Source of the DNA: Saprospiraceae bacterium
GTDB taxonomy: Bacteria; Bacteroidota; Bacteroidia; Chitinophagales; Saprospiraceae
Assembly (NCBI GenBank): GCA_020630475.1
Contig: JAHDBI010000009.1
Span: 1 to 59,087, forward strand
Direction: 5' to 3'
Length of the DNA stretch: 59,087 nucleotides
The notes under the pieces: generated by a model
What the model was told of the DNA's origin: nothing
Databases searched by the model: none
What the model saw: the letters and a program-made list of their open reading frames with translations, nothing else
Translations under genes and position numbers: made by a program
Part shown: piece after piece, positions 1 through 59,087 of the stretch
Layout of the letters: each line of letters starts with the position of its first letter
How positions within the stretch are numbered: position 1 is the first letter of the stretch

Positions 1-1304
1 TCACTTATGATGTACGACCATCAGTAGGTGCAGAAGTCAATCGAGCATGGAGAAATCTTATAGAAAATAACATCAATAGCAAAGTCGATTTTACTTATAA
101 GTTTAATGTAGGAGAAAGGGATTCAAAATTAAAATTTGGTGCCTTAGCGAACTTTAAGGAAAGAGATTTTGAAGTATTGAACTATCTATTTAGAGTAAGA
201 CAACAATCTCAATACGACTTTAATAATAATGGTGATGCCAACGGTTTATTCGAAGGTGCAAACTTGTGGACACCAGAAAGTAATTCTGGTACCTATATCA
301 GAGGTAATTTTGAACCAGCAAACACTTTTAATGCTCGTCAAGAATTGTTCTCTGGTTACGTCATGAACGAAATGCCGATTACCGCTAAACTTAAAGCTAT
401 TTACGGAGTTAGGTTGGAACAATCAACTAACTTCTATACTGGTCAATCAAACGATGGTCAGACGATATACAATAACACCAAAGTACTGGATGAATTAAAT
501 CTATTACCTAGTGTTAATATCATTTACAATTTAGTTGAGAATATGAACGTAAGAGTTTCGGGCTCTCAAACTGTGGCTCGTCCTACGTTTAAAGAAAAAT
601 CTTTAGCACAAATTCAAGATAGAATTTCTGGTAGAACCTTCTTAGGTAATATTGACTTGGAACAAACCAATATCACGAATCTTGATCTAAGATGGGAATA
701 CTTCTTTAGCCCTGGAGAAATGATTTCTGTGAGTAGTTTCTATAAGCACTTTGTAAATCCTATTGAGTTGGTAGCATTTGATGCAGTAGCACCAAACAAC
801 TTCCAACCTAAAAATGGAAATGATACGGACTTATACGGTGTTGAATTAGAAGTAAGAAAGAAACTCGGATTTATGAGTGAAGCATTAAATAAAATGAACA
901 TCGGATTTAATGCTACTTTGGTGAAATCCGAAATTGCAGTAGATGGTCAAGAATCCAGATCATTGGTTGGACAGTCTCCATTCATTATAAACACTATCCT
1001 CGGATACACAGATAGTGATATGGGATTAGATGCCAATTTAAGCTACAATGTTCAAGGAGAGCGTTTATCTATAGTCGGCATTGGAGGAGTTCCAAGTGTC
1101 TATGAGCAACCATTTAATGCTCTAAACTTCAAAGTTTCTAAGAAATTTGGAGAAGATAGAAAATATGGATTAAGCTTAGCCGCAGCTAATATACTAGGTC
1201 AAACCAACAGACTAGAATATAAAAACGCTGGAGAGGAAAATCAAAGTTTCCAAGTATTAAACCCAGGTCGATCTTATTCTATATCGTTATCCTGGTCATT
1301 ATAA
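1..1304 (+). CDS. TonB-dependent outer-membrane receptor, C-terminal part (5' truncated)
   Basis: The reading frame is open from base 3, so the gene begins before the window; about 433 C-terminal residues are present. The sequence is a run of alternating amphipathic strands typical of a 22-strand TonB receptor barrel. It has the landmark SGSQTVARPTFKE, common near the barrel middle in Bacteroidota receptors, strand pairs such as DLRWEYFFSPGEMISVSSFY, and a last strand SYSISLSWSL that ends on an aromatic/hydrophobic residue as outer-membrane proteins do. Such receptors import iron complexes, vitamins or glycans using TonB energy. Plug and carboxypeptidase-like N-terminal domains would lie upstream, so the substrate cannot be judged. 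No SusD partner follows. An in-frame TTG at 177 is internal, not the start. A strong terminator follows the stop. Confidence 0.9.
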   Translation, partial: TYDVRPSVGAEVNRAWRNLIENNINSKVDFTYKFNVGERDSKLKFGALANFKERDFEVLNYLFRVRQQSQYDFNNNGDANGLFEGANLWTPESNSGTYIRGNFEPANTFNARQELFSGYVMNEMPITAKLKAIYGVRLEQSTNFYTGQSNDGQTIYNNTKVLDELNLLPSVNIIYNLVENMNVRVSGSQTVARPTFKEKSLAQIQDRISGRTFLGNIDLEQTNITNLDLRWEYFFSPGEMISVSSFYKHFVNPIELVAFDAVAPNNFQPKNGNDTDLYGVELEVRKKLGFMSEALNKMNIGFNATLVKSEIAVDGQESRSLVGQSPFIINTILGYTDSDMGLDANLSYNVQGERLSIVGIGGVPSVYEQPFNALNFKVSKKFGEDRKYGLSLAAANILGQTNRLEYKNAGEENQSFQVLNPGRSYSISLSWSL

Positions 1305-1334
1305 AAAGTACTTCGTCAAAAAGTTTTCATTTAT

Positions 1335-1367
1335 GCCCTAAGCTTCCCAAGAGCTTAGGGCTTTTTT
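1335..1367 (+). terminator. Rho-independent terminator of the TonB receptor gene
   Basis: A perfect 10-bp stem (1335-1344 with 1352-1361) closes a 7-nt loop and is followed by six T. It starts 31 bases after the receptor stop codon. Confidence 0.9.
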
Positions 1368-1499
1368 ATATTGTCGATATTTTCAAAAGCAATTCTGCCA
1401 AGCAATTTTATTGAAAAACAGTTAAAAAGACTACCAATGTTAACCCAATGTTAACTAATTGTTGCTTAAATGTGACCAGATAGTTATTTTAGAGGAGTA

Positions 1500-2396
1500 A
1501 TGATGTGGAAAGTCATGTTATACTTTGTTCAAACAAATATCATAAAACGATTAGCACTAAGTATTTATGTGCTCTTTTCTTGCCTTTCGGCGAATGGCGA
1601 AGCGATTTCGCATTCTATCACTATTCCATTTGATTTAGAAAACGGTTTAATCATTATAGAGGCCTCTATTAATGAAGAAAAAGGTTCTTTTATTTTAGAC
1701 ACCGGTTCGGATGCACTTGTCATTAATGGATCTAGTTCGAGTGAAAGCAATATTGCATTGAGTACTGTTCATGGCGAGGTAAATGTGGGAGAGATAGAAG
1801 TATCCAGTTTAGAAATAGGAAGTATACGTCATAACAACGTCAAGGCATTTTTGAGTAATTTAAGCTCATTAGAGTCATTTACTAGCACCAAGCTAAAAGG
1901 AATCATTGGTGGTAAATTCTTCGTTCCTAATACCATCCATATCAATTACAACACTAAGAATATAGTCATATCCTCAGACGGCATTGAATCTATTGAACAA
2001 TCCTTCGATCATCAATTACCTTTCATTATTCAGAGAGATGTCCCTTGCGTAAAGATCAATAAGCATGGTAAAGATTATTGGGTCGCTCTGGATTCAGGAA
2101 GCACAAGTCACTTTATAGACAAAGCGTTCATAAATGTATTAGGAAATTCCTTAATCAAATCTAATCAGACTGTTCAAGTTTTAAATGCGGGTAACGACGC
2201 TACAGAAAGTCAAAGATTCATTTTAGATGAACTCAACTTTGGTTCTAAAACCTATGCTCAGGTTAATTTTATCAGTCAAGATTTAGGGGTACTCAACAAG
2301 GAACTCAAAAAGGATATCGTGGGCATCATCAGTCTAAGCGCATTGGGCGAAAGCCAAATACTGATCGATCTTGAAAACAATCTTATTCTATTTTAA
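1500..2396 (+). CDS. Secreted retropepsin-like aspartic protease
   Basis: 298 residues. A hydrophobic segment at about 17-34 looks like a signal peptide or anchor. Two copies of the aspartic-protease active-site signature are visible: FILDTGSDALVING (Asp67-Thr-Gly) and WVALDSGSTSHFID (Asp198-Ser-Gly). This fits a single chain with two retropepsin-like lobes (Asp_protease_2 type), and the lobes can supply both catalytic aspartates. The substrate is unknown. The start at 1500 follows GAGGAG at 1492-1497; ATG codons are doubled (1500 and 1503), so the true start may be either. The gene stands alone between the receptor terminator and a convergent FMN-binding gene. It carries one GGCGAAAGCC element near its 3' end and a related 14-mer in the signal peptide. 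Confidence 0.82.
   Translation: MMWKVMLYFVQTNIIKRLALSIYVLFSCLSANGEAISHSITIPFDLENGLIIIEASINEEKGSFILDTGSDALVINGSSSSESNIALSTVHGEVNVGEIEVSSLEIGSIRHNNVKAFLSNLSSLESFTSTKLKGIIGGKFFVPNTIHINYNTKNIVISSDGIESIEQSFDHQLPFIIQRDVPCVKINKHGKDYWVALDSGSTSHFIDKAFINVLGNSLIKSNQTVQVLNAGNDATESQRFILDELNFGSKTYAQVNFISQDLGVLNKELKKDIVGIISLSALGESQILIDLENNLILF
1581..1594 (+). repeat. TGCCTTTCGGCGAA 14-mer, copy 1
   Basis: In the protease signal peptide, coding for the Cys-Leu-Ser-Ala-Asn stretch. Contains GCC-TTTC-GGC, the mirror stem arrangement of the GGCGAAAGCC element. Confidence 0.7.
2346..2355 (+). repeat. GGCGAAAGCC element 1
   Basis: In the protease gene, sense, read GGC GAA AGC as Gly-Glu-Ser. Flanks CATTG and AAATA. 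Confidence 0.85.
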
Positions 2397-2440
2397 AGGT
2401 CATTTTCGTATTTCATAGCCCTAATAACTAAAATATACTA

Positions 2441-2986
2441 CTACTGGAGTAGGACACAAAACTCACCCAAACTTCCAATCAATGCATTATAAGAAACGGT
2501 CGCTCCGGAAACACCATCCACTGCAGAATTAGCGGTAGAAAAATCGCATATGGAATACCCTTGATATTTCTTCAAATACCTTTTCGAACTTATTTCATAT
2601 CCATAATCTGAAAAATAATCGAGCACTTTTATGGATAAGATATTTTTATCCTGATCGAGAGTAACAGCTATATCAAAATATTCAGACTGAATGTTGTCCG
2701 TAAGTTTCTCATTCCCCAAACAACCGTTAAGGGTACAAGATTTTACTTGTTTTAAAAACAAATAACCTAAAGCTTGATTGTCAAGAATGATTTGGTAGCC
2801 CTCAGTGCTTTTACCATTAGAGGAAATCATATCAAAATTTAAAACCGCCTTTTTATCTAGGTCTAATGACTTGTTGACGAGTTTATGAATCTTCTTTTGA
2901 TACTGTTTAAAGATGGCTCTTTGAGCATCACCAAAGGCTAAACAAAAAAACAATCCAATGATGAAAATTACGTTTCTTAAAACCAT
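2441..2986 (-). CDS. Exported FMN-binding domain protein
   Basis: 181 residues with an N-terminal signal peptide (hydrophobic residues about 5-18, then GDAQ). The C-terminal half has the FMN-binding domain signature SAVDGVSGATVSYNAL. In this family the SGAT threonine receives FMN covalently when an ApbE-type flavin transferase is present. The domain occurs in electron-transfer proteins such as RnfG/NqrC and NosR, but this protein is a stand-alone domain. Its start overlaps the end of the porin-like gene by 10 bases, so the two are probably translated from one mRNA; a membrane redox role linked to that porin is inference. No ApbE gene lies in the window. Confidence 0.75.
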   Translation of the reverse strand: MVLRNVIFIIGLFFCLAFGDAQRAIFKQYQKKIHKLVNKSLDLDKKAVLNFDMISSNGKSTEGYQIILDNQALGYLFLKQVKSCTLNGCLGNEKLTDNIQSEYFDIAVTLDQDKNILSIKVLDYFSDYGYEISSKRYLKKYQGYSICDFSTANSAVDGVSGATVSYNALIGSLGEFCVLLQ

Positions 2987-4110
2987 ACGCCTATACCAGT
3001 ATTTATTTGAAATATATTATCCGATAAACTTTGAGTATTCCATTGACCTTCCATCTTGAATACTGCTCCATTCGTTGGGAAGTAATTGAAGCCACCTGTG
3101 TAAACCCTGACTAGATTGGAATCCTCAGAAAAGTCATTATCTAACAAACTAAAACGACCAAAAGCCAACCATGACTTTCTGGTGTTTAAAAAATAACCCG
3201 CTTCTACGTACATTCCTAGTGCCGAAGAACCTAAATCCGTGCTGACACTTTCGTTGTACTCATCTACCCCACTGTTATGAGCATAAATGACTTGTGCTTT
3301 CACAGCACTGCGATCGAAATCGTACTTAAAATGAAGACCCAACATATTCGTGTAAACGGAGGTACTATCCGCAAAATCGGCAACTTCGCTGCCCCGTTGC
3401 GCACCGTCGTATGCATCTGAATTTGACGCACCAGAATAAACAGACAATCCCAATTTACCCGACGGGAATCCAAAATATTCTATTTGACCAGAAAACGCAG
3501 GTAATCCTGACATAATGGTTTTAGAACCTTTTTGTCGACCAGATCGATAATTATTGATACCATTATATATTCCTTTGCCATCTTTATAACTCAGCAGTCC
3601 ATTCACTAAAAATGCTTGATACCTTAAATCATAGTCGGGAAACAATCCAGTAATACCAATGCCGATATCCCTCCAAGTGGTAGGAACTAAGTTCTTGTCG
3701 ATGATTGGTCGATCAACACTGAAAAAATTGTTTGGCTCATGATTTTCATTGATAATTCCCATTGGAATTAAAATCATTCCAGCCTTCAAAGCATTATTGC
3801 TGGTCAACTTGTGTTTGATAAAAGCCTGCTCAAGGAAAATTTCATCTGCGTGTTCTAACTCCCATTCTGTCACAAACTGAGTATTTCGATTGAATTGATA
3901 ACCAAATAGGGCTACAATTCGCTTTGCATCAAATGAACCGTTCTGGTAAGTTTCTGAATTAAAAGGCTGATAATAATGTACTTCTCCATACATTCTAATG
4001 TACAGATTTCCTAAAGTGCTCTTTTTATTAAAATCAATATTTTGAGAAGAAAGCGTTCCTATTGCACCTAAAAACAGAGCGAGAGAAAGGAATAATCGTT
4101 TATGGTTCAT
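2977..4110 (-). CDS. Porin-like outer-membrane beta-barrel protein
   Basis: 377 residues from the chosen ATG. A clear signal peptide (MNHKRLFLSLALFLGAIG, cleaved after SSQ) is followed by strands and turns like those of phosphate-selective porin O/P proteins: YIRMYGEVHYYQPF near the start, many Gly/aromatic strands, and a terminal INTGIGVWF ending in Trp-Phe, the usual outer-membrane assembly signal. A longer frame with a GTG at 4146 exists, but that codon sits inside the promoter -7 box, which supports the ATG at 4110. The likely role is a channel for small solutes; substrate is not readable from sequence. It is first in a two-gene unit with the FMN-binding protein. Confidence 0.75.
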   Translation of the reverse strand: MNHKRLFLSLALFLGAIGTLSSQNIDFNKKSTLGNLYIRMYGEVHYYQPFNSETYQNGSFDAKRIVALFGYQFNRNTQFVTEWELEHADEIFLEQAFIKHKLTSNNALKAGMILIPMGIINENHEPNNFFSVDRPIIDKNLVPTTWRDIGIGITGLFPDYDLRYQAFLVNGLLSYKDGKGIYNGINNYRSGRQKGSKTIMSGLPAFSGQIEYFGFPSGKLGLSVYSGASNSDAYDGAQRGSEVADFADSTSVYTNMLGLHFKYDFDRSAVKAQVIYAHNSGVDEYNESVSTDLGSSALGMYVEAGYFLNTRKSWLAFGRFSLLDNDFSEDSNLVRVYTGGFNYFPTNGAVFKMEGQWNTQSLSDNIFQINTGIGVWF

Positions 4111-4145
4111 TATTATGTTTGTGGCTGTTTCGATTGAATACAACA

Positions 4146-4177
4146 CAAATATAATCGCCTGTTTTTATTTAGACAAA
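4146..4177 (-). promoter_or_regulatory. Bacteroidota-type promoter for the porin/FMN-binding pair
   Basis: On the minus strand TTTG (4177-4174), a 20-base spacer and TATATTTG (4153-4146) match the phylum's -33/-7 consensus TTTG...TAnnTTTG. The predicted start point is about 30 bases before the ATG at 4110. Confidence 0.65.
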
Positions 4178-4200
4178 ATCCAAATAAGAAATTTTAAAAT

Positions 4201-4230
4201 AAAAAAGCACCTGTCCAGTAAGACAGGCGC
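4201..4230 (-). terminator. Terminator of dnaK
   Basis: On the minus strand a 9-bp stem (4230-4222 with 4215-4207, one G-U pair) with a 6-nt loop is followed by six U. It lies 28 bases beyond the dnaK stop. Confidence 0.88.
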
Positions 4231-4257
4231 TTCATCAATTTATTAACCTTACAAAGC

Positions 4258-6177
4258 CTAAGCTTTGTCATCTACTTCTTCAAATTCCACATCTTCTGCA
4301 GTATCCTCAGCACCATCATTTTGAGCAGTATCAGATCCTCCAGCTTCTCCTCCACCCGCATTCGCTTGCGCTTCTTGAGTTGCTTGATAAATCTCTTGAC
4401 TAGCCGCTTGCCATGCCGTATTCAGCTCTTCTACTGCAGGATCAATCTGTGCGATATCCTGAGTTTTTTGCGCTTCTTTCAACTTAGCTAATGCATCTTC
4501 AATAGGCGCCTTTTTATCATCAGGTACCTTATCACCAAATTCTTTCAATTGCTTCTCTGTTTGGAACACTAGAGAATCTGCTTGATTTAATTTATCAGCC
4601 TTTTCTCTAGCCGCTTTATCCGCATCCGCATTGGCCTCAGCCTCTGCTTTCATTTTAGCAATTTCATCTTTAGATAATCCCGTAGATGCCTCGATTCTAA
4701 TATTCTGTTCTTTACCTGTACCCTTATCTTTTGCAGATACATTTAATATGCCATTCGCATCCAAGTCAAAACTCACTTCTACTTGAGGTACACCCCTTGG
4801 CGCAGGTGGAATACCATCTAATATGAATCTTCCTACTGGTCTATTATCCTTAGCCATAGGTCTCTCCCCTTGCAAGATGTGGATTTCTACACTTGGTTGA
4901 TTATCTGCGGCAGTTGAATACACCTTTGACTTTTTCGTAGGAATTGTTGAATTCGCTTCAATCACCACATCATATACACCACCCATGACTTCGATACCTA
5001 AAGACAATGGCGTTACATCCAATAACAATACATCTTGAACATCACCGCTTAATACTCCACCTTGAATAGATGCACCTACCGCAACTACCTCATCAGGATT
5101 TACTCCTTTACTTGGCTTTTTGCCAAAGAATTCTTCTACTGCTTCTTGAATTTTAGGAATTCTTGTTGAACCACCTACTAAAATCACTTCGTCTATTTCA
5201 TTCTTAGATAAACCTGCATCATTAAGAGCTTCTTGGCATGGCTTTAAAGTTCGCGCTACCAATTCATCTGCTAATTGCTCAAAATTAGCTCTCGTCAATT
5301 TCAATACTAAGTGTTTTGGAACTCCATCCACAGCAGTTACATATGGCAGATTGATTTCTGTTTCTGCAGAAGCAGATAATTCAATTTTTGCCTTTTCCGC
5401 AGCATCCTTTAATCTCTGCAATGCCATTGGATCTTTTCGAAGATCGATATTCTCTTGGTCTTTAAAGCTATCGGCTAACCAGTCAATAATTACTTGATCA
5501 AAATCGTCTCCACCAAGGTGTGTATCACCATTTGTAGACTTAACTTCAAAGACTCCATCTCCTAATTCAAGGATAGAAACATCAAATGTTCCACCACCTA
5601 AATCATAGACTGCTATGGTAACATCTTTATTTTTCTTATCCATTCCGTAGGCCAAAGCTGCTGCCGTAGGCTCATTGATGATTCTTTTTACAGAAAGCCC
5701 GGCAATCTCACCAGCTTCTTTAGTCGCTTGTCTTTGAGAATCATTAAAGTAAGCAGGTACAGTGACTACTGCCTCTGTCACTTCTTGACCAAGAAAATCT
5801 TCTGCTGTCTTCTTCATTTTTTGAAGTACCATAGCAGATAATTCTTGAGCGGTGTACATTCTACCATCTATGTCTACTCGTACCGTGTCATTATCCCCTT
5901 TGACTACCTTATAAGGAGATCTATCAATTTCCTTTTTTGCTTCACTATATCGAAGCCCCATATATCTTTTGATCGAAGAAATGGTACGGGTTGGATTCGT
6001 AATGGCCTGTCTCTTTGCAGGATCACCAATTTTACGTTCACCATTGTCCATAAAGGCTACTACAGAAGGAGTAGTTCTTCTTCCTTCGTCATTTGGAATA
6101 ACGACAGGTTCGTTACCTTCCATTACTGCTACACATGAATTTGTAGTTCCTAAATCTATACCAATAATTTTTCCCAT
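4258..6177 (-). CDS. dnaK: Chaperone DnaK (Hsp70)
   Basis: 639 residues, the normal length for bacterial Hsp70. The ATPase domain opens with [14 protein letters not shown] and contains the phosphate loops [13 protein letters not shown] and [12 protein letters not shown]; the substrate-binding domain follows from about residue 390, and the helical lid ends in an acidic tail, [12 protein letters not shown]. It refolds and protects nascent or stressed proteins with DnaJ and GrpE, neither of which is encoded here. The ATG at 6177 matches the conserved N-terminus exactly. It is a single-gene unit with its own terminator. An inverted repeat 88-110 bases upstream (6265-6287) is a candidate regulatory site. 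Plus-strand frames over its 5' part are antisense shadows. Confidence 0.98.
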
Positions 6178-6264
6178 TTAACTTTTTTTTGAGTTTGTTT
6201 ATTTAGAACAGAGATGTATGTTCAATAGATGTGCCAAGCCAAAAAATAGATGAAATTGGTTCAA

Positions 6265-6287
6265 AATGTCACTATTCGTATGACATT
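6265..6287. promoter_or_regulatory. Inverted repeat upstream of dnaK, possible operator
   Basis: AATGTCA, nine bases, TGACATT: a perfect 7-bp inverted repeat with a 9-base spacer. The geometry resembles CIRCE (9-bp arms, 9-base spacer), but the arm sequence differs. It sits between dnaK and the end of the DUF4249 gene, where a dnaK control site would be expected. The role is inferred from position only. Confidence 0.4.
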
Positions 6288-6327
6288 ATTCATTCATACA
6301 AGCTAGATAATGACAAAAAGTCAGTGA

Positions 6328-7329
6328 CTATTGAAAATTCAAATGGCCTGTTACGCTTCCGTCTAAAAGCGAATCCTTGGTGATACCTGATAATGGCAAT
6401 GCGGGATTTCGTATAAATCTATGTCGAGAAGAGAATAAACCTCGTCCTTCAGACATATTTGTGTAGATCGGAATATCTTGAGAAGAAGTAATTCCTAAAT
6501 TGGCTTGTCCAATACTTAAATATTCAGAGATATCATCACTTCCCGAATCTACAATGATATCCACATTTTGAAACACTCGAATCGCATTTTCATCCTCTTC
6601 GATGTTTTCCGCTAAGTGGTTAAAGAACTCCTCTCCTTGTATAGGCACAGATACTAATTCCGACTCGCGTATATTTCTAGCATATTTCCAGATTAGATTC
6701 TTTTGCTCAAACATCGATCCATTGATACTTTCCACATAATTCAAGCTAAAAGTAAGATCAAAAATGGTCGCTCCACTAAATGATCTCCAACTGACTACAG
6801 TCGTAGCATTTGGACGAAAAGTAATGGCTGACGAGCTTTCGGCCGGTGATGCCATTTCAGGTTTACCGATAAGATTCGTTGTAGCAGTGACCAATGGAGA
6901 ATCCTCGTTTCTTTTGATTTGAATCGTATACTCTTCACCAGTATATAAATCAGGATTTCCTGGAAAGATTTCTTCGGATCTAATCTTGTATAAATAATTA
7001 GGAGCAATGGCAAAAACCCCTGTTTCTCGTACATAACCTTCATCGTTTCCATCAACACGTGTCAAATTAAACACTTCCCCTGTTGAAGTTCTCACTATAC
7101 TTACTTCTGCGTTTTCGTAATACAAAGAATCAGGAATTTGGGCTAGGTCTAACGCGGATGAATTTTCATCTATAAAAGCTTTTTCCACTCTAATGTACTG
7201 AGCAGTATCAGCTGTATTCAACAAGCCATAAACTATAGGAATATCCTTCCAATCTTCTGTTAGTTGAAATTCGTTAGAACATGATACTAAAACGAATAAG
7301 ACAAAAAGGACTGCAGCGATTCTTTTCAT
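6328..7329 (-). CDS. DUF4249-like lipoprotein
   Basis: 333 residues from the ATG at 7329, which gives a compact lipoprotein signal peptide [17 protein letters not shown] with the lipidated Cys after LVS; an upstream in-frame ATG at 7347 adds only six residues. The body has [20 protein letters not shown] near the start and [14 protein letters not shown] near the end, a pattern I recognise from the DUF4249 family of Bacteroidota surface lipoproteins. Family members often sit beside TonB-dependent receptors, but none is adjacent here. The function is unknown. It is divergent from panB with about 100 bases between starts. A minus-strand TAGTTTTG lies almost on top of the start, so the leader may be very short. 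Confidence 0.65.
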
Positions 7330-7435
7330 GGGCACAAAACTACACATTTCTTGCCGTTATATTGTAGGAAAAAACATTTCCATATCGCCATCAGGACGAA
7401 ACAATTTTTATCTTGCACATTCAAAACTTAAGACT

Positions 7436-8254
7436 ATGTCCGTCCATAAAAAAGAGGTTAAAAGGGTAACTACACACGTACTCCAAGCAATGAAGCATAA
7501 TGGGGAAAAAATTTCTATGCTTACGGCATATGATTATAGTATGGCCCGTATCATTGATGAAGCAGGTATTGATGTCATTTTAGTTGGAGATTCAGCCTCT
7601 AATGTGATGGCGGGCCACGAGACAACATTACCGATTACACTGGATCAAATGATTTATCATGCTCAAAGTGTAGTAAGAGCCGTTAAAAGGTCCTTGGTCG
7701 TCGTAGATTTACCTTTTGGAACCTATCAAGGAGATTCTAAAATGGCCCTAAAGTCGGCGATTAGAATCATGAAAGAATCTGGAGCTCATGCCGTAAAACT
7801 GGAAGGTGGAACAGAGATCAAAGATGCGATTAAAAGAATACTTTCTGCGGGTGTACCTGTTATGGGGCACTTAGGTTTAACACCTCAATCTATTTATAAA
7901 TTTGGCACCTATACCGTTCGTGCGAAAGAAGAAATGGAAGCAAAAAAACTTCAAGAAGATGCAAGCTTCCTCGAAAAATTAGGTTGCTTTGGTATCGTTT
8001 TAGAAAAAATCCCAGCTGAGCTTGCTCGAAAGGTTTCGGAAACTGTTACTGTTCCAATCATTGGCATTGGTGCAGGTGGTGGCGTAGATGGTCAGGTTTT
8101 AGTGAGTCACGATCTGATGGGACTTACCAAAGATTTTCACCCACGATTCCTAAGACGATATCTTGAATTATTTGACACGATTAAAGGAGCCGTCGGACAA
8201 TATATTGACGATGTTAAAAGTGGTGATTTCCCCAATGAAAAAGAGCAGTACTAG
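7436..8254 (+). CDS. panB: 3-methyl-2-oxobutanoate hydroxymethyltransferase
   Basis: 272 residues from the ATG at 7436; the frame is open further upstream, but the extra residues look unlike the family and overlap the divergent gene. PanB transfers a hydroxymethyl group from methylene-tetrahydrofolate to ketoisovalerate to give ketopantoate, the first committed step to pantothenate and CoA. Family landmarks are [33 protein letters not shown] (metal and substrate site), [11 protein letters not shown] and [16 protein letters not shown]. The stop is followed at once by the mltG start (TAGATG), so the two are co-transcribed although functionally unrelated. No other pan gene is in the window. Confidence 0.97.
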
Positions 8255-9283
8255 ATGAAATGGTTTCTTCGCTTGTTCATCATTTTAGTCATCTTAGCAG
8301 CAATAGCTGGCTATTGGACTTATCAAAATATCTTCTCTGAGAACGTTACTGTGAATGAAAGCAATGCGCTCATTCAAATACCTACAAGCAGTTCCTTTGA
8401 TGATGTGGTCAAACTCTTAAAAGAGAAAAATATTCTAAAAGAAACGTCAAGCTTTGAAAGAGTTTCTGGATGGATGAAATATGACAAAGCGGAGGTGCCC
8501 GCCGGAAATTATCATCTCAAAAATGGATGGAATAATAAAACCTTGATTTCTAAACTGAGATCTGGAGATCAAGAACCAATCCGATTAACACTGAACAACT
8601 ATCGGCAAATTAATGACATGCTTGGGGGTGTCGCGAAAATTATTGAACCTGACTCCATTGAACTTGTTAATTATCTTTTAAATCCAAAAACCTTGGAAGA
8701 AATGGGATACGACGAACAAACCATACTAGGTTTATTCATCCCAAATACCTACGAACTTTGGTGGAATACAAGTCCTGAAAAATTCGTCGAAAGACTAAAA
8801 AAAGAAAATGAAAAATTCTGGCAGGCCAAGGATAGAACATCCAAGCTAGAAAAAATTGGGCTCACTAAAAACGAGGTCTATACCCTTGCCTCCATTGTAG
8901 AAAAAGAAACACAAGCCAACGTCGAGAAGCCAAGAATTGCAGGTGTATATATGAATCGTCTTCAACGAGGAATGAAGCTCCAAGCTGACCCGACTGTCGT
9001 ATTTGCCAATAAGAAATTTGATCTTCGACGAGTCTTAAATAAACATTTGGAGATTGACTCACCATATAATACTTATAAATACGAAGGTCTTCCACCAGGC
9101 CCCATCTATATGCCAGGTCTAGCTTCCATTGACGCTGTATTGAATTATGAAACTCATAAATACTTATACTTCTGTGCAAAAACAGATAACTCAGGCCAAC
9201 ACGCCTTTGCAAAAACATTGAGAGAACACAACCGAAATGCAAAGAACTACTGGGCGTATTTACGAAAGAATAAAATTCGATAA
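8255..9283 (+). CDS. mltG: Endolytic murein transglycosylase MltG (YceG family)
   Basis: 342 residues. One transmembrane segment (about 5-24) anchors the enzyme in the inner membrane, and the YceG/MltG domain faces the periplasm. The catalytic region LASIVEKETQ holds the conserved Glu at about 216; MKLQADPTVVF and GLPPGPIYMPGLASIDA are the other family signatures. The enzyme cuts nascent glycan strands and is thought to set their length. It starts directly after the panB stop. Its own stop TAA at 9281-9283 abuts the stop of the convergent mutS2, leaving no space for a terminator. Confidence 0.96.
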   Translation: MKWFLRLFIILVILAAIAGYWTYQNIFSENVTVNESNALIQIPTSSSFDDVVKLLKEKNILKETSSFERVSGWMKYDKAEVPAGNYHLKNGWNNKTLISKLRSGDQEPIRLTLNNYRQINDMLGGVAKIIEPDSIELVNYLLNPKTLEEMGYDEQTILGLFIPNTYELWWNTSPEKFVERLKKENEKFWQAKDRTSKLEKIGLTKNEVYTLASIVEKETQANVEKPRIAGVYMNRLQRGMKLQADPTVVFANKKFDLRRVLNKHLEIDSPYNTYKYEGLPPGPIYMPGLASIDAVLNYETHKYLYFCAKTDNSGQHAFAKTLREHNRNAKNYWAYLRKNKIR

Positions 9284-11665
9284 TTAAGCCAACTTAATTA
9301 AAGTCACCCCTTCACCACCGTATGCATCTTCAGGATGTCCGACCGATTTAATGGCATTATATTCTTTCAATTTTCGATGCACGGCTTGTCTTAACTTACC
9401 CGTGCCTTTTCCATGAATGATCTTTAAATCTATGGCATTATTTATCAAGGCTTCATCCATGAATACTTGAACCGTTGCGACAGCATCAGAAATTTGATAT
9501 CCTCTAACATCAATTTTTGTCTCAAAATTACCTTTCTCTTTATTGAGTGATGTATTAATAGCTTTCTTAGAATTTTGCTCTATAGGCTCAGCACAAGGAA
9601 CAACGTCTCGCACCTTTAAGGTCATTGTAAATGCGCCAACAGCAAGATCGATTTTATTTTTTTCTATCCTCAAGATTTTTCCAATAGACCCACCTTCTCG
9701 CAACTTTGCATATCCACCGACAACAAGATCCGCCGGGTCCACCTTATCATTGTAGTAAATTTCTTCCTTGATTTCGTTGATCTCTTCAACCAGTGCTTTT
9801 TGCTCTTGGGCCCTCTGCTTTACTTCCGACTGCAAAGTTTCACTCGATTCCTTAAGCCTCATTTCTTTGACTAATTTCTCAATCGCTTTTTGTTCATCAT
9901 GGACCTTGGTCAATTTCCTTTGCTTGTTTTCCATTTTGATTTTTCGACGCTTAAACTCTACATCTTTATACATCGCATCGTATTGATCCATCAGCCTTTG
10001 AAGCTGCTTTTCCTTTTGCTTAAGCGTCTCACTTTGCTCCACCAACTTTTGTTGTTGAGATTGCAAATCGACCAAGAGTTGCTCAACAGACTTTTGATTC
10101 TTACCCGTTTTGTATTTGGCATATTTCAAAATCCCGTTAGGAATACCACTTTTTTGCGCAATCTCAAAAGCAAATGAACTTCCGGGCTTCCCTACTTTTA
10201 ATTCATAAGTTGGCACCAAAGAATCCGTATCAAAATTCATACTTCCGTTTAAGATACCTCTTGTCTGGTACGCAAAAAACTTGATGTTGCTATAATGCGT
10301 TGTGACTACACCCCAGGTCTTTTTATGATTGACCTCTTTTAAAATCGACTCAGCAATGGCACCTCCAATTTTGGGATCCGTACCACTTCCAAATTCATCA
10401 ATCAAAACCATAGATTGTTCGTTGGTTTGAGCCAATACCTCTCGCATATTCACAAGCCTAGAACTATAGGTACTTAAATCATCTTCAATGGACTGTTGAT
10501 CACCAATGTCTGTAAAAAACTGTTTAAATATACCCACTCTACTCTCAGAAGAAGCTGGGATAAGTAATCCACATTGAGTCATTATTTGCAATAAACCTAC
10601 TGCTTTCATGGTAATGGATTTCCCTCCAGCATTCGGGCCACTTAAAATCAGGATGCGATTTTTACTTTGCAAATGAAGGTTGAAAGGAATGGTCTTTTCA
10701 TTCAGATCATTGTTCTTAAGCAACAATAAAGGATGGTACGCCTTATAAAATTCAAGATGAGGCTTATTCAATATCATTGGCTTCACACCTCCCATAGATT
10801 TCGCAAATTTGGCTTTCGCCAATACTTTATCCAAAGCAAGAATCATTTCATAATCACCATGAATATCAGGCACCATTGGGCGCATTAAATCACAAAATCC
10901 TTTTAATATCTTATAGTATTCCTTTTTCTTTTCTCCTTCGAGATTAAAGAGTTCATTGTTAATGGCTAATATTTCATTAGGTTCTATAAATACCGTTTTA
11001 CCTGTTGCGGATTCATCATGAATGACACCGTTGATACGACGCTTATTTTCCACGAGTACGGATAACACTCTCCTACCATGCCGCATACTTTCCACAGATT
11101 CTGCTAAATAACCTGACTTCTTATATCTCGTCACTAAAGACTTGAATGTCTTATTGAGTTCGTTTTCTTTTGAACGAATGCTCTTATAAATCAATGCCAA
11201 TTCGGGCGAAGCATTCGGTTTAATTTCTCCTTCCGCATCGAATATTCTATCAAACTGTATGAGGGCCTCTTGAGCATTCGGATTAGTACTGATTATTTTT
11301 TTGAGCTGAGGAAAGTTCTCAAAACTCTTATCATTAAAGAAGTCTATTATGGCTTTCGCCGAATGAAGTACCATATGAATTCGCAAGAGACTTTCTTGTG
11401 TCAATACATATCCTTCCTTTGTAAGAAGGTATAGATCCTCATCTATGTTTTCGTAAACGGAAAAAGGTATGTGCTCAGATCTCAATGATGCTAAACGTAC
11501 CTCTTCAACTTGTGATAGATCTTGATCAATGGTATTAAAATCTGAAATAGGTTGAAGTTCAAGAATTTGCTGTTTGGCTTTTTCGCTTAAAGCATAAGTT
11601 GCTAATAAGCCTAATAACTTATCAAATTCTATTTGAGACCATATGTCCTTGGGATAACAATTCAT
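9284..11665 (-). CDS. mutS2: Endonuclease MutS2
   Basis: 793 residues, usual for the family. The order is MutS core and clamp, ABC-type ATPase with Walker A GPNAGGKS (about residue 344) and Walker B region LIDEFGSGTDP, a long Lys/Glu/Gln-rich coiled coil (about 510-630), and a C-terminal Smr nuclease domain with IDVRGYQISDAV and LKIIHGKGTGKLR. MutS2 proteins act on recombination intermediates or stalled, collided ribosomes rather than in mismatch repair. The ATG at 11665 lies 19 bases downstream of a TATCTTTG -7 box. The gene holds two GGCGAAAGCC elements, both encoding AKA. Confidence 0.97.
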   Translation of the reverse strand: MNCYPKDIWSQIEFDKLLGLLATYALSEKAKQQILELQPISDFNTIDQDLSQVEEVRLASLRSEHIPFSVYENIDEDLYLLTKEGYVLTQESLLRIHMVLHSAKAIIDFFNDKSFENFPQLKKIISTNPNAQEALIQFDRIFDAEGEIKPNASPELALIYKSIRSKENELNKTFKSLVTRYKKSGYLAESVESMRHGRRVLSVLVENKRRINGVIHDESATGKTVFIEPNEILAINNELFNLEGEKKKEYYKILKGFCDLMRPMVPDIHGDYEMILALDKVLAKAKFAKSMGGVKPMILNKPHLEFYKAYHPLLLLKNNDLNEKTIPFNLHLQSKNRILILSGPNAGGKSITMKAVGLLQIMTQCGLLIPASSESRVGIFKQFFTDIGDQQSIEDDLSTYSSRLVNMREVLAQTNEQSMVLIDEFGSGTDPKIGGAIAESILKEVNHKKTWGVVTTHYSNIKFFAYQTRGILNGSMNFDTDSLVPTYELKVGKPGSSFAFEIAQKSGIPNGILKYAKYKTGKNQKSVEQLLVDLQSQQQKLVEQSETLKQKEKQLQRLMDQYDAMYKDVEFKRRKIKMENKQRKLTKVHDEQKAIEKLVKEMRLKESSETLQSEVKQRAQEQKALVEEINEIKEEIYYNDKVDPADLVVGGYAKLREGGSIGKILRIEKNKIDLAVGAFTMTLKVRDVVPCAEPIEQNSKKAINTSLNKEKGNFETKIDVRGYQISDAVATVQVFMDEALINNAIDLKIIHGKGTGKLRQAVHRKLKEYNAIKSVGHPEDAYGGEGVTLIKLA
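10811..10820 (-). repeat. GGCGAAAGCC element 2
   Basis: In mutS2, sense, read GCG AAA GCC as Ala-Lys-Ala. Flanks GTATT and AAATT. Confidence 0.85.
11351..11360 (-). repeat. GGCGAAAGCC element 3
   Basis: In mutS2, sense, Ala-Lys-Ala frame. Flanks CATTC and ATAAT. Confidence 0.85.
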
Positions 11666-11683
11666 AGCTCTATAACAATATTA

Positions 11684-11691
11684 CAAAGATA
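11684..11691 (-). promoter_or_regulatory. -7 promoter box of mutS2
   Basis: TATCTTTG on the minus strand (11691 to 11684) is an exact match to the Bacteroidota -7 consensus TAnnTTTG, 19 bases before the mutS2 ATG. No clear -33 TTTG is visible at the right spacing. Confidence 0.45.
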
Positions 11692-11765
11692 CTGTTTCAT
11701 TTATTCTTAGATATTGGATTCGGCTTAAAGCTTAAAAGATTAATTTTACATGAAGAATATAAATT

Positions 11766-12839
11766 ATGTCGGGAAACGTATTTGGTAAAATATTTTCAAT
11801 TGTCACATTTGGCGAAAGCCATGGAAAAGGAATCGGTGTCGTCATAGATGGTTGTCCTGCCGGTTTAAATATCGACACCAAGGCGATTCAGAAGGATCTA
11901 GATCGAAGAAAGCCGGGACAGTCAAAAATATCAACGGAAAGGAAAGAAGATGAAGATTTTTCCATTCTTTCGGGGACCTACGAAGGACAATCCACTGGTG
12001 CCCCCATTTGTATTTTTATCGCCAACAAAGATCAAAGGTCCAAGGACTACGATCATTTAAAAGACGTCTTACGCCCTTCTCATGCAGACTATACATACAT
12101 GGAAAAGTATGGCATTAGAGATCACCGTGGAGGTGGTCGATCGAGCGCGCGCGAGACAGCCGCAAGAGTGGCGGCAGGTGCTATTGCCAAACTATTTCTT
12201 CAAACGCAAGGAATAGATATCAAAGCATTTGTTCAGCAAATAGGAACAATCACTATACCCAAAGATGCGAACTATGATATGAATCAAGACGAAAATATCG
12301 TGCGATGTCCTGACGAGTCAACCGCTCAAAAGATGATCGAATCTATTGAACATGCAAAGCAAGAAGGTGATAGTTTAGGCGGTGTTATCCAATGTCAAAT
12401 CAACGATTGCCCTACTGGTTTAGGCAATCCTGTATTTGATCGACTCGAGGCTGAATTGGCGAAAGCCATGCTAAGCATCAATGCGTCAAAAGGATTTGAG
12501 GTTGGATCTGGATTTGAGGGCACGACGATGATGGGATCTGAACACAATGACGAATTTAAAACCATTGACGGAAAGGTAAGAACGAAAACCAATCATAGCG
12601 GAGGAGTTCAAGGTGGAATCTCTAATGGTATGCCAATAGTATTTAATGTAGCGTTTAAACCCACCTCGACGATAAGCAAAAAGCAAAGAACTTTAGATAA
12701 GAATAAAGAAGCGATTGATTTAAGTGCCACTGGAAGACATGACCCCTGTGTAGTACCTCGAGCGGTGCCGATTGTTGAGGCCATGGCGGCATTGGTAATT
12801 GCAGATCATTTATTACTGCAAAGAGCTACAAAAGTTTAA
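11766..12839 (+). CDS. aroC: Chorismate synthase
   Basis: 357 residues, full length. Chorismate synthase converts 5-enolpyruvylshikimate-3-phosphate to chorismate with reduced FMN, the last common step to aromatic amino acids. The signatures are [21 protein letters not shown] at the N-terminus, [40 protein letters not shown] and [13 protein letters not shown]. The gene is single and divergent from mutS2 (100-base gap). Its TAA at 12837-12839 directly abuts the stop of the convergent tamB. One GGCGAAAGCC element encodes part of the FGESH active-site motif and a second encodes AKA further on. Confidence 0.98.
11811..11820 (+). repeat. GGCGAAAGCC element 4
   Basis: In aroC, sense, read GGC GAA AGC within the conserved FGESH motif. 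Flanks CATTT and ATGGA. Confidence 0.85.
12458..12467 (+). repeat. GGCGAAAGCC element 5
   Basis: In aroC, sense, Ala-Lys-Ala frame. Flanks GAATT and ATGCT. Confidence 0.85.
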
Positions 12840-15800
12840 CTATTGCGAGGGACCATCCTCTTCTTCTTGCTCCCTTCTTGCTGCTTCCTCGATACCTTTT
12901 CTAAATTCGTTTATATTTCCGAATTCGTGCCGCCAACTTAATCCGAGACCGTATCGCTGTTTTCTTTGATTAATCGCGATTTGATCAAAATCATATCGAC
13001 CATACAATCGGACTTTCAAGCGTCGATCATCTGTGATATAATACTCAATGGCAAAATCTGGTATGATAGAATTTTCAGGGATAGAAATAGAATTCCTGAC
13101 ATAGTTCCCTCCAACTCTAGCTGATAATTTTTCATCAAAGAATTTGAATCTTGGATTAATCGCCAATTGTATTTCGTCTGGATCAAAAACATCCAAAAGG
13201 CTTACGTCATTGGTTTGGGCAAACAAGTCGGCATTCTGATTCAATCCAAATTCAAAATCAATACTGGATATAAATTTATTGTCCGCTAATGCTTCGTTAA
13301 TTAATTCAGAAAGAAGTATGGAGAACTGGTTGGATACAAATTCACTCAAGGTAGATGTACTAGATTGGACTAAAGTGTTCGCATTAAATATATCCCCACC
13401 CAAAGGGTTGTTATAAGGAAGGAAAGTCTTCCATACAATTAAGCCTGCCACCTGAGCATTCAATCCATTTTTATCTGTACGTAATGTCCTCAACTTGCTG
13501 TCTACATAAGACTTTAATTCTCCTGTTTCCAAATCTGGAAAGTCGAGATCAAATTCAAAAATAGGTTCGTAAAGCGTCCCAGTTAAATTCAAGCTCAGAT
13601 CAACATTCGTTCGTCTAGAGGCTTCCGCTTGAATCTGATCAGTAGCAGTAAGGAGGTATTCCTCTAAGAACACACTTAAGTTAGTTCTAAGATCTCGATA
13701 CTCCGCTTCGATATTCAATTGTGCATTTATCGGATCTCCAGTCCAAGTAATTAAGCCACCCTTTCGAACCGTAAATGGCTTTGCCACAATATTTAAGGAT
13801 GTAAACAAGTACTCTCCTCTTTCTACTTCGTAATCACCGTATACAGAAAACTCTCCAGTCCGTTTCACTTTAACTTGAAGGTCTCCATTTCCTTGACCTC
13901 TCACAATGTCTCCTAACTTCTCAATGAATATAATCTCCATGGTGGCATCTTCCGTCACGGTAAGATCCATTTCTACATTAAGTCCTTCGATCTTATAGTG
14001 TTCGTCATCTTTTTCACTTTCAAGATCAATTTGGTCAAAATCAGTAAATTGAATAAAGCTCTCCTCATTTTCTACGAAAGAATATTCAGCAGGAATACTA
14101 AATTTAGTTCCAGGACCGGTGGTTGCATTTACAAAAATATCCGCCTTGTTAAACGGCCCTCTAAATTGAACATCCATTTGACCTTTTCCAAAACCGTAGT
14201 ACAGCGGATTATCTGCTTTAGTCGTATTTAAGGCAATGATGTCATTGGAACTCATATCCACTTCCATTTGAAAGTCGGTCAATAACTTATGCCTCAGTCC
14301 TCCGTTGACCGTTGCTTCATTCCCAAGAATATCCGTCATGATTTGATTTTCAAAACCGAGATAATCTTCAGAAATGCTCATGACTTGTTGGTCAAAAGCA
14401 TAATACGTTCCGAGATAATCTATTCGAACGCCACAGTCTTTAAATAAGGCTTGACCATCTAAATTTAAATCATTTATGCTTCCATTGATCTTGACTTCAA
14501 CATCTGCAGAACCTTGGGTTTGTGAAATCCCTTCAGATATGATGTATTCCATGATATTGAATGGAGTATTTTCTGCGATCAGCTTGGCGTCTAATGAATC
14601 TTTCTTGTCAAAATATTTACCTTCCAACCATAGATCAATTTCCTTTTCCTTGATAAAAACAGCGGCATCGTATGGCCCATCTTCTTTTTTAACAACATCA
14701 ACGAACAAATGACCGAATGGATCTTCATTGAGATATAACATCGGCATATCGAGACTTAGATTGATGTCTCTTTTATCGTACAAATCTGATATCACTAGTC
14801 CTAGCTCTCCCCTCCCTCCAAAATCAATATTATCATAATCGATCAATCCATTGACCAACAGAAAATCAAAATTGGTCATATTCAGGGCCAAACCTTTTTC
14901 ATTCACATCTCTTAAGATAATGGTACTTGATCCATCTGAGATTTCAAAATCTTCAAGATTTAAATAACGGTTTCCGAGCACTAAAGAATTGAAGTGGCTA
15001 AACTTCCATTTGTTCCCTAAAATATTGATATCCTTATCCGTGAAGTGAAATTCATAACCCTTTTCATGCGGAATAATCTCTGACCTAAAACTGATCGACT
15101 GGACAGAATCAATGATATCTGTTGTAGCAAAATCAACAATCAACCGATCACCTTCGGCTACAAGGTCTAATCTAGTTGGTTTGTATTTCTTCCCGGACAC
15201 AAAAAGACTGTCCAGTGCTAAGCTTAATTCCCCATTGTTTTTATTCGAATTCAAGGAGATATAGGTTTCGTGAAAACGATCGTTATTATACTCGGCTTTT
15301 TTAATAAACCCTTTAGTGGTGATTAAATCCTTGGTTCCATCAAAACTACCTTTTAAATTAAGGCCGGTGACCTTCAGTCCATTCAACTTGGCGAAGTCTA
15401 ATAAATTTTTTGTCTCTTTCAATTCAATTTGATACTCAAATTGGTTCTTCGAATTTATAGTGGAAGCAGGAGAAATATTTCTAGTGTGATATGGATAATT
15501 CTCTTTTAATACTCGTTTAATATCTTGTGGAACATCCTTCAAATTAAAGTTTCCTACGAGCCACATATCCGCAATGTCCGAGACCACTTCTACCCTCCTT
15601 TTATTATCAATGGTTAATTCACTTCTCAATGACAATGAATCGAAAATATAGCTGGTATCCCGAGCATTGATTTCTACATTTCTGAATAGTCCATTTCCAC
15701 TAAAATCCGAGATACTTTTTCCTTGAATATTAATATCAATGTCACCTGATATCGTTAATGCTTTATTCACTATATTTAACTTCTGTAAATCTAGAGTTCT

Positions 15801-17729
15801 AATTTTTGATTTAAAATCAGCCACTGGCATGGAATCATTTAGGATGATATTTCCATCAAATTCCAGATCAATATTTTCGTCTTGAATCGAAAAGTTACCA
15901 GCAAAATTATTCTCTTCCAACTGACCATCCATAATGAAATTTTCGTAGAGGTAGCCCTTATATTCGAAGTGCTTGACTTCCGCATTTAAATCTGCAAATG
16001 CTGTTTTAATATCTAATCCTCTACCTTCTTTAATCTCACCGAACGCACTGATTTTTCCAAGATTGTCATCGAGTGTCCATTTTTGAAGATCAAAATCATC
16101 CAATCGGATTTCTCCAGAATAATTCGCGAATTCTTTACCATTTTTTAAATCCAATCTCATATCCATTCCTGCAGAACCAATATCCGATCGAAGTGTACCA
16201 AAGGCTACGAAATCATCAAAATAACCATCAAACCTTCCATTAAAGCTAATATTGCCAAGGCGATAAAAATTGGATGTTGGATTAAAGTTCGGAATGATAC
16301 GGCTTAGCTTTTCCATATTGGTCTCCAAAGCATCTACTTTTAAATTCAGCAATGCTTGTTCAGGGCCACTTAAGTTTCTCGTATTAAAACTTCCTTTGAA
16401 TGCAATTTCATTAGATATCCCAATCGTCATATTTCGTCCTGACAAATTGCTCACTCGACCTCTAAAGCTACCATCGATTTTAGCATGTTTCGCTCTATTC
16501 TTTTCGAAAAAAGGATTACCATTCAACTCTGGCACAAAATGAAGAAGATCATTGAAGGACAATTCGGTGCCTTTGAGATCCGCTTTCATGTAAATTTTAT
16601 TCTGAAAATTCTTAAAGTCACCGAAAGACCGATACTTGAAAGAAAGGTATTCTCTGATATCACTTTGATCAGTTTTGAACCTCAACCCCTCCAGGCTAAT
16701 CTCACGATCCGTCAGAGAAAAAGTATCCGCTTTAAATGCTTCAACTATAAAATCTTTATTGTCCTTGAAAGACATATTGTCCAGGACCAATTTCAATTTA
16801 AAGTCAGAGCTATAATTAATCTCATTGGCATCAAATTGAAAATCAATAATTTCAAAATGATTGTAATCCAATATGGATTCGTTTAAATATCTTTCTTTTT
16901 CCTTCAAGTCATTATAAGAAAAGACGCCATCTTTTATTTTCAAACTCTTAATCAAAAGGCTAGAAATTGAATCCTCCGTTGAACTTACTTCTTGAACCTC
17001 AACGTCTTCTTCTTTGACATTCATAGTTTCAACTTCAATAGTTGAATTGTCTTTAGTAATTCGAATAATAGGATTCAATAAATACAATTCATCTATGATC
17101 GTATGGTAATCATCTGAGTCCCCGAGTTGTATAAATCCTTCATCCGCAAATACTCTATGATTATTACCTGAAGTTTGATCGTCAAATACAAAACGTATTT
17201 GTTTGAACTCAAGCCTTTGGAGTCCGGTGCTCCACGATGATCCTTTTTTATTTTCTTTTTTGCCTTCTTGATCATTTAATTTATCGACAATCCTTATCAG
17301 ATTAGATTTACCATCTTCTGTTGTTTTAGAAATTTTAACGACGGCATTTTCCATGAGAATGGTACTCATGGACAGCTCCTTATTAAAAACAGAAAAAAGA
17401 TTCTTTGTGAGCCCTACTTTAAAGTTCTCACTAAATATTAAAGTATCACCTGAATGATCTTCAACATAAAATTTTTGTATGTCCAGGCCGTCAAAGATAT
17501 TAAGACGAACTTGGTCTATTTCTACTTTAGTTTCAAGCTTCTTTTCAAAATAACTAGCGAGACGATCTACAGTCCAATTTTGAACAGCAGGTATTTGAAG
17601 TAAAAATGAACATAAAATAGGTATGAGTAGAATGATCAACAAAACCCTAAATAGGCGGCGCCAAAAACCCTTTTTGGGCTTTTTCTTTTTAGCGTTTTCA
17701 TCAAGGTTTTGTGTTTCCTTCAAATCCAT
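12840..17729 (-). CDS. tamB: TamB-like translocation and assembly module protein
   Basis: 1629 residues. A positively charged N-terminus (KKKKPKKGFWRRLFR) precedes a single transmembrane anchor (about 29-47). The very long repetitive beta-rich middle matches the extended groove of AsmA/TamB-type bridge proteins. The C-terminal 400 residues form the TamB (DUF490) domain, ending YGLGLSWRHEFGNINEF. TamB spans the periplasm and works with an Omp85 partner (TamA, or TamL in Bacteroidota) in outer-membrane biogenesis or lipid transport. A TamL gene lies about 15 kb away at 33272, an uncoupled pair. A TATCTTTG box 12 bases upstream of the ATG supports the start. Plus-strand open frames inside it, up to 133 codons, look like antisense shadows. 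Confidence 0.9.
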   Translation of the reverse strand: MDLKETQNLDENAKKKKPKKGFWRRLFRVLLIILLIPILCSFLLQIPAVQNWTVDRLASYFEKKLETKVEIDQVRLNIFDGLDIQKFYVEDHSGDTLIFSENFKVGLTKNLFSVFNKELSMSTILMENAVVKISKTTEDGKSNLIRIVDKLNDQEGKKENKKGSSWSTGLQRLEFKQIRFVFDDQTSGNNHRVFADEGFIQLGDSDDYHTIIDELYLLNPIIRITKDNSTIEVETMNVKEEDVEVQEVSSTEDSISSLLIKSLKIKDGVFSYNDLKEKERYLNESILDYNHFEIIDFQFDANEINYSSDFKLKLVLDNMSFKDNKDFIVEAFKADTFSLTDREISLEGLRFKTDQSDIREYLSFKYRSFGDFKNFQNKIYMKADLKGTELSFNDLLHFVPELNGNPFFEKNRAKHAKIDGSFRGRVSNLSGRNMTIGISNEIAFKGSFNTRNLSGPEQALLNLKVDALETNMEKLSRIIPNFNPTSNFYRLGNISFNGRFDGYFDDFVAFGTLRSDIGSAGMDMRLDLKNGKEFANYSGEIRLDDFDLQKWTLDDNLGKISAFGEIKEGRGLDIKTAFADLNAEVKHFEYKGYLYENFIMDGQLEENNFAGNFSIQDENIDLEFDGNIILNDSMPVADFKSKIRTLDLQKLNIVNKALTISGDIDINIQGKSISDFSGNGLFRNVEINARDTSYIFDSLSLRSELTIDNKRRVEVVSDIADMWLVGNFNLKDVPQDIKRVLKENYPYHTRNISPASTINSKNQFEYQIELKETKNLLDFAKLNGLKVTGLNLKGSFDGTKDLITTKGFIKKAEYNNDRFHETYISLNSNKNNGELSLALDSLFVSGKKYKPTRLDLVAEGDRLIVDFATTDIIDSVQSISFRSEIIPHEKGYEFHFTDKDINILGNKWKFSHFNSLVLGNRYLNLEDFEISDGSSTIILRDVNEKGLALNMTNFDFLLVNGLIDYDNIDFGGRGELGLVISDLYDKRDINLSLDMPMLYLNEDPFGHLFVDVVKKEDGPYDAAVFIKEKEIDLWLEGKYFDKKDSLDAKLIAENTPFNIMEYIISEGISQTQGSADVEVKINGSINDLNLDGQALFKDCGVRIDYLGTYYAFDQQVMSISEDYLGFENQIMTDILGNEATVNGGLRHKLLTDFQMEVDMSSNDIIALNTTKADNPLYYGFGKGQMDVQFRGPFNKADIFVNATTGPGTKFSIPAEYSFVENEESFIQFTDFDQIDLESEKDDEHYKIEGLNVEMDLTVTEDATMEIIFIEKLGDIVRGQGNGDLQVKVKRTGEFSVYGDYEVERGEYLFTSLNIVAKPFTVRKGGLITWTGDPINAQLNIEAEYRDLRTNLSVFLEEYLLTATDQIQAEASRRTNVDLSLNLTGTLYEPIFEFDLDFPDLETGELKSYVDSKLRTLRTDKNGLNAQVAGLIVWKTFLPYNNPLGGDIFNANTLVQSSTSTLSEFVSNQFSILLSELINEALADNKFISSIDFEFGLNQNADLFAQTNDVSLLDVFDPDEIQLAINPRFKFFDEKLSARVGGNYVRNSISIPENSIIPDFAIEYYITDDRRLKVRLYGRYDFDQIAINQRKQRYGLGLSWRHEFGNINEFRKGIEEAARREQEEEDGPSQ

Positions 17730-17740
17730 TTATACTATAA

Positions 17741-17748
17741 CAAAGATA
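17741..17748 (-). promoter_or_regulatory. -7 promoter box of tamB
   Basis: TATCTTTG on the minus strand (17748 to 17741) matches the phylum -7 consensus and implies a leader of only about 5-8 bases before the ATG at 17729. No good -33 box is seen. Confidence 0.45.
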
Positions 17749-17969
17749 CTCCTTGATTCTTATAAAAACATAGGGTTTTTAACTAATAATTAAATTTGAC
17801 TCTTGAAGAAACCGATCAAAAGATAGTCGTGAAAATCAAAAAGACATAAGGCAGACTAAATCATTGTCAAAATACAATTTCATCAAATATTATCAATAAA
17901 GGTTTTATTTGTTACTACATTTAACGACCATTAAGCCAAACAACCATTTCTTAAAAAAAACAATCTAAA

Positions 17970-19124
17970 ATGACAACAAAAAAAATCACTATTTATGCTA
18001 TTGGTTTGATTGCATTAGCATTTACCTGTTCGTGTTCGGATGACTCAGATTCCAATGGCAATCCGACCGTTACTTTTTCAAAGGCACTTGGTGGTCCGAG
18101 CGAAGAAGTCGTTAGCTCGAACGTTTCAGTAGATATATCGAACGACGGCAAATACATTGTCTCCAGTGACACCAGAGAACAGGGTGTATTCGATACTGAC
18201 ATGTATGCGGTTTTACTTGATAGCGAAGGAAACGTGGAATGGGAAAAAAGCTATAATGCCCCTAATTTTAGTTCATCTGCCGAATCAGTGATAGCCGATC
18301 CTAATGGTGGATATCTGCTTGCAGGTGGATATAACGGTGGCATGGCAAGTTTGACGAAAATTGATGAAAACGGAGTTGAACAATGGTCTCAAACATTAGG
18401 TGGTGGAGAAGCTGACAAAGTAGTTTTAGCTCCTGATGGTGGATATATGGTATATCACTCTGGCCAATTTCCTGAATTCACTAAAATCTTATCTGTTGGA
18501 GCAATTGATTTCAATGTTCAATTTGATCCGAATAGTGGTTTTTTCGCAGGTTCGGATTTCATAGTTACGAGTGATGATAATTATATGCTCTTAGGCAATT
18601 CTACTAGTGCTCATACCGCTATTTTGAAAATGGATGCTCAAGGAAATCAATTATGGTCGAAAAACATTAATAACGATGATATGGTCGCCTCTAATGGTTC
18701 AATTTCTGAAAATGCCTCTGGTGGATATACGATATGTACTTGGAAGTACTTGGATGACAACTTTTTTGAAAGTGATATTTATATCATTAATGTGAATTCT
18801 CAAGGTGATGTCATCAATGAATTTGCTTTAAATCTTGGAAGTAATGCAATACATACTGTTGGTGAAATCACTCAAGCAACTGACGGATTTTATGTTGTTG
18901 GATCTAAAGGTGTTATTTCTGGAGGTACTATCACGGATAGAAACGTATTGGTACTAAAACTAAACAACAATGGTCAAAAGGTATGGGAGAAAACTTATGG
19001 CACTGTAGGATCTGATGGTGGTGATGAAATTATGGAAACTGCGGATGGTGGATTCATTGCTGTAGGAAATGCCGAAAGTGACATTTATGTCATTAAGGCG
19101 AATTCAAATGGAGACGTAAATTGA
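17970..19124 (+). CDS. Putative beta-propeller lipoprotein (copy 1 of a tandem pair)
   Basis: 384 residues. The signal peptide MTTKKITIYAIGLIALAFTC is followed by SCSDDSDSN, so the protein is a likely lipoprotein; Cys22 is favoured because it aligns with the lipobox Cys of the next gene. The mature part repeats a motif of about 50 residues: DGGY-hydrophobic, then LxKxDxxGxxxW, for example ASLTKIDENGVEQWSQ and AILKMDAQGNQLWSK. Such repeats are usual in PQQ-like or delta-60-type beta-propellers. The role is unknown; a surface-exposed binding protein is plausible. The next gene is a close paralog starting 7 bases after this stop. The 240 bases upstream are gene-free and AT-rich; a TAAATTTG at 17791 has no matching -33 box. 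Confidence 0.7.
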   Translation: MTTKKITIYAIGLIALAFTCSCSDDSDSNGNPTVTFSKALGGPSEEVVSSNVSVDISNDGKYIVSSDTREQGVFDTDMYAVLLDSEGNVEWEKSYNAPNFSSSAESVIADPNGGYLLAGGYNGGMASLTKIDENGVEQWSQTLGGGEADKVVLAPDGGYMVYHSGQFPEFTKILSVGAIDFNVQFDPNSGFFAGSDFIVTSDDNYMLLGNSTSAHTAILKMDAQGNQLWSKNINNDDMVASNGSISENASGGYTICTWKYLDDNFFESDIYIINVNSQGDVINEFALNLGSNAIHTVGEITQATDGFYVVGSKGVISGGTITDRNVLVLKLNNNGQKVWEKTYGTVGSDGGDEIMETADGGFIAVGNAESDIYVIKANSNGDVN

Positions 19125-19130
19125 TAAAAA

Positions 19131-20283
19131 ATGACTTTTAAACATATTTATAGTATTATTCTTTTCGCAACGCTTGTTTTTTTTTATTGTTTCGTGTTCA
19201 GATGATAGCAATTCCAATGAAGAATCCATCATCACATTTTCAAAATCCTTAGGTGGGCCTAGTGAGGAGGGTGTCAGCTCAAAAGTTTCAATAGATATAG
19301 CTCACAATGGAGGCTATATTATATCTACCGATACGAGGGAGCAAGGTGCTTTTTATACAGATATGTATGTGACTTTATTAAATGAACAAGGAAATATAGA
19401 ATGGGAGAAAAGATATAACTCGCCAAATTCTAGCTCCTCGGCTGAACATGTTATCATTGATCCAAGTGGAGGGTATTTAGTCACTGGAAGCTATAATGGA
19501 GGTCTAGCAAGCTTGACTAAGATTGATAATGAAGGTACTGAGCTTTGGTCGCAAATCTTAAATAGTGGTGAGGGTGAAAAAGTCGTTATTGCGCCTGATG
19601 GTGGTTATATGGTTTATCATAATAGTGAATTTACTAAAGTAATGAATGGTGGTGGAATTGATTTTAATATCCAATTTGATACAAATGGATTTTTTCCAGG
19701 ATCAGATTTTATCGCAACTAGTGATGGTAATTATTTAATTATTGGATTTTCTCCAAGTGCAAATACCGCTGTTTTAAAAATGGACGCCCAAGGAAATCAG
19801 TTATGGTCAAAAAACTTAAATAATGACGACTTGGTTGGTTTCAATTCTAAAGTGACTGAAAATGCAACTGGTGGCTTTACTCTTGGTACGGTAAAATACC
19901 TAAACAACAATTTTACATCAAGTAATATTTATATTATCAATATAGACTCTCAAGGAGATATAATCAATGAATTTGAAATTAATTTAGAAACAGAAGCATT
20001 ATATAGCGTCCTTGAAATTTCAAAATCAAATGATGGTTTTTATATTATTGGAACAAAAAGCATACTCTCTGGTGGTTCAGGTTCGCCAATTTCAGAAAGC
20101 GATATTTTAGTTGTTAAATTAAACAATAATGGTGAGTTAATTTGGGAAAAAAACTACGGCACCGTAGGATTTGATCTTGGCTATGAAATCTTAGAAACTG
20201 ATGATGGGGGATTCATAGCAGTCGGACAAGCAGAAAGCGATATTTATGTGGTTAAAGCTGATTCAGATGGAAATGTAAACTAG
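19131..20283 (+). CDS. Putative beta-propeller lipoprotein (copy 2), frameshifted in its signal peptide
   Basis: Copy 2 of the tandem pair is alignable with copy 1 from FSKxLGGPSEE to the end (xAESDIYVVKADSDGNVN). The natural ATG at 19131 opens a signal peptide MTFKHIYSIILFATLVFF, but a run of nine T (19177-19185) shifts it to a stop after CFVFR. If one T is removed the frame continues IVSCSDDSNSN, a textbook lipobox, and gives 383 residues against 384 in copy 1. The downstream frame has no other convincing start: a TTG at 19174 would leave only eight residues before the lipid Cys. It is therefore a phase-variable gene, a gene using slippage, a fresh pseudogene or a sequencing error. A strong terminator follows. 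Confidence 0.65.
19177..19185 (+). repeat. Nine-T homopolymer inside a lipoprotein signal peptide
   Basis: Nine consecutive T in the hydrophobic core of the copy 2 signal peptide. Eight T would keep the gene in frame; nine put the ribosome on a nearby TGA. Confidence 0.9.
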
Positions 20284-20299
20284 ATATTTTATAAGATAG

Positions 20300-20340
20300 A
20301 ATAATGAGCAAGACTAATTTTATTTTTCTTGCTCATTATT
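20300..20340. terminator. Bidirectional terminator between the lipoprotein pair and folP
   Basis: A perfect 13-bp stem (20300-20312 with 20328-20340) with a 15-base T-rich loop; four further T follow on the plus strand. The right arm overlaps the last bases of folP, so the hairpin can serve both converging genes. Confidence 0.75.
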
Positions 20341-21172
20341 TTTTCAACATCTTAAACAATTGAACTGCTTCTTTGGCCTTGGTAGTATCATGCACTCGCA
20401 AAATATTTGCTCCTCTATTCAACGCATATAAATGAAGCGCTGTTGTCGCTGATAAAGCATCGTTTTTGTCAATTTCCAAAAACTTGTAGATCATACTTTT
20501 TCGCGACAAGCCTACTAAAATAGGACAATCGAAGATTTCAAAACTTGACAGATGCCTGAGTATTGCGTAGTTATTTTCCACAGTTTTACCAAAACCAAAA
20601 CCTGGATCCAATAAGACATCTTTAATGCCTAGAGATTTTAAAGTATACAACGCATTCTTGAAAAAACTAATGAGTTCTAAATTCACATTATCGTACTTAG
20701 GATTTTTCTGCATGTCTTGAGGAGTCCCTTGCATATGCATCAAAACATATGGGATTTTATATTCCGCAACAGCGGGCAGTAAAGTATCATCAAACTTTCC
20801 GAAAGATACATCGTTCAATACGTTCACTTTAAACTCCATGGCTTTCGCCAAAACTTCAGATCTGTAAGTATCCAAAGAAACTAATTGATCAGGGTACTTT
20901 TCTCTAATATATTCTAGAACAGGTAGGACTCGATTCAATTCTTCCTTTAAGCTCACTTCTGCCGCATTTGGTCGTGTAGATACTCCTCCAACATCTACGA
21001 TATCGACCCCCTCCTTAACCATTTCGTCAATTTTATTTTTGGCCGATTCTAATACATAAAATTTTCCTCCATCGTAAAATGAATCTGGAGTGACATTCAA
21101 AATACCCATAATTAAAGGGCTTTGGGAAACCAAATTTCCGTGGGCATTAAAAATGTTTAGCTTAGTACACAT
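20336..21172 (-). CDS. folP: Dihydropteroate synthase
   Basis: 278 residues. The enzyme joins p-aminobenzoate to hydroxymethyl-dihydropterin pyrophosphate in folate synthesis. Both family signatures are clear: PLIMGILNVTPDSFYDGGKF and VDIVDVGGVSTRPNA, followed by DPGFGFGKTVENN and LVGLSRKSMI, the sulfonamide/pterin site. It runs alone on the minus strand, divergent from the M23 peptidase gene. One GGCGAAAGCC element encodes AKA of VLAKAMEF. No folate gene is adjacent. Confidence 0.97.
   Translation of the reverse strand: MCTKLNIFNAHGNLVSQSPLIMGILNVTPDSFYDGGKFYVLESAKNKIDEMVKEGVDIVDVGGVSTRPNAAEVSLKEELNRVLPVLEYIREKYPDQLVSLDTYRSEVLAKAMEFKVNVLNDVSFGKFDDTLLPAVAEYKIPYVLMHMQGTPQDMQKNPKYDNVNLELISFFKNALYTLKSLGIKDVLLDPGFGFGKTVENNYAILRHLSSFEIFDCPILVGLSRKSMIYKFLEIDKNDALSATTALHLYALNRGANILRVHDTTKAKEAVQLFKMLKK
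20840..20849 (-). repeat. GGCGAAAGCC element 6
   Basis: In folP, sense, Ala-Lys-Ala frame. Flanks GTTTT and ATGGA. Confidence 0.85.
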
Positions 21173-21217
21173 ATTAGAAATAATTATACGTAATAAAGGA
21201 ATATCAACGGCACAATA

Positions 21218-21248
21218 TTTGTCTTCTTCATATTATCTGTTATTTTTG
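21218..21248 (+). promoter_or_regulatory. Consensus Bacteroidota promoter for the M23 peptidase gene
   Basis: TTTG at 21218-21221, exactly 19 bases, then TATTTTTG at 21241-21248: full matches to both elements. It predicts a leader of about 45 bases before the GTG at 21299. Confidence 0.75.
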
Positions 21249-21298
21249 TGCGAGCCGAAATCACAGATTACGAATTTTCCGAAAACTAACCAAGGATT

Positions 21299-22624
21299 GT
21301 GAAGAATGAGCACCCACCCGTAAATGGTAAAAAGTCGATATTACTCGACTCGTTAATTGCTTGTACGCTTTCTCTGTGTGCAATAATGGCCATTGACCAC
21401 TTCAACCTACTTAGTTACATTAAAGGAAACACCAATACCGTTGCTCAGCAAGAAGTAGCACAAGAAAGCGTATGTAAATTTGGATTTGACGTTAGCGGCT
21501 ATTTTTTTAATGATTATGAGTTAAAAGCAAATCAGTTTTTAGGAGACATATTGTACTATGAAGGGATCAATTATGAAACGATTTCTGAATTAGAAGAAAA
21601 GTCTAAAGACGTTTTTAGTGTAAGGAAATTAAAGGCTGGCAAGAACTTAACTTTTGTACGACCAGATTCATGTGCCGCACCTTGTGGTTTTATCTATCAA
21701 CCAGATGCTTATGGATATGTGTTGTATGATTTTCAAGATTCTGTTCAGGTAAAGTACATAGAAAAAGATGTGGTGTCTATCGTAGAAACCGCTTCAGGAG
21801 AAGTAGAGTCTTCTTTATGGAATGCCATGATTGACAATGACCTTGAACCTGCGGTTATCGATATGATGGAAGATGCCCTTTCAGCAACTGTTGATTTTTA
21901 CCACGCTCAAAAAGGTGATCGTTTTAAACTGGTATTTGAAAGAAATTACATCGATGGTGAGTCGATCGGTGTTGGTAAATTATTAGGTGCATATTACAAT
22001 AATGACAACGGTGATCATTATTCGGTAAGATATAAATCAGAAGATTACGAGGGATATTTTGACTTAGATGGAAAAGCAACTAAAAGAGCTTTCTTGAGAG
22101 CACCTGTCAAATTTTCTCGGATATCATCGCGATTCAATAGAAACAGATTACACCCTGTTAAGAAAAGAAGAATTCCTCATTTAGGTACTGACTATGCCGC
22201 TCCTTATGGGACACCTATTCAGGCTGTTGCCAATGGTGTTGTAGAGATCGTAGGATATGGACGAGGAAATGGAAAATATGTAAAAATCAGACATAACAAG
22301 ACCTACAAAACACAATACCTCCATATGCAGAAGTTTGCAAAGGGCATGAAAAAAGGTGTACGTGTTTCACAAGGACAAGTCATTGGTTATGTAGGAAGTA
22401 CTGGTTTGGCTACAGGACCTCATGTTTGTTTTAGATTCTGGAAAAATGGAAAACAAGTTGATCACTTGCGTGAAAACTTCCCACCTGCTAAACCTATGAA
22501 AGAATCAGAAAAGCCTGCTTATTTTGAAAAGAGAGATGAGATGAAAGCCATGCTTGACGCCATCCCTTTCAAAAACAGCACGAATATTCCCTTAGTATTC
22601 AACGAAGACGAGGCTCAATCTTAG
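21299..22624 (+). CDS. Membrane-anchored M23 (LytM-type) peptidase
   Basis: 441 residues. An N-terminal transmembrane helix (about 14-38) is followed by a linker domain and, from about 265, an M23 domain. Zinc and catalytic positions visible: His294 and Asp298 in HLGTDYAAPYGTP, His342 in QYLHMQKF, and GPHVCFRFWKNGKQVD, where the usual HxH reads His375-x-Cys377. I believe the Cys form recurs in Bacteroidota homologs, but it replaces a normal zinc ligand. Such proteins cut peptidoglycan cross-bridges or activate amidases at the cell envelope. The start is a GTG just after an in-frame stop; the next ATG would cut into the helix. It is read from a consensus promoter and converges on the two-component genes. 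Confidence 0.88.
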   Translation: MKNEHPPVNGKKSILLDSLIACTLSLCAIMAIDHFNLLSYIKGNTNTVAQQEVAQESVCKFGFDVSGYFFNDYELKANQFLGDILYYEGINYETISELEEKSKDVFSVRKLKAGKNLTFVRPDSCAAPCGFIYQPDAYGYVLYDFQDSVQVKYIEKDVVSIVETASGEVESSLWNAMIDNDLEPAVIDMMEDALSATVDFYHAQKGDRFKLVFERNYIDGESIGVGKLLGAYYNNDNGDHYSVRYKSEDYEGYFDLDGKATKRAFLRAPVKFSRISSRFNRNRLHPVKKRRIPHLGTDYAAPYGTPIQAVANGVVEIVGYGRGNGKYVKIRHNKTYKTQYLHMQKFAKGMKKGVRVSQGQVIGYVGSTGLATGPHVCFRFWKNGKQVDHLRENFPPAKPMKESEKPAYFEKRDEMKAMLDAIPFKNSTNIPLVFNEDEAQS

Positions 22625-22627
22625 AAA

Positions 22628-23665
22628 CTACTTAACAGTTTTGAGCGTAAAACCGAAAGTTGAACCTACTCCCTCTGTACTTCTAACGTTTACTGTTTCC
22701 CCGTGTAGTTCCATTAAATGTTTCACAATAGAAAGTCCAAGCCCTGAACCACCTAACTGTCTAGTTCTACTCGGTTCTGCTCGATAAAAACGATCAAATA
22801 AGTGCTTTAAATGTTCTGGGGCAATCCCAATACCATTATCAGACACTTCAATTAATACTTTGTTATTAATTAAGTTATCCGTACTGATGACTGTTTCACC
22901 ATTTGGATTTCCATACTTTATTGAATTTACAATCAGATTAGTCAACACCTGACTGATGGCATCTTGATCTGCTTCTACTAGAATATTGGGGTTGGTTTTG
23001 TTGACGAGTTTCACCATGGAGTCCTCATCATCTACCTGAACGTTCAGATCATCAATGACCTCATCAATTAATGCATATATATTAAATTTCGTCAATTGTA
23101 AGGTCAGCTTTTCTTCTTCAACTTTATTAATGACTTCCAAATCCTCCACAATATTTTCTAGCCTATCCACATTAGCTAATGCCCGTTCAAGGTATTTTTT
23201 CAACACCTTTTCATCGTACATCGCACCTTCTAGAATGGTATGTAGATAGCCCTGGATAGAAAAAATAGGAGTCTTCAATTCATGTGATACATTCCCTACA
23301 AAATCTTTACGATATTTCTCTAGGGATTTAAGATTGGAGAGTTCTTCTTTTGTACCCTCGGCCCATTTCATCACTTCTTCATTAACCTCTTCAATGGATT
23401 TATCCTTTAATTCCTTTACTCCAACTTTTTCTGATTTTGTGGTACTAATGAATTTATAAACTGATCTTATTCTACTAAGAACGAATAACTTAATAATCCA
23501 CCTACAAAGGATATAGGAAATGGCCACATTCAAAACAACGAACCCAATAACATGTATGTTAAATCCTTTTTCTGCACCGAAGATATGTATGGTTAATACA
23601 GTGACCAGTCCAATAACTAGCGCGATCAGTACGGCAACAAAATGAATTGAGAATTGCTTAAACAA
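22628..23665 (-). CDS. PhoR-like sensor histidine kinase
   Basis: 345 residues. Two transmembrane helices (about 8-30 and 38-60) enclose only a very short periplasmic loop, so the signal is probably sensed in or at the membrane. The HisKA domain has FVGNVSHELKTPIFS with phospho-acceptor His128. The ATPase domain shows the N box (LTNLIVNSIKYG), G1 (DNGIGIAPEHL), F box (FDRFYR) and G2 (GGSGLGLSIVKHL). It follows its response regulator by three bases and begins with TTG, which suggests translational coupling that keeps kinase levels low. The likely input is envelope or phosphate status as in PhoBR, but this is inference. Confidence 0.93.
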   Translation of the reverse strand: MFKQFSIHFVAVLIALVIGLVTVLTIHIFGAEKGFNIHVIGFVVLNVAISYILCRWIIKLFVLSRIRSVYKFISTTKSEKVGVKELKDKSIEEVNEEVMKWAEGTKEELSNLKSLEKYRKDFVGNVSHELKTPIFSIQGYLHTILEGAMYDEKVLKKYLERALANVDRLENIVEDLEVINKVEEEKLTLQLTKFNIYALIDEVIDDLNVQVDDEDSMVKLVNKTNPNILVEADQDAISQVLTNLIVNSIKYGNPNGETVISTDNLINNKVLIEVSDNGIGIAPEHLKHLFDRFYRAEPSRTRQLGGSGLGLSIVKHLMELHGETVNVRSTEGVGSTFGFTLKTVK

Positions 23666-23668
23666 TCT

Positions 23669-24358
23669 TTAGAATTTAAATTTATATCCAACACCTTTCA
23701 TAGTTTGAATATACTTACTTCCAATCTTTTCTCTAAGCTTTCGAATATGAACGTCGATAGTCCTGTCTCCTACTATGACCTCGTTTCCCCAAACCTTACT
23801 TAGAATTTCAGCCCTTTTAAAAACTTTTCCTGGCTTTGAACTTAAAAGAACTAACAGTTCAAATTCTTTCTTAGCCAATGGATATTCAGCACCATTACTT
23901 ATAACTTTGTACTCTAAATGATCTATAATAAGGTCACCAAATTCTTGTTTTTCTGTCACCGTAGCCTGAGTAAAGTCAGGATGTCGCCTAAATAAAGCAC
24001 GGATTCTACTTTTAAGAACATTCGGTTTAATAGGCTTAGTAATGTAATCATCACCACCTGAATCCAGCGCAGAAATTTGAGCAAATGATTCGTTTCGGGC
24101 AGTTAAAAAGGCAATCATCAAATTATCCTTGCCCAACTTAGATTCTCTTATTTTGGTGCATACTTCTATGCCATCCATTTCGGGCATCATAACATCCAAT
24201 ATCATCAAATCGGGATTGAACGAAACCAGCTTTTCAAGAGCTTCAGGGCCACTAGAAGCAGTTTCAACGATATAGTCTTCAGAACCTAAATTATAGCTAA
24301 GAATCTCTAAGATATCCGGCTCGTCATCGACCAATAAAACTTTTGGTTTTGTAGACAT
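23669..24358 (-). CDS. OmpR/PhoB-family response regulator
   Basis: 229 residues: receiver domain with acidic pair Asp11-Asp12, phospho-acceptor Asp55 (LMILDVMMPEMDGIEV) and Lys108 (DYITKPIKPN), then a winged-helix DNA-binding domain ending VGDRTIDVHIRKLREKIG and IQTMKGVGYKF. It is the partner of the kinase immediately downstream. No obvious direct-repeat binding site stands out in the 72 bases upstream. Confidence 0.95.
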   Translation of the reverse strand: MSTKPKVLLVDDEPDILEILSYNLGSEDYIVETASSGPEALEKLVSFNPDLMILDVMMPEMDGIEVCTKIRESKLGKDNLMIAFLTARNESFAQISALDSGGDDYITKPIKPNVLKSRIRALFRRHPDFTQATVTEKQEFGDLIIDHLEYKVISNGAEYPLAKKEFELLVLLSSKPGKVFKRAEILSKVWGNEVIVGDRTIDVHIRKLREKIGSKYIQTMKGVGYKFKF

Positions 24359-24430
24359 ATGGCTTATTGTTGCCTAAAAGTATTTTATTCTTAATTGCAA
24401 GCCGCACAAGGCTTATTAATTATATATTAA

Positions 24431-24799
24431 TTATTTCTTATCTATTTTCTTTTCCTTCACAGCTGCTTTGTCTTTGACCTTATCCTTATCCTTTATTTCT
24501 TTTATCATCACACCGACTTCATCATATATCTCATTGAACTCAACTGGATATCCTTTCAGATAGTTCATTGTGGAATCGAAGGCTTCTTGACTAATATCAT
24601 GAATAGTCAATATCTGGTCAGTATAAACGTCATATAGACTATCCTTTCTTTGACCTTTCTCATGTTTCAATGCAGCATCCATGATATGTACATCCATCAA
24701 TATTTTAACCAAATCATCTTCTGGTATCGGTGGATTAAAGACTTGTTCTTTGCAAGAAAGAAAACAAACAAATAAAATGCATGAAATTATTCTCCCCAT
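24431..24799 (-). CDS. DUF4296 lipoprotein
   Basis: 122 residues. The signal peptide MGRIISCILFVCFLSC carries a lipobox Cys, followed by IPEDDLVKILMDVHIMDAAL, the hallmark of DUF4296, and a helical middle. The last 20 or so residues are almost only Lys, Asp, Glu and Val, an unusual charged tail. The function is unknown. Its ATG overlaps the end of the SixA-like gene by 13 bases, so the two share an mRNA. Confidence 0.8.
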   Translation of the reverse strand: MGRIISCILFVCFLSCKEQVFNPPIPEDDLVKILMDVHIMDAALKHEKGQRKDSLYDVYTDQILTIHDISQEAFDSTMNYLKGYPVEFNEIYDEVGVMIKEIKDKDKVKDKAAVKEKKIDKK

Positions 24800-25284
24800 G
24801 TAAATTGCTTAGGATAAATAAACGATTCAAATATAGTATTTGTTGAATCCACAGCAGACCATTCCGATGCCGTTGATTTCAAAGTAAATATCCCGCATGT
24901 TGGAACATTGTCTATATAGTTCTTCGAAAAATCATTTGCTAAATAGGTCAAACCAGGATTATGTCCCACCATCATCACGGAAACAAATTCATCGTTCAAT
25001 AAGTCTAACTGATTAAAGTATACTCTGGCTTCTGCATGGTACAAGTCTGGACATTTACTGATTGGAATATTGTATTCATTTGAAAAGTACTCCGCAGTTT
25101 CTAGTGCTCGTTTTGCAGAACTTGCAACAAGCGCATTAATGTCGGGAAAATTTTTCTTCAATTCTACAGCCATCTTTGGAGCATCTCGTACACCTCGTTT
25201 GTTCAGTTTTCGTTCATGATCAGAAACACCTAGTTCCTTCCACGAACTTTTAGCATGTCGCACAAAATGTATTCGTCGTTCCAT
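24787..25284 (-). CDS. SixA-like phosphohistidine phosphatase
   Basis: 165 residues. The histidine-phosphatase motif IHFVRHAKSSW (Arg9-His10) starts the protein and VMMVGHNPGLTYL provides the second catalytic His. The short length and absence of an inserted cap fit the SixA subgroup, which removes phosphate from His residues of phosphorelay proteins. Whether it acts on the neighbouring kinase system is not known; it is the first gene of a unit with the DUF4296 lipoprotein, upstream of the two-component genes on the same strand. Confidence 0.88.
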   Translation of the reverse strand: MERRIHFVRHAKSSWKELGVSDHERKLNKRGVRDAPKMAVELKKNFPDINALVASSAKRALETAEYFSNEYNIPISKCPDLYHAEARVYFNQLDLLNDEFVSVMMVGHNPGLTYLANDFSKNYIDNVPTCGIFTLKSTASEWSAVDSTNTIFESFIYPKQFTWGE

Positions 25285-25397
25285 ATAAATATTCTTAATC
25301 TAAATTACAATATTGTATAAAATAACAGGGCTCGTCTCCATGAATAAATAATTGTCATTAATGGGCTAAAGTGTTATTTTCACACTAAGTTAAATGT
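25285..25397. promoter_or_regulatory. Divergent control region of the sixA-like gene and the maltose operon
   Basis: 113 bases between divergent starts. It contains a 12-bp perfect palindrome, TACAATATTGTA (25306-25317), and a small inverted repeat AGTGT-N7-ACACT (25370-25386) ending 11 bases before the pgmB ATG. Either could bind a regulator. No canonical -33/-7 pair was found, and no LacI-type regulator gene is next to the operon. Confidence 0.35.
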
Positions 25398-26060
25398 ATG
25401 GAAATTGAAGGATTTATATTCGATTTAGATGGTGTTATTGTTGATACAGCAAAGTATCATTTTACCGCTTGGAGAAGATTAGCAAATGAACTTGGAATAG
25501 ATTTTACAGAAAAGGAAAATGAACTTTTGAAAGGCGTTTCTCGAAAGCAGTCTTTGGAAGTAATTCTTGGTTTTGGTGATGTTCAATTGTCTCAAGAAGA
25601 AAAGGATAAAAGACTACATCTAAAAAATGAATGGTATTTAGAACTTATATCAAACATCGACGCCTCAGAAATCTTGCCGGGTGCTTCTGACTTACTGGTA
25701 CATCTTAAAGAAAATTCTTTGAGAATAGCCTTAGGTTCAGCAAGTTCAAATGCTGTCAAGATCCTCAATAAGATCGGTTTGATTGATTACTTTGAAACCA
25801 TTATTGATGGAACAAAAACGACCAAAAGCAAACCTGACCCTCAGGTATTTCAATTGGCTGCGAACGATCTGGGCTTAGCGCCCAAACAATGTATTGTTTT
25901 TGAAGATTCAGTCAAAGGAATTCAAGCAGCGCAGACTGGTGGATTTTTTGATATTGGCATTGGTTCAGCTGAAAACTTACCAGAGGCAAGCTATTGTTAT
26001 CCATCTTTAGCAGAAATCAATTTTATTGAATTAAATAGACTATTCGAAATCAAAAAATGA
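25398..26060 (+). CDS. pgmB: Beta-phosphoglucomutase
   Basis: 220 residues, HAD superfamily with cap. The nucleophile is Asp9 in IFDLDGVIVDTAKYHFTAW; GSASSNAVKILNKIGL, KSKPDPQVF and VFEDSVKGIQAA supply the remaining HAD motifs. It converts beta-glucose-1-phosphate to glucose-6-phosphate. Its stop overlaps the start of the GH65 phosphorylase by ATGA, and beta-glucose-1-phosphate is that enzyme's product, so substrate assignment is strongly supported by context. Confidence 0.95.
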   Translation: MEIEGFIFDLDGVIVDTAKYHFTAWRRLANELGIDFTEKENELLKGVSRKQSLEVILGFGDVQLSQEEKDKRLHLKNEWYLELISNIDASEILPGASDLLVHLKENSLRIALGSASSNAVKILNKIGLIDYFETIIDGTKTTKSKPDPQVFQLAANDLGLAPKQCIVFEDSVKGIQAAQTGGFFDIGIGSAENLPEASYCYPSLAEINFIELNRLFEIKK

Positions 26061-28375
26061 AGGCTTATTTAGATATAGATCCTTGGAGGATCATTGAAAG
26101 TGGTTTACACAAGAAGGACCAAAAGGTTTCAGAAAGTGTTTTTAGTATAGGAAATGGAAACTTTGGACAAAGAGGAAATTTTGAAGAGAGCTATTCTGGT
26201 GAGACTCTTTCAGGAAATTATGTGGCAGGCATTTACTACCCAGATAAAACAAGAGTTGGCTGGTGGAAAAATGGCTACCCTGAATATTTTGCTAAAGTCC
26301 TCAATGCATGCAATTGGATTGATTTAAAACTAAGTTTGGGCGATGAAGTCCTCGATTTAAATCACGTAAAATCTTTGGATCAATTTCGAAGATGTCTGGA
26401 TATGAAAACGGGCATTTTAAGTCGAACTTTTGAAGTGACCCTACACAATGATGCTAAAGTCACAGTTGAATCTGAACGCTTTTGCTCGATGGCAGACAAT
26501 GAGTTAGCAGCCATGCGTTACAACGTGAGCGTTCAGAATTTTAATGGTCCAATATCATTTCAGACTCAACTAGATAATGATGTTTTAAATGAAGACTCCA
26601 ATTACGATGAACAATTCTGGCTGGCTTCTCAAGTGCATACTGATAAAGAGTTTTTATTTGTTCAGGCCAAAACCAAAAAAACTAATTTCCATGTAGCTAC
26701 GGCGTCCAAAGATCAACTTAAAATAAATGAGCAGATGGTTTCACTTGAGGATAAGCAAAATCTCCTAAGTGTAGGACACCACCACACACTTAACTGTGAG
26801 GGAACAGCTCAATTAGAATTTAGTAGAACGGTTTGTATTGTTTCAGATTTAAATCACGCTAAGGCGGAGCAATTTGATTATTGCATGGACAAGCTTAGAA
26901 AAGCAAAGGCATACCAAGAGTTAAAAAACGATCATGCCGATTATTGGAAGAACAAATGGGAAGAGATGGATATCACCATTGAAGGAGATGATTCGGCCCA
27001 GCAGGGAATTAGATTCAACATCTTCCAACTTTACCAAACCTATACTGGTCATGATCATAGATTAAATATCGGCCCTAAAGGTTTTACCGGAGAAAAATAT
27101 GGTGGAAGTACCTATTGGGACACCGAAGCCTATTGCATCCCATTCTACTTAGGAACGAGTGACAGAAATATTGCAAGAAACCTGCTTATTTACCGTCATT
27201 TCCATTTGGCGAAAGCCATAGAAAACGCACAAAAACTTGGCCTAAAGAATGGTGCTGCGCTCTACCCTATGGTGACTATGAATGGCGAAGAATGCCATAA
27301 CGAATGGGAGATCACCTTTGAAGAAATTCATAGAAATGGTGCCATTGCCTATGCGATTTTTGACTACATACGATATACCAATGATCAGCAATACCTATTG
27401 GAATACGGCTTAGAAGTCCTCATTGGAATTGCCCGATTTTGGGCTGAAAGAGTTAATTATTCGAAAGACAAAAACGCCTTTGTCATATTAGGCGTCACGG
27501 GTCCAAATGAATATGAAAACAACGTCAACAATAACTGGTACACGAATTACATAGCCCAATGGTGCTTGAAATATTGCAGTGAAAGTATACATTGGGCGAA
27601 AGCCAAATCAGAAAAGCGTGCTCAAGAGATCCTCTCTAAATTATCTTTCGATGAAAACAAGGAATTAACATCATGGAAGGAAATCGTGGAGAACATCTAT
27701 TTGCCAGAAGATAAAGAAAGAGACATATTCCTCCAACAAGATGGTTTTCTCGACAAAGATATTATTCAGGTTGGAAATCTACCAGAGGAAGACAGACCCT
27801 TAAATCAGAAATGGTCTTGGGACAAAATTCTTAGGAGCTGTTTTATTAAGCAAGCCGATGTTTTACAAGGGCTTTACTTCTTTGAAGATCAATTTACAGA
27901 AAAGCAACTTAGAAATAATTTTGAATTTTATGAGCCATTGACGGTCCATGAATCGTCTCTTTCCCCTTGTATTCACTCCATTCTTGCTTCAAGATTAAAT
28001 CTAAAGGACAAGGCTTACGAAATGTATTTACGTACATCTAGATTAGACTTAGATGATTACAACAATGATACGGAAGACGGATGTCATATTACAAGTATGG
28101 CCGGAACATGGATGTCTATTGTAAAAGGATTTGTCGGCCAACGAATTAAGGATAATAAACTTTGGATAGCACCCAATATTCCTGACGCTTGGAAGTCCAT
28201 CAAATTCAAGCTTAATTGGCAACAAAGAAAAATAGATTTAAACATTACTTCATCTGAGATTAGCCTTAACTTAATCGAAGGTGAGGATATGGATTGCTAT
28301 ATTTATAACTCATTGATTTCCCTTTCGGGGAATGCACAAGTAACCGTCAAAAATGAGCTGTTACATAAAACATAA
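26057..28375 (+). CDS. malP: GH65 glycoside phosphorylase, probably maltose phosphorylase
   Basis: 772 residues, the family's usual length. An N-terminal beta-sandwich is followed by an (alpha/alpha)6 barrel with the substrate signature YWDTEAYCIPFYL (about 353-365) and the catalytic-acid motif VTGPNEYENNVNNNWYTN with Glu485, then small C-terminal beta domains. It phosphorolyses maltose to glucose and beta-glucose-1-phosphate. The GPNEYENNVNNNW version is what I associate with true maltose phosphorylases; trehalose or kojibiose specificity cannot be excluded by eye. It is translationally coupled to pgmB. Two GGCGAAAGCC elements lie in this gene. Confidence 0.9.
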   Translation: MKAYLDIDPWRIIESGLHKKDQKVSESVFSIGNGNFGQRGNFEESYSGETLSGNYVAGIYYPDKTRVGWWKNGYPEYFAKVLNACNWIDLKLSLGDEVLDLNHVKSLDQFRRCLDMKTGILSRTFEVTLHNDAKVTVESERFCSMADNELAAMRYNVSVQNFNGPISFQTQLDNDVLNEDSNYDEQFWLASQVHTDKEFLFVQAKTKKTNFHVATASKDQLKINEQMVSLEDKQNLLSVGHHHTLNCEGTAQLEFSRTVCIVSDLNHAKAEQFDYCMDKLRKAKAYQELKNDHADYWKNKWEEMDITIEGDDSAQQGIRFNIFQLYQTYTGHDHRLNIGPKGFTGEKYGGSTYWDTEAYCIPFYLGTSDRNIARNLLIYRHFHLAKAIENAQKLGLKNGAALYPMVTMNGEECHNEWEITFEEIHRNGAIAYAIFDYIRYTNDQQYLLEYGLEVLIGIARFWAERVNYSKDKNAFVILGVTGPNEYENNVNNNWYTNYIAQWCLKYCSESIHWAKAKSEKRAQEILSKLSFDENKELTSWKEIVENIYLPEDKERDIFLQQDGFLDKDIIQVGNLPEEDRPLNQKWSWDKILRSCFIKQADVLQGLYFFEDQFTEKQLRNNFEFYEPLTVHESSLSPCIHSILASRLNLKDKAYEMYLRTSRLDLDDYNNDTEDGCHITSMAGTWMSIVKGFVGQRIKDNKLWIAPNIPDAWKSIKFKLNWQQRKIDLNITSSEISLNLIEGEDMDCYIYNSLISLSGNAQVTVKNELLHKT
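27208..27217 (+). repeat. GGCGAAAGCC element 7
   Basis: In the GH65 gene, sense, Ala-Lys-Ala frame (residues 385-387). Flanks CATTT and ATAGA. Confidence 0.85.
27595..27604 (+). repeat. GGCGAAAGCC element 8
   Basis: In the GH65 gene, sense, Ala-Lys-Ala frame. Flanks CATTG and AAATC. Confidence 0.85.
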
Positions 28376-28381
28376 TTTGTC

Positions 28382-29782
28382 ATGAAAAACTTATTTATTC
28401 TACTGTTAATGCTTGCCACCCTAGCTCAATGTAAAAATGAAGCAACAAAAGCAAGTGATGAGCAACAGGTAAGTACGACAAGTGCCAAGGATAAAAGTGA
28501 AGCAGGTGATCTTCCTTCTTGGGCAAAAAATGCCAACATCTACGAAGTCAACCTCAGACAGTATACTCTGGAGGGCACTTTTAATTCCTTTAACGGAGAA
28601 TTAGCAAGGTTAAAAAATATGGGTGTTGATATTCTATGGTTTATGCCAATACATGAAGTGTCAAAAACTAAAAGAAAAGGGACTTTAGGAAGTTATTATG
28701 CCGTCACTGATTACAAAGGAGTTAACCCTGAGCACGGAACCATGCAAGATTTTAAAAACATGGTGGATTCTATCCACGCTCATGACATGAGAATCATTAT
28801 TGATTGGGTTCCAAACCATACGGGCTGGGATAATTCTTGGATTAAAGATCATCCTGAGTGGTACACTCGAGATAAGGATGGCAATGTCATAGATCCTATT
28901 GATCCAGGTACCGGAGAATCTTGGGGATGGACGGATGTTGCCGATCTAAATTATGATAACAAGGACATGCGTCGAGCGATGATCGATGCCATGAAATTTT
29001 GGGTTAGTGAAAATAAAATTGACGGCTTTAGATGTGACGTAGCCCACAACGTTCCTCAAGACTTTTGGGATGAAGCGAGTAAAGAATTATTTGCTCTTGG
29101 AGAAATTTACATGTTAGCTGAGTCTGAGGTAACAAGCCACAGAAATTCGGGAGCTTTTCATACTACCTACGGTTGGAGTTTTCATCATTTAATGAATGAG
29201 ATTGCGAAAGGAGAAAAAGGACCTTCAGATATTGTTTCTTGGATAAAAGAAGATGGAAGCAAATTCAATCAAGGATTTCACATGCATTTCACTTCTAATC
29301 ACGATGAAAATAGTTGGAGCGGTACAGAATTTGAAAGAATGGGAGATGCACATAAGGCCTTGGCGGTGCTGTCGTATACCTTTCAAGGAATTCCATTGGT
29401 TTATAGTGGGCAAGAAGAACCATTAACAAAGCGTCTAGAATTTTTCGAAAAAGACGTCATCCCTTTTGATAGTTATAAATACCAAAAGTTTTACCAAACC
29501 TTGAACAACTTAAAGCACGAAAATGAAGCTCTATGGAATGGCAAGTATGGTGGTGAAATTCAAATCATAGAATCGGACAAAAAGGTATTTGGATTTGAAA
29601 GAGAGAAAAATGGCAACCGTGTGGTTTGCTTTATAAACTTAAGTGGAGAAACTCAAGGAGTAGAAATACAAGGGCATTATAGCGGAATTAAAGATGTATT
29701 TACCGGGGAATCTTATCATTGGCACGAAGGAGATAAATTAGTGATAGATCCATGGTCATATATTGTATGTTCAAACAACTAA
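28382..29782 (+). CDS. GH13 alpha-amylase-family lipoprotein
   Basis: 466 residues. The signal peptide ends in the lipobox LAQC (Cys17), followed by a low-complexity linker, so the enzyme is membrane-tethered. The GH13 barrel shows DWVPNHTGWD, DGFRCDVAHNVP (nucleophile Asp219), MLAESEV (acid Glu247) and TSNHDENSW (Asp308); a small all-beta domain closes the protein. It probably trims maltodextrins to maltose for the phosphorylase. It starts six bases after the GH65 gene. No SusC/SusD pair is nearby, so uptake of large starch fragments must use other loci if it occurs. Confidence 0.93.
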   Translation: MKNLFILLLMLATLAQCKNEATKASDEQQVSTTSAKDKSEAGDLPSWAKNANIYEVNLRQYTLEGTFNSFNGELARLKNMGVDILWFMPIHEVSKTKRKGTLGSYYAVTDYKGVNPEHGTMQDFKNMVDSIHAHDMRIIIDWVPNHTGWDNSWIKDHPEWYTRDKDGNVIDPIDPGTGESWGWTDVADLNYDNKDMRRAMIDAMKFWVSENKIDGFRCDVAHNVPQDFWDEASKELFALGEIYMLAESEVTSHRNSGAFHTTYGWSFHHLMNEIAKGEKGPSDIVSWIKEDGSKFNQGFHMHFTSNHDENSWSGTEFERMGDAHKALAVLSYTFQGIPLVYSGQEEPLTKRLEFFEKDVIPFDSYKYQKFYQTLNNLKHENEALWNGKYGGEIQIIESDKKVFGFEREKNGNRVVCFINLSGETQGVEIQGHYSGIKDVFTGESYHWHEGDKLVIDPWSYIVCSNN

Positions 29783-29783
29783 T

Positions 29784-31298
29784 ATGAAAAAACCTCGGTT
29801 AAGCTTTTGGGAAATTTGGAATATGAGCTTTGGGTTCCTAGGAATCCAGATGGGCTTTGGATTACAAATTGGAAATGTCAGTCGTATTTTTCAAACCCTT
29901 GATGCTGATGCCGAAAAACTAGCAATTTATTGGTTAGCTGGCCCTGTAACGGGCTTAATTGTCCAACCCATCATAGGGTACTTATCCGATAGAACGTGGA
30001 GTCCAAAATGGGGGCGGCGACGTCCTTATTTCTTTTTAGGATCTGTTCTCGCAGCATTATCATTGTTGATTATGCCTAATTCTCCGCACTTGTGGGTGGC
30101 TGTTGGAATGCTATGGATTATGGATTCGAGCTTTAATATTTCTATGGAGCCGTTTCGAGCTTATGTTGGAGATATGCTACCCTCCAGTCAAAGGACAATG
30201 GGCTTTGCGATGCAGAGCTTCTTTATTGGAATAGGTGCCGTGATTGCTTCTGCCCTACCGTATGTCTTTCATAATGTGTTTGACATTAGCAATACGGCTG
30301 CTGAGGGGGTCATTCCCGACTCGGTAAAATGGTCGTTTTATGTTGGAGCTGGGGCATTTTTCTTTGCCGTTTTATATACCGTTTTAAAATCAAAAGAATA
30401 TAGTCCTGAGGAATTAGAAGCCTTTGATCAAGATCCTAACGAATCAGAATTTGTTTCAGGAATACAACTAGAAACCATAAAAAAGCAATTCCCTTTGGGA
30501 TCCGTCGTGAGTCTATTGGGGGCCATTGCGTCTTTCTTAGTTTACTATTACAAAGCAGATAAAGAACTCTATGTAATTACTGTTGGCACAATCATCATTG
30601 GCTTCTTGTTTTTGAGTTCTGGAATAATGCAAAAGAATGGAGAGATAAAATCCGGTTTCACCTCCATGATCAATGATTTTCAAACCATGCCGAAAACAAT
30701 GAAACAATTGGCTCCGGTTCAATTTTTTTCGTGGTTTGCGCTTTTCGCGATGTGGATATACACTACTTCTGCGGTCACGGAATACATCTATGGAAGTACG
30801 GATACGCAGTCGCAAGCTTATAATGATGGTGCCGATTGGGTTTCAATATGTTTTGGAATGTACAATTTAATCGCAGCTCTCGTCGCATTTTTACTCCCTA
30901 TTCTTGCTGCCAAGACAAGTCGAAAATTAACCCACACTTTATGTTTAGTCATGGGGGGATTGGGTCTTGTATCCATTTATTTTATACGTGATCCTAACTT
31001 ACTGTTGCTTTCCATGGTTGGAGTTGGGGTTGCTTGGGCTTCGATTTTATCCATGCCTTATGCGATTTTGACAGGTAGCCTTCCATCCAAGAAAATGGGA
31101 TATTATATGGGGATTTTCAACTTTTTTATTGTTATTCCACAAATGGTTGCAGCCTCTGTCCTTGGATTTATACTTTCCAATTTTTTCGAGAAGGCTACAT
31201 TATCAGCCTTGGTCATTGGAGGTATTTCGTTTTTCATTGCAGCCGCGATGACACTTATGGTTAAAGATGAGGACTCCTTAGACTCCCTAACTGAATAA
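29784..31298 (+). CDS. MFS sugar transporter, probable maltose permease
   Basis: 504 residues from the ATG at 29784, one base after the amylase stop; an earlier in-frame GTG-like start would overlap the amylase end. About 12 transmembrane segments are visible. The loop motif SDRTWSPKWGRRRPYF is typical of the GPH/SUC-type and SLC45-like sugar:cation symporters, and the early FLGIQMGFGLQIGNVSRIF fits bacterial maltose transporters of this group. It would carry maltose across the inner membrane to the cytoplasmic phosphorylase. It is the last gene of the operon; I see no strong hairpin after its stop. Confidence 0.88.
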   Translation: MKKPRLSFWEIWNMSFGFLGIQMGFGLQIGNVSRIFQTLDADAEKLAIYWLAGPVTGLIVQPIIGYLSDRTWSPKWGRRRPYFFLGSVLAALSLLIMPNSPHLWVAVGMLWIMDSSFNISMEPFRAYVGDMLPSSQRTMGFAMQSFFIGIGAVIASALPYVFHNVFDISNTAAEGVIPDSVKWSFYVGAGAFFFAVLYTVLKSKEYSPEELEAFDQDPNESEFVSGIQLETIKKQFPLGSVVSLLGAIASFLVYYYKADKELYVITVGTIIIGFLFLSSGIMQKNGEIKSGFTSMINDFQTMPKTMKQLAPVQFFSWFALFAMWIYTTSAVTEYIYGSTDTQSQAYNDGADWVSICFGMYNLIAALVAFLLPILAAKTSRKLTHTLCLVMGGLGLVSIYFIRDPNLLLLSMVGVGVAWASILSMPYAILTGSLPSKKMGYYMGIFNFFIVIPQMVAASVLGFILSNFFEKATLSALVIGGISFFIAAAMTLMVKDEDSLDSLTE

Positions 31299-31301
31299 TA
31301 C

Positions 31302-31332
31302 TTTTACAGAATCAACTAAATCTGTATCTTTG
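31302..31332 (+). promoter_or_regulatory. Promoter of the TlpA-like lipoprotein gene
   Basis: TATCTTTG at 31325-31332 is an exact -7 box; TTTT at 31302-31305 sits 19 bases upstream as a three-of-four -33 match. The start codon is 83 bases beyond. Confidence 0.55.
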
Positions 31333-31414
31333 CATGATGATTTTCTATATGTGATAATCTAAACAATAATAGACATGACGTCGTTTGTTTATTTAAAGAA
31401 AAAATAAAGTTTAA

Positions 31415-32518
31415 ATGAAATACACACATTACATATTCTGTTTTTTGATTTTCGGGCTTTTTACTTCTTGTGCTACAAAAAGTAACGGCGTAAATGGAAC
31501 AATCACTAACGCCAATGAAATGAGCATATACTTTGACAAAACTGCCTTGAATAGCGCATTCGAAGTACTAGAACAATCAAAAACAGATGCTTCCGGAAAT
31601 TTTAGTTTTAAAATGCCAGAAAACTTGACTCCTGGTTTATATAAGGTCCGAGTCGGGGCTCGAAATATTGAGTTGATTTTAGAGGGGAACGAAACTAACG
31701 TTGTCATTACCGGAGACCTAAATAACCTAGCTAAATTTGACTTAGACATTCAAGGTTCGCCCTTAAGCGCACAATATATGGGATACTTAAAGGATTACGC
31801 ATCCAAAAAGATAAACCCAAATGAAGTTGCCAACATCTTGCAAAACGAAGCAGACCCACGAGTGGCTGCATTAATGGCCACTAGAATGTATGGAGCAAGT
31901 GCAAACTTTGCTGCTATGCATAGAGTTGTGTTAGATCGTTTGAAAAAAGAGCAGCCAGGTTCAAGTTTACTTTCGGATTATGAACCCATGGTCGTCTCTA
32001 TAGAAAAGCAAGTAAAAGCTCGACAAAGTCAACAAAAAATCAAAATCGGCCAGATGGCTCCTGAGATTGCTTTAGAAGATCCAAATGGTAAAGTCAAAAA
32101 GCTTTCTGATCTAAAAGGCAAAATCGTCTTAATAGACTTTTGGGCGAGCTGGTGTGGACCGTGTAGAAAAGCTAATCCTAAGGTAGTAGACACTTACCAC
32201 AAATATAAAGATCAAGGTTTTACTGTTTATAGCGTCTCGTTGGATGGATTAGATTCTAGAACTAAAGCGAGATACAAAACTCCGGAACAAGTGGATGCTC
32301 AAATGCAAAGAAGTAAAGAAAGATGGCTTGGAGCAATTGCACAGGATAAGTTAGTTTGGGATACCCACGTGAGTGATTTGAAAAAATGGGAATGTGAACC
32401 AGCGAAAGAATATGGTGTGCGTTCGATTCCTCAAACCTTCTTAGTGGATAGAGATGGCAAGATAGCTGCCGTTAATCCAAGATATGACCTAGAGTCTCAA
32501 GTCAAGCAATTACTTTAA
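31415..32518 (+). CDS. TlpA-like thioredoxin-fold lipoprotein
   Basis: 367 residues. The lipobox is FTSC (Cys19). The N-terminal part, SNGVNGTITNANEMSIYFDK, is the DUF4369-type beta domain common in Bacteroidota lipoproteins. The C-terminal TlpA/AhpC domain has WASWCGPCRKANP with the redox pair Cys247/Cys250 and the cis-Pro loop RSIPQTFLVDRDG. It probably reduces or isomerises disulfides of envelope proteins. Its stop overlaps the stop of the convergent methyltransferase gene by four bases. Confidence 0.88.
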   Translation: MKYTHYIFCFLIFGLFTSCATKSNGVNGTITNANEMSIYFDKTALNSAFEVLEQSKTDASGNFSFKMPENLTPGLYKVRVGARNIELILEGNETNVVITGDLNNLAKFDLDIQGSPLSAQYMGYLKDYASKKINPNEVANILQNEADPRVAALMATRMYGASANFAAMHRVVLDRLKKEQPGSSLLSDYEPMVVSIEKQVKARQSQQKIKIGQMAPEIALEDPNGKVKKLSDLKGKIVLIDFWASWCGPCRKANPKVVDTYHKYKDQGFTVYSVSLDGLDSRTKARYKTPEQVDAQMQRSKERWLGAIAQDKLVWDTHVSDLKKWECEPAKEYGVRSIPQTFLVDRDGKIAAVNPRYDLESQVKQLL

Positions 32519-33273
32519 GACTTGCTCGTGAGCAAATGGCAAACGATTCCGGTTGCCACCGCTACATTTAAAGATTCAGCTACCCGGCCTTTTGCGCCGG
32601 GTATTTTTACTTTACGATCAACCATATTTAGTATACTCTTTTTAACACCATTGCCTTCATTGCCCATAATGAGTAAAAAATCTCCCGAGAGATCATGAGG
32701 TAAGGCCTCACCATCTAAAGCTGTCGCGATGCTAGGTACTTTCAATTGATCGCTGAATAATTCAAAATCCTGTGTCAACAAATTTAAATTACTGAAACTA
32801 CCCATGCTAGATTGTAGGGTTTTAGAGTTATAAAAATCAGCTGAATTAGAAGATCTAATCACGTTCTTAATACCGTACCAATCCGCAATACGTAGAATAG
32901 CTCCAACATTTCCAGGATCTTGAACCTCATCTAAATAAATAGATTTAGTCCCATTAATTAACATTATATTAAATTCGGTCACCTCCATTTTTAACACTAA
33001 TATTATTTCTGAAGGCGTTTTAAAAGCACTGAGTTCTTTAATATCTTTGGGCTCAGCAATCAATATCTTATCCCGATGATGCTCCTGAAATTCTGTATGT
33101 TTTGACATCCAGGATTCAGTGACAATAATATGCTCTATGTTTGGGTTTTCTTGCTCAAATAAAGCGTATGCAGTTTTTTCGCCTTCAACGAGATAAATAT
33201 TATACTTTTGTCTATACTTGGCGTATTTGAGTGAAGCGAATAGTTTTTTTTTATTTTTCGATAATGTGAGCAT
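32515..33273 (-). CDS. TrmH/SpoU-family RNA 2'-O-methyltransferase
   Basis: 252 residues from the ATG at 33273; an N-terminal extension in the same frame is unlike the family. The substrate-binding N-domain contains KYRQKYNIYLVEGEK. The SPOUT knot follows, with YLDEVQDPGNVGAILRIADW, LLIMGNEGNGVKKSILNMVD and VAESLNVAVATGIVCHLL, the three SpoU motifs. It methylates rRNA or tRNA with AdoMet; the target is not readable. Its start codon overlaps that of divergent tamL (CATG), so its promoter must lie in tamL coding DNA. Codons 8-10 contain an A9 run. Confidence 0.9.
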   Translation of the reverse strand: MLTLSKNKKKLFASLKYAKYRQKYNIYLVEGEKTAYALFEQENPNIEHIIVTESWMSKHTEFQEHHRDKILIAEPKDIKELSAFKTPSEIILVLKMEVTEFNIMLINGTKSIYLDEVQDPGNVGAILRIADWYGIKNVIRSSNSADFYNSKTLQSSMGSFSNLNLLTQDFELFSDQLKVPSIATALDGEALPHDLSGDFLLIMGNEGNGVKKSILNMVDRKVKIPGAKGRVAESLNVAVATGIVCHLLTSKS

Positions 33274-35647
33274 GCCTAAAAGTAAATGGATAGGATTGAA
33301 AGGAGTAGGAATTAGTAGTAATATTTTGTTACTACTACAACTTATTTGTTTCGGATTTTTAATCAGTTCATGTTCAACAGGTAAATATTTAGGTGAGGAT
33401 GAATCTTTATTAAAGAAGAATAAGCTCAAACTAGAAACCCAATTAAATCAGGAAGCAGAAGATGCACTTCGCTTCGAACTCTCCACCTTCTATAGACAAA
33501 AACCCAACTCAACCTTCATGTTTTTATTCCCAAGGGAGTGGTACTACTTTGTCAATGAAGGAGATTCATCATGGTATAATAATTGGGCGAGAAACTCACT
33601 CGGTGAAAAACCAAGCATCTTTCTAGAGTCCGAATCCTATAAAACTGCGGAGTCGATGCAAAATTATCTGCGCAATAAAAAAGGGTTCTATAATGCTGAA
33701 GTGGACTATTCTGTTTCTACTCAAAACAAAAAGACCACTGTCAAATATGAAGTGGATACCAAAGAACAGTATACCATTGCCTCCATTGATTATATCGGTG
33801 AGGATGAGCCATTAGTTTCACTGGTAAAATCATTGAGTGGCGATTCTAAACTAAAAGAAGGAACCCCGATAGATGCCCTAGCTTTTGATATTGAAAAAGG
33901 TAGAATCACTACTGAGCTTCAAAATTTGGGTTATGCTAATTTTGTTCCCAACTACATCAACATCATTGGAGATAGTACTAATTACGACCATGCCATAGAT
34001 ATTCTCATTGAGATTCGCAATCCGGGTGTGGATCAAAAACATAAGAAATATGTCGTCGGAGATGTAAATGTTTTTACCGACTACTATCAAGGTCAAAATA
34101 GAGAGGATTTAATCTCAAAAGAAATGCATGGCCTTATTTTCAAGCGTGCATCAAAGAATTATAGTGTTCGCCCTTCTCGTTTAAACGAACGTATTTTTAT
34201 TAAATCGGGAGACTTATACAGAAAGGATAAACAAAACAAATCATTTAGGAAGCTCTCTACCCTAGAACCTTTTCGATTCATTAATATTTCTCCAAGTCTA
34301 AGCGCAAAGTCGGATTCTATCATTGACATCAATATATTCCTTACTCCCTATAATAAAAGATGGGTTTCTGATACTGGGGTGAATTTATTTTACTCCTCCA
34401 TCTCTGCCTCAGGTCGACGATTATTTGGATTTTCCTTAGATGCTGCCTTGAAAAACCGAAATATGTTTGGAGGCGCCGAACTCTTTAGTGTGAACGGAGA
34501 ATTAGGATATGAATTTGACTTTAGTCCAGTTGTCAGAACTTCCGCAATTACTGGAAACTTACAAGCCAATTTAGAAATTCCTAAAGTCATAGATCCTATT
34601 CGAGGAATTTTTCTTTTGAACAAACTGGGTATCATTTCAGATAAAAACAACAAACTATTCAGATCTGAAAGTACCACGAAGATGTCTCTTGGTTATAACC
34701 AAACCAATATTATTGACTTCTACAATTTAAGATCTGTGAGTGCTTCGTTCGGTTACGACTTTAGACCTAATGCTCGAAATACTTTTGTTTTTAAAACCAC
34801 GGGAATCAACTTTAATGATTTTCAGCTTAAACAGAACTTCCTAAATAACATTCAAAATAACCCACTTATTCTGAATAGTTTTGAATCTAATCTTTTCACT
34901 GGATTCTTATTTAATAGCTTAACTCATTTATACAGTTCCAAAAAGAAACCAAATGGATTTTCTTGGGCTCAAATTTCTAATTTTGAAATTTCGGGCTGGG
35001 AGTTGCTTTTAGCGAATGAAATCATAGACCCGAATCAACAGTGGAAATTCAACAATTTTGACTACGCGCAATTCATCAAGTTTGAATTTGACACAAGATT
35101 ATACAAAGACCTTACAGCAGGCTCGAGTCTTGCTTTTAGATTCAATACGGGATTAGCGATTCCGTTGCGCGAGGATCAAGCTGTACCCTTTAACAGACAA
35201 TTTTATGTCGGTGGACCAAATAGTATTAGAGCTTGGCAATTACGAGAGTTAGGTCCGGGTTCACATAGTGACTTACTATTAAATCCAATTGACAAACAAC
35301 TCTTTTATCAGCAAGGTGATATTAAGCTTGAAGCAAATCTTGAATATAGATTTGATATATTTTGGCTCATAGAAGGTGCATTCTTTTTTGATGCAGGAAA
35401 CGTATGGACAAGGAGATTTGACGATACCCGATTAGGCGCAAAATTCAGCGGAGATTTTTACAAGGAGATTGCAGTAGGTACAGGCTGGGGAATCCGTTGG
35501 GACCTCAACTATTTCCTCATAAGATTTGATTTTGGTTATAGACTTAGAAATCCTTTCCCTGATCCAGTCCATGGAAATTATTGGCAACCCTTGAGTAATT
35601 TCAAGTTCTTAGGAAACGTCAATGTCGCGATTAACTATCCGTTTTAG
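33272..35647 (+). CDS. tamL: TamL-like Omp85 lipoprotein
   Basis: 791 residues from the ATG at 33272. The N-terminus is a long lipoprotein signal peptide with Cys34 in LISSC, followed by STGKYLGEDESLLKKNK, which I recognise from the Bacteroidota lipoprotein version of TamA. POTRA-like repeats occupy about 50-330, then a 16-strand Omp85 barrel with FNRQFYVGGPNSIRAWQLRELGPG (the conserved L6 region) and a terminal strand ending YPF. It should partner TamB for outer-membrane assembly or lipid flow; tamB is present at 12.8-17.7 kb. Its last 17 bases overlap the end of convergent nth. A TTG at the head of the hydrophobic core is an alternative start. Confidence 0.88.
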   Translation: MPKSKWIGLKGVGISSNILLLLQLICFGFLISSCSTGKYLGEDESLLKKNKLKLETQLNQEAEDALRFELSTFYRQKPNSTFMFLFPREWYYFVNEGDSSWYNNWARNSLGEKPSIFLESESYKTAESMQNYLRNKKGFYNAEVDYSVSTQNKKTTVKYEVDTKEQYTIASIDYIGEDEPLVSLVKSLSGDSKLKEGTPIDALAFDIEKGRITTELQNLGYANFVPNYINIIGDSTNYDHAIDILIEIRNPGVDQKHKKYVVGDVNVFTDYYQGQNREDLISKEMHGLIFKRASKNYSVRPSRLNERIFIKSGDLYRKDKQNKSFRKLSTLEPFRFINISPSLSAKSDSIIDINIFLTPYNKRWVSDTGVNLFYSSISASGRRLFGFSLDAALKNRNMFGGAELFSVNGELGYEFDFSPVVRTSAITGNLQANLEIPKVIDPIRGIFLLNKLGIISDKNNKLFRSESTTKMSLGYNQTNIIDFYNLRSVSASFGYDFRPNARNTFVFKTTGINFNDFQLKQNFLNNIQNNPLILNSFESNLFTGFLFNSLTHLYSSKKKPNGFSWAQISNFEISGWELLLANEIIDPNQQWKFNNFDYAQFIKFEFDTRLYKDLTAGSSLAFRFNTGLAIPLREDQAVPFNRQFYVGGPNSIRAWQLRELGPGSHSDLLLNPIDKQLFYQQGDIKLEANLEYRFDIFWLIEGAFFFDAGNVWTRRFDDTRLGAKFSGDFYKEIAVGTGWGIRWDLNYFLIRFDFGYRLRNPFPDPVHGNYWQPLSNFKFLGNVNVAINYPF

Positions 35648-36281
35648 GCATTAAGGACTTTCGTCCAAATTTTGAACATATTGGGCATTCTAAGGGATTA
35701 TGCGAACGAGCAGGACAATATTCCCTACCAAAAAAGATAATCTGTAAGTGCAATTTATTCCATATTCCCTTTGGGAATAATCTCTTCAAATCTTTTTCTG
35801 TTTGATCCACATTCTTACCATTACTTAATCCCCAACGATACGCTAATCTGTGTATATGAGTATCGACTGGGAAAGCAGGCACACCAAATGCTTGGGCCAT
35901 CACCACCGAGGCTGTTTTGTGCCCGACTCCTGGTAAAGCCTCCAAATCTTCAAAAGACGCAGGAACTTCACCATTGTGTTGCTTAATTAAAATCTCACTA
36001 AGTCCCCAAATGGCTTTAGATTTTCTCGGAGACAATCCACAGGGTTTTATAATTGCTCTAATATCCTCTACAGATTGCTCCACCATATCATAAGGATTAT
36101 CTGCAAGTTGAAAAAGACTCGGGGTCACCGTATTGACTCTTGCATCAGTACACTGTGCAGACAAAAGAACTGCGACTAAAAGTGTATAAGGATCTTTGTG
36201 ATCTAATGGTACAGGAGTCTCCGGATAAAACTCTTCGAGCATTCTAGTGATCTCAATAACTTTTTCCTTTTTGGTCATCAT
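35631..36281 (-). CDS. nth: Endonuclease III
   Basis: 216 residues. Base-excision glycosylase/AP lyase for oxidised pyrimidines. The helix-hairpin-helix LEALPGVGHKTASVV holds the catalytic Lys, and FPVDTHIHRLAYRWGLS holds the catalytic Asp. The C-terminal iron-sulfur loop is atypical: CPARSHNPLECPIC supplies only three Cys (about 189, 199, 202) and lacks the C-x6-C-x2-C-x5-C pattern of E. coli Nth. The ATG overlaps the stop of the LuxC-like gene by one base, making a three-gene unit rluD, luxC-like, nth. Its 3' end overlaps tamL on the other strand. Confidence 0.93.
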   Translation of the reverse strand: MMTKKEKVIEITRMLEEFYPETPVPLDHKDPYTLLVAVLLSAQCTDARVNTVTPSLFQLADNPYDMVEQSVEDIRAIIKPCGLSPRKSKAIWGLSEILIKQHNGEVPASFEDLEALPGVGHKTASVVMAQAFGVPAFPVDTHIHRLAYRWGLSNGKNVDQTEKDLKRLFPKGIWNKLHLQIIFFGREYCPARSHNPLECPICSKFGRKSLMPKTDS

Positions 36282-37297
36282 TATAATTGCATTAAGAATT
36301 GAATGGTGTCTACCCCATCTGCATAATCATCAATGTTTGGTGATTGTGCCTTTCCAAAACCAAAGTGCTTAAAACCTTCTACCTTTTGATTACTCACCAC
36401 GCATTGGATTTCTTCTTTTCGATGATTCAATTCTTCTTTCAAAGTGCTTAGACTATCGTAGTGCTCGTAATGAAGTGTGGATATTCTTGAAGGAATTTGT
36501 TCATTCTCCACAAGAATTAAGCATCCATTATTATAAAATTTAGATTTATTCAGAAGATTCAATGCCATGCAATAATCAAAATTGTTTTTGTACTTATGAT
36601 TTAAGGCTAATTCTTTGTATTCGTGTAATACATCTAAAAGTGGTACAAAGTCATAATCTTTTGGGAAATATGCCTTAGATACATTTCGACATCCTAATCC
36701 GAAGTAATCGAATATATCCGAAGCAAATGCGTTCATTTGTTCCTTTGTTTCATTTCCGTCAAAGACAGCAATACCATTCCTATTTTTTCTGATGATGTTA
36801 GGATTTTTCCCAAAATATTGTTCGAAATATCTGGATGTATTATTACTGCCAGTGGCAATAACGGCATCATAATCTTTTAAACGCTCTACCCTTTGGAAAT
36901 ATGTTTTTGTGGCAGCATCGATTTCGCCAAGTTGACTTAGCAATGCAGGAATAAGTATATCATCTTTTTCAGAATATTTTATCAATGCGTAATGACCTGC
37001 GATAAAACAACACAAGACATCATGAAAACCAACCAAAGGAATATTTCCAGCGAGGATCATACCCACTTTCTTTTGACCTTTAAAATTTTCCAGATGATAC
37101 TTATGTGTCCATTCCGTTAAGATCTTTTTGTCTAAAAAGCTTCGAGCAATACTATGTAGTGCCTTATGTTGACTTTCAATAGTGAACCAAGGATTTTTGG
37201 CGGAAGCCCTATACATCAAATCCCTCAATTTTTCTGGCTCCGATTGAATCCACACTCCTAACCTGGCTAAGGCTTCGATTTTATCCACCAAATTCAT
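36281..37297 (-). CDS. LuxC-like acyl-CoA reductase
   Basis: 338 residues. An aldehyde-dehydrogenase-like fold with MILAGNIPLVGFHDVLCCF, AVIATGSNNTSRYFEQYFG and the active-site segment DYFGLGCRNVSKAYFP with Cys203. This matches the acyl-CoA reductase (LuxC) family, which makes fatty aldehydes from acyl-CoA. Bacteroidota carry such genes without luciferase, and no luxA, B, D or E homolog is present here. The physiological product is unknown. Start and stop overlap both neighbours by one base. Confidence 0.85.
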   Translation of the reverse strand: MNLVDKIEALARLGVWIQSEPEKLRDLMYRASAKNPWFTIESQHKALHSIARSFLDKKILTEWTHKYHLENFKGQKKVGMILAGNIPLVGFHDVLCCFIAGHYALIKYSEKDDILIPALLSQLGEIDAATKTYFQRVERLKDYDAVIATGSNNTSRYFEQYFGKNPNIIRKNRNGIAVFDGNETKEQMNAFASDIFDYFGLGCRNVSKAYFPKDYDFVPLLDVLHEYKELALNHKYKNNFDYCMALNLLNKSKFYNNGCLILVENEQIPSRISTLHYEHYDSLSTLKEELNHRKEEIQCVVSNQKVEGFKHFGFGKAQSPNIDDYADGVDTIQFLMQL

Positions 37298-38340
37298 CAG
37301 TCATTCTTAGTTTTCGTTTCAATATAATTTCGCCATTTGTTCAAAGCGTTTTGCATATCCTCCGGCAATTCGGATTCGAAGTACATTTTTTCATTGGTTT
37401 TTGGATGAACAAATGCCAATGACTTTGCATGAAGCGCATGTCTTGGAATCATTTTAAAAACGTTTTGCACAAAATGTTTGTATTTAGAGAATACCGTCCC
37501 TTTGATGATTTTATCGCCACCGTACTTAACATCACTAAACAATGGATGTCTTAAAGCGCTCATATGAACACGAATCTGGTGTGTCCTTCCTGTTTCCAAC
37601 TGACATTCAATTAAGGAGATATAATATAGATCTTCTAATACTTTATAGTGTGTGATGCTTCTCTTACCATAATCTCCATCCGGAAAAACATCCTGTTTTG
37701 TTCGATCTTTTAAATGGCGACCGATATTCATATCAATAGTTCCAGAAGCATCATCAAAATTACCCCAAACGATCGCTTGATATTTTCTTTCGATACTATG
37801 ATTGTAAAATTGCTTTCCCAAATGACTGATGGCAAATTCGTTTTTAGCAATAACCATTAATCCCGATGTATCTTTATCAATACGGTGGACTATACCTGGA
37901 CGGTCTGCCGAATTGCCTTCCATGACTGGTAAGTCGTCTTGTTTAAAATAATAAGCCAGTGCGTTGACTAATGTACCACTTGGATTTCCATGTCCCGGAT
38001 GAACGACCAAACCATTGGGTTTATATACCACCATTACATCATCATCTTCATATCGAATATCCAAAGGAATATCCTCTGGAATGACTTTAAATTCGCCGGA
38101 AGGCTTAGGTAATAAAATCTTTATAGAATCATTGGGCTTAACCTTATAATTGGGCTTTACTTCCTTTTCATTGACCGTAATGGCGCCTGCTCTAATCGCA
38201 TTTTGAATTCGGTTTCTAGAAACCTTTTCAAGTTTATCAAACACGTACTTATCAATCCTTAATTCGGATTGACCTGGATCTACTTGAATAAAATGATCTT
38301 CATATAATGAATCCGTCGTGGACTCTTCCCTATTCTCCAT
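37297..38340 (-). CDS. rluD: Ribosomal large-subunit pseudouridine synthase, RluD type
   Basis: 347 residues. An S4 RNA-binding domain (about 28-80, SRNRIQNAIRAGAITVN) precedes the RluA/RluD catalytic domain with VVYKPNGLVVHPGHG and HRIDKDTSGLMVIAKN, catalytic Asp155. ETGRTHQIRVHMSALRHP completes the signature. It converts uridines in helix 69 of 23S rRNA. It is the first gene of the rluD, luxC-like, nth unit. The barrel-protein gene ends 10 bases downstream of nothing but this gene's start region, so both may be read together from upstream. Confidence 0.95.
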   Translation of the reverse strand: MENREESTTDSLYEDHFIQVDPGQSELRIDKYVFDKLEKVSRNRIQNAIRAGAITVNEKEVKPNYKVKPNDSIKILLPKPSGEFKVIPEDIPLDIRYEDDDVMVVYKPNGLVVHPGHGNPSGTLVNALAYYFKQDDLPVMEGNSADRPGIVHRIDKDTSGLMVIAKNEFAISHLGKQFYNHSIERKYQAIVWGNFDDASGTIDMNIGRHLKDRTKQDVFPDGDYGKRSITHYKVLEDLYYISLIECQLETGRTHQIRVHMSALRHPLFSDVKYGGDKIIKGTVFSKYKHFVQNVFKMIPRHALHAKSLAFVHPKTNEKMYFESELPEDMQNALNKWRNYIETKTKND

Positions 38341-38349
38341 GCCTTAGCT

Positions 38350-39096
38350 TTAGAATGCTAAGGTAACGCCAATAGCATAGCGCACCAAATCGGTAGTGGT
38401 TTTTCGGAGTGTATAAGCCTCCAGAGGGTCTCCGTAGTTGTTGACATCGTTTCTAGCATGATATTCTGATGTATTTCCTGGAGCATATTCTACTTTGGTA
38501 TTGATATAGCACATACTTGAAACAGCAAATTGCATTCCTACCGTCATACCGTAAGTGAAGGACAACTCTCCTTTTTCGATATTCGTGTTGAATTCATTTT
38601 CAAATTCGATATCACGTGTTGAATAGGAAGTGAACCACCAATTATAACCTATTCCACCTTCAATGTATGGCTCGAATATCCAAAGTGAGAAGCTAGGATA
38701 ATATCGATATTTCAGACTAAAATTTGCGAGATTGGTAGATGCTCGAGAATCAAAGGAATAATAAACCCCATCAATCAAGACATCATGAATGTTTGAGACA
38801 GATTGAAATTGTTGGTATCTAAAATCTAAACCATAAAAGTGCGATGTGGTTGGTTTTGACTGCATAAATGCCGCCATGGAAATACCAAAACCAGGGCTCT
38901 CAACATTTTCACCAAAAGTACCTACCGGGTCACTTAAATCAAGCATGAATTCGGCAAGAAAAACTCTTCCTGGCTCTTCGTACATGTCACTCTCCACTTC
39001 CACTTGGTAATATTCGTCCTCTTCTTGGGCAAATACAAATACATTCGCCGAAAGGCAAAAGCAAATGATCAAGAATATATATCGTCCGTTTTTCAT
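38350..39096 (-). CDS. Outer-membrane beta-barrel protein of unknown role
   Basis: 248 residues from the ATG at 39096, which opens a clean signal peptide MKNGRYIFLIICFCLSANVF cleaved after FAQ; ATG 39111 adds five residues. The mature part begins with a very acidic stretch (EEDEYYQVEVESDMYEE) and then shows about eight alternating strands, such as GLDFRYQQF and GGIGYNWWFTSYS, ending RYAIGVTLAF with terminal Phe. This fits a small OmpA/OmpW-like barrel, without a recognisable family. It lies 9 bases upstream of rluD, suggesting co-transcription. Confidence 0.65.
   Translation of the reverse strand: MKNGRYIFLIICFCLSANVFVFAQEEDEYYQVEVESDMYEEPGRVFLAEFMLDLSDPVGTFGENVESPGFGISMAAFMQSKPTTSHFYGLDFRYQQFQSVSNIHDVLIDGVYYSFDSRASTNLANFSLKYRYYPSFSLWIFEPYIEGGIGYNWWFTSYSTRDIEFENEFNTNIEKGELSFTYGMTVGMQFAVSSMCYINTKVEYAPGNTSEYHARNDVNNYGDPLEAYTLRKTTTDLVRYAIGVTLAF
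39044..39057 (-). repeat. TGCCTTTCGGCGAA 14-mer, copy 2
   Basis: In the signal peptide of the unknown barrel protein, same frame and same Cys-Leu-Ser-Ala-Asn coding as copy 1. Confidence 0.7.
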
Positions 39097-39211
39097 AAAA
39101 AGAATACTCATATCCAATTTGAAATCAATTTCATTTTGAATCTTTACACAAGTTATTAACAAAAGAATGGATAAAATAATCTCAGATTACTTTAATAAAT
39201 TTTAACATCTC

Positions 39212-40393
39212 ATGAAATTTTCAACAATTTGTGTCAAGCAACCGAAGGATCATTTAACAACGAAGCCGCATCAACTGCCTATTTATGCCAGTTCATCCTT
39301 TGTTTTTGATAAAATAGAGGATGGCATTGAAATTTTCACGGGAGATAAAAAAGGACATGTATACAGTCGATATGGAAACCCAACCATTGACGCCGTAGGT
39401 CAAAAATTAGCTGAACTAGAATCCTTTGGTTTAGAAGGAGAATATTTTGGCCTGATGACATCATCAGGTATGTCTGCCATCAGTACCGTTTTATCCAGTC
39501 TATTGAGACCGGGTGCAAAATTGATTACTCAAGGAAATCTGTATGGCGGGACTACAGAATTGATCAAGAAGGTATACGGTAATGCCGGGACTGAATCCTA
39601 CTTCGTAGATTTAAGCGATCTGAATTTATTGGAAAACTATTTAAAGAAGCACCCTGAAATTTCGGTCATTTACTTTGAAACTCCTTCCAATCCTACACTG
39701 GATTGCTTAGATATCCAAGGTATTTGCGCTCTAGCAAAAACCTATGATTGTGTGACCGTAGTAGACAATACTTTTTGTACTCCGTACTTACAAAAACCCT
39801 TGAGTTTTGGAGTCGATTATGTCATCCATTCCACCACTAAATACTTAAGTGGACACGGTAACAGTATCGCTGGGGTGATTGTCGGAAAAGAAGAAAACAG
39901 AAATGGAGTTTGGCAATATTTAAAACTGAACGGCACCAATTGCAATCCTTTTGATGCCTGGTTGGTGAACAATGGATTAAAAACTTTGGCCTTAAGAATG
40001 GATAAGCATAGTTCTAATGCTATGTCCCTTGCGCGTTACCTAAGTCAAAAACCAGAAGTCAGTAAAGTCAATTACAATGGCTTGGAAACTCATCCTTTTC
40101 ACGAAGTCGCTAAAAAGCAAATGTGTCAGTTTGGTGGAATGTTGAGTTTCGAAATGAAGGAAGGTAAGGAAGCGGCCATTAAGTTCATGAATCAATTAAA
40201 GTTGAGCACACTCGCTCCTACTCTTGGAGACGTGGATACCTTGATTTTACACCCAGTGACTTCCTCACATTTAAATGTGCCGAAGGAAATGTGTTTAGCC
40301 AATGGAATCACTGATGGACTCATAAGAGTTTCTGTAGGAATAGAGGATTTTGAGGATTTAAAAAACGATTTTGAATCTGGTTTTGCTATTTAA
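39212..40393 (+). CDS. Cystathionine gamma-synthase-type PLP enzyme
   Basis: 393 residues, Cys/Met metabolism PLP family. The PLP lysine is Lys210 in HSTTKYLSGHGNSIAG; YSRYGNPTIDAVGQKLAELE, SSGMSAISTVLSSLL and YFETPSNPTLD are family landmarks. Where methionine gamma-lyase has a catalytic Cys in its LYGC segment, this protein has LYGG, arguing against classical lyase activity. Cystathionine gamma-synthase, beta-lyase or O-acetylhomoserine sulfhydrylase remain possible. The gene is single; its 3' end overlaps the convergent lipoprotein gene by eight bases. Confidence 0.88.
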   Translation: MKFSTICVKQPKDHLTTKPHQLPIYASSSFVFDKIEDGIEIFTGDKKGHVYSRYGNPTIDAVGQKLAELESFGLEGEYFGLMTSSGMSAISTVLSSLLRPGAKLITQGNLYGGTTELIKKVYGNAGTESYFVDLSDLNLLENYLKKHPEISVIYFETPSNPTLDCLDIQGICALAKTYDCVTVVDNTFCTPYLQKPLSFGVDYVIHSTTKYLSGHGNSIAGVIVGKEENRNGVWQYLKLNGTNCNPFDAWLVNNGLKTLALRMDKHSSNAMSLARYLSQKPEVSKVNYNGLETHPFHEVAKKQMCQFGGMLSFEMKEGKEAAIKFMNQLKLSTLAPTLGDVDTLILHPVTSSHLNVPKEMCLANGITDGLIRVSVGIEDFEDLKNDFESGFAI

Positions 40394-41060
40394 GCCCCAA
40401 GTGTTGTAAAGTCTCTATGGTGAAACCACCAATAGCTAATCCGTATTCCTCTTGATATTTCAATAGATTGGATTTTATATACTCTCGTTTCAAAGAAATC
40501 TCTTTGGGTATTTCTTCACCAAATTCTAATTGCAATCGTTCAGCAACTTTATTCTCCAGCTGGGCATTAATTTTGTTTTGACATACCACCTCCTTCCAGG
40601 TAAAGTTGCCTTCTTTGGGTGCACCTTCAATAATGAATTCAGACATTTGCCAGTCTTCAGCATTCAAATTTGCGGTTTTGGAAAGATATTTTACTTGAAC
40701 AACTTCTTCCTTTGTTTCGTGTAAACACCAGACATAGCAATCGTCACTATTCCCTCTACAACCATCAACCTTTTTCTTGATCCATTCTGTTCCTTTAGCC
40801 GCAACAACAAAACTTGTATCCCTAAAATGATCCATTGATAAATCTTCACTACCCAAGTATTCAGGCAACTCCACTACAATCGAGTTAGGGCTATAATTTT
40901 CTTTGCACTTAGCATAGCATTTTCCTGGCTCATTGGGTCTATTCAAGACTTGATCTCTTAAAATAAATCCCGGGGCATTTCGTGGAGAAAATGGAGAAAG
41001 GGGTGCACATGAATAAATGCAGCCTAAATAAAATAGAATTACAACGCTAAAATTTTTCAT
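40386..41060 (-). CDS. Unknown lipoprotein, paralog A
   Basis: 224 residues. The N-terminus MKNFSVVILFYLGCIYSCAP gives a lipobox Cys at about 18. The body contains GKCYAKCKENYSPNSIVVELPEYLG and WIKKKVDGCRGN with paired Cys, and ends LAIGGFTIETLQHLGLK. The following gene has the same layout and the same final motif, so the two are tandem paralogs. The last 20 residues loosely resemble a peptidoglycan-binding helix motif, which is inference. I do not recognise the family. Confidence 0.6.
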   Translation of the reverse strand: MKNFSVVILFYLGCIYSCAPLSPFSPRNAPGFILRDQVLNRPNEPGKCYAKCKENYSPNSIVVELPEYLGSEDLSMDHFRDTSFVVAAKGTEWIKKKVDGCRGNSDDCYVWCLHETKEEVVQVKYLSKTANLNAEDWQMSEFIIEGAPKEGNFTWKEVVCQNKINAQLENKVAERLQLEFGEEIPKEISLKREYIKSNLLKYQEEYGLAIGGFTIETLQHLGLK

Positions 41061-41100
41061 AACTTTTTCTATTCACGTTATTAACGAAATTCAATCAATA

Positions 41101-41766
41101 TTATTCGATTAGACCCATATGCATTAATGTCTCTATAGTATAAGACCCTATCGCCAATTCATTTTTAAGTTGATATTTAGTAAATCCTTCACTTATAAAT
41201 CCATCAAGTTGATTTGGATCATTTGGGATTTGTTTGTTAAATTCTTTTACAAGAATCTCCGCAATATCTTGTTTCAATAATGAATCAATCTCAGATGAAC
41301 ATAGTACTTCCAAGCGGACGAGCTTTTCAATAAACTCTTTTCCTTCTATCACATAATCCACTAGTTCATATTCACTTCTATTTAATTCATCCGTTTTAGA
41401 CAAATAACTCATTACCATTACTTCCTCCTCATTTATAACCTCGATAGTCTCCATACAATCCTCTTTTTCTGTTTCTCTGCATCCCTCAATCTTTTTACGG
41501 TAAAATGATTTAGATTCTGGTCTAATAACAATGATTGTATCTCTAAAGAAACTAGAATTTAATTTTCTTTTTCCGGTATATTCAGAAAGTGTCACCTCTA
41601 CTTTATGGACATGCTCTTTGATTTTACCATTTGAATAACAAGGTTTTTCAGAAAAACGTTGTTCTGATCTTAAGACTAAGGGATTAATCCCAAATCTACT
41701 ACCGACTGTACATGAACAAACTATCGAAATACAAAGAATAAACAGAGTTGATCGTTTTAAACCCAT
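41101..41766 (-). CDS. Unknown lipoprotein, paralog B
   Basis: 221 residues. The signal peptide MGLKRSTLFILCISIVCSC has a lipobox Cys. It shares with paralog A the order: Cys-Tyr-containing N-terminal segment, VEVTLSEYTGKRKLNSSFFRDT, FYRKKIEGCRET, VMSYLSKTDELN, and the closing LAIGSYTIETLMHMGL. The pair probably arose by duplication and then diverged to roughly one-third identity by eye. It follows the phosphodiesterase gene by two bases, so all three may form one unit. Confidence 0.6.
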   Translation of the reverse strand: MGLKRSTLFILCISIVCSCTVGSRFGINPLVLRSEQRFSEKPCYSNGKIKEHVHKVEVTLSEYTGKRKLNSSFFRDTIIVIRPESKSFYRKKIEGCRETEKEDCMETIEVINEEEVMVMSYLSKTDELNRSEYELVDYVIEGKEFIEKLVRLEVLCSSEIDSLLKQDIAEILVKEFNKQIPNDPNQLDGFISEGFTKYQLKNELAIGSYTIETLMHMGLIE

Positions 41767-41768
41767 AC

Positions 41769-42281
41769 TTACTTTTTAATTTGCCCTCTCTTTCCTAATT
41801 CCACCACCCTTACATTTTTTAATTTCCCTTCATCACAATCAAAGAGGATCATGGTTCTGAATTTATGAAATCCGTGATGACCACAAGCCCCAGGATTCAT
41901 ATGAATCAGATCGTGCTCATGATCAGGCATAATTTTAAGAATATGCGAATGGCCACAGATGTATAAATTGGGTTTATTCTCTTCAATGAGCTTTCTAACA
42001 CGCTTATAAATTTTAGGTGGATAACCACCGATATGCGTCATAAAAATACTGACTCCTTCACAATCAAAAAAAAGATTTAATGGATATTCGGCTCTAACCT
42101 TATCGTCATCTATATTTCCATATACGGCTCTTATGGGTTTCCCCAATGCCTCTAATTGGTGCATTGTATCCATAGGACCAATATCTCCAGCATGCCATAT
42201 TTCGTCGCAATCTTTGAGATGTTGCGTGTAATCCTCATTGACAAAACCATGTGTGTCCGATATTAACCCTATTGATTTCAT
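41769..42281 (-). CDS. YfcE/MJ0936-type metallophosphoesterase
   Basis: 170 residues. Complete two-metal phosphodiesterase signature: GLISDTHGF, IWHAGDIG, VYGNIDDD, THIGG and ICGHSHI, ending MNPGACGHHGFH. Such small enzymes hydrolyse phosphodiesters in vitro, and natural substrates are mostly unknown. It is first in the unit with the two paralogous lipoproteins and is separated from the giant-protein genes by a strong terminator. Confidence 0.9.
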   Translation of the reverse strand: MKSIGLISDTHGFVNEDYTQHLKDCDEIWHAGDIGPMDTMHQLEALGKPIRAVYGNIDDDKVRAEYPLNLFFDCEGVSIFMTHIGGYPPKIYKRVRKLIEENKPNLYICGHSHILKIMPDHEHDLIHMNPGACGHHGFHKFRTMILFDCDEGKLKNVRVVELGKRGQIKK

Positions 42282-42301
42282 TATGGCATAAATCTAAAAA
42301 G

Positions 42302-42332
42302 AAAAAACCGGACACATATGTTATGTGCCCGG
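42302..42332 (-). terminator. Terminator of the giant secreted protein gene P1
   Basis: On the minus strand an 11-bp stem (42332-42322 with 42318-42308, one G-U pair) with a 3-base loop is followed by six U. It lies 25 bases after the P1 stop. Confidence 0.9.
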
Positions 42333-42357
42333 CTTCCCAGAATTAATCAAGAACACT

Positions 42358-45300
42358 TTATTTTAAAACAATCATTTTTCTTGTTGCTGTGAAGGAACCA
42401 GCCTCCAACTTATAATACAATACTCCTGATTGATTGATTTGCGTATTATCAAAACTGACCGTGTTTAAACCAGTTTTGAATTCACCTGAAACTCTTGTTA
42501 ACAACTTACCACTTAAATCAAATACCGAGATAGATGCGTTCATATTCTCTGGTAATTGAAATTGGATATCTGTTGATTTAACAAATGGATTAGGTGTATT
42601 TTGTAACAAGACAAAATCTTGTGATTCAAGCACTTCCGTTGTACCGTCTCTAAGAACAACATTATAGGTTGTTAACTCAGCATCGTAAGATTCTGCAGTT
42701 GCAATAGCGTCGTTTATTTGTAAATCTGTGAAATCACCTTTCTGAGCGCTTGTCCACTCAATAGTGAATAAAGTCTCCTCCTTAAGGATTTCTAATTCTT
42801 CTACAGCATTCCAACTGAAACTAATCAATCCGTTTCCTGCGTCATCGAATCCAAAGTTTTGAGCATTTACATTTAAAGCACCCGCTATGATATTTGTTGG
42901 AGTCATCTGACTTTCGTCGAAAGACATTGTAAACTGCATACCGATGGTGTTGATTAAATCAGCAGCTTTTACATCCATAAGTACTTTTTCATTAGCAACA
43001 AAAGTTTGCTCATCGATGCTTAAAGAAACTTCTTCAGAAGATCTATTCTCCGCTTGATTATTCAACAAGTTGTTTGTAGCGGTATAATTTACGTCACCGA
43101 TTTTCACTGCAACGAAATCTACATCTTCGTCACTTAATACTAAATCATCGTATTCGAAGTTTTCAGGAAAACCCCATGGCTCATCCCAAAGTTCAAATTC
43201 ATGATCTCTTCTTACGAATCTCCAACTGGTATTGTCTGGATAGTTCACATAAACTCCAAGAATCAGTTTTCTCAATTCGATCAAGTCGATAGAAGAAATA
43301 GATTGTGAGTTATTGATATCCGCAGCGATCAATTTATAAGAATCATCTAACTGTATTAAGTTTAAGATATGCTTTTGAATTAGTACTAAATCCAAAGTAG
43401 ATACCCCATTTAATGGATCATCATTTTTATATGGACCAACTTCATAATCATTATAGAATGGAACTCCATTAAAACCATAATCACCTTCAGAATCAGTCAT
43501 ATTCATGGTACCTGTGCTACTTCCAAGGTCCATTAGCTCAACTCCAATATTTTCAAGACCCTCTAACTCATGACTCACTACTCTACCGCTAATTGAAGCC
43601 ATAGCTCCAGCTTGGTCAGCACATGCATTGGAGTTATTGTCTTGTAATACAAGTGTAACTGTACAGAAGTCAGAATTACCGTCCGAATCAATCACATACA
43701 TATTTAACATAATTTCTTCTGCAATTCCGTTTGGAATATCACTACAATCAAAAAATAAAACTTGTTGATTCCCAGCCTCGTTGAATGAAAAGATCAATTG
43801 ATCTTCTGGAGTACAAGTATCTTCACTCTTGATATTAAAATCACTTGCCCAAATCTCAGCATTTCCGTCTGCATCTAAAACCCAAGTCACTGATGCTCTA
43901 CAGATTGGTGTTGGAGCTTTTCCATCAGATACAAAAAAGTTGTACATGCATATTCCTATATTACCACACTCGTCTTGAGCATAAAACGTAATCTTATAAG
44001 TTCCTGAACTGAAAGTCCCTGTGGCATGATTTCCTGTACCCGTAAAATCAACTGGTGCACTTGTCGATAAATCGTCAATATCAAATGAATAAATCAAATC
44101 AGCAGTAGACGTACAATCATCTGTTGCAAAAGCCAATAGATCAACATAAGCTTCACAAGTCCCGTCATCAGCGTCAAACTGCATATTTGAACAATCACTA
44201 GTGAAGGTTGGATTTTGATTATTGATCACATCAATTTCCTGTGTGTATTCTAAAAACACTGGATTAGATGGGTCAAAAGTACACCAGTCCGCTACTTTCC
44301 AATGTCTAAGTATTGTCACACAAGCTGTTCCACTATTATAGAACACTTCATCATCATAGGATGTCGCATCAACAATACATCCATTATTATTAATTACTGG
44401 AATAGAGTTTAATTCTTCAGGAGACGTTCCTGATAAATCACATCCAGAAACCGTTCTATCTCCAGGCCAACTTACGTCTCCATAGGATAAAACGTCATTG
44501 TTGGTTACGTTAATCGTTTGGATACAAGTTGCCGTTCTACCTTGATCATCCGTTGCAGTCCATGTTCTATAAATAGTTCCTACACCACAATCATTAAATG
44601 AACCACTGTCCGTATATGTTACGGTTGTACTAGAACAATTGTCACTTGAAGTCGGAGAACCTGTTATAGATAAATTATCTGCATCTTGGGTACAACTAAT
44701 TGTTACATTACCAGGACAAGTAATGGTAGGATCGAATTTATCCTGAACATCAACATTGACATAACAGTCGTTATAGTTTCCTGCAGCATCAAATACTCTC
44801 AACACCACATCAATATATCCCGCACCAACATCCTCACAGCAGAATGTAATCTTATCTCCGAATACTAAATCTGAAGGATTCCCACAATTTGAAGTAACTC
44901 TTCTCACTGCGAAACTATCTACACCACAGTTATCCCAACTATGATCATCAAAAGTTTCTGCGTACACCTCACCCCAACCAGATGGCTCAAGTGAAACGAT
45001 AGTAAAACCTTCACAAGCAGGAGTAGGAGCTTCGTTGTCTTGAATAAAAACCTCCGTAAAACATTGTGAGCTATATCCACATTCGTCAGTAATTGTATAT
45101 ACCAACCAGGTCGTATCTTGAGGTAAATCAGGAATTGTAAATCCAATAGTAGAATTACCAGTAATACCCGTATAAATAGGATTCAAAAATGGATTCCCAC
45201 TTTCATCTCTTAATTTATACCCTACGATATAATCCGTTTCAGAGCAATCGAATATTGAAAAAGGAGCAGGAGCTAAAAAGTCACCTACACATTCTCCAGG

Positions 45301-46302
45301 ATTTGTGTAACCTACTAAATTATCATCAACACAACTCACAACTGGAGGCTTGTTATCTATGATCTTGATGATTTGGTTATGATTTAATTGACTTCCTGTA
45401 CACCAGTCCAAAACAGTCCATTGACGCAATGTTTTGATTCCAGATCCACATAGATCAAAAATCAAGTCTTCGTAGAACCATTGGATATTGTCACAAGATA
45501 AGCCAGTTGGATATCCAGATGTTTCAGGGGAAACTGCACCACTCGGTAAAAATATAGTAGTTAGACTTCCACATTCAAGTGATGGTTCATCTACATCGTC
45601 ATAATTTGGAGGAAAAGTGACTGCAGCTAGAGATCCTTTGATTACCCTAATGATCTGATCACAAGATGCTGTATTTCCAGATGCATCTGTCACCACCCAT
45701 GTTCGAGTAATAGACTTCACAAAAGGATCAACACAAGCTAATGCAGTTTCTTCATCGCTATACGTATAAGTTAAAACACCACCACACGCATCAACAGCAA
45801 TTGGACGAGGCACTGTACCACCTTCTGTAGTCGGTGCTAGATTATCGTCACAATCTCTATCCACTGGAGCTCCAGTACAACCTGGAAAAGTAGGCTCTAA
45901 TTTATCTTGAAGTAAAATGTTACCCCAACAAGTTAAGTCACATGCAATGTGTCTAACCTTAGTGATCAACACTTGATTAATCCATGTTCCATCTAATTGT
46001 GTACCAGATGTACCAGGATCTGCATCTACTGGATTTCCTTGACTATCAAAAGCAAGTACTTCATAATCCGCATCTACACCATGCATATCCTCAAGAATTA
46101 AATCAGCAGTTAAAGTTAACTGACAGTTAATGTCAAGGGACATATTAATTCCATCATTACAAGCCATTGTGAAATCACATTGGCTAGTAGCCATTTGACT
46201 AAATGAAATTAATGTTAGGAAAGCGAACAGCCCAGATCTAAGCATCTTAGAGCAGTTACGCCCGATGTTTAGATTCTTTGTTATAAAATTAGGTTTGTTC
46301 AT
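42358..46302 (-). CDS. Giant T9SS-secreted protein P1: HYR-like modules, CnaB-like/dockerin, cohesin-like domain, sorting domain
   Basis: 1314 residues from the ATG at 46302; an in-frame TTG at 46332 lies within a -7 box. A signal peptide core at about 20-38 (LFAFLTLISFSQM) is followed by a Cys-rich N-module shared with P2 and P3 (ACNDGINMSLDINC ... CWGNILLQDK). Many HYR/Ig-like units come next, each with patterns like RTWVVTDASGNTASC or DNCG. At about 900-960 a CnaB-like domain (GRVVSHELEGLENIGVELMD) leads into a dockerin (about 962-1017), the SWRFV and FVAVKIGDVN linkers, a cohesin-like beta domain (about 1050-1190), and a type A sorting domain from about 1231 (LLQNTPNPF ... ATRKMIVLK). It is exported by Sec then T9SS; surface or released. 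Role unknown; adhesion or matrix building is inferred. Confidence 0.82.
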   Translation of the reverse strand: MNKPNFITKNLNIGRNCSKMLRSGLFAFLTLISFSQMATSQCDFTMACNDGINMSLDINCQLTLTADLILEDMHGVDADYEVLAFDSQGNPVDADPGTSGTQLDGTWINQVLITKVRHIACDLTCWGNILLQDKLEPTFPGCTGAPVDRDCDDNLAPTTEGGTVPRPIAVDACGGVLTYTYSDEETALACVDPFVKSITRTWVVTDASGNTASCDQIIRVIKGSLAAVTFPPNYDDVDEPSLECGSLTTIFLPSGAVSPETSGYPTGLSCDNIQWFYEDLIFDLCGSGIKTLRQWTVLDWCTGSQLNHNQIIKIIDNKPPVVSCVDDNLVGYTNPGECVGDFLAPAPFSIFDCSETDYIVGYKLRDESGNPFLNPIYTGITGNSTIGFTIPDLPQDTTWLVYTITDECGYSSQCFTEVFIQDNEAPTPACEGFTIVSLEPSGWGEVYAETFDDHSWDNCGVDSFAVRRVTSNCGNPSDLVFGDKITFCCEDVGAGYIDVVLRVFDAAGNYNDCYVNVDVQDKFDPTITCPGNVTISCTQDADNLSITGSPTSSDNCSSTTVTYTDSGSFNDCGVGTIYRTWTATDDQGRTATCIQTINVTNNDVLSYGDVSWPGDRTVSGCDLSGTSPEELNSIPVINNNGCIVDATSYDDEVFYNSGTACVTILRHWKVADWCTFDPSNPVFLEYTQEIDVINNQNPTFTSDCSNMQFDADDGTCEAYVDLLAFATDDCTSTADLIYSFDIDDLSTSAPVDFTGTGNHATGTFSSGTYKITFYAQDECGNIGICMYNFFVSDGKAPTPICRASVTWVLDADGNAEIWASDFNIKSEDTCTPEDQLIFSFNEAGNQQVLFFDCSDIPNGIAEEIMLNMYVIDSDGNSDFCTVTLVLQDNNSNACADQAGAMASISGRVVSHELEGLENIGVELMDLGSSTGTMNMTDSEGDYGFNGVPFYNDYEVGPYKNDDPLNGVSTLDLVLIQKHILNLIQLDDSYKLIAADINNSQSISSIDLIELRKLILGVYVNYPDNTSWRFVRRDHEFELWDEPWGFPENFEYDDLVLSDEDVDFVAVKIGDVNYTATNNLLNNQAENRSSEEVSLSIDEQTFVANEKVLMDVKAADLINTIGMQFTMSFDESQMTPTNIIAGALNVNAQNFGFDDAGNGLISFSWNAVEELEILKEETLFTIEWTSAQKGDFTDLQINDAIATAESYDAELTTYNVVLRDGTTEVLESQDFVLLQNTPNPFVKSTDIQFQLPENMNASISVFDLSGKLLTRVSGEFKTGLNTVSFDNTQINQSGVLYYKLEAGSFTATRKMIVLK

Positions 46303-46329
46303 TGTATTTATTTTAGTATCGGTTTTTAT

Positions 46330-46337
46330 CAAATTTA
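46330..46337 (-). promoter_or_regulatory. -7 promoter box of P1
   Basis: TAAATTTG on the minus strand (46337 to 46330) fits TAnnTTTG, 28 bases before the P1 ATG. No clear -33 partner is seen. It suggests P1 can be transcribed separately from P2. Confidence 0.4.
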
Positions 46338-46363
46338 TTCTTAGTTCAGTACGGTTAGGATTT

Positions 46364-46392
46364 AGTCTATATCGGTAAAACCGATATAGACT
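46364..46392. other. Perfect 12-bp hairpin between P2 and P1, without a U tract
   Basis: AGTCTATATCGG (46364-46375), five bases TAAAA, then the exact complement (46381-46392). It begins 17 bases after the P2 stop. The minus-strand bases that follow are AAATCC, not a U run, so it is not a standard terminator. It may act as an RNA-processing, stability or factor-dependent termination structure. Confidence 0.75.
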
Positions 46393-46408
46393 GGCTCCTA
46401 AAAAACCG

Positions 46409-49400
46409 TTACTTTATTACTATCATTTTTTTACTAGCAGTATGAGTTTCTGTTTCTAGTTGATAATAGAGTACACCCGTTTGAGATAATTGATTTGCAT
46501 CAAAACTGATCTCGTTATACCCTTTAGAGTATTCGCCACGAATCATTCTAATCACTCTTCCTGTAGTATCATAAACTTTAAGCGTCGCTTTTGAAGCTTC
46601 TGGAAGAATAAAACCAATTACGGTTGTCTGGTTAAAGGGGTTAGGTGTATTCTGTAAGAGACTAAATTGTGCAGATTTTTCACCTTCGAATCGCAATTCG
46701 ATTGGATCAACTGACACATGCCCTGCAGTAGTAGTATAAATTTCCGCCTTTGTCAATTCAGAAGTAATTTGAATATCATTTTGTAGGCTACCGTTAGTCA
46801 ATGCCGTGAATTCGAAGTCCAATACATCGTCTTCACTTGAAAGTGCATTCACTGTATTCCAACTAATCGTTACAATTCCGTTAGTAGGATCTATTAAAGC
46901 AACATTTGATTCATCTAATGATATCACATCAGATGTAGCTCCTTCAAAGCTCAATTTAGTTGCATCGTAATTTAATGTAAACTGGAATCCTTCAACATTA
47001 TTAAATGCGTCAGAACTTAGAGATAAGTTTACTCTATCTCCTTCCATATAGTCAACAGCTTTTGCATTGAATACCGTAGGTGCATTTCTAACTTCCGAAG
47101 AAGTTGATTGCATAGCGTTGTACTCGGCAGAAGCGTTCACATCACCAATTTTCACTGCGATGAAATCCGCATTTTCAGTATCAACATCTAAATCAAGAAC
47201 ATCTATTTTCTCATTGAATGGGAAAGGATCAGTTTCATCATTAAAGGTGAAAGACTCCTCCACAAATCTCCACGAGTTGTTCGCTGGTAATTCAACATAA
47301 ATACCTAGAATTAACTTTCTCAATTCAATTAAATCTATTGCTGAAATGCTCTCAGAATTGTTGACGTCCGCAGCAATAATTTTATACGGAGAATCCAGAG
47401 GTTGAAGCGTTAAAATATGCTTCTGAATCAACAACAAGTCAAGTGTAGAAACACCATTTGTGTAATCGTCATCTCTAGTTGGCTCAACAATATAGTTTTC
47501 ATGCATTGTCAAGTCATTAAAAGCATATTGACCATCATCAGCAGTCATGTCGTTGTTCAGATCAACAAACTCTTCGTTCATTAAACTTACTTCAACATTG
47601 TCAACCATATCATCTAATTCAGAGTAGATTGCTCCACTAACTAAAGCAGTTGAAGATGGAAGAACAACATCTGGACATAAGTCATTATTATCTTGTAGAA
47701 TCAAATGAGTAATACAGAAATCTTTGTTACCCATATCATCCGTATAGTAAATTTGTAATTCTATCGTATCTGAAACTCCATCTGCTATATTGAAACAATA
47801 GAAAGTTCTAGACTTATCTGCTGTATTCGCAGAGAATGAAACCTCAACATCATTATCACAATTATCTGTACCACCGGCATCAAAATCACTTGCCCATATG
47901 GTAACACTTGCATTAGGTGCTTCAATAACAGTTACAATTCCGTCTAAACAATAAGGTGTTGGTGGCTTGTTATCTTCGATTGTAATGATTTGACAACAAG
48001 ATGTTTCATTACCACAATCATCTTCTACAGTCCAACAAATTTCATGTTCGCCGTAAGGCATCACCTGATCTATCTTGTCACCTGTACCAATTATTAATCC
48101 AACTCCGTCGTTAAATTCATCTATAGTATATGTCCAAACTAAGTTTGCAGCATCTGTACAATCATCTGTTGCGGCAGCTGTGATCCAAACATCTGCGCCA
48201 CAATTTCCTACAGGATCACCTGTAATCGTTTGATTTGTACATCCAGCTGTAATCACTGGTGAACCAGAGTTCATTATTTTAATCACCTGTGTGTGATGCC
48301 AAATACCATCAGTTGGTGTAAATGGATTGTATTGACACCAATCAACAACAGTCCAGTTTCTCAATATTTTATAACATGCCTCATCCACAAATTGGAAAAC
48401 AATGTCTTCATAATCGAATGCGACTTCATCACATGGTCCAGAGTTAACCACCGGATATTGTGATGATGACGGTAAATCCTCAGGATCAATTCCGCTATCT
48501 AAACATCCATTTTGGCTCGTATAATCATTTGGCCAATTGATATCAAATGCATTCAATGGATCCAAGTTTTGGAATGTGATCACTTGTGTGCAGTAATCAA
48601 CATTTCCATATCCATCGGTTGCTGTAAAGTTTCTAATAATTGTTCCGTTACCACAATCTGTGAAATTCTCAGTTGAGCTTTCCGTAATGGTCGCTCCACA
48701 AACATCACTGACTGTAGGATAACCATAGTTGGCTGATAAATTTGTCGTTGGCGAACTACATCCTACGGTTACATTTGCAGGACAAGTTAAGACTGGAGCA
48801 GCATTATCTTGAACGTGTACTTCAACCATACAGAAGTTACTGTTACCAGAATAATCAAATACAGTTAACTGTACCATTTGAACCGTTCCAACATCATTAC
48901 AACAGAATTTAACTGCTTCATTGCCAGATGGTTGAGAACATCCGTTGTTATTCATTCTTCTTACTTCGAATCTTTCGATAGCACAGTTATCTACACTACC
49001 ATCATCGAAAGTCTCCCATGTTGCCCAAGCCATTCCTGTTTCATTTAATGCTACATAAGTCACTAAATCACATACAGGGTTGGGTTGCTCGTTATCTTCA
49101 AAACCAACTTCGGTAAAGCATTGAGAAACATTTCCACACTCATCGAAGACTGTATATACAATCCATACACTGTCTTGAATGCCTTCTAATCCAGTAATCG
49201 TATATCCTGTAGTGGAGTTTCCGATTACTCCATCCGTAGTAGGCGTATCATATGGGTCGCCATTTTCATCTCTTAATTTGTAAGATACACTATAGTCCCA
49301 ATTAGAACATTCTCCAAAAACAGTTGGTGGATAAACATCTATATCTTGAGAACATTCATGAGCACTTGTACTCAATCCCCACTCTGGTGGAGCAGAACAA

Positions 49401-50992
49401 GATATTTCTGTATCCATAACTGTAATCAATTGCACAGTTGTATCTATTTCTAAAGTACACCAATCCGTAGCGATCCATCTTCTCAATAATTTGAATGAGT
49501 GGTCACCACAAATATCAATTCTGGTATCTTCATAAATTACTTCAACATTAAAACACGTAGCACCTGTAGGTGATCCTGTATGTGTAGGACTAGGATGACC
49601 ATTAGGTAATTTTGCCCAAGGACCACATGCCACTAATGAAGGATTAGGTCCTGTTGCTGAATCGTAATTAGGTGGATAAACCAAATCAGTTAATCCTGCT
49701 CTATTTACAAATATATTTGTTGAACACGTAGACGAACCTGAGTGCTCATCTGTAACCGTCCATGTTCTTACTATTTGTCCGCCAAAAGGTCCAACGCAAA
49801 ATGTATTAATTAAATCATCTTCCCAAGTCAACCAGGCATCACCACAGTTATCATATCCTGGAAGTAGATAAGTATCATTTCCTAAATCAACTGGCACACC
49901 AGTATAAGTGGTAGGCAAAGGTAATCCTGTAGCACCAGGACCCGTTAGATCATCACAATCAACAGTGACATCAGCTCCGCAAGCTAATTGAGGTACTGAT
50001 TTGTCTTCTACAGTTACGTAACCCCAACAAGAGTTACCCCCACATATTTGACTAATCATTACTCTTAGTTGTTTTCCAATGAAAGCTTCACCGAAAACAC
50101 CATTAGGATATGTAATTCCAGTTTCCTCATCTAGAAATTCGATAACGTAGGAATCATCATCAAACATCATGTCTTCCAAAACAATATCAGGTGTAACCCT
50201 AACTTCACAATCATGATTGACTGAAACATTTACATTATTATTACAAGCTAAAGAGATGATATCTTCAATAGTCACCTCTAAGGTCAAATCGAAAATACAA
50301 CCATCCATTGTTGTACCCGTAGATTGTAAGGTATGTGTACCTGGCGTTGTACTCCAATCAATTGAAATTGAATTAGCAGGAGGTAATGTCGTACCACCTG
50401 ATGTAACCACTCCACCACTAGATAAGAACCAAGCTATAGAGGCAATCTCTGTAGTTGGTATAGCTATGGTATAGTTTTGTGATTGACCAGTACAAACAAA
50501 TTGATCCCCCATAATCGTGTCTGGTGGATATATACATGCTTCAATATTTGAAGCCATACCTGTATTTGTTAATACACCTTCACCAGCAAATATCCCTGAG
50601 GTTTCAATAGCTGTGAAAGAATAAGGCTGTCCGTCCAATCTCCAAGCATCTAAAATATAATCTCCCGAACCGGCAGGCGTTTCAGGTATTTTAGTTCCAG
50701 CTGGAAATAATGTTAAAGGATCAGAACCTGGTATATATAAACCAGAATTCGCAGCAATTTCCCAGCATTGGCCTACCCTTGGTATACCTGGTGCTGGAAC
50801 GGTAATAACGACCTGATCCATAAATCTTGTGGAATCTGGTCTTAATGGGTCATTGGAACAATTACATGCCGAAATGCCCATTGCAGATTGTGAAAACATG
50901 GAAACAACTCCAAACAACACCAAAAATGCTGTTTGAAGGAATTTCGCTTTTAATCTCAATCCGTCTCTTTGTGTAAGTAACGGTCTCATCAT
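46409..50992 (-). CDS. Giant T9SS-secreted protein P2, paralog of P1
   Basis: 1527 residues, the largest of the set. The signal peptide core FLQTAFLVLFGVVSMFSQ ends near residue 39. The first 200 residues include a unit unique to P2 (PPDTIMGDQFVCTGQSQNY) resembling a PKD/Ig-like module. The shared Cys-rich module (LACNNNVNVSVNHDC ... GGNSCWGYVTVEDK) and the HYR-like array follow, with recurrent RTWTVTDEHSGSSTC and RNWTVVDWC patterns. The dockerin is at about 1176-1234 (GVSTLDLLLIQKHIL, ADVNNSESISAIDLIELRK), then SWRFV, FIAVKIGDVN, a cohesin-like domain (FQFTLNYDATKLSFEGA) and a sorting domain from about 1442 (LLQNTPNPFNQTTVIGF). Both Met1 and Met2 are possible starts. Plus-strand frames here are shadows. 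Confidence 0.82.
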   Translation of the reverse strand: MMRPLLTQRDGLRLKAKFLQTAFLVLFGVVSMFSQSAMGISACNCSNDPLRPDSTRFMDQVVITVPAPGIPRVGQCWEIAANSGLYIPGSDPLTLFPAGTKIPETPAGSGDYILDAWRLDGQPYSFTAIETSGIFAGEGVLTNTGMASNIEACIYPPDTIMGDQFVCTGQSQNYTIAIPTTEIASIAWFLSSGGVVTSGGTTLPPANSISIDWSTTPGTHTLQSTGTTMDGCIFDLTLEVTIEDIISLACNNNVNVSVNHDCEVRVTPDIVLEDMMFDDDSYVIEFLDEETGITYPNGVFGEAFIGKQLRVMISQICGGNSCWGYVTVEDKSVPQLACGADVTVDCDDLTGPGATGLPLPTTYTGVPVDLGNDTYLLPGYDNCGDAWLTWEDDLINTFCVGPFGGQIVRTWTVTDEHSGSSTCSTNIFVNRAGLTDLVYPPNYDSATGPNPSLVACGPWAKLPNGHPSPTHTGSPTGATCFNVEVIYEDTRIDICGDHSFKLLRRWIATDWCTLEIDTTVQLITVMDTEISCSAPPEWGLSTSAHECSQDIDVYPPTVFGECSNWDYSVSYKLRDENGDPYDTPTTDGVIGNSTTGYTITGLEGIQDSVWIVYTVFDECGNVSQCFTEVGFEDNEQPNPVCDLVTYVALNETGMAWATWETFDDGSVDNCAIERFEVRRMNNNGCSQPSGNEAVKFCCNDVGTVQMVQLTVFDYSGNSNFCMVEVHVQDNAAPVLTCPANVTVGCSSPTTNLSANYGYPTVSDVCGATITESSTENFTDCGNGTIIRNFTATDGYGNVDYCTQVITFQNLDPLNAFDINWPNDYTSQNGCLDSGIDPEDLPSSSQYPVVNSGPCDEVAFDYEDIVFQFVDEACYKILRNWTVVDWCQYNPFTPTDGIWHHTQVIKIMNSGSPVITAGCTNQTITGDPVGNCGADVWITAAATDDCTDAANLVWTYTIDEFNDGVGLIIGTGDKIDQVMPYGEHEICWTVEDDCGNETSCCQIITIEDNKPPTPYCLDGIVTVIEAPNASVTIWASDFDAGGTDNCDNDVEVSFSANTADKSRTFYCFNIADGVSDTIELQIYYTDDMGNKDFCITHLILQDNNDLCPDVVLPSSTALVSGAIYSELDDMVDNVEVSLMNEEFVDLNNDMTADDGQYAFNDLTMHENYIVEPTRDDDYTNGVSTLDLLLIQKHILTLQPLDSPYKIIAADVNNSESISAIDLIELRKLILGIYVELPANNSWRFVEESFTFNDETDPFPFNEKIDVLDLDVDTENADFIAVKIGDVNASAEYNAMQSTSSEVRNAPTVFNAKAVDYMEGDRVNLSLSSDAFNNVEGFQFTLNYDATKLSFEGATSDVISLDESNVALIDPTNGIVTISWNTVNALSSEDDVLDFEFTALTNGSLQNDIQITSELTKAEIYTTTAGHVSVDPIELRFEGEKSAQFSLLQNTPNPFNQTTVIGFILPEASKATLKVYDTTGRVIRMIRGEYSKGYNEISFDANQLSQTGVLYYQLETETHTASKKMIVIK

Positions 50993-51100
50993 CGATTTTA
51001 ACTTTTGTAAAATTCGTTTATGCTCAAATAATCTTTTCGATGGCTTTTAAAACAAAAAGAAGTGTGTAAGTTCTTGTTGGTTATATAAGCCAAAATCTCA

Positions 51101-51129
51101 TGTCGGAATAAATCTGATAAACTCCGACA
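51101..51129. promoter_or_regulatory. Inverted repeat upstream of P2
   Basis: TGTCGGA, 15 bases, TCCGACA. It lies about 110-140 bases before the P2 start codon; operator function is a guess from position. Confidence 0.3.
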
Positions 51130-51290
51130 GACCATAAAGACCAATTTCTAAGCCAAAAGGCCAATCAAATGATGACTATATTTAATACGTTTAGATATGG
51201 GAATTTTTCTTAATTCATAAAGAATTAGAAATGTGCTAAGAAGAGCAAAGTGGGTCGAGAAAAAAAATGTAAAGTTTTTTACCATAAAAT

Positions 51291-51324
51291 CCAGTAAATC
51301 CATCTGGCAGATGGATTTTACTGG
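51291..51324 (-). terminator. Terminator-like hairpin after P3
   Basis: A 15-bp stem with one bulged base (51309-51324 against 51291-51305) around a 3-base loop, 18 bases beyond the P3 stop. The minus-strand tail ATTTTATGG is only moderately U-rich. Confidence 0.6.
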
Positions 51325-51342
51325 TTTCTAAGGGTTTAAGTA

Positions 51343-54300
51343 TTACTTGTTGAGATGTACAAGAGTCTTAGAAATAAGCCCCCTTGAACTCTCAATTTTA
51401 ACATAATAAACACCGCTATTTCGGAAAGATTCCTCTGGGATTATTAAGCTATTTTTTTGATTAAAATCAAGGTTTTTATAGACGTTTACTGTTTGTCCTA
51501 GATGATTCAATATTTCTATTTCAAACACCTGAGTATCATTAGACCAATCGATAGTAACATCACTGACACTAGGATTGGGATAGATATTTATGTCATCTAT
51601 GTCGATATCAAATGGAGCATCATTCGATTTATACTCTAGGAGTTCAATAGACATGATTTCATTATCAAAATAAAGTTCGGATCGGAAATCATTACCCAAT
51701 TCTAAAGGAATCCAAGATCCTTCATTTTCGAGTATAATTTCATATATCACTTCTCCTTTAACAACATCTTGAATCGCTTGGCTGTAGAAAACGTGTTTCA
51801 ATTGATCATTATTAATATTGAAGGAGTAAGTATCCACGTCGTAAAGTGTTGATGAGAAATCCTTCACCATTTGACCATTAAGATCAAAGCTCCATTGACA
51901 AGCTTCAAACGAAAATGATTCATTGGCGATAACGCTAACTACCCTATTTTCTCCTTTTTCGAATACTTGAAATGTAAACGGTATTGAATTGATAGTTCGG
52001 GCCTCTACATCGTCTTCACCAGTAAAACTATTTAAAGTTGCATTGACGTCTCCGACTTTGACTGCAATAAAATCCGCATCTACTGCATTGGTCACCAAAG
52101 GTTCAAACATGATATTTTCATCTGGATTCCAAGGCTCAAGAAAGTCAGTAAATACAAAGTCTTCGTTAACAAATCTCCAGGAATTGTTATTTGGAAATTC
52201 TAGTTCCAGTCCTAGGATCACTTTTCTTAAAGAAACAAGATCTAGACTCGAAATAGAATTAGAATGATTGATGTCTGCGGCTAAAATATCATAAGCTGAA
52301 TCTAGGGTATCAATCTTCAAAATATGTTTCTGAATTAGAAGTAAATCCAAAGTAGAAACACCATCTAATATCCCATCATCTTTAGACGGCGAAAGCTCAT
52401 AGCTAATATGGGAAGGGATATTGTCAATTTCATATTCTCCAGATCCATCCGTCATAGTAAGACCAGAGTACTCCTCAATTCCAGCATAATAGTTTAGCTC
52501 AACATCCTCTACTTCAAAACCGTAATAGTTTCTGGTATTCCCTTTTATACTTCCATCAATAATATTACCAAGGCAAGTTTCATTGTTGTCTTGAACATTA
52601 AGTACCACAGTACAAAAATCTTGATTACCTGCTTCATCTGTTACCCATAATTCGATGTAAAATGACTGTGCAATTCCATTAACTAAACTATCACAATTGT
52701 AGGTTCTGTTCACATCAGTTACATCTTCAGAAAATGAAAATTGTAAATCCTCATATGCCGTACAATTATCAAAACTATTTAATTCGAAGTCGGTCGCCCA
52801 AACACTTATTTCTCCTGCTGAAGGCATAATCACCGTGGTCAAATCTGAATGACAATAAGGTGTTGGCAGTTTACATTCTTTAACTTCGAAACCATACTTA
52901 CAATCGCTTACATTTCCGCATTTATCTTCAACTATCCAGAGAACATCATAAAATCCTTGATCTAAGGAAACTTCAATTGAATCTCCGAAACCAGTCATTT
53001 CATAATTATTATCATCATTAAAGTCAATGAACCATTGCCACTGTAAATCTTCTGCTGGAGTACAGTCATCTATTGCGGATGCATCTAATTTTATGGTACC
53101 GCTACATTCAACATCTGGGTCTAGTATACAAAGTAAGGTATCTGTACACGCTGAGGTAAATAAAGGAGCGACTGTATTAAACTGTTTGATTGTTTGAGTA
53201 TGATGCCAAATGCCAAACAAAGGTTCCTCAGTAAATTGACACCAGTCTATCACTGTCCATTCCCGTACAATCTTAACACAAGCACTATCAACGACATTGA
53301 AAATTTGATCGGTATAACTTGCTGCTACATTGCTACAATATTCATTCGTAAAGATAGGCTCACCTGTGATGGTCAAATCCATTTCGATATCACCACATCC
53401 ATATTCCTCGTAGTTTTGAGGCCAAGTAATATCAGCAATGGTAAAAGGATTATTATTTACAAAGGTGATTGTTTGACTACAAGAATCTTGTTGATTATAC
53501 TCATCTGTAGCCACAAAGGTTCTTGTTATAGTCCCTACATGACAAGTCAAATCAGTGACCACAGTTTCTTCCACACTGACGAAACAATTGTCAGAAGCAA
53601 CACCATCATATCCAATAATAACGCCATTGATATAAATTGGATTTTGATTCGCAATATCCGTTACAACTGTTCCAAATTCAGAAAGGTCATTTTGATTATA
53701 CGCCACATCACAATCTAAAGTTATATCTGGAGGACAGGAAATAGCCGGCTTCAATTTATCTTCTACTGTCACCTCGACCATACATTGATTCGAGTTACCG
53801 TGTATGTCCACAACGTTTAAAGCGACCATAACTATCTCATTGACCTCAGAACAGCAAAAGTCTATATATGGTCCAAATGCCAAACCATGCCCACAATCAT
53901 CCGTCATCTTAGCTGCTTCAAAATAATCTATACCGCAATTATCAAAACTTCCATCATCCAATGAGCTTGCATAAATTCGTCCTATACCGTCTAAACCTAA
54001 TGAGACTGTGGTTAATTGATCACAAGACACAAATGGTGCTGACTTATCTTCAACAAAAACCATAACATCACAAGTATCTCTACTATTACATTCATCTTCT
54101 GCTATAATTCTATAGGTATATTCTCCAATTTCTAATGAGCTTATTAAAACAAAACCGTTATTGACCGTTAGTATTTGGCTGTTGCCGAATGGGTCTATTA
54201 ATGAAGCTTGATAACTGAAATTGGAACAATTATCCGTAACTGGTGGAACAGCCATTTGATAGTTCAAAACTGAACATTCATAAGGATCTGTTTCAATCGT

Positions 54301-55554
54301 AAAATCATTCATACAGTCTATCACCGGAGCTTCTAAATCCATGATTTTAATGATTTGATTATGGGTTGTATTAGCCGCTGCACACCAATCGATAACCAAC
54401 CATGATCGAAATACTTTAAAACCACCTCCGCACTCTTCAAAAACAATATCGTCAAAAGTTGATTCCATATTTTCACAAGCCATTGTCGAAGGGAAACCAG
54501 TATACACGGGGTCAGGATTACCGTCCAGCAAACTAGGCCAATTACCTGAACAACTTAAAACCGGCTCATCTATATCGTCATAATTTGGAGGAAAGATGAT
54601 ATCTGCTAAGGTTTGAATCTCTGAATAAATAGATTGTACACAACTAATGTCATTACCTTCTGCATCTTCTGCGAACCAGGTTCGATCTATTCTCCCTTCA
54701 AAACCAGTCGAACATAACAAGGAATGATATGTATCTTGATACGAAAGGATCGCATCTGAACAAGCATCAAAATTAGTAACAGTGTATGTATTATTTCCAG
54801 TTGAAGTCACCACAGCTGCTGGAGGAATTGGAAATCCTAAATCTTCAGGACTAGAAGGATCCGCACATGAAATAGTCAAATCTTGACAAAACAATGGTGG
54901 AGGCAATTTATCTTGAACAAATAATGTACCCCAGCAACTACTCCCACCACAAACATGACCAACGCTAAAAGTGATGGTTTGATTGATATGATTTTCGTTT
55001 AATATATTATTCGGTATCAATTGATTGTTTTCATTAAAACTCTCAATGTAGTATTGACTATAGGGAGGAATGGGGTTAGGCATGAGCATCACCACTTCAA
55101 TCTCCTGCTCACAATCGCTATTTAAAGAAATATTTAAATTAGAATTACAAACCAATGTTGGAGCAGACTGAAAACTTATAACCACTGCATCATTGACTTG
55201 AACTTGAGGTCCAGGACCATCAGGGTCATCGGAAACCAAAGTTAACGTCACCCAACCATTGGCGAAGTCGGCACTACTCGGTACATATGTTGTTGTAGTT
55301 GAAAACAAACCAGTTGGCATCGATCCTGGAAGAAAATAACCTGATCCAGAAGTAAACCAGTTTCCATCAGGCACACCAGTAATACTTGCATTAAGGTCTC
55401 CTATGAGTACATCAGATCCAATACAAAGGGAAGTATCATTCCCTGCAAAAACTGTAACCATCATACCCGGAATTGCATTCATCTTATTGGCTTTAAGGCC
55501 AATAGTCATCAGCAAAATAATGGGGATCAGTAGTGTTCTTAAATAAGTCTGCAT
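51343..55554 (-). CDS. Giant T9SS-secreted protein P3, paralog of P1/P2
   Basis: 1403 residues. The signal peptide MQTYLRTLLIPIILLMTIG is near-ideal, followed by a P3-specific Ig-like segment (FAGNDTSLCIGSDV). The Cys-rich module (LVCNSNLNISLNSDC ... GGSSCWGTLFVQDK) and HYR-like array follow, including ISCPPDITLDCD and REWTVIDWCQF. The dockerin sits at about 1060-1118 (GVSTLDLLLIQKHIL, AADINHSNSISSLDLVSLRK), then SWRFV, FIAVKVGDVN, a diverged cohesin-like domain, and a sorting domain from about 1321 (INIYPNPSVSDVTIDWS, ending SKTLVHLNK). It is separated from P2 by 349 bases and a terminator-like hairpin, so it can be expressed on its own. Confidence 0.82.
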   Translation of the reverse strand: MQTYLRTLLIPIILLMTIGLKANKMNAIPGMMVTVFAGNDTSLCIGSDVLIGDLNASITGVPDGNWFTSGSGYFLPGSMPTGLFSTTTTYVPSSADFANGWVTLTLVSDDPDGPGPQVQVNDAVVISFQSAPTLVCNSNLNISLNSDCEQEIEVVMLMPNPIPPYSQYYIESFNENNQLIPNNILNENHINQTITFSVGHVCGGSSCWGTLFVQDKLPPPLFCQDLTISCADPSSPEDLGFPIPPAAVVTSTGNNTYTVTNFDACSDAILSYQDTYHSLLCSTGFEGRIDRTWFAEDAEGNDISCVQSIYSEIQTLADIIFPPNYDDIDEPVLSCSGNWPSLLDGNPDPVYTGFPSTMACENMESTFDDIVFEECGGGFKVFRSWLVIDWCAAANTTHNQIIKIMDLEAPVIDCMNDFTIETDPYECSVLNYQMAVPPVTDNCSNFSYQASLIDPFGNSQILTVNNGFVLISSLEIGEYTYRIIAEDECNSRDTCDVMVFVEDKSAPFVSCDQLTTVSLGLDGIGRIYASSLDDGSFDNCGIDYFEAAKMTDDCGHGLAFGPYIDFCCSEVNEIVMVALNVVDIHGNSNQCMVEVTVEDKLKPAISCPPDITLDCDVAYNQNDLSEFGTVVTDIANQNPIYINGVIIGYDGVASDNCFVSVEETVVTDLTCHVGTITRTFVATDEYNQQDSCSQTITFVNNNPFTIADITWPQNYEEYGCGDIEMDLTITGEPIFTNEYCSNVAASYTDQIFNVVDSACVKIVREWTVIDWCQFTEEPLFGIWHHTQTIKQFNTVAPLFTSACTDTLLCILDPDVECSGTIKLDASAIDDCTPAEDLQWQWFIDFNDDNNYEMTGFGDSIEVSLDQGFYDVLWIVEDKCGNVSDCKYGFEVKECKLPTPYCHSDLTTVIMPSAGEISVWATDFELNSFDNCTAYEDLQFSFSEDVTDVNRTYNCDSLVNGIAQSFYIELWVTDEAGNQDFCTVVLNVQDNNETCLGNIIDGSIKGNTRNYYGFEVEDVELNYYAGIEEYSGLTMTDGSGEYEIDNIPSHISYELSPSKDDGILDGVSTLDLLLIQKHILKIDTLDSAYDILAADINHSNSISSLDLVSLRKVILGLELEFPNNNSWRFVNEDFVFTDFLEPWNPDENIMFEPLVTNAVDADFIAVKVGDVNATLNSFTGEDDVEARTINSIPFTFQVFEKGENRVVSVIANESFSFEACQWSFDLNGQMVKDFSSTLYDVDTYSFNINNDQLKHVFYSQAIQDVVKGEVIYEIILENEGSWIPLELGNDFRSELYFDNEIMSIELLEYKSNDAPFDIDIDDINIYPNPSVSDVTIDWSNDTQVFEIEILNHLGQTVNVYKNLDFNQKNSLIIPEESFRNSGVYYVKIESSRGLISKTLVHLNK

Positions 55555-55660
55555 ATTTAAAGAAATTTAAGCTTGGATTCATCTGTCCAAATATGTTCTT
55601 TACTGCTAAAAACATATTATAAATTTCTTTAATGCAACTTTTATACCAAATATTTAGATA

Positions 55661-58042
55661 CTACGGTGCCAGTTTGACAAATCTGTCTAGAATTCGTCCT
55701 GATTTTGATTTTACAAGATAAAGTCCATTCGTCAAACCTGAAACATCAATTTCCTTTGACGTCTCAGAACCTATATTTTTAATCTCATGCACCAGCAAGC
55801 CTTGTGTGTTGTATATAAATAAGGGTCCATGCCATCGATCAGATCCGATTATATTTAGAATATACGTGACAGGATTTGGATATAACTCTACTTGAGCGAA
55901 TTCTTCTTGATCACTACTTGATCTTATCAATTCAATCGATTTAAAGCTAGAAAGATCATTGTATAATTCGCTTAAGAATCCATTTGGCGAAAGCCTTAGA
56001 TCTATCGGCGTGCTACTCGTGATCGTGAATAGAATTTCATTGGCCTCAAATTGTTCTTCTTCTGGATAAACCTCAAGAACTCGTAACTCACCATCGATAA
56101 AATGGTGATTTAAATCATTCAATGAAAATGCCCCAGAGATTATTGAGCCATCTGCCATTCCATCAAATCCAAGTTGTAGTCCGTAGATACTTTGCCTTTC
56201 GGCGAAAGCCAAAGAATAATTCCACAAATCACCTACTTTTGCTTCATTAAGAACAAGCCACTCAGGAGTACCTCTTACTTCAGTTTTATCGGATTGAAGA
56301 TTCAGTTCAAAACTTTCATTGACGTCTGCTAGTTTAACACCAACAAATTCCAGAAAGCCATCATAATCTGTTAAAGGGATAGTTTTATCAATACTCATAG
56401 TGACCTCATCCTCCATTAATTCTTGATTAGGATCTACAAAAAAGAATGAATCATTGTCTGGAAAGTCAACATAAATCCCCAAGAGGGTTTTCCTCAATTC
56501 AATAAGATCTAAGGCTGAAATTTGACCATCATTATTGATGTCAGCTGCTAAGTAGTCGTAGGCATCAAGCAGTATTTCTTCTCCCAAAATATGTTTTTGG
56601 ATCAATACTAAATCGAATGTACTGACTCCTTCTAAAGGAGCCACTGATAGGCTAGGCGAAATAATATAATCATCAAATGCTCCAATGGACGATAGATTGA
56701 ATGCTCCGTTTTCATCGGACAACTCCATCATCAATTCTTCATTATCTTGGAATAAGCTCACTGCCCCACCAGAGATCTCTATACCCTCAGGAGTTCTAAG
56801 TTCACCAAGAACATCTAAATCGACTCCACAAGTCCCATTATCCGCAATAAAAAAGTGAACATCGCAATAGTCTGACTGACCACTTTCATCCGTCACATAA
56901 ACTTGTAGGTTATTCAATCCAATGTGATCACAATCAAATTGAAATAAGGTATCATTGACATTTTCCGAAAAGGACAAGTTTACATCAGAGCAATTATCAA
57001 AAGCTCCTCGATCAAACATGTTTACATTTAATGCAATTGGATCATTTCCGTTTTCAAAATTCGAATGGAGCGTCCTATAGCAATAAGGTGTCGGAGCTTT
57101 GTTATCTACCACATGAATAGTTTGATTACAAGCCCTGACATTTCCACAATAATCGTAGACTTTCCAATATATCTTGTGTGTTGAAGGCCCCACTATTTCA
57201 GGAATGGTAATAGAAATGGTACCGCCATTAGCAATCGGGTCCGTTTTAAATAAACCCACTTCATCCGGTCCAAAAAAGTAATCTTCATCTCCATTGTACC
57301 AAGTATCTACGGATAAGGTCCAAAACAGCTCATCCGATGCACACGCCCCGGAATCCGTTGCTATATTAGTTACCGTTATTTCAGCTTGACAATCGGCGTT
57401 CACCTCAATAGTAATATCTTCACAGCTAGAGTATTCTGGCCCGTCAAAATCAATAATCTTAATGGATTGAGTATGTTGCCAAATTCCTTCCCCATTCCAT
57501 AAAGGATCAGATGGATGATATAAACACCAATTGATCACCGTGTATTCATTCAAAATTTTGTAGCACCCATTGCCATTGGCAGTAACTGTTTGAGTACTTA
57601 ATGTGTATGCTATTAAATCACAGGGGCCAGCGGTCCATGTAGGTTCGCCAAAGTTTTGCGGATCTGTACAGGAAAGCGTTTGATTCGGTGGGAAGCTCAA
57701 ATTAAACGGTGCTGAGACTTCTTGCATTTCAATTAATTGAATACAACTCGGTTCATTTCCATCGAAACTTTGATTATTGTTGACATCCACAAACCAAGTC
57801 CTAAAGATATCCCCGACGTTACATCCATCTAGATCTTCAATGTCGGTATATGCCGTTGGATAATTGGTGTAAATCCCTGTTCCGACAGCCACATCATCTT
57901 CATCAATATCATCCTCGTCGTCACTACACCACAATAAAACATCTTGAGGACAAAGTATTCCTTGAGCCAATAGATTATGACCATAGCTAAATAGACAGAG
58001 CACTAAAATTAGGGTACGTCTCATGTTAGGTGAATTTTTCAT
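55661..58042 (-). CDS. T9SS-secreted protein P4, shortest member of the paralog set
   Basis: 793 residues from ATG 58042 (MKNSPNMRRTLILVLCLF); ATG 58024 gives a tighter signal peptide and a GTG at 58072 adds ten residues. P4 lacks the long HYR-like array and the shared N-terminal Cys module of P1-P3, keeping only about three units (ILCPQDVLLWCSDD, INWCLYHPSD, VYDYCGNVRACNQ). The dockerin at about 469-524 has a canonical second loop (ADINNDGQISALDLIELRK) and the divergent first half GVSTFDLVLIQKHIL. FVGVKLADVN replaces the AVKIGDVN linker. The sorting domain starts at about 715 (VELYPNPVTYILNI). It is transcribed first of the four and is divergent from the cysteine-repeat gene. Two GGCGAAAGCC elements lie in it, antisense to the mRNA. 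Confidence 0.8.
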   Translation of the reverse strand: MKNSPNMRRTLILVLCLFSYGHNLLAQGILCPQDVLLWCSDDEDDIDEDDVAVGTGIYTNYPTAYTDIEDLDGCNVGDIFRTWFVDVNNNQSFDGNEPSCIQLIEMQEVSAPFNLSFPPNQTLSCTDPQNFGEPTWTAGPCDLIAYTLSTQTVTANGNGCYKILNEYTVINWCLYHPSDPLWNGEGIWQHTQSIKIIDFDGPEYSSCEDITIEVNADCQAEITVTNIATDSGACASDELFWTLSVDTWYNGDEDYFFGPDEVGLFKTDPIANGGTISITIPEIVGPSTHKIYWKVYDYCGNVRACNQTIHVVDNKAPTPYCYRTLHSNFENGNDPIALNVNMFDRGAFDNCSDVNLSFSENVNDTLFQFDCDHIGLNNLQVYVTDESGQSDYCDVHFFIADNGTCGVDLDVLGELRTPEGIEISGGAVSLFQDNEELMMELSDENGAFNLSSIGAFDDYIISPSLSVAPLEGVSTFDLVLIQKHILGEEILLDAYDYLAADINNDGQISALDLIELRKTLLGIYVDFPDNDSFFFVDPNQELMEDEVTMSIDKTIPLTDYDGFLEFVGVKLADVNESFELNLQSDKTEVRGTPEWLVLNEAKVGDLWNYSLAFAERQSIYGLQLGFDGMADGSIISGAFSLNDLNHHFIDGELRVLEVYPEEEQFEANEILFTITSSTPIDLRLSPNGFLSELYNDLSSFKSIELIRSSSDQEEFAQVELYPNPVTYILNIIGSDRWHGPLFIYNTQGLLVHEIKNIGSETSKEIDVSGLTNGLYLVKSKSGRILDRFVKLAP
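55986..55995 (+). repeat. GGCGAAAGCC element 9
   Basis: In P4, antisense to the gene, read CTT TCG CC as Leu-Ser-Pro. Flanks CATTT and TTAGA. Confidence 0.85.
56193..56206 (+). repeat. TGCCTTTCGGCGAA 14-mer, copy 3
   Basis: In P4, antisense to the gene and in a different frame from copies 1 and 2; it runs directly into GGCGAAAGCC element 10. Confidence 0.7.
56201..56210 (+). repeat. GGCGAAAGCC element 10
   Basis: In P4, antisense to the gene, read GCT TTC GCC as Ala-Phe-Ala. It overlaps a copy of the related 14-mer. Flanks CTTTC and AAAGA. Confidence 0.85.
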
Positions 58043-58160
58043 GAAAATGCAAATTATATATGAAATTATCACATATTATTTTGTCAGATATGTTTTCTTT
58101 GTGGCTCAGAGCAGCGAATCCGACAGTACAATCCTCTAAAGGCTAACCAACTCATTTATC

Positions 58161-59087
58161 ATGCGTATTCTAACAACACTTATATTAGGACTATTTTGTG
58201 CCATCTCCTATGGTCAAGTTTGTTCTATCACTAATGTATTTCACGAGTTTTACCAATGCGATGAAAACAACCAAACGTATATCGACTTTTCATTTGAAGT
58301 AGACAATCCTGGAAGCGGATTTTTTATCGACCTTAATGGCACTAGCATCGGTAGTTTTAATTATGGAGAAGGATTCTACACCATTGGACCTTTTGACGCT
58401 GATTGTGGCGAGACCATCTTTATTTTTACGATAATTGACAGTGACGATCCTAATTGCAATGGCGTAATTTGGGATGCAGAAATATGTTGTGAACTCTTTA
58501 CATGTACTTTAAATAATTTTCTCTCAGAATTTACCGAATGTAATGATGATGGTGCACAGTTTTTGGCCTTTGAATTTTCTTCGGCCAATACGGGCTCAAT
58601 GGGGTTTTCTGTGATCGGAAATGGAATGGACTACGGTGATTTTGAATACGGCAATGCACCTTACACTGTTGGACCTTTTGAAGGAGATTGTGAGACCGCT
58701 TACGAATTAATCATCATTGATAACGAATTACCTAACTGTATATTGGTGGTTTCTTTGGGAGAAGTTTGTTGCGAAAATGATCCATGTCAAATCACTAATG
58801 TTTTTGCAGAAGCTCATGAATGCGATGAAAACGGAGACTTTCTTGTAGACGTTGAATTTGACGTAAACAATCCTGAAAGCACTAGCTTTAATATATTAGT
58901 TAACGGCGAAAGTTTTGGACCCTATGAATACGGAGAAGATTATTACACCTTCGGTCCGCTGAATGGTGACTGCACTAGTGACAACCTTATTTTAATCGTT
59001 GATAACGAAGACCCTACTTGCGTTGGGTTCTTTACCTTAGGTCCTATTTGTTGTGATCAAGGTGAATGCAGCATTTCTAATATCATA
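58161..59087 (+). CDS. Secreted cysteine-rich tandem-repeat protein (3' truncated by window end)
   Basis: An open frame of 309 codons from ATG 58161 to the last base. The signal peptide MRILTTLILGLFCAISYGQ is followed by three full repeats of about 93-95 residues and the start of a fourth. Each begins C-x-[IL]-x-N, then CDEN or CNDD, a YxFxYG-like turn, Y-T-x-G-P-[FL]-x-x-[DE]-C, a D-N/S-E/D-x-P-x-C segment and a closing Cys-Cys. Six Cys per repeat would suit three disulfides in a small beta domain. I do not recognise the repeat. It is divergent from P4 with about 120 bases between starts, so the two may share control. A T9SS sorting domain may lie beyond the window. Confidence 0.8.
   Translation, partial: MRILTTLILGLFCAISYGQVCSITNVFHEFYQCDENNQTYIDFSFEVDNPGSGFFIDLNGTSIGSFNYGEGFYTIGPFDADCGETIFIFTIIDSDDPNCNGVIWDAEICCELFTCTLNNFLSEFTECNDDGAQFLAFEFSSANTGSMGFSVIGNGMDYGDFEYGNAPYTVGPFEGDCETAYELIIIDNELPNCILVVSLGEVCCENDPCQITNVFAEAHECDENGDFLVDVEFDVNNPESTSFNILVNGESFGPYEYGEDYYTFGPLNGDCTSDNLILIVDNEDPTCVGFFTLGPICCDQGECSISNII

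Follow-up and report, generated by a model that had tools for sequence, protein, structure and literature searches.

A four-gene cassette array and a candidate non-cellulosomal cohesin-dockerin surface system in Saprospiraceae

Four paralogous genes with a shared C-terminal cassette

The window, a 59,087-nucleotide stretch of a Saprospiraceae genome, carries four consecutive minus-strand genes that fill positions 42358-58072 and encode products of 1324, 1527, 1403 and 803 aa. By their coordinates, the frames are 76, 350 and 106 bases apart, counted from the 42358 side. An ATG start in the frame at 55661-58072 puts the start of that gene at 58042, in agreement with the sequence-only reading of this DNA. 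The four proteins are paralogues (26-38% identity in BLAST segments), and long stretches of all four align pairwise with one another. All four end in a common cassette: a CnaB-like domain with a type I dockerin comes first, then a conserved segment running from SWRF to GDVN, then a cohesin, and last the T9SS type A sorting domain. Within the window we found no RNA families, no tRNAs and no scaffold gene encoding multiple cohesins. The proteins and their blocks are numbered as follows.

55661-58072, minus strand: cassette protein 1, 803 aa, with CnaB-like domain, dockerin, SWRF/GDVN-type segment, divergent cohesin and T9SS type A domain (profiles, model)
55904-56824, minus strand: CnaB-dockerin-cohesin block of protein 1, modelled (pLDDT 90.1, pTM 0.83), with the cohesin roughly spanning residues 184-303 of the model
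51343-55554, minus strand: cassette protein 2, 1403 aa, with a cohesin that scores weakly by sequence (profiles)
51604-52566, minus strand: CnaB-dockerin-cohesin block of protein 2, used in alignments
46409-50992, minus strand: cassette protein 3, 1527 aa, with HYR-like modules just under the Pfam cut-offs, dockerin, clear cohesin and T9SS type A domain (profiles)
46670-47659, minus strand: CnaB-dockerin-cohesin block of protein 3, modelled (pLDDT 95.6, pTM 0.91), with the cohesin roughly spanning residues 190-325 of the model
42358-46332, minus strand: cassette protein 4, 1324 aa, with HYR_4C modules, dockerin, clear cohesin and T9SS type A domain (profiles)
42619-43611, minus strand: CnaB-dockerin-cohesin block of protein 4, used in alignments

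The four-gene array is old. A locus of Saprospiraceae MAG-146 (L017) encodes counterparts of all four proteins in the same order, the relative of protein 1 being represented by its end only. Identities to proteins 1, 2, 3 and 4 are 39, 53, 60 and 62%, and each protein scores best with its own counterpart. A second locus (L027) has counterparts of proteins 2, 3 and 4 with the order kept. Proteins 3 and 4 recur in order in nine more loci (L020, L021, L024, L049, L054, L069, L073, L090 and L093), in some of which the score margin for assigning counterparts is small.

The T9SS type A domain exceeds the NCBIfam cut-off of 23 in all four proteins (38.9, 35.5, 33.2 and 29.6 bits in proteins 4, 3, 2 and 1), and SprA_N is matched on two contigs of the same genome. 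Dockerin_1 is matched in all four whole proteins, twice above the Pfam cut-off of 22.9 and twice just below it (20.5 and 22.7); in the genome search, all four places in the array are over the cut-off. The sequence-only reading had described four consecutive proteins on one strand, each with a shared end block, a dockerin and a T9SS sorting domain, and the frames, the profiles and the recurrence in L017 bear this out. It had also placed arrays of HYR-like modules in three of the four. This part held for protein 4, in which HYR_4C is over the Pfam cut-off, and nearly so for protein 3, in which HYR and HYR_4C fall just under it; the Pfam scan lists neither family for proteins 1 and 2.

Alignment A2 comprises 92 of 93 cassettes from the window and related loci, and alignment A4 comprises 67 of those cassettes. 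Scanned singly, 92 of the 92 match Dockerin_1 at E <= 0.01 and 63 match CarboxypepD_reg. Searched against PDB sequences, the profile of the 92 cassettes finds solved dockerins (4uyp_B, 2.4e-7). Type I dockerins contain two calcium-binding F-hand loops with ligands at positions 1, 3, 5, 9 and 12. By inspection, the second loop of the cassette dockerin is canonical, while the first is without the usual residue at position 5 and is more degenerate in protein 1. Across dockerin positions 91-105 and 131-141, 20 columns hold one residue in at least 90% of sequences, and the conserved polar residues of the dockerin helices are Q101 (100%), K102 (83%), H103 (98%), R136 (99%) and K137 (92%). Among the most conserved parts of the cassette are the dockerin, the GDVN segment and the sorting domain's PNP; the cohesin is far more variable. 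Because the cohesin fills the structural match lists, the dockerin identity rests on sequence.

The dockerin is apparently inserted in the CnaB-like domain, whose last strand would be supplied by the SWRF/GDVN segment. We infer this arrangement because CnaB-type and similar structures (8bdw, UafA entries and 9hfj) span residues 1 to about 166 of the protein 1 model in VIA-align with only 80-92 residues aligned. Strong couplings between the CnaB part and the SWRF/GDVN segment (V19-A168, z 10.8) agree with it.

By sequence, the cohesin is clear in proteins 3 and 4 and weak in proteins 1 and 2. The Pfam Cohesin profile is over its cut-off only in protein 3 (25.7 versus 24.1), with no match for proteins 1, 2 and 4 at E <= 1. 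A cohesin profile built from other genomes only gives E values, calculated for a database size of 10,000, of 3e-31 for protein 4, 1.5e-31 for protein 3, 0.0028 for protein 2 and 0.025 for protein 1. Pfam Cohesin is matched at E <= 0.01 in 46 of the 92 cassettes when these are scanned singly, and the 92-cassette profile finds the PDB cohesins 3l8q (6.3e-7) and 4uyp_A (2.7e-5), the latter over most of the domain.

We built AlphaFold2 models of the blocks of protein 3, using the 92-sequence alignment, and of protein 1, the weakest by sequence. For protein 3, all 50 chains listed by VIA-align match through the cohesin, led by 4ums with Z 12.7 (127 aligned, rmsd 2.5), and the first four Foldseek ranks go to cohesins, the fifth to the Bacillus pilin BcpA. 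For protein 1, cohesins hold VIA-align ranks 1-33, again led by 4ums (Z 10.0, 110 aligned, rmsd 2.7), with a highest Z of 7.6 among other sandwiches; in Foldseek's own ranking, BcpA takes ranks 1-4 and the first cohesin is at rank 6. On balance, the modelled domain has a cohesin fold in both. We reject the reading of a general beta-sandwich for these two members, since cohesins outrank other sandwiches in VIA-align, with Foldseek less clear for protein 1. The cohesin-like structure that the sequence-only reading had predicted was thus recovered in the two of the four members that were modelled, and its claim that each chain combines a dockerin and a cohesin agrees with our results, the dockerin by profile and the cohesin by fold. 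For protein 2, the cohesin call rests on position and a weak score.

The cassette and its potential partners across the family

The cassette is widespread in the family. A contig scan with 15 cassettes gave 295 pattern-bearing stretches, 246 of which encode a relative; 80 were kept. All but one of these 80 loci are titled Saprospiraceae, Lewinellaceae, Portibacter lacus (an isolate) or Bacteroidetes/Bacteroidota/Bacteroidia, and the remaining one is an alphaproteobacterial MAG. The motif was matched 107 times in 97 sequences, and the frame continues for 320-359 residues in 104 cases; in the remaining three it is truncated or stops early. Exactly CnaB-dockerin-linker-cohesin is found in 120 reading frames, beside which there are 14 frames with only 2-4 cohesins, three with one cohesin, two with only a dockerin, and others. 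The named isolate, Portibacter lacus (L039), has two cassettes and a three-cohesin protein. By profile matching, it is confirmed that the cassette match is not due to chance, given Dockerin_1 in every aligned cassette, Cohesin in half of them, and the gene order of L017. An oddity of one genome or a mis-assembly is rejected as well: the cassette is family-wide and its gene order recurs.

The genome that contains the window has 19 Dockerin_1 matches, 18 of them over the cut-off, and the dockerin motif of the cassette occurs in 16 of its dockerin proteins. Two dockerin proteins are broken by runs of N; neither is in alignment A1, and one was scanned up to the break. Among 13 dockerin proteins scanned together, HYR is found in nine, HYR_4C in five, and DUF11 and P_proprotein in two each, with single matches to Lectin_C, Ig_3, Redoxin and Trypsin_2. 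The payload in this genome is mostly of adhesion type (HYR, DUF11, Ig-like, C-type lectin) with few enzymes (a trypsin-like peptidase and a redoxin). At E <= 0.001, the 23 families listed for these 13 proteins include no glycoside hydrolase, and Pfam also lists none for the 17 dockerin proteins scanned out of 19, the four window proteins included. The sequence-only reading had proposed a non-cellulosomal use, and this fits the proteins searched, which have no cellulase or other glycoside hydrolase domain. Because the payload is mostly of adhesion type, the system is likely to serve in building a network at the surface or in a matrix.

Some dockerin proteins carry no cohesin. Six proteins of relatives end directly after the dockerin and GDVN segment (L195, L196, L197, L198, L201 and L209). 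They come from a set of 20 regions that we selected because their dockerin frames were short or unusual, or to cover two class genomes. By inspection, all six have a signal-like N-terminal stretch, and neither Pfam nor NCBIfam gives a sorting domain in any of them. One is a trypsin-like peptidase match just under the Pfam cut-off (L197), another is a DM13 protein (L209), and Pfam lists no glycoside hydrolase in the six. Weak NCBIfam cellobiosidase matches in short dockerin proteins of relatives fall on the dockerin. The genome of the window itself encodes one redoxin-dockerin protein of this dockerin-terminal kind. Since these proteins have no cohesin, they must bind in trans, if they bind cohesins at all.

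Conversely, several proteins carry cohesins and no dockerin. In the genome of the window, the family profile recognises three cohesins, and Pfam two cohesin stretches, in a 1141-residue protein that also carries SprB repeats and a sorting domain of CHU_C/type B. Its gene starts about 250 bases downstream of a cassette gene, and a PorP/SprF protein is next. A second protein of this genome combines a single cohesin with eight SprB stretches and CHU_C. Relatives have up to ten cohesins per protein (L098, 2537 residues, Pfam Cohesin E 5.6e-85 in 10 stretches). Judged from profiles, a scaffoldin with several cohesins, which is a cellulosome-type trait, is thus present both here and in relatives. 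No CBM is listed for the 10 cohesin proteins scanned.

These genes tend to have the same neighbours. In 16 of 18 regions picked mostly for high cohesin scores, a small one-cohesin protein directly precedes the tandem-cohesin protein, and in four of the 16 (L099, L103, L110 and L111) a cassette gene precedes that small protein. The small protein has a type A domain over the Pfam cut-off in one of three tested. A PorP/SprF protein follows the tandem-cohesin gene in all four places tested (L001, L104, L105 and L109). Among the 80 loci, which were fetched by the cassette alone, 13 encode a protein with at least two cohesins. In 12 of these 13, that protein is preceded on the same strand, at a distance of 146-348 bases, by a cassette frame (11 loci) or a one-cohesin frame cut by the locus end (one locus).

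Dockerins and cohesins also co-occur across genomes. We searched drawn samples of 61 family genomes, including that of the window, and 197 class genomes; counts taken from shortened match lists are lower bounds. Dockerin_1 is found in 57 of the 61 family genomes and Cohesin in 56, and a three-tandem-cohesin profile matches 53. By eye, the tandem match extends over at least 400 of the 456 positions (three cohesins) in at least 40 of the 61, and over two or more cohesins in at least 45. In the four genomes that lack dockerins (G021, G036, G055 and G056), Cohesin is matched 1, 0, 1 and 0 times, and the tandem profile is matched in none of them (p 0.0035, a rough figure since related genomes are not independent). 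Some genomes depart from this pattern. Pfam gives no cohesin in G003, G005 and G013, which have 4, 6 and 4 dockerins, although the tandem profile is matched in G003 and G013; dockerins without a tandem-profile match are found in G005, G006, G022 and G033.

Eight of the 197 class genomes match the cassette profile, G228 only weakly, and the same set minus G228 matches the tandem profile. In G116 and G248 the tandem-profile matches fall inside the cassette gene itself, while G143 and G105 have separate two-cohesin proteins, the latter by the family profile only. Neither profile was matched in the three sampled genomes from the same order but another family.

How the dockerins and cohesins may pair

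We consider it probable that the four proteins are part of a non-cellulosomal cohesin-dockerin surface system that extends across Saprospiraceae, and that its dockerins plug in trans into the cohesins of scaffolds. This proposal builds on what we observed: the identity and fold of the domains, the architecture of the cassette, the gene order, the co-occurrence and the T9SS signals. The T9SS would export the cassette proteins, which may be attached to or released at the cell surface, each with its dockerin held in the CnaB-like domain and its cohesin just behind. The dockerins would then plug in trans, presumably with a dependence on calcium, into the 2-10 tandem cohesins of the scaffoldin-like proteins and into the small single-cohesin proteins. 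The scaffoldin-like proteins mostly carry SprB repeats and a type B sorting domain, with PorP/SprF adjoining where tested. The own cohesin of a docked chain could accept a further dockerin, so that the assembly is extended or branched, and a network might be built in this way at the surface or in the matrix.

It is rather unlikely that the cassette proteins polymerise on their own, with the dockerin of one binding the cohesin of another to give head-to-tail or branched fibres and no separate scaffold. Such a polymer would suit the conserved order of the four genes and the fact that most cassettes hold both partners, as seen in the 120 CnaB-dockerin-linker-cohesin frames and in the full C-terminal stretch of 104 of the 107 motif matches. 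However, the existence of dockerin-free cohesin proteins, with up to ten cohesins, and of dockerin-only proteins points to partners beyond these chains, and therefore the cassette dockerins have other likely partners. The weak coupling between dockerin and cohesin also speaks against it. A scaffold with plug-in clients appears to be a better fit than a polymer of the four proteins alone.

The coupling analysis was a mean-field calculation on 199 unique (194 effective) of 205 near-full rows from 217 matches, over 311 of 330 columns. Seven dockerin-cohesin pairs exceed z 4, versus 0-3 in 12 shuffles, but the top value of 4.8 is inside the shuffled range of 3.7-5.6. Positions that we take to be those of dockerin-cohesin recognition are used in 11 of the top 25 pairs, versus 4-11 in the shuffles, and several pairs above z 4 lie at such positions (S71, T72, S106 and R114 with G224, S266, N268 and E306). 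Dockerin-cohesin coevolution across the 199 cassettes thus appears to be weak. We set coevolution aside as a proof of pairing, since these couplings did not decide the matter.

Docking in cis is a serious rival because the high pTM suggests, in our reading, a confident placement of the cohesin against its own chain. Here the dockerin packs on the cohesin of the same chain to form a rigid stalk before the sorting domain, and any other binding is minor or regulated. The pTM values of 0.91 and 0.83 for the three-part chains suggest a fixed arrangement, albeit with a dip in confidence between linker and cohesin, and dockerin and cohesin mostly travel together. Nevertheless, this arrangement leaves the dockerin-only and the dockerin-free cohesin proteins without a partner, and the weak inter-domain coupling does not favour it; we regard it as unlikely. 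Least probable of all is that the domains are divergent leftovers that kept their folds, lost binding and act as spacers: the first calcium loop of protein 1 is degenerate by inspection, cohesin scores are weak in two of the four proteins and cassette cohesins vary far more than the dockerin, but the polar residues of the dockerin helices are highly conserved, and the co-occurrence and adjacency with multi-cohesin proteins also argue against loss of binding.

A scaffold with plug-in clients, with each cassette client bringing another cohesin, is in our judgement the most economical account. A bolder extension is a long shot. The SprB-type scaffolds, with their PorP/SprF partner, might move their 2-10 cohesins over the cell surface as gliding adhesins do, making a mobile branching rack on which dockerin proteins are exchangeable cargo. 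Dockerin-terminal proteins with a Sec-type signal in which no T9SS domain was found (six in relatives and one in the genome of the window) might then exit piggy-back on cohesin-bearing T9SS clients, by way of cohesin-dockerin pairing.

Comparison with known cohesin-dockerin and adhesin systems

A family-wide system of this kind may help to show what role cohesins and dockerins have outside cellulosomes. The T9SS and the cohesin-dockerin pair are both well studied, and here they would be joined in one system. Saprospiraceae are reported to be abundant in wastewater plants (PMC9304909). The named isolate Portibacter lacus carries cassettes and a three-cohesin protein, and the system could be tested there. 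Moreover, these cohesin-dockerin pairs could serve as new connectors for protein engineering.

Clostridial and ruminococcal cellulosomes comprise a scaffoldin, X-module-dockerin pairs and anchoring single cohesins. The Saprospiraceae system resembles them in its tandem-cohesin scaffold, its dockerin clients, the domain packed beside the dockerin and the small single-cohesin proteins. In contrast to cellulosomes, its searched proteins have no CBM or glycoside hydrolase, it uses T9SS sorting domains, and its clients also carry a cohesin. As there is no cellulase or CBM in the proteins searched, we reject membership among the cellulosomes. SprB-type adhesins with a PorP/SprF partner function as gliding adhesins. 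The Saprospiraceae scaffolds share with them the SprB repeats, the type B sorting domain and the PorP/SprF neighbour (Pfam SprB, CHU_C and PorP_SprF are matched), but have a row of cohesins as their N-terminus.

Three non-cellulosomal or cellulosome-like systems come close, as far as the parts of the sources consulted describe them. The 'planctosome' of Nemodlikiaceae, which is not for cellulose, has a hypothesised adaptor that combines a dockerin, a hyaline repeat and a cohesin in one chain (PMC6461901). It differs from the Saprospiraceae system in belonging to Planctomycetes, with a lamin-tail anchor bearing one cohesin and with peptidase clients, and the consulted part of that source does not mention the T9SS (PMC6461901). 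The cellulosome-like complex of Ca. Stygibacter has dockerin enzymes and a large tandem-cohesin scaffoldin with a C-terminal surface-attachment domain, for which a T9SS review is cited (PMC8542988). Unlike the Saprospiraceae system, its scaffold has CBM2/CBM3, its named clients are peptidases, GH18 and GH57, and it is found in a different phylum (PMC8542988). ANME archaea have non-cellulosomal scaffoldin-like proteins in which one dockerin is combined with up to 5 cohesins (PMC9012536); these differ in being archaeal and in having clients such as ABC transporter binding proteins, with the T9SS unmentioned in the consulted part (PMC9012536). Cohesin genes have also been reported in two Bacteroidetes MAGs (PMC8547425).

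Our literature search, with most subscription journals outside its coverage, found no description of a cohesin-dockerin surface system in Saprospiraceae. In the literature searched, part of it available as excerpts, we did not meet the combination of a CnaB-nested dockerin, a client cohesin and an SprB-type scaffold with PorP/SprF across a whole family. We file the Saprospiraceae system as a probable variant of the known non-cellulosomal cohesin-dockerin systems, in which the combination itself appears to be new.

A cassette pair with identical dockerin parts

Two giant proteins of the bacterium's own genome (GCA_020630475.1), encoded on one contig, carry the cassette of CnaB-like domain, type I dockerin, linker, cohesin and T9SS type A sorting domain.

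L007:6465-7724, giant cassette protein
L008:6154-7413, giant cassette protein

When their residues were compared, the CnaB, dockerin and linker residues were identical, whereas the cohesin differs. Such a pattern would be expected if the stretch with the dockerin had recently been duplicated or had undergone gene conversion. A cassette also occurs at locus L085, on a probably mis-binned contig whose title is Alphaproteobacteria MAG OFTM70.

Genomic setting

At least 150 matches to the T9SS type A domain were found in the own genome, where one such domain ends an open frame of 8892 residues (contig C98, near 19557). Other genes lie in the window.

26057-29782, adjoining GH65 and alpha-amylase genes
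12840-17729, minus strand, 1629-residue protein, TamB-like by eye

The GH65 and alpha-amylase genes look like an ordinary cluster for alpha-glucan use, and the 1629-residue protein is a putative TamB.

Dockerins and cohesins outside the cassette

L011:1793-2851, own genome, Redoxin/AhpC-TSA protein with a C-terminal dockerin
L211:2048-3739, relative, dockerin-bearing protein
L214:1-6606, one protein with two cohesins, lamin-tail domains and 15 SprB stretches
L015:4424-8242, own genome, protein with a single N-terminal cohesin, SprB repeats and a CHU_C domain

No T9SS domain was found in the L011 protein. By eye, the L211 protein appears to be of similar thiol-redox type. The L214 protein is encoded by a member of the class that belongs to a different family; Pfam's Cohesin model is not listed for it, and its two cohesins are matches to the family profile. 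The 10 kb of sequence surrounding the L015 gene showed no reading frame with a dockerin.
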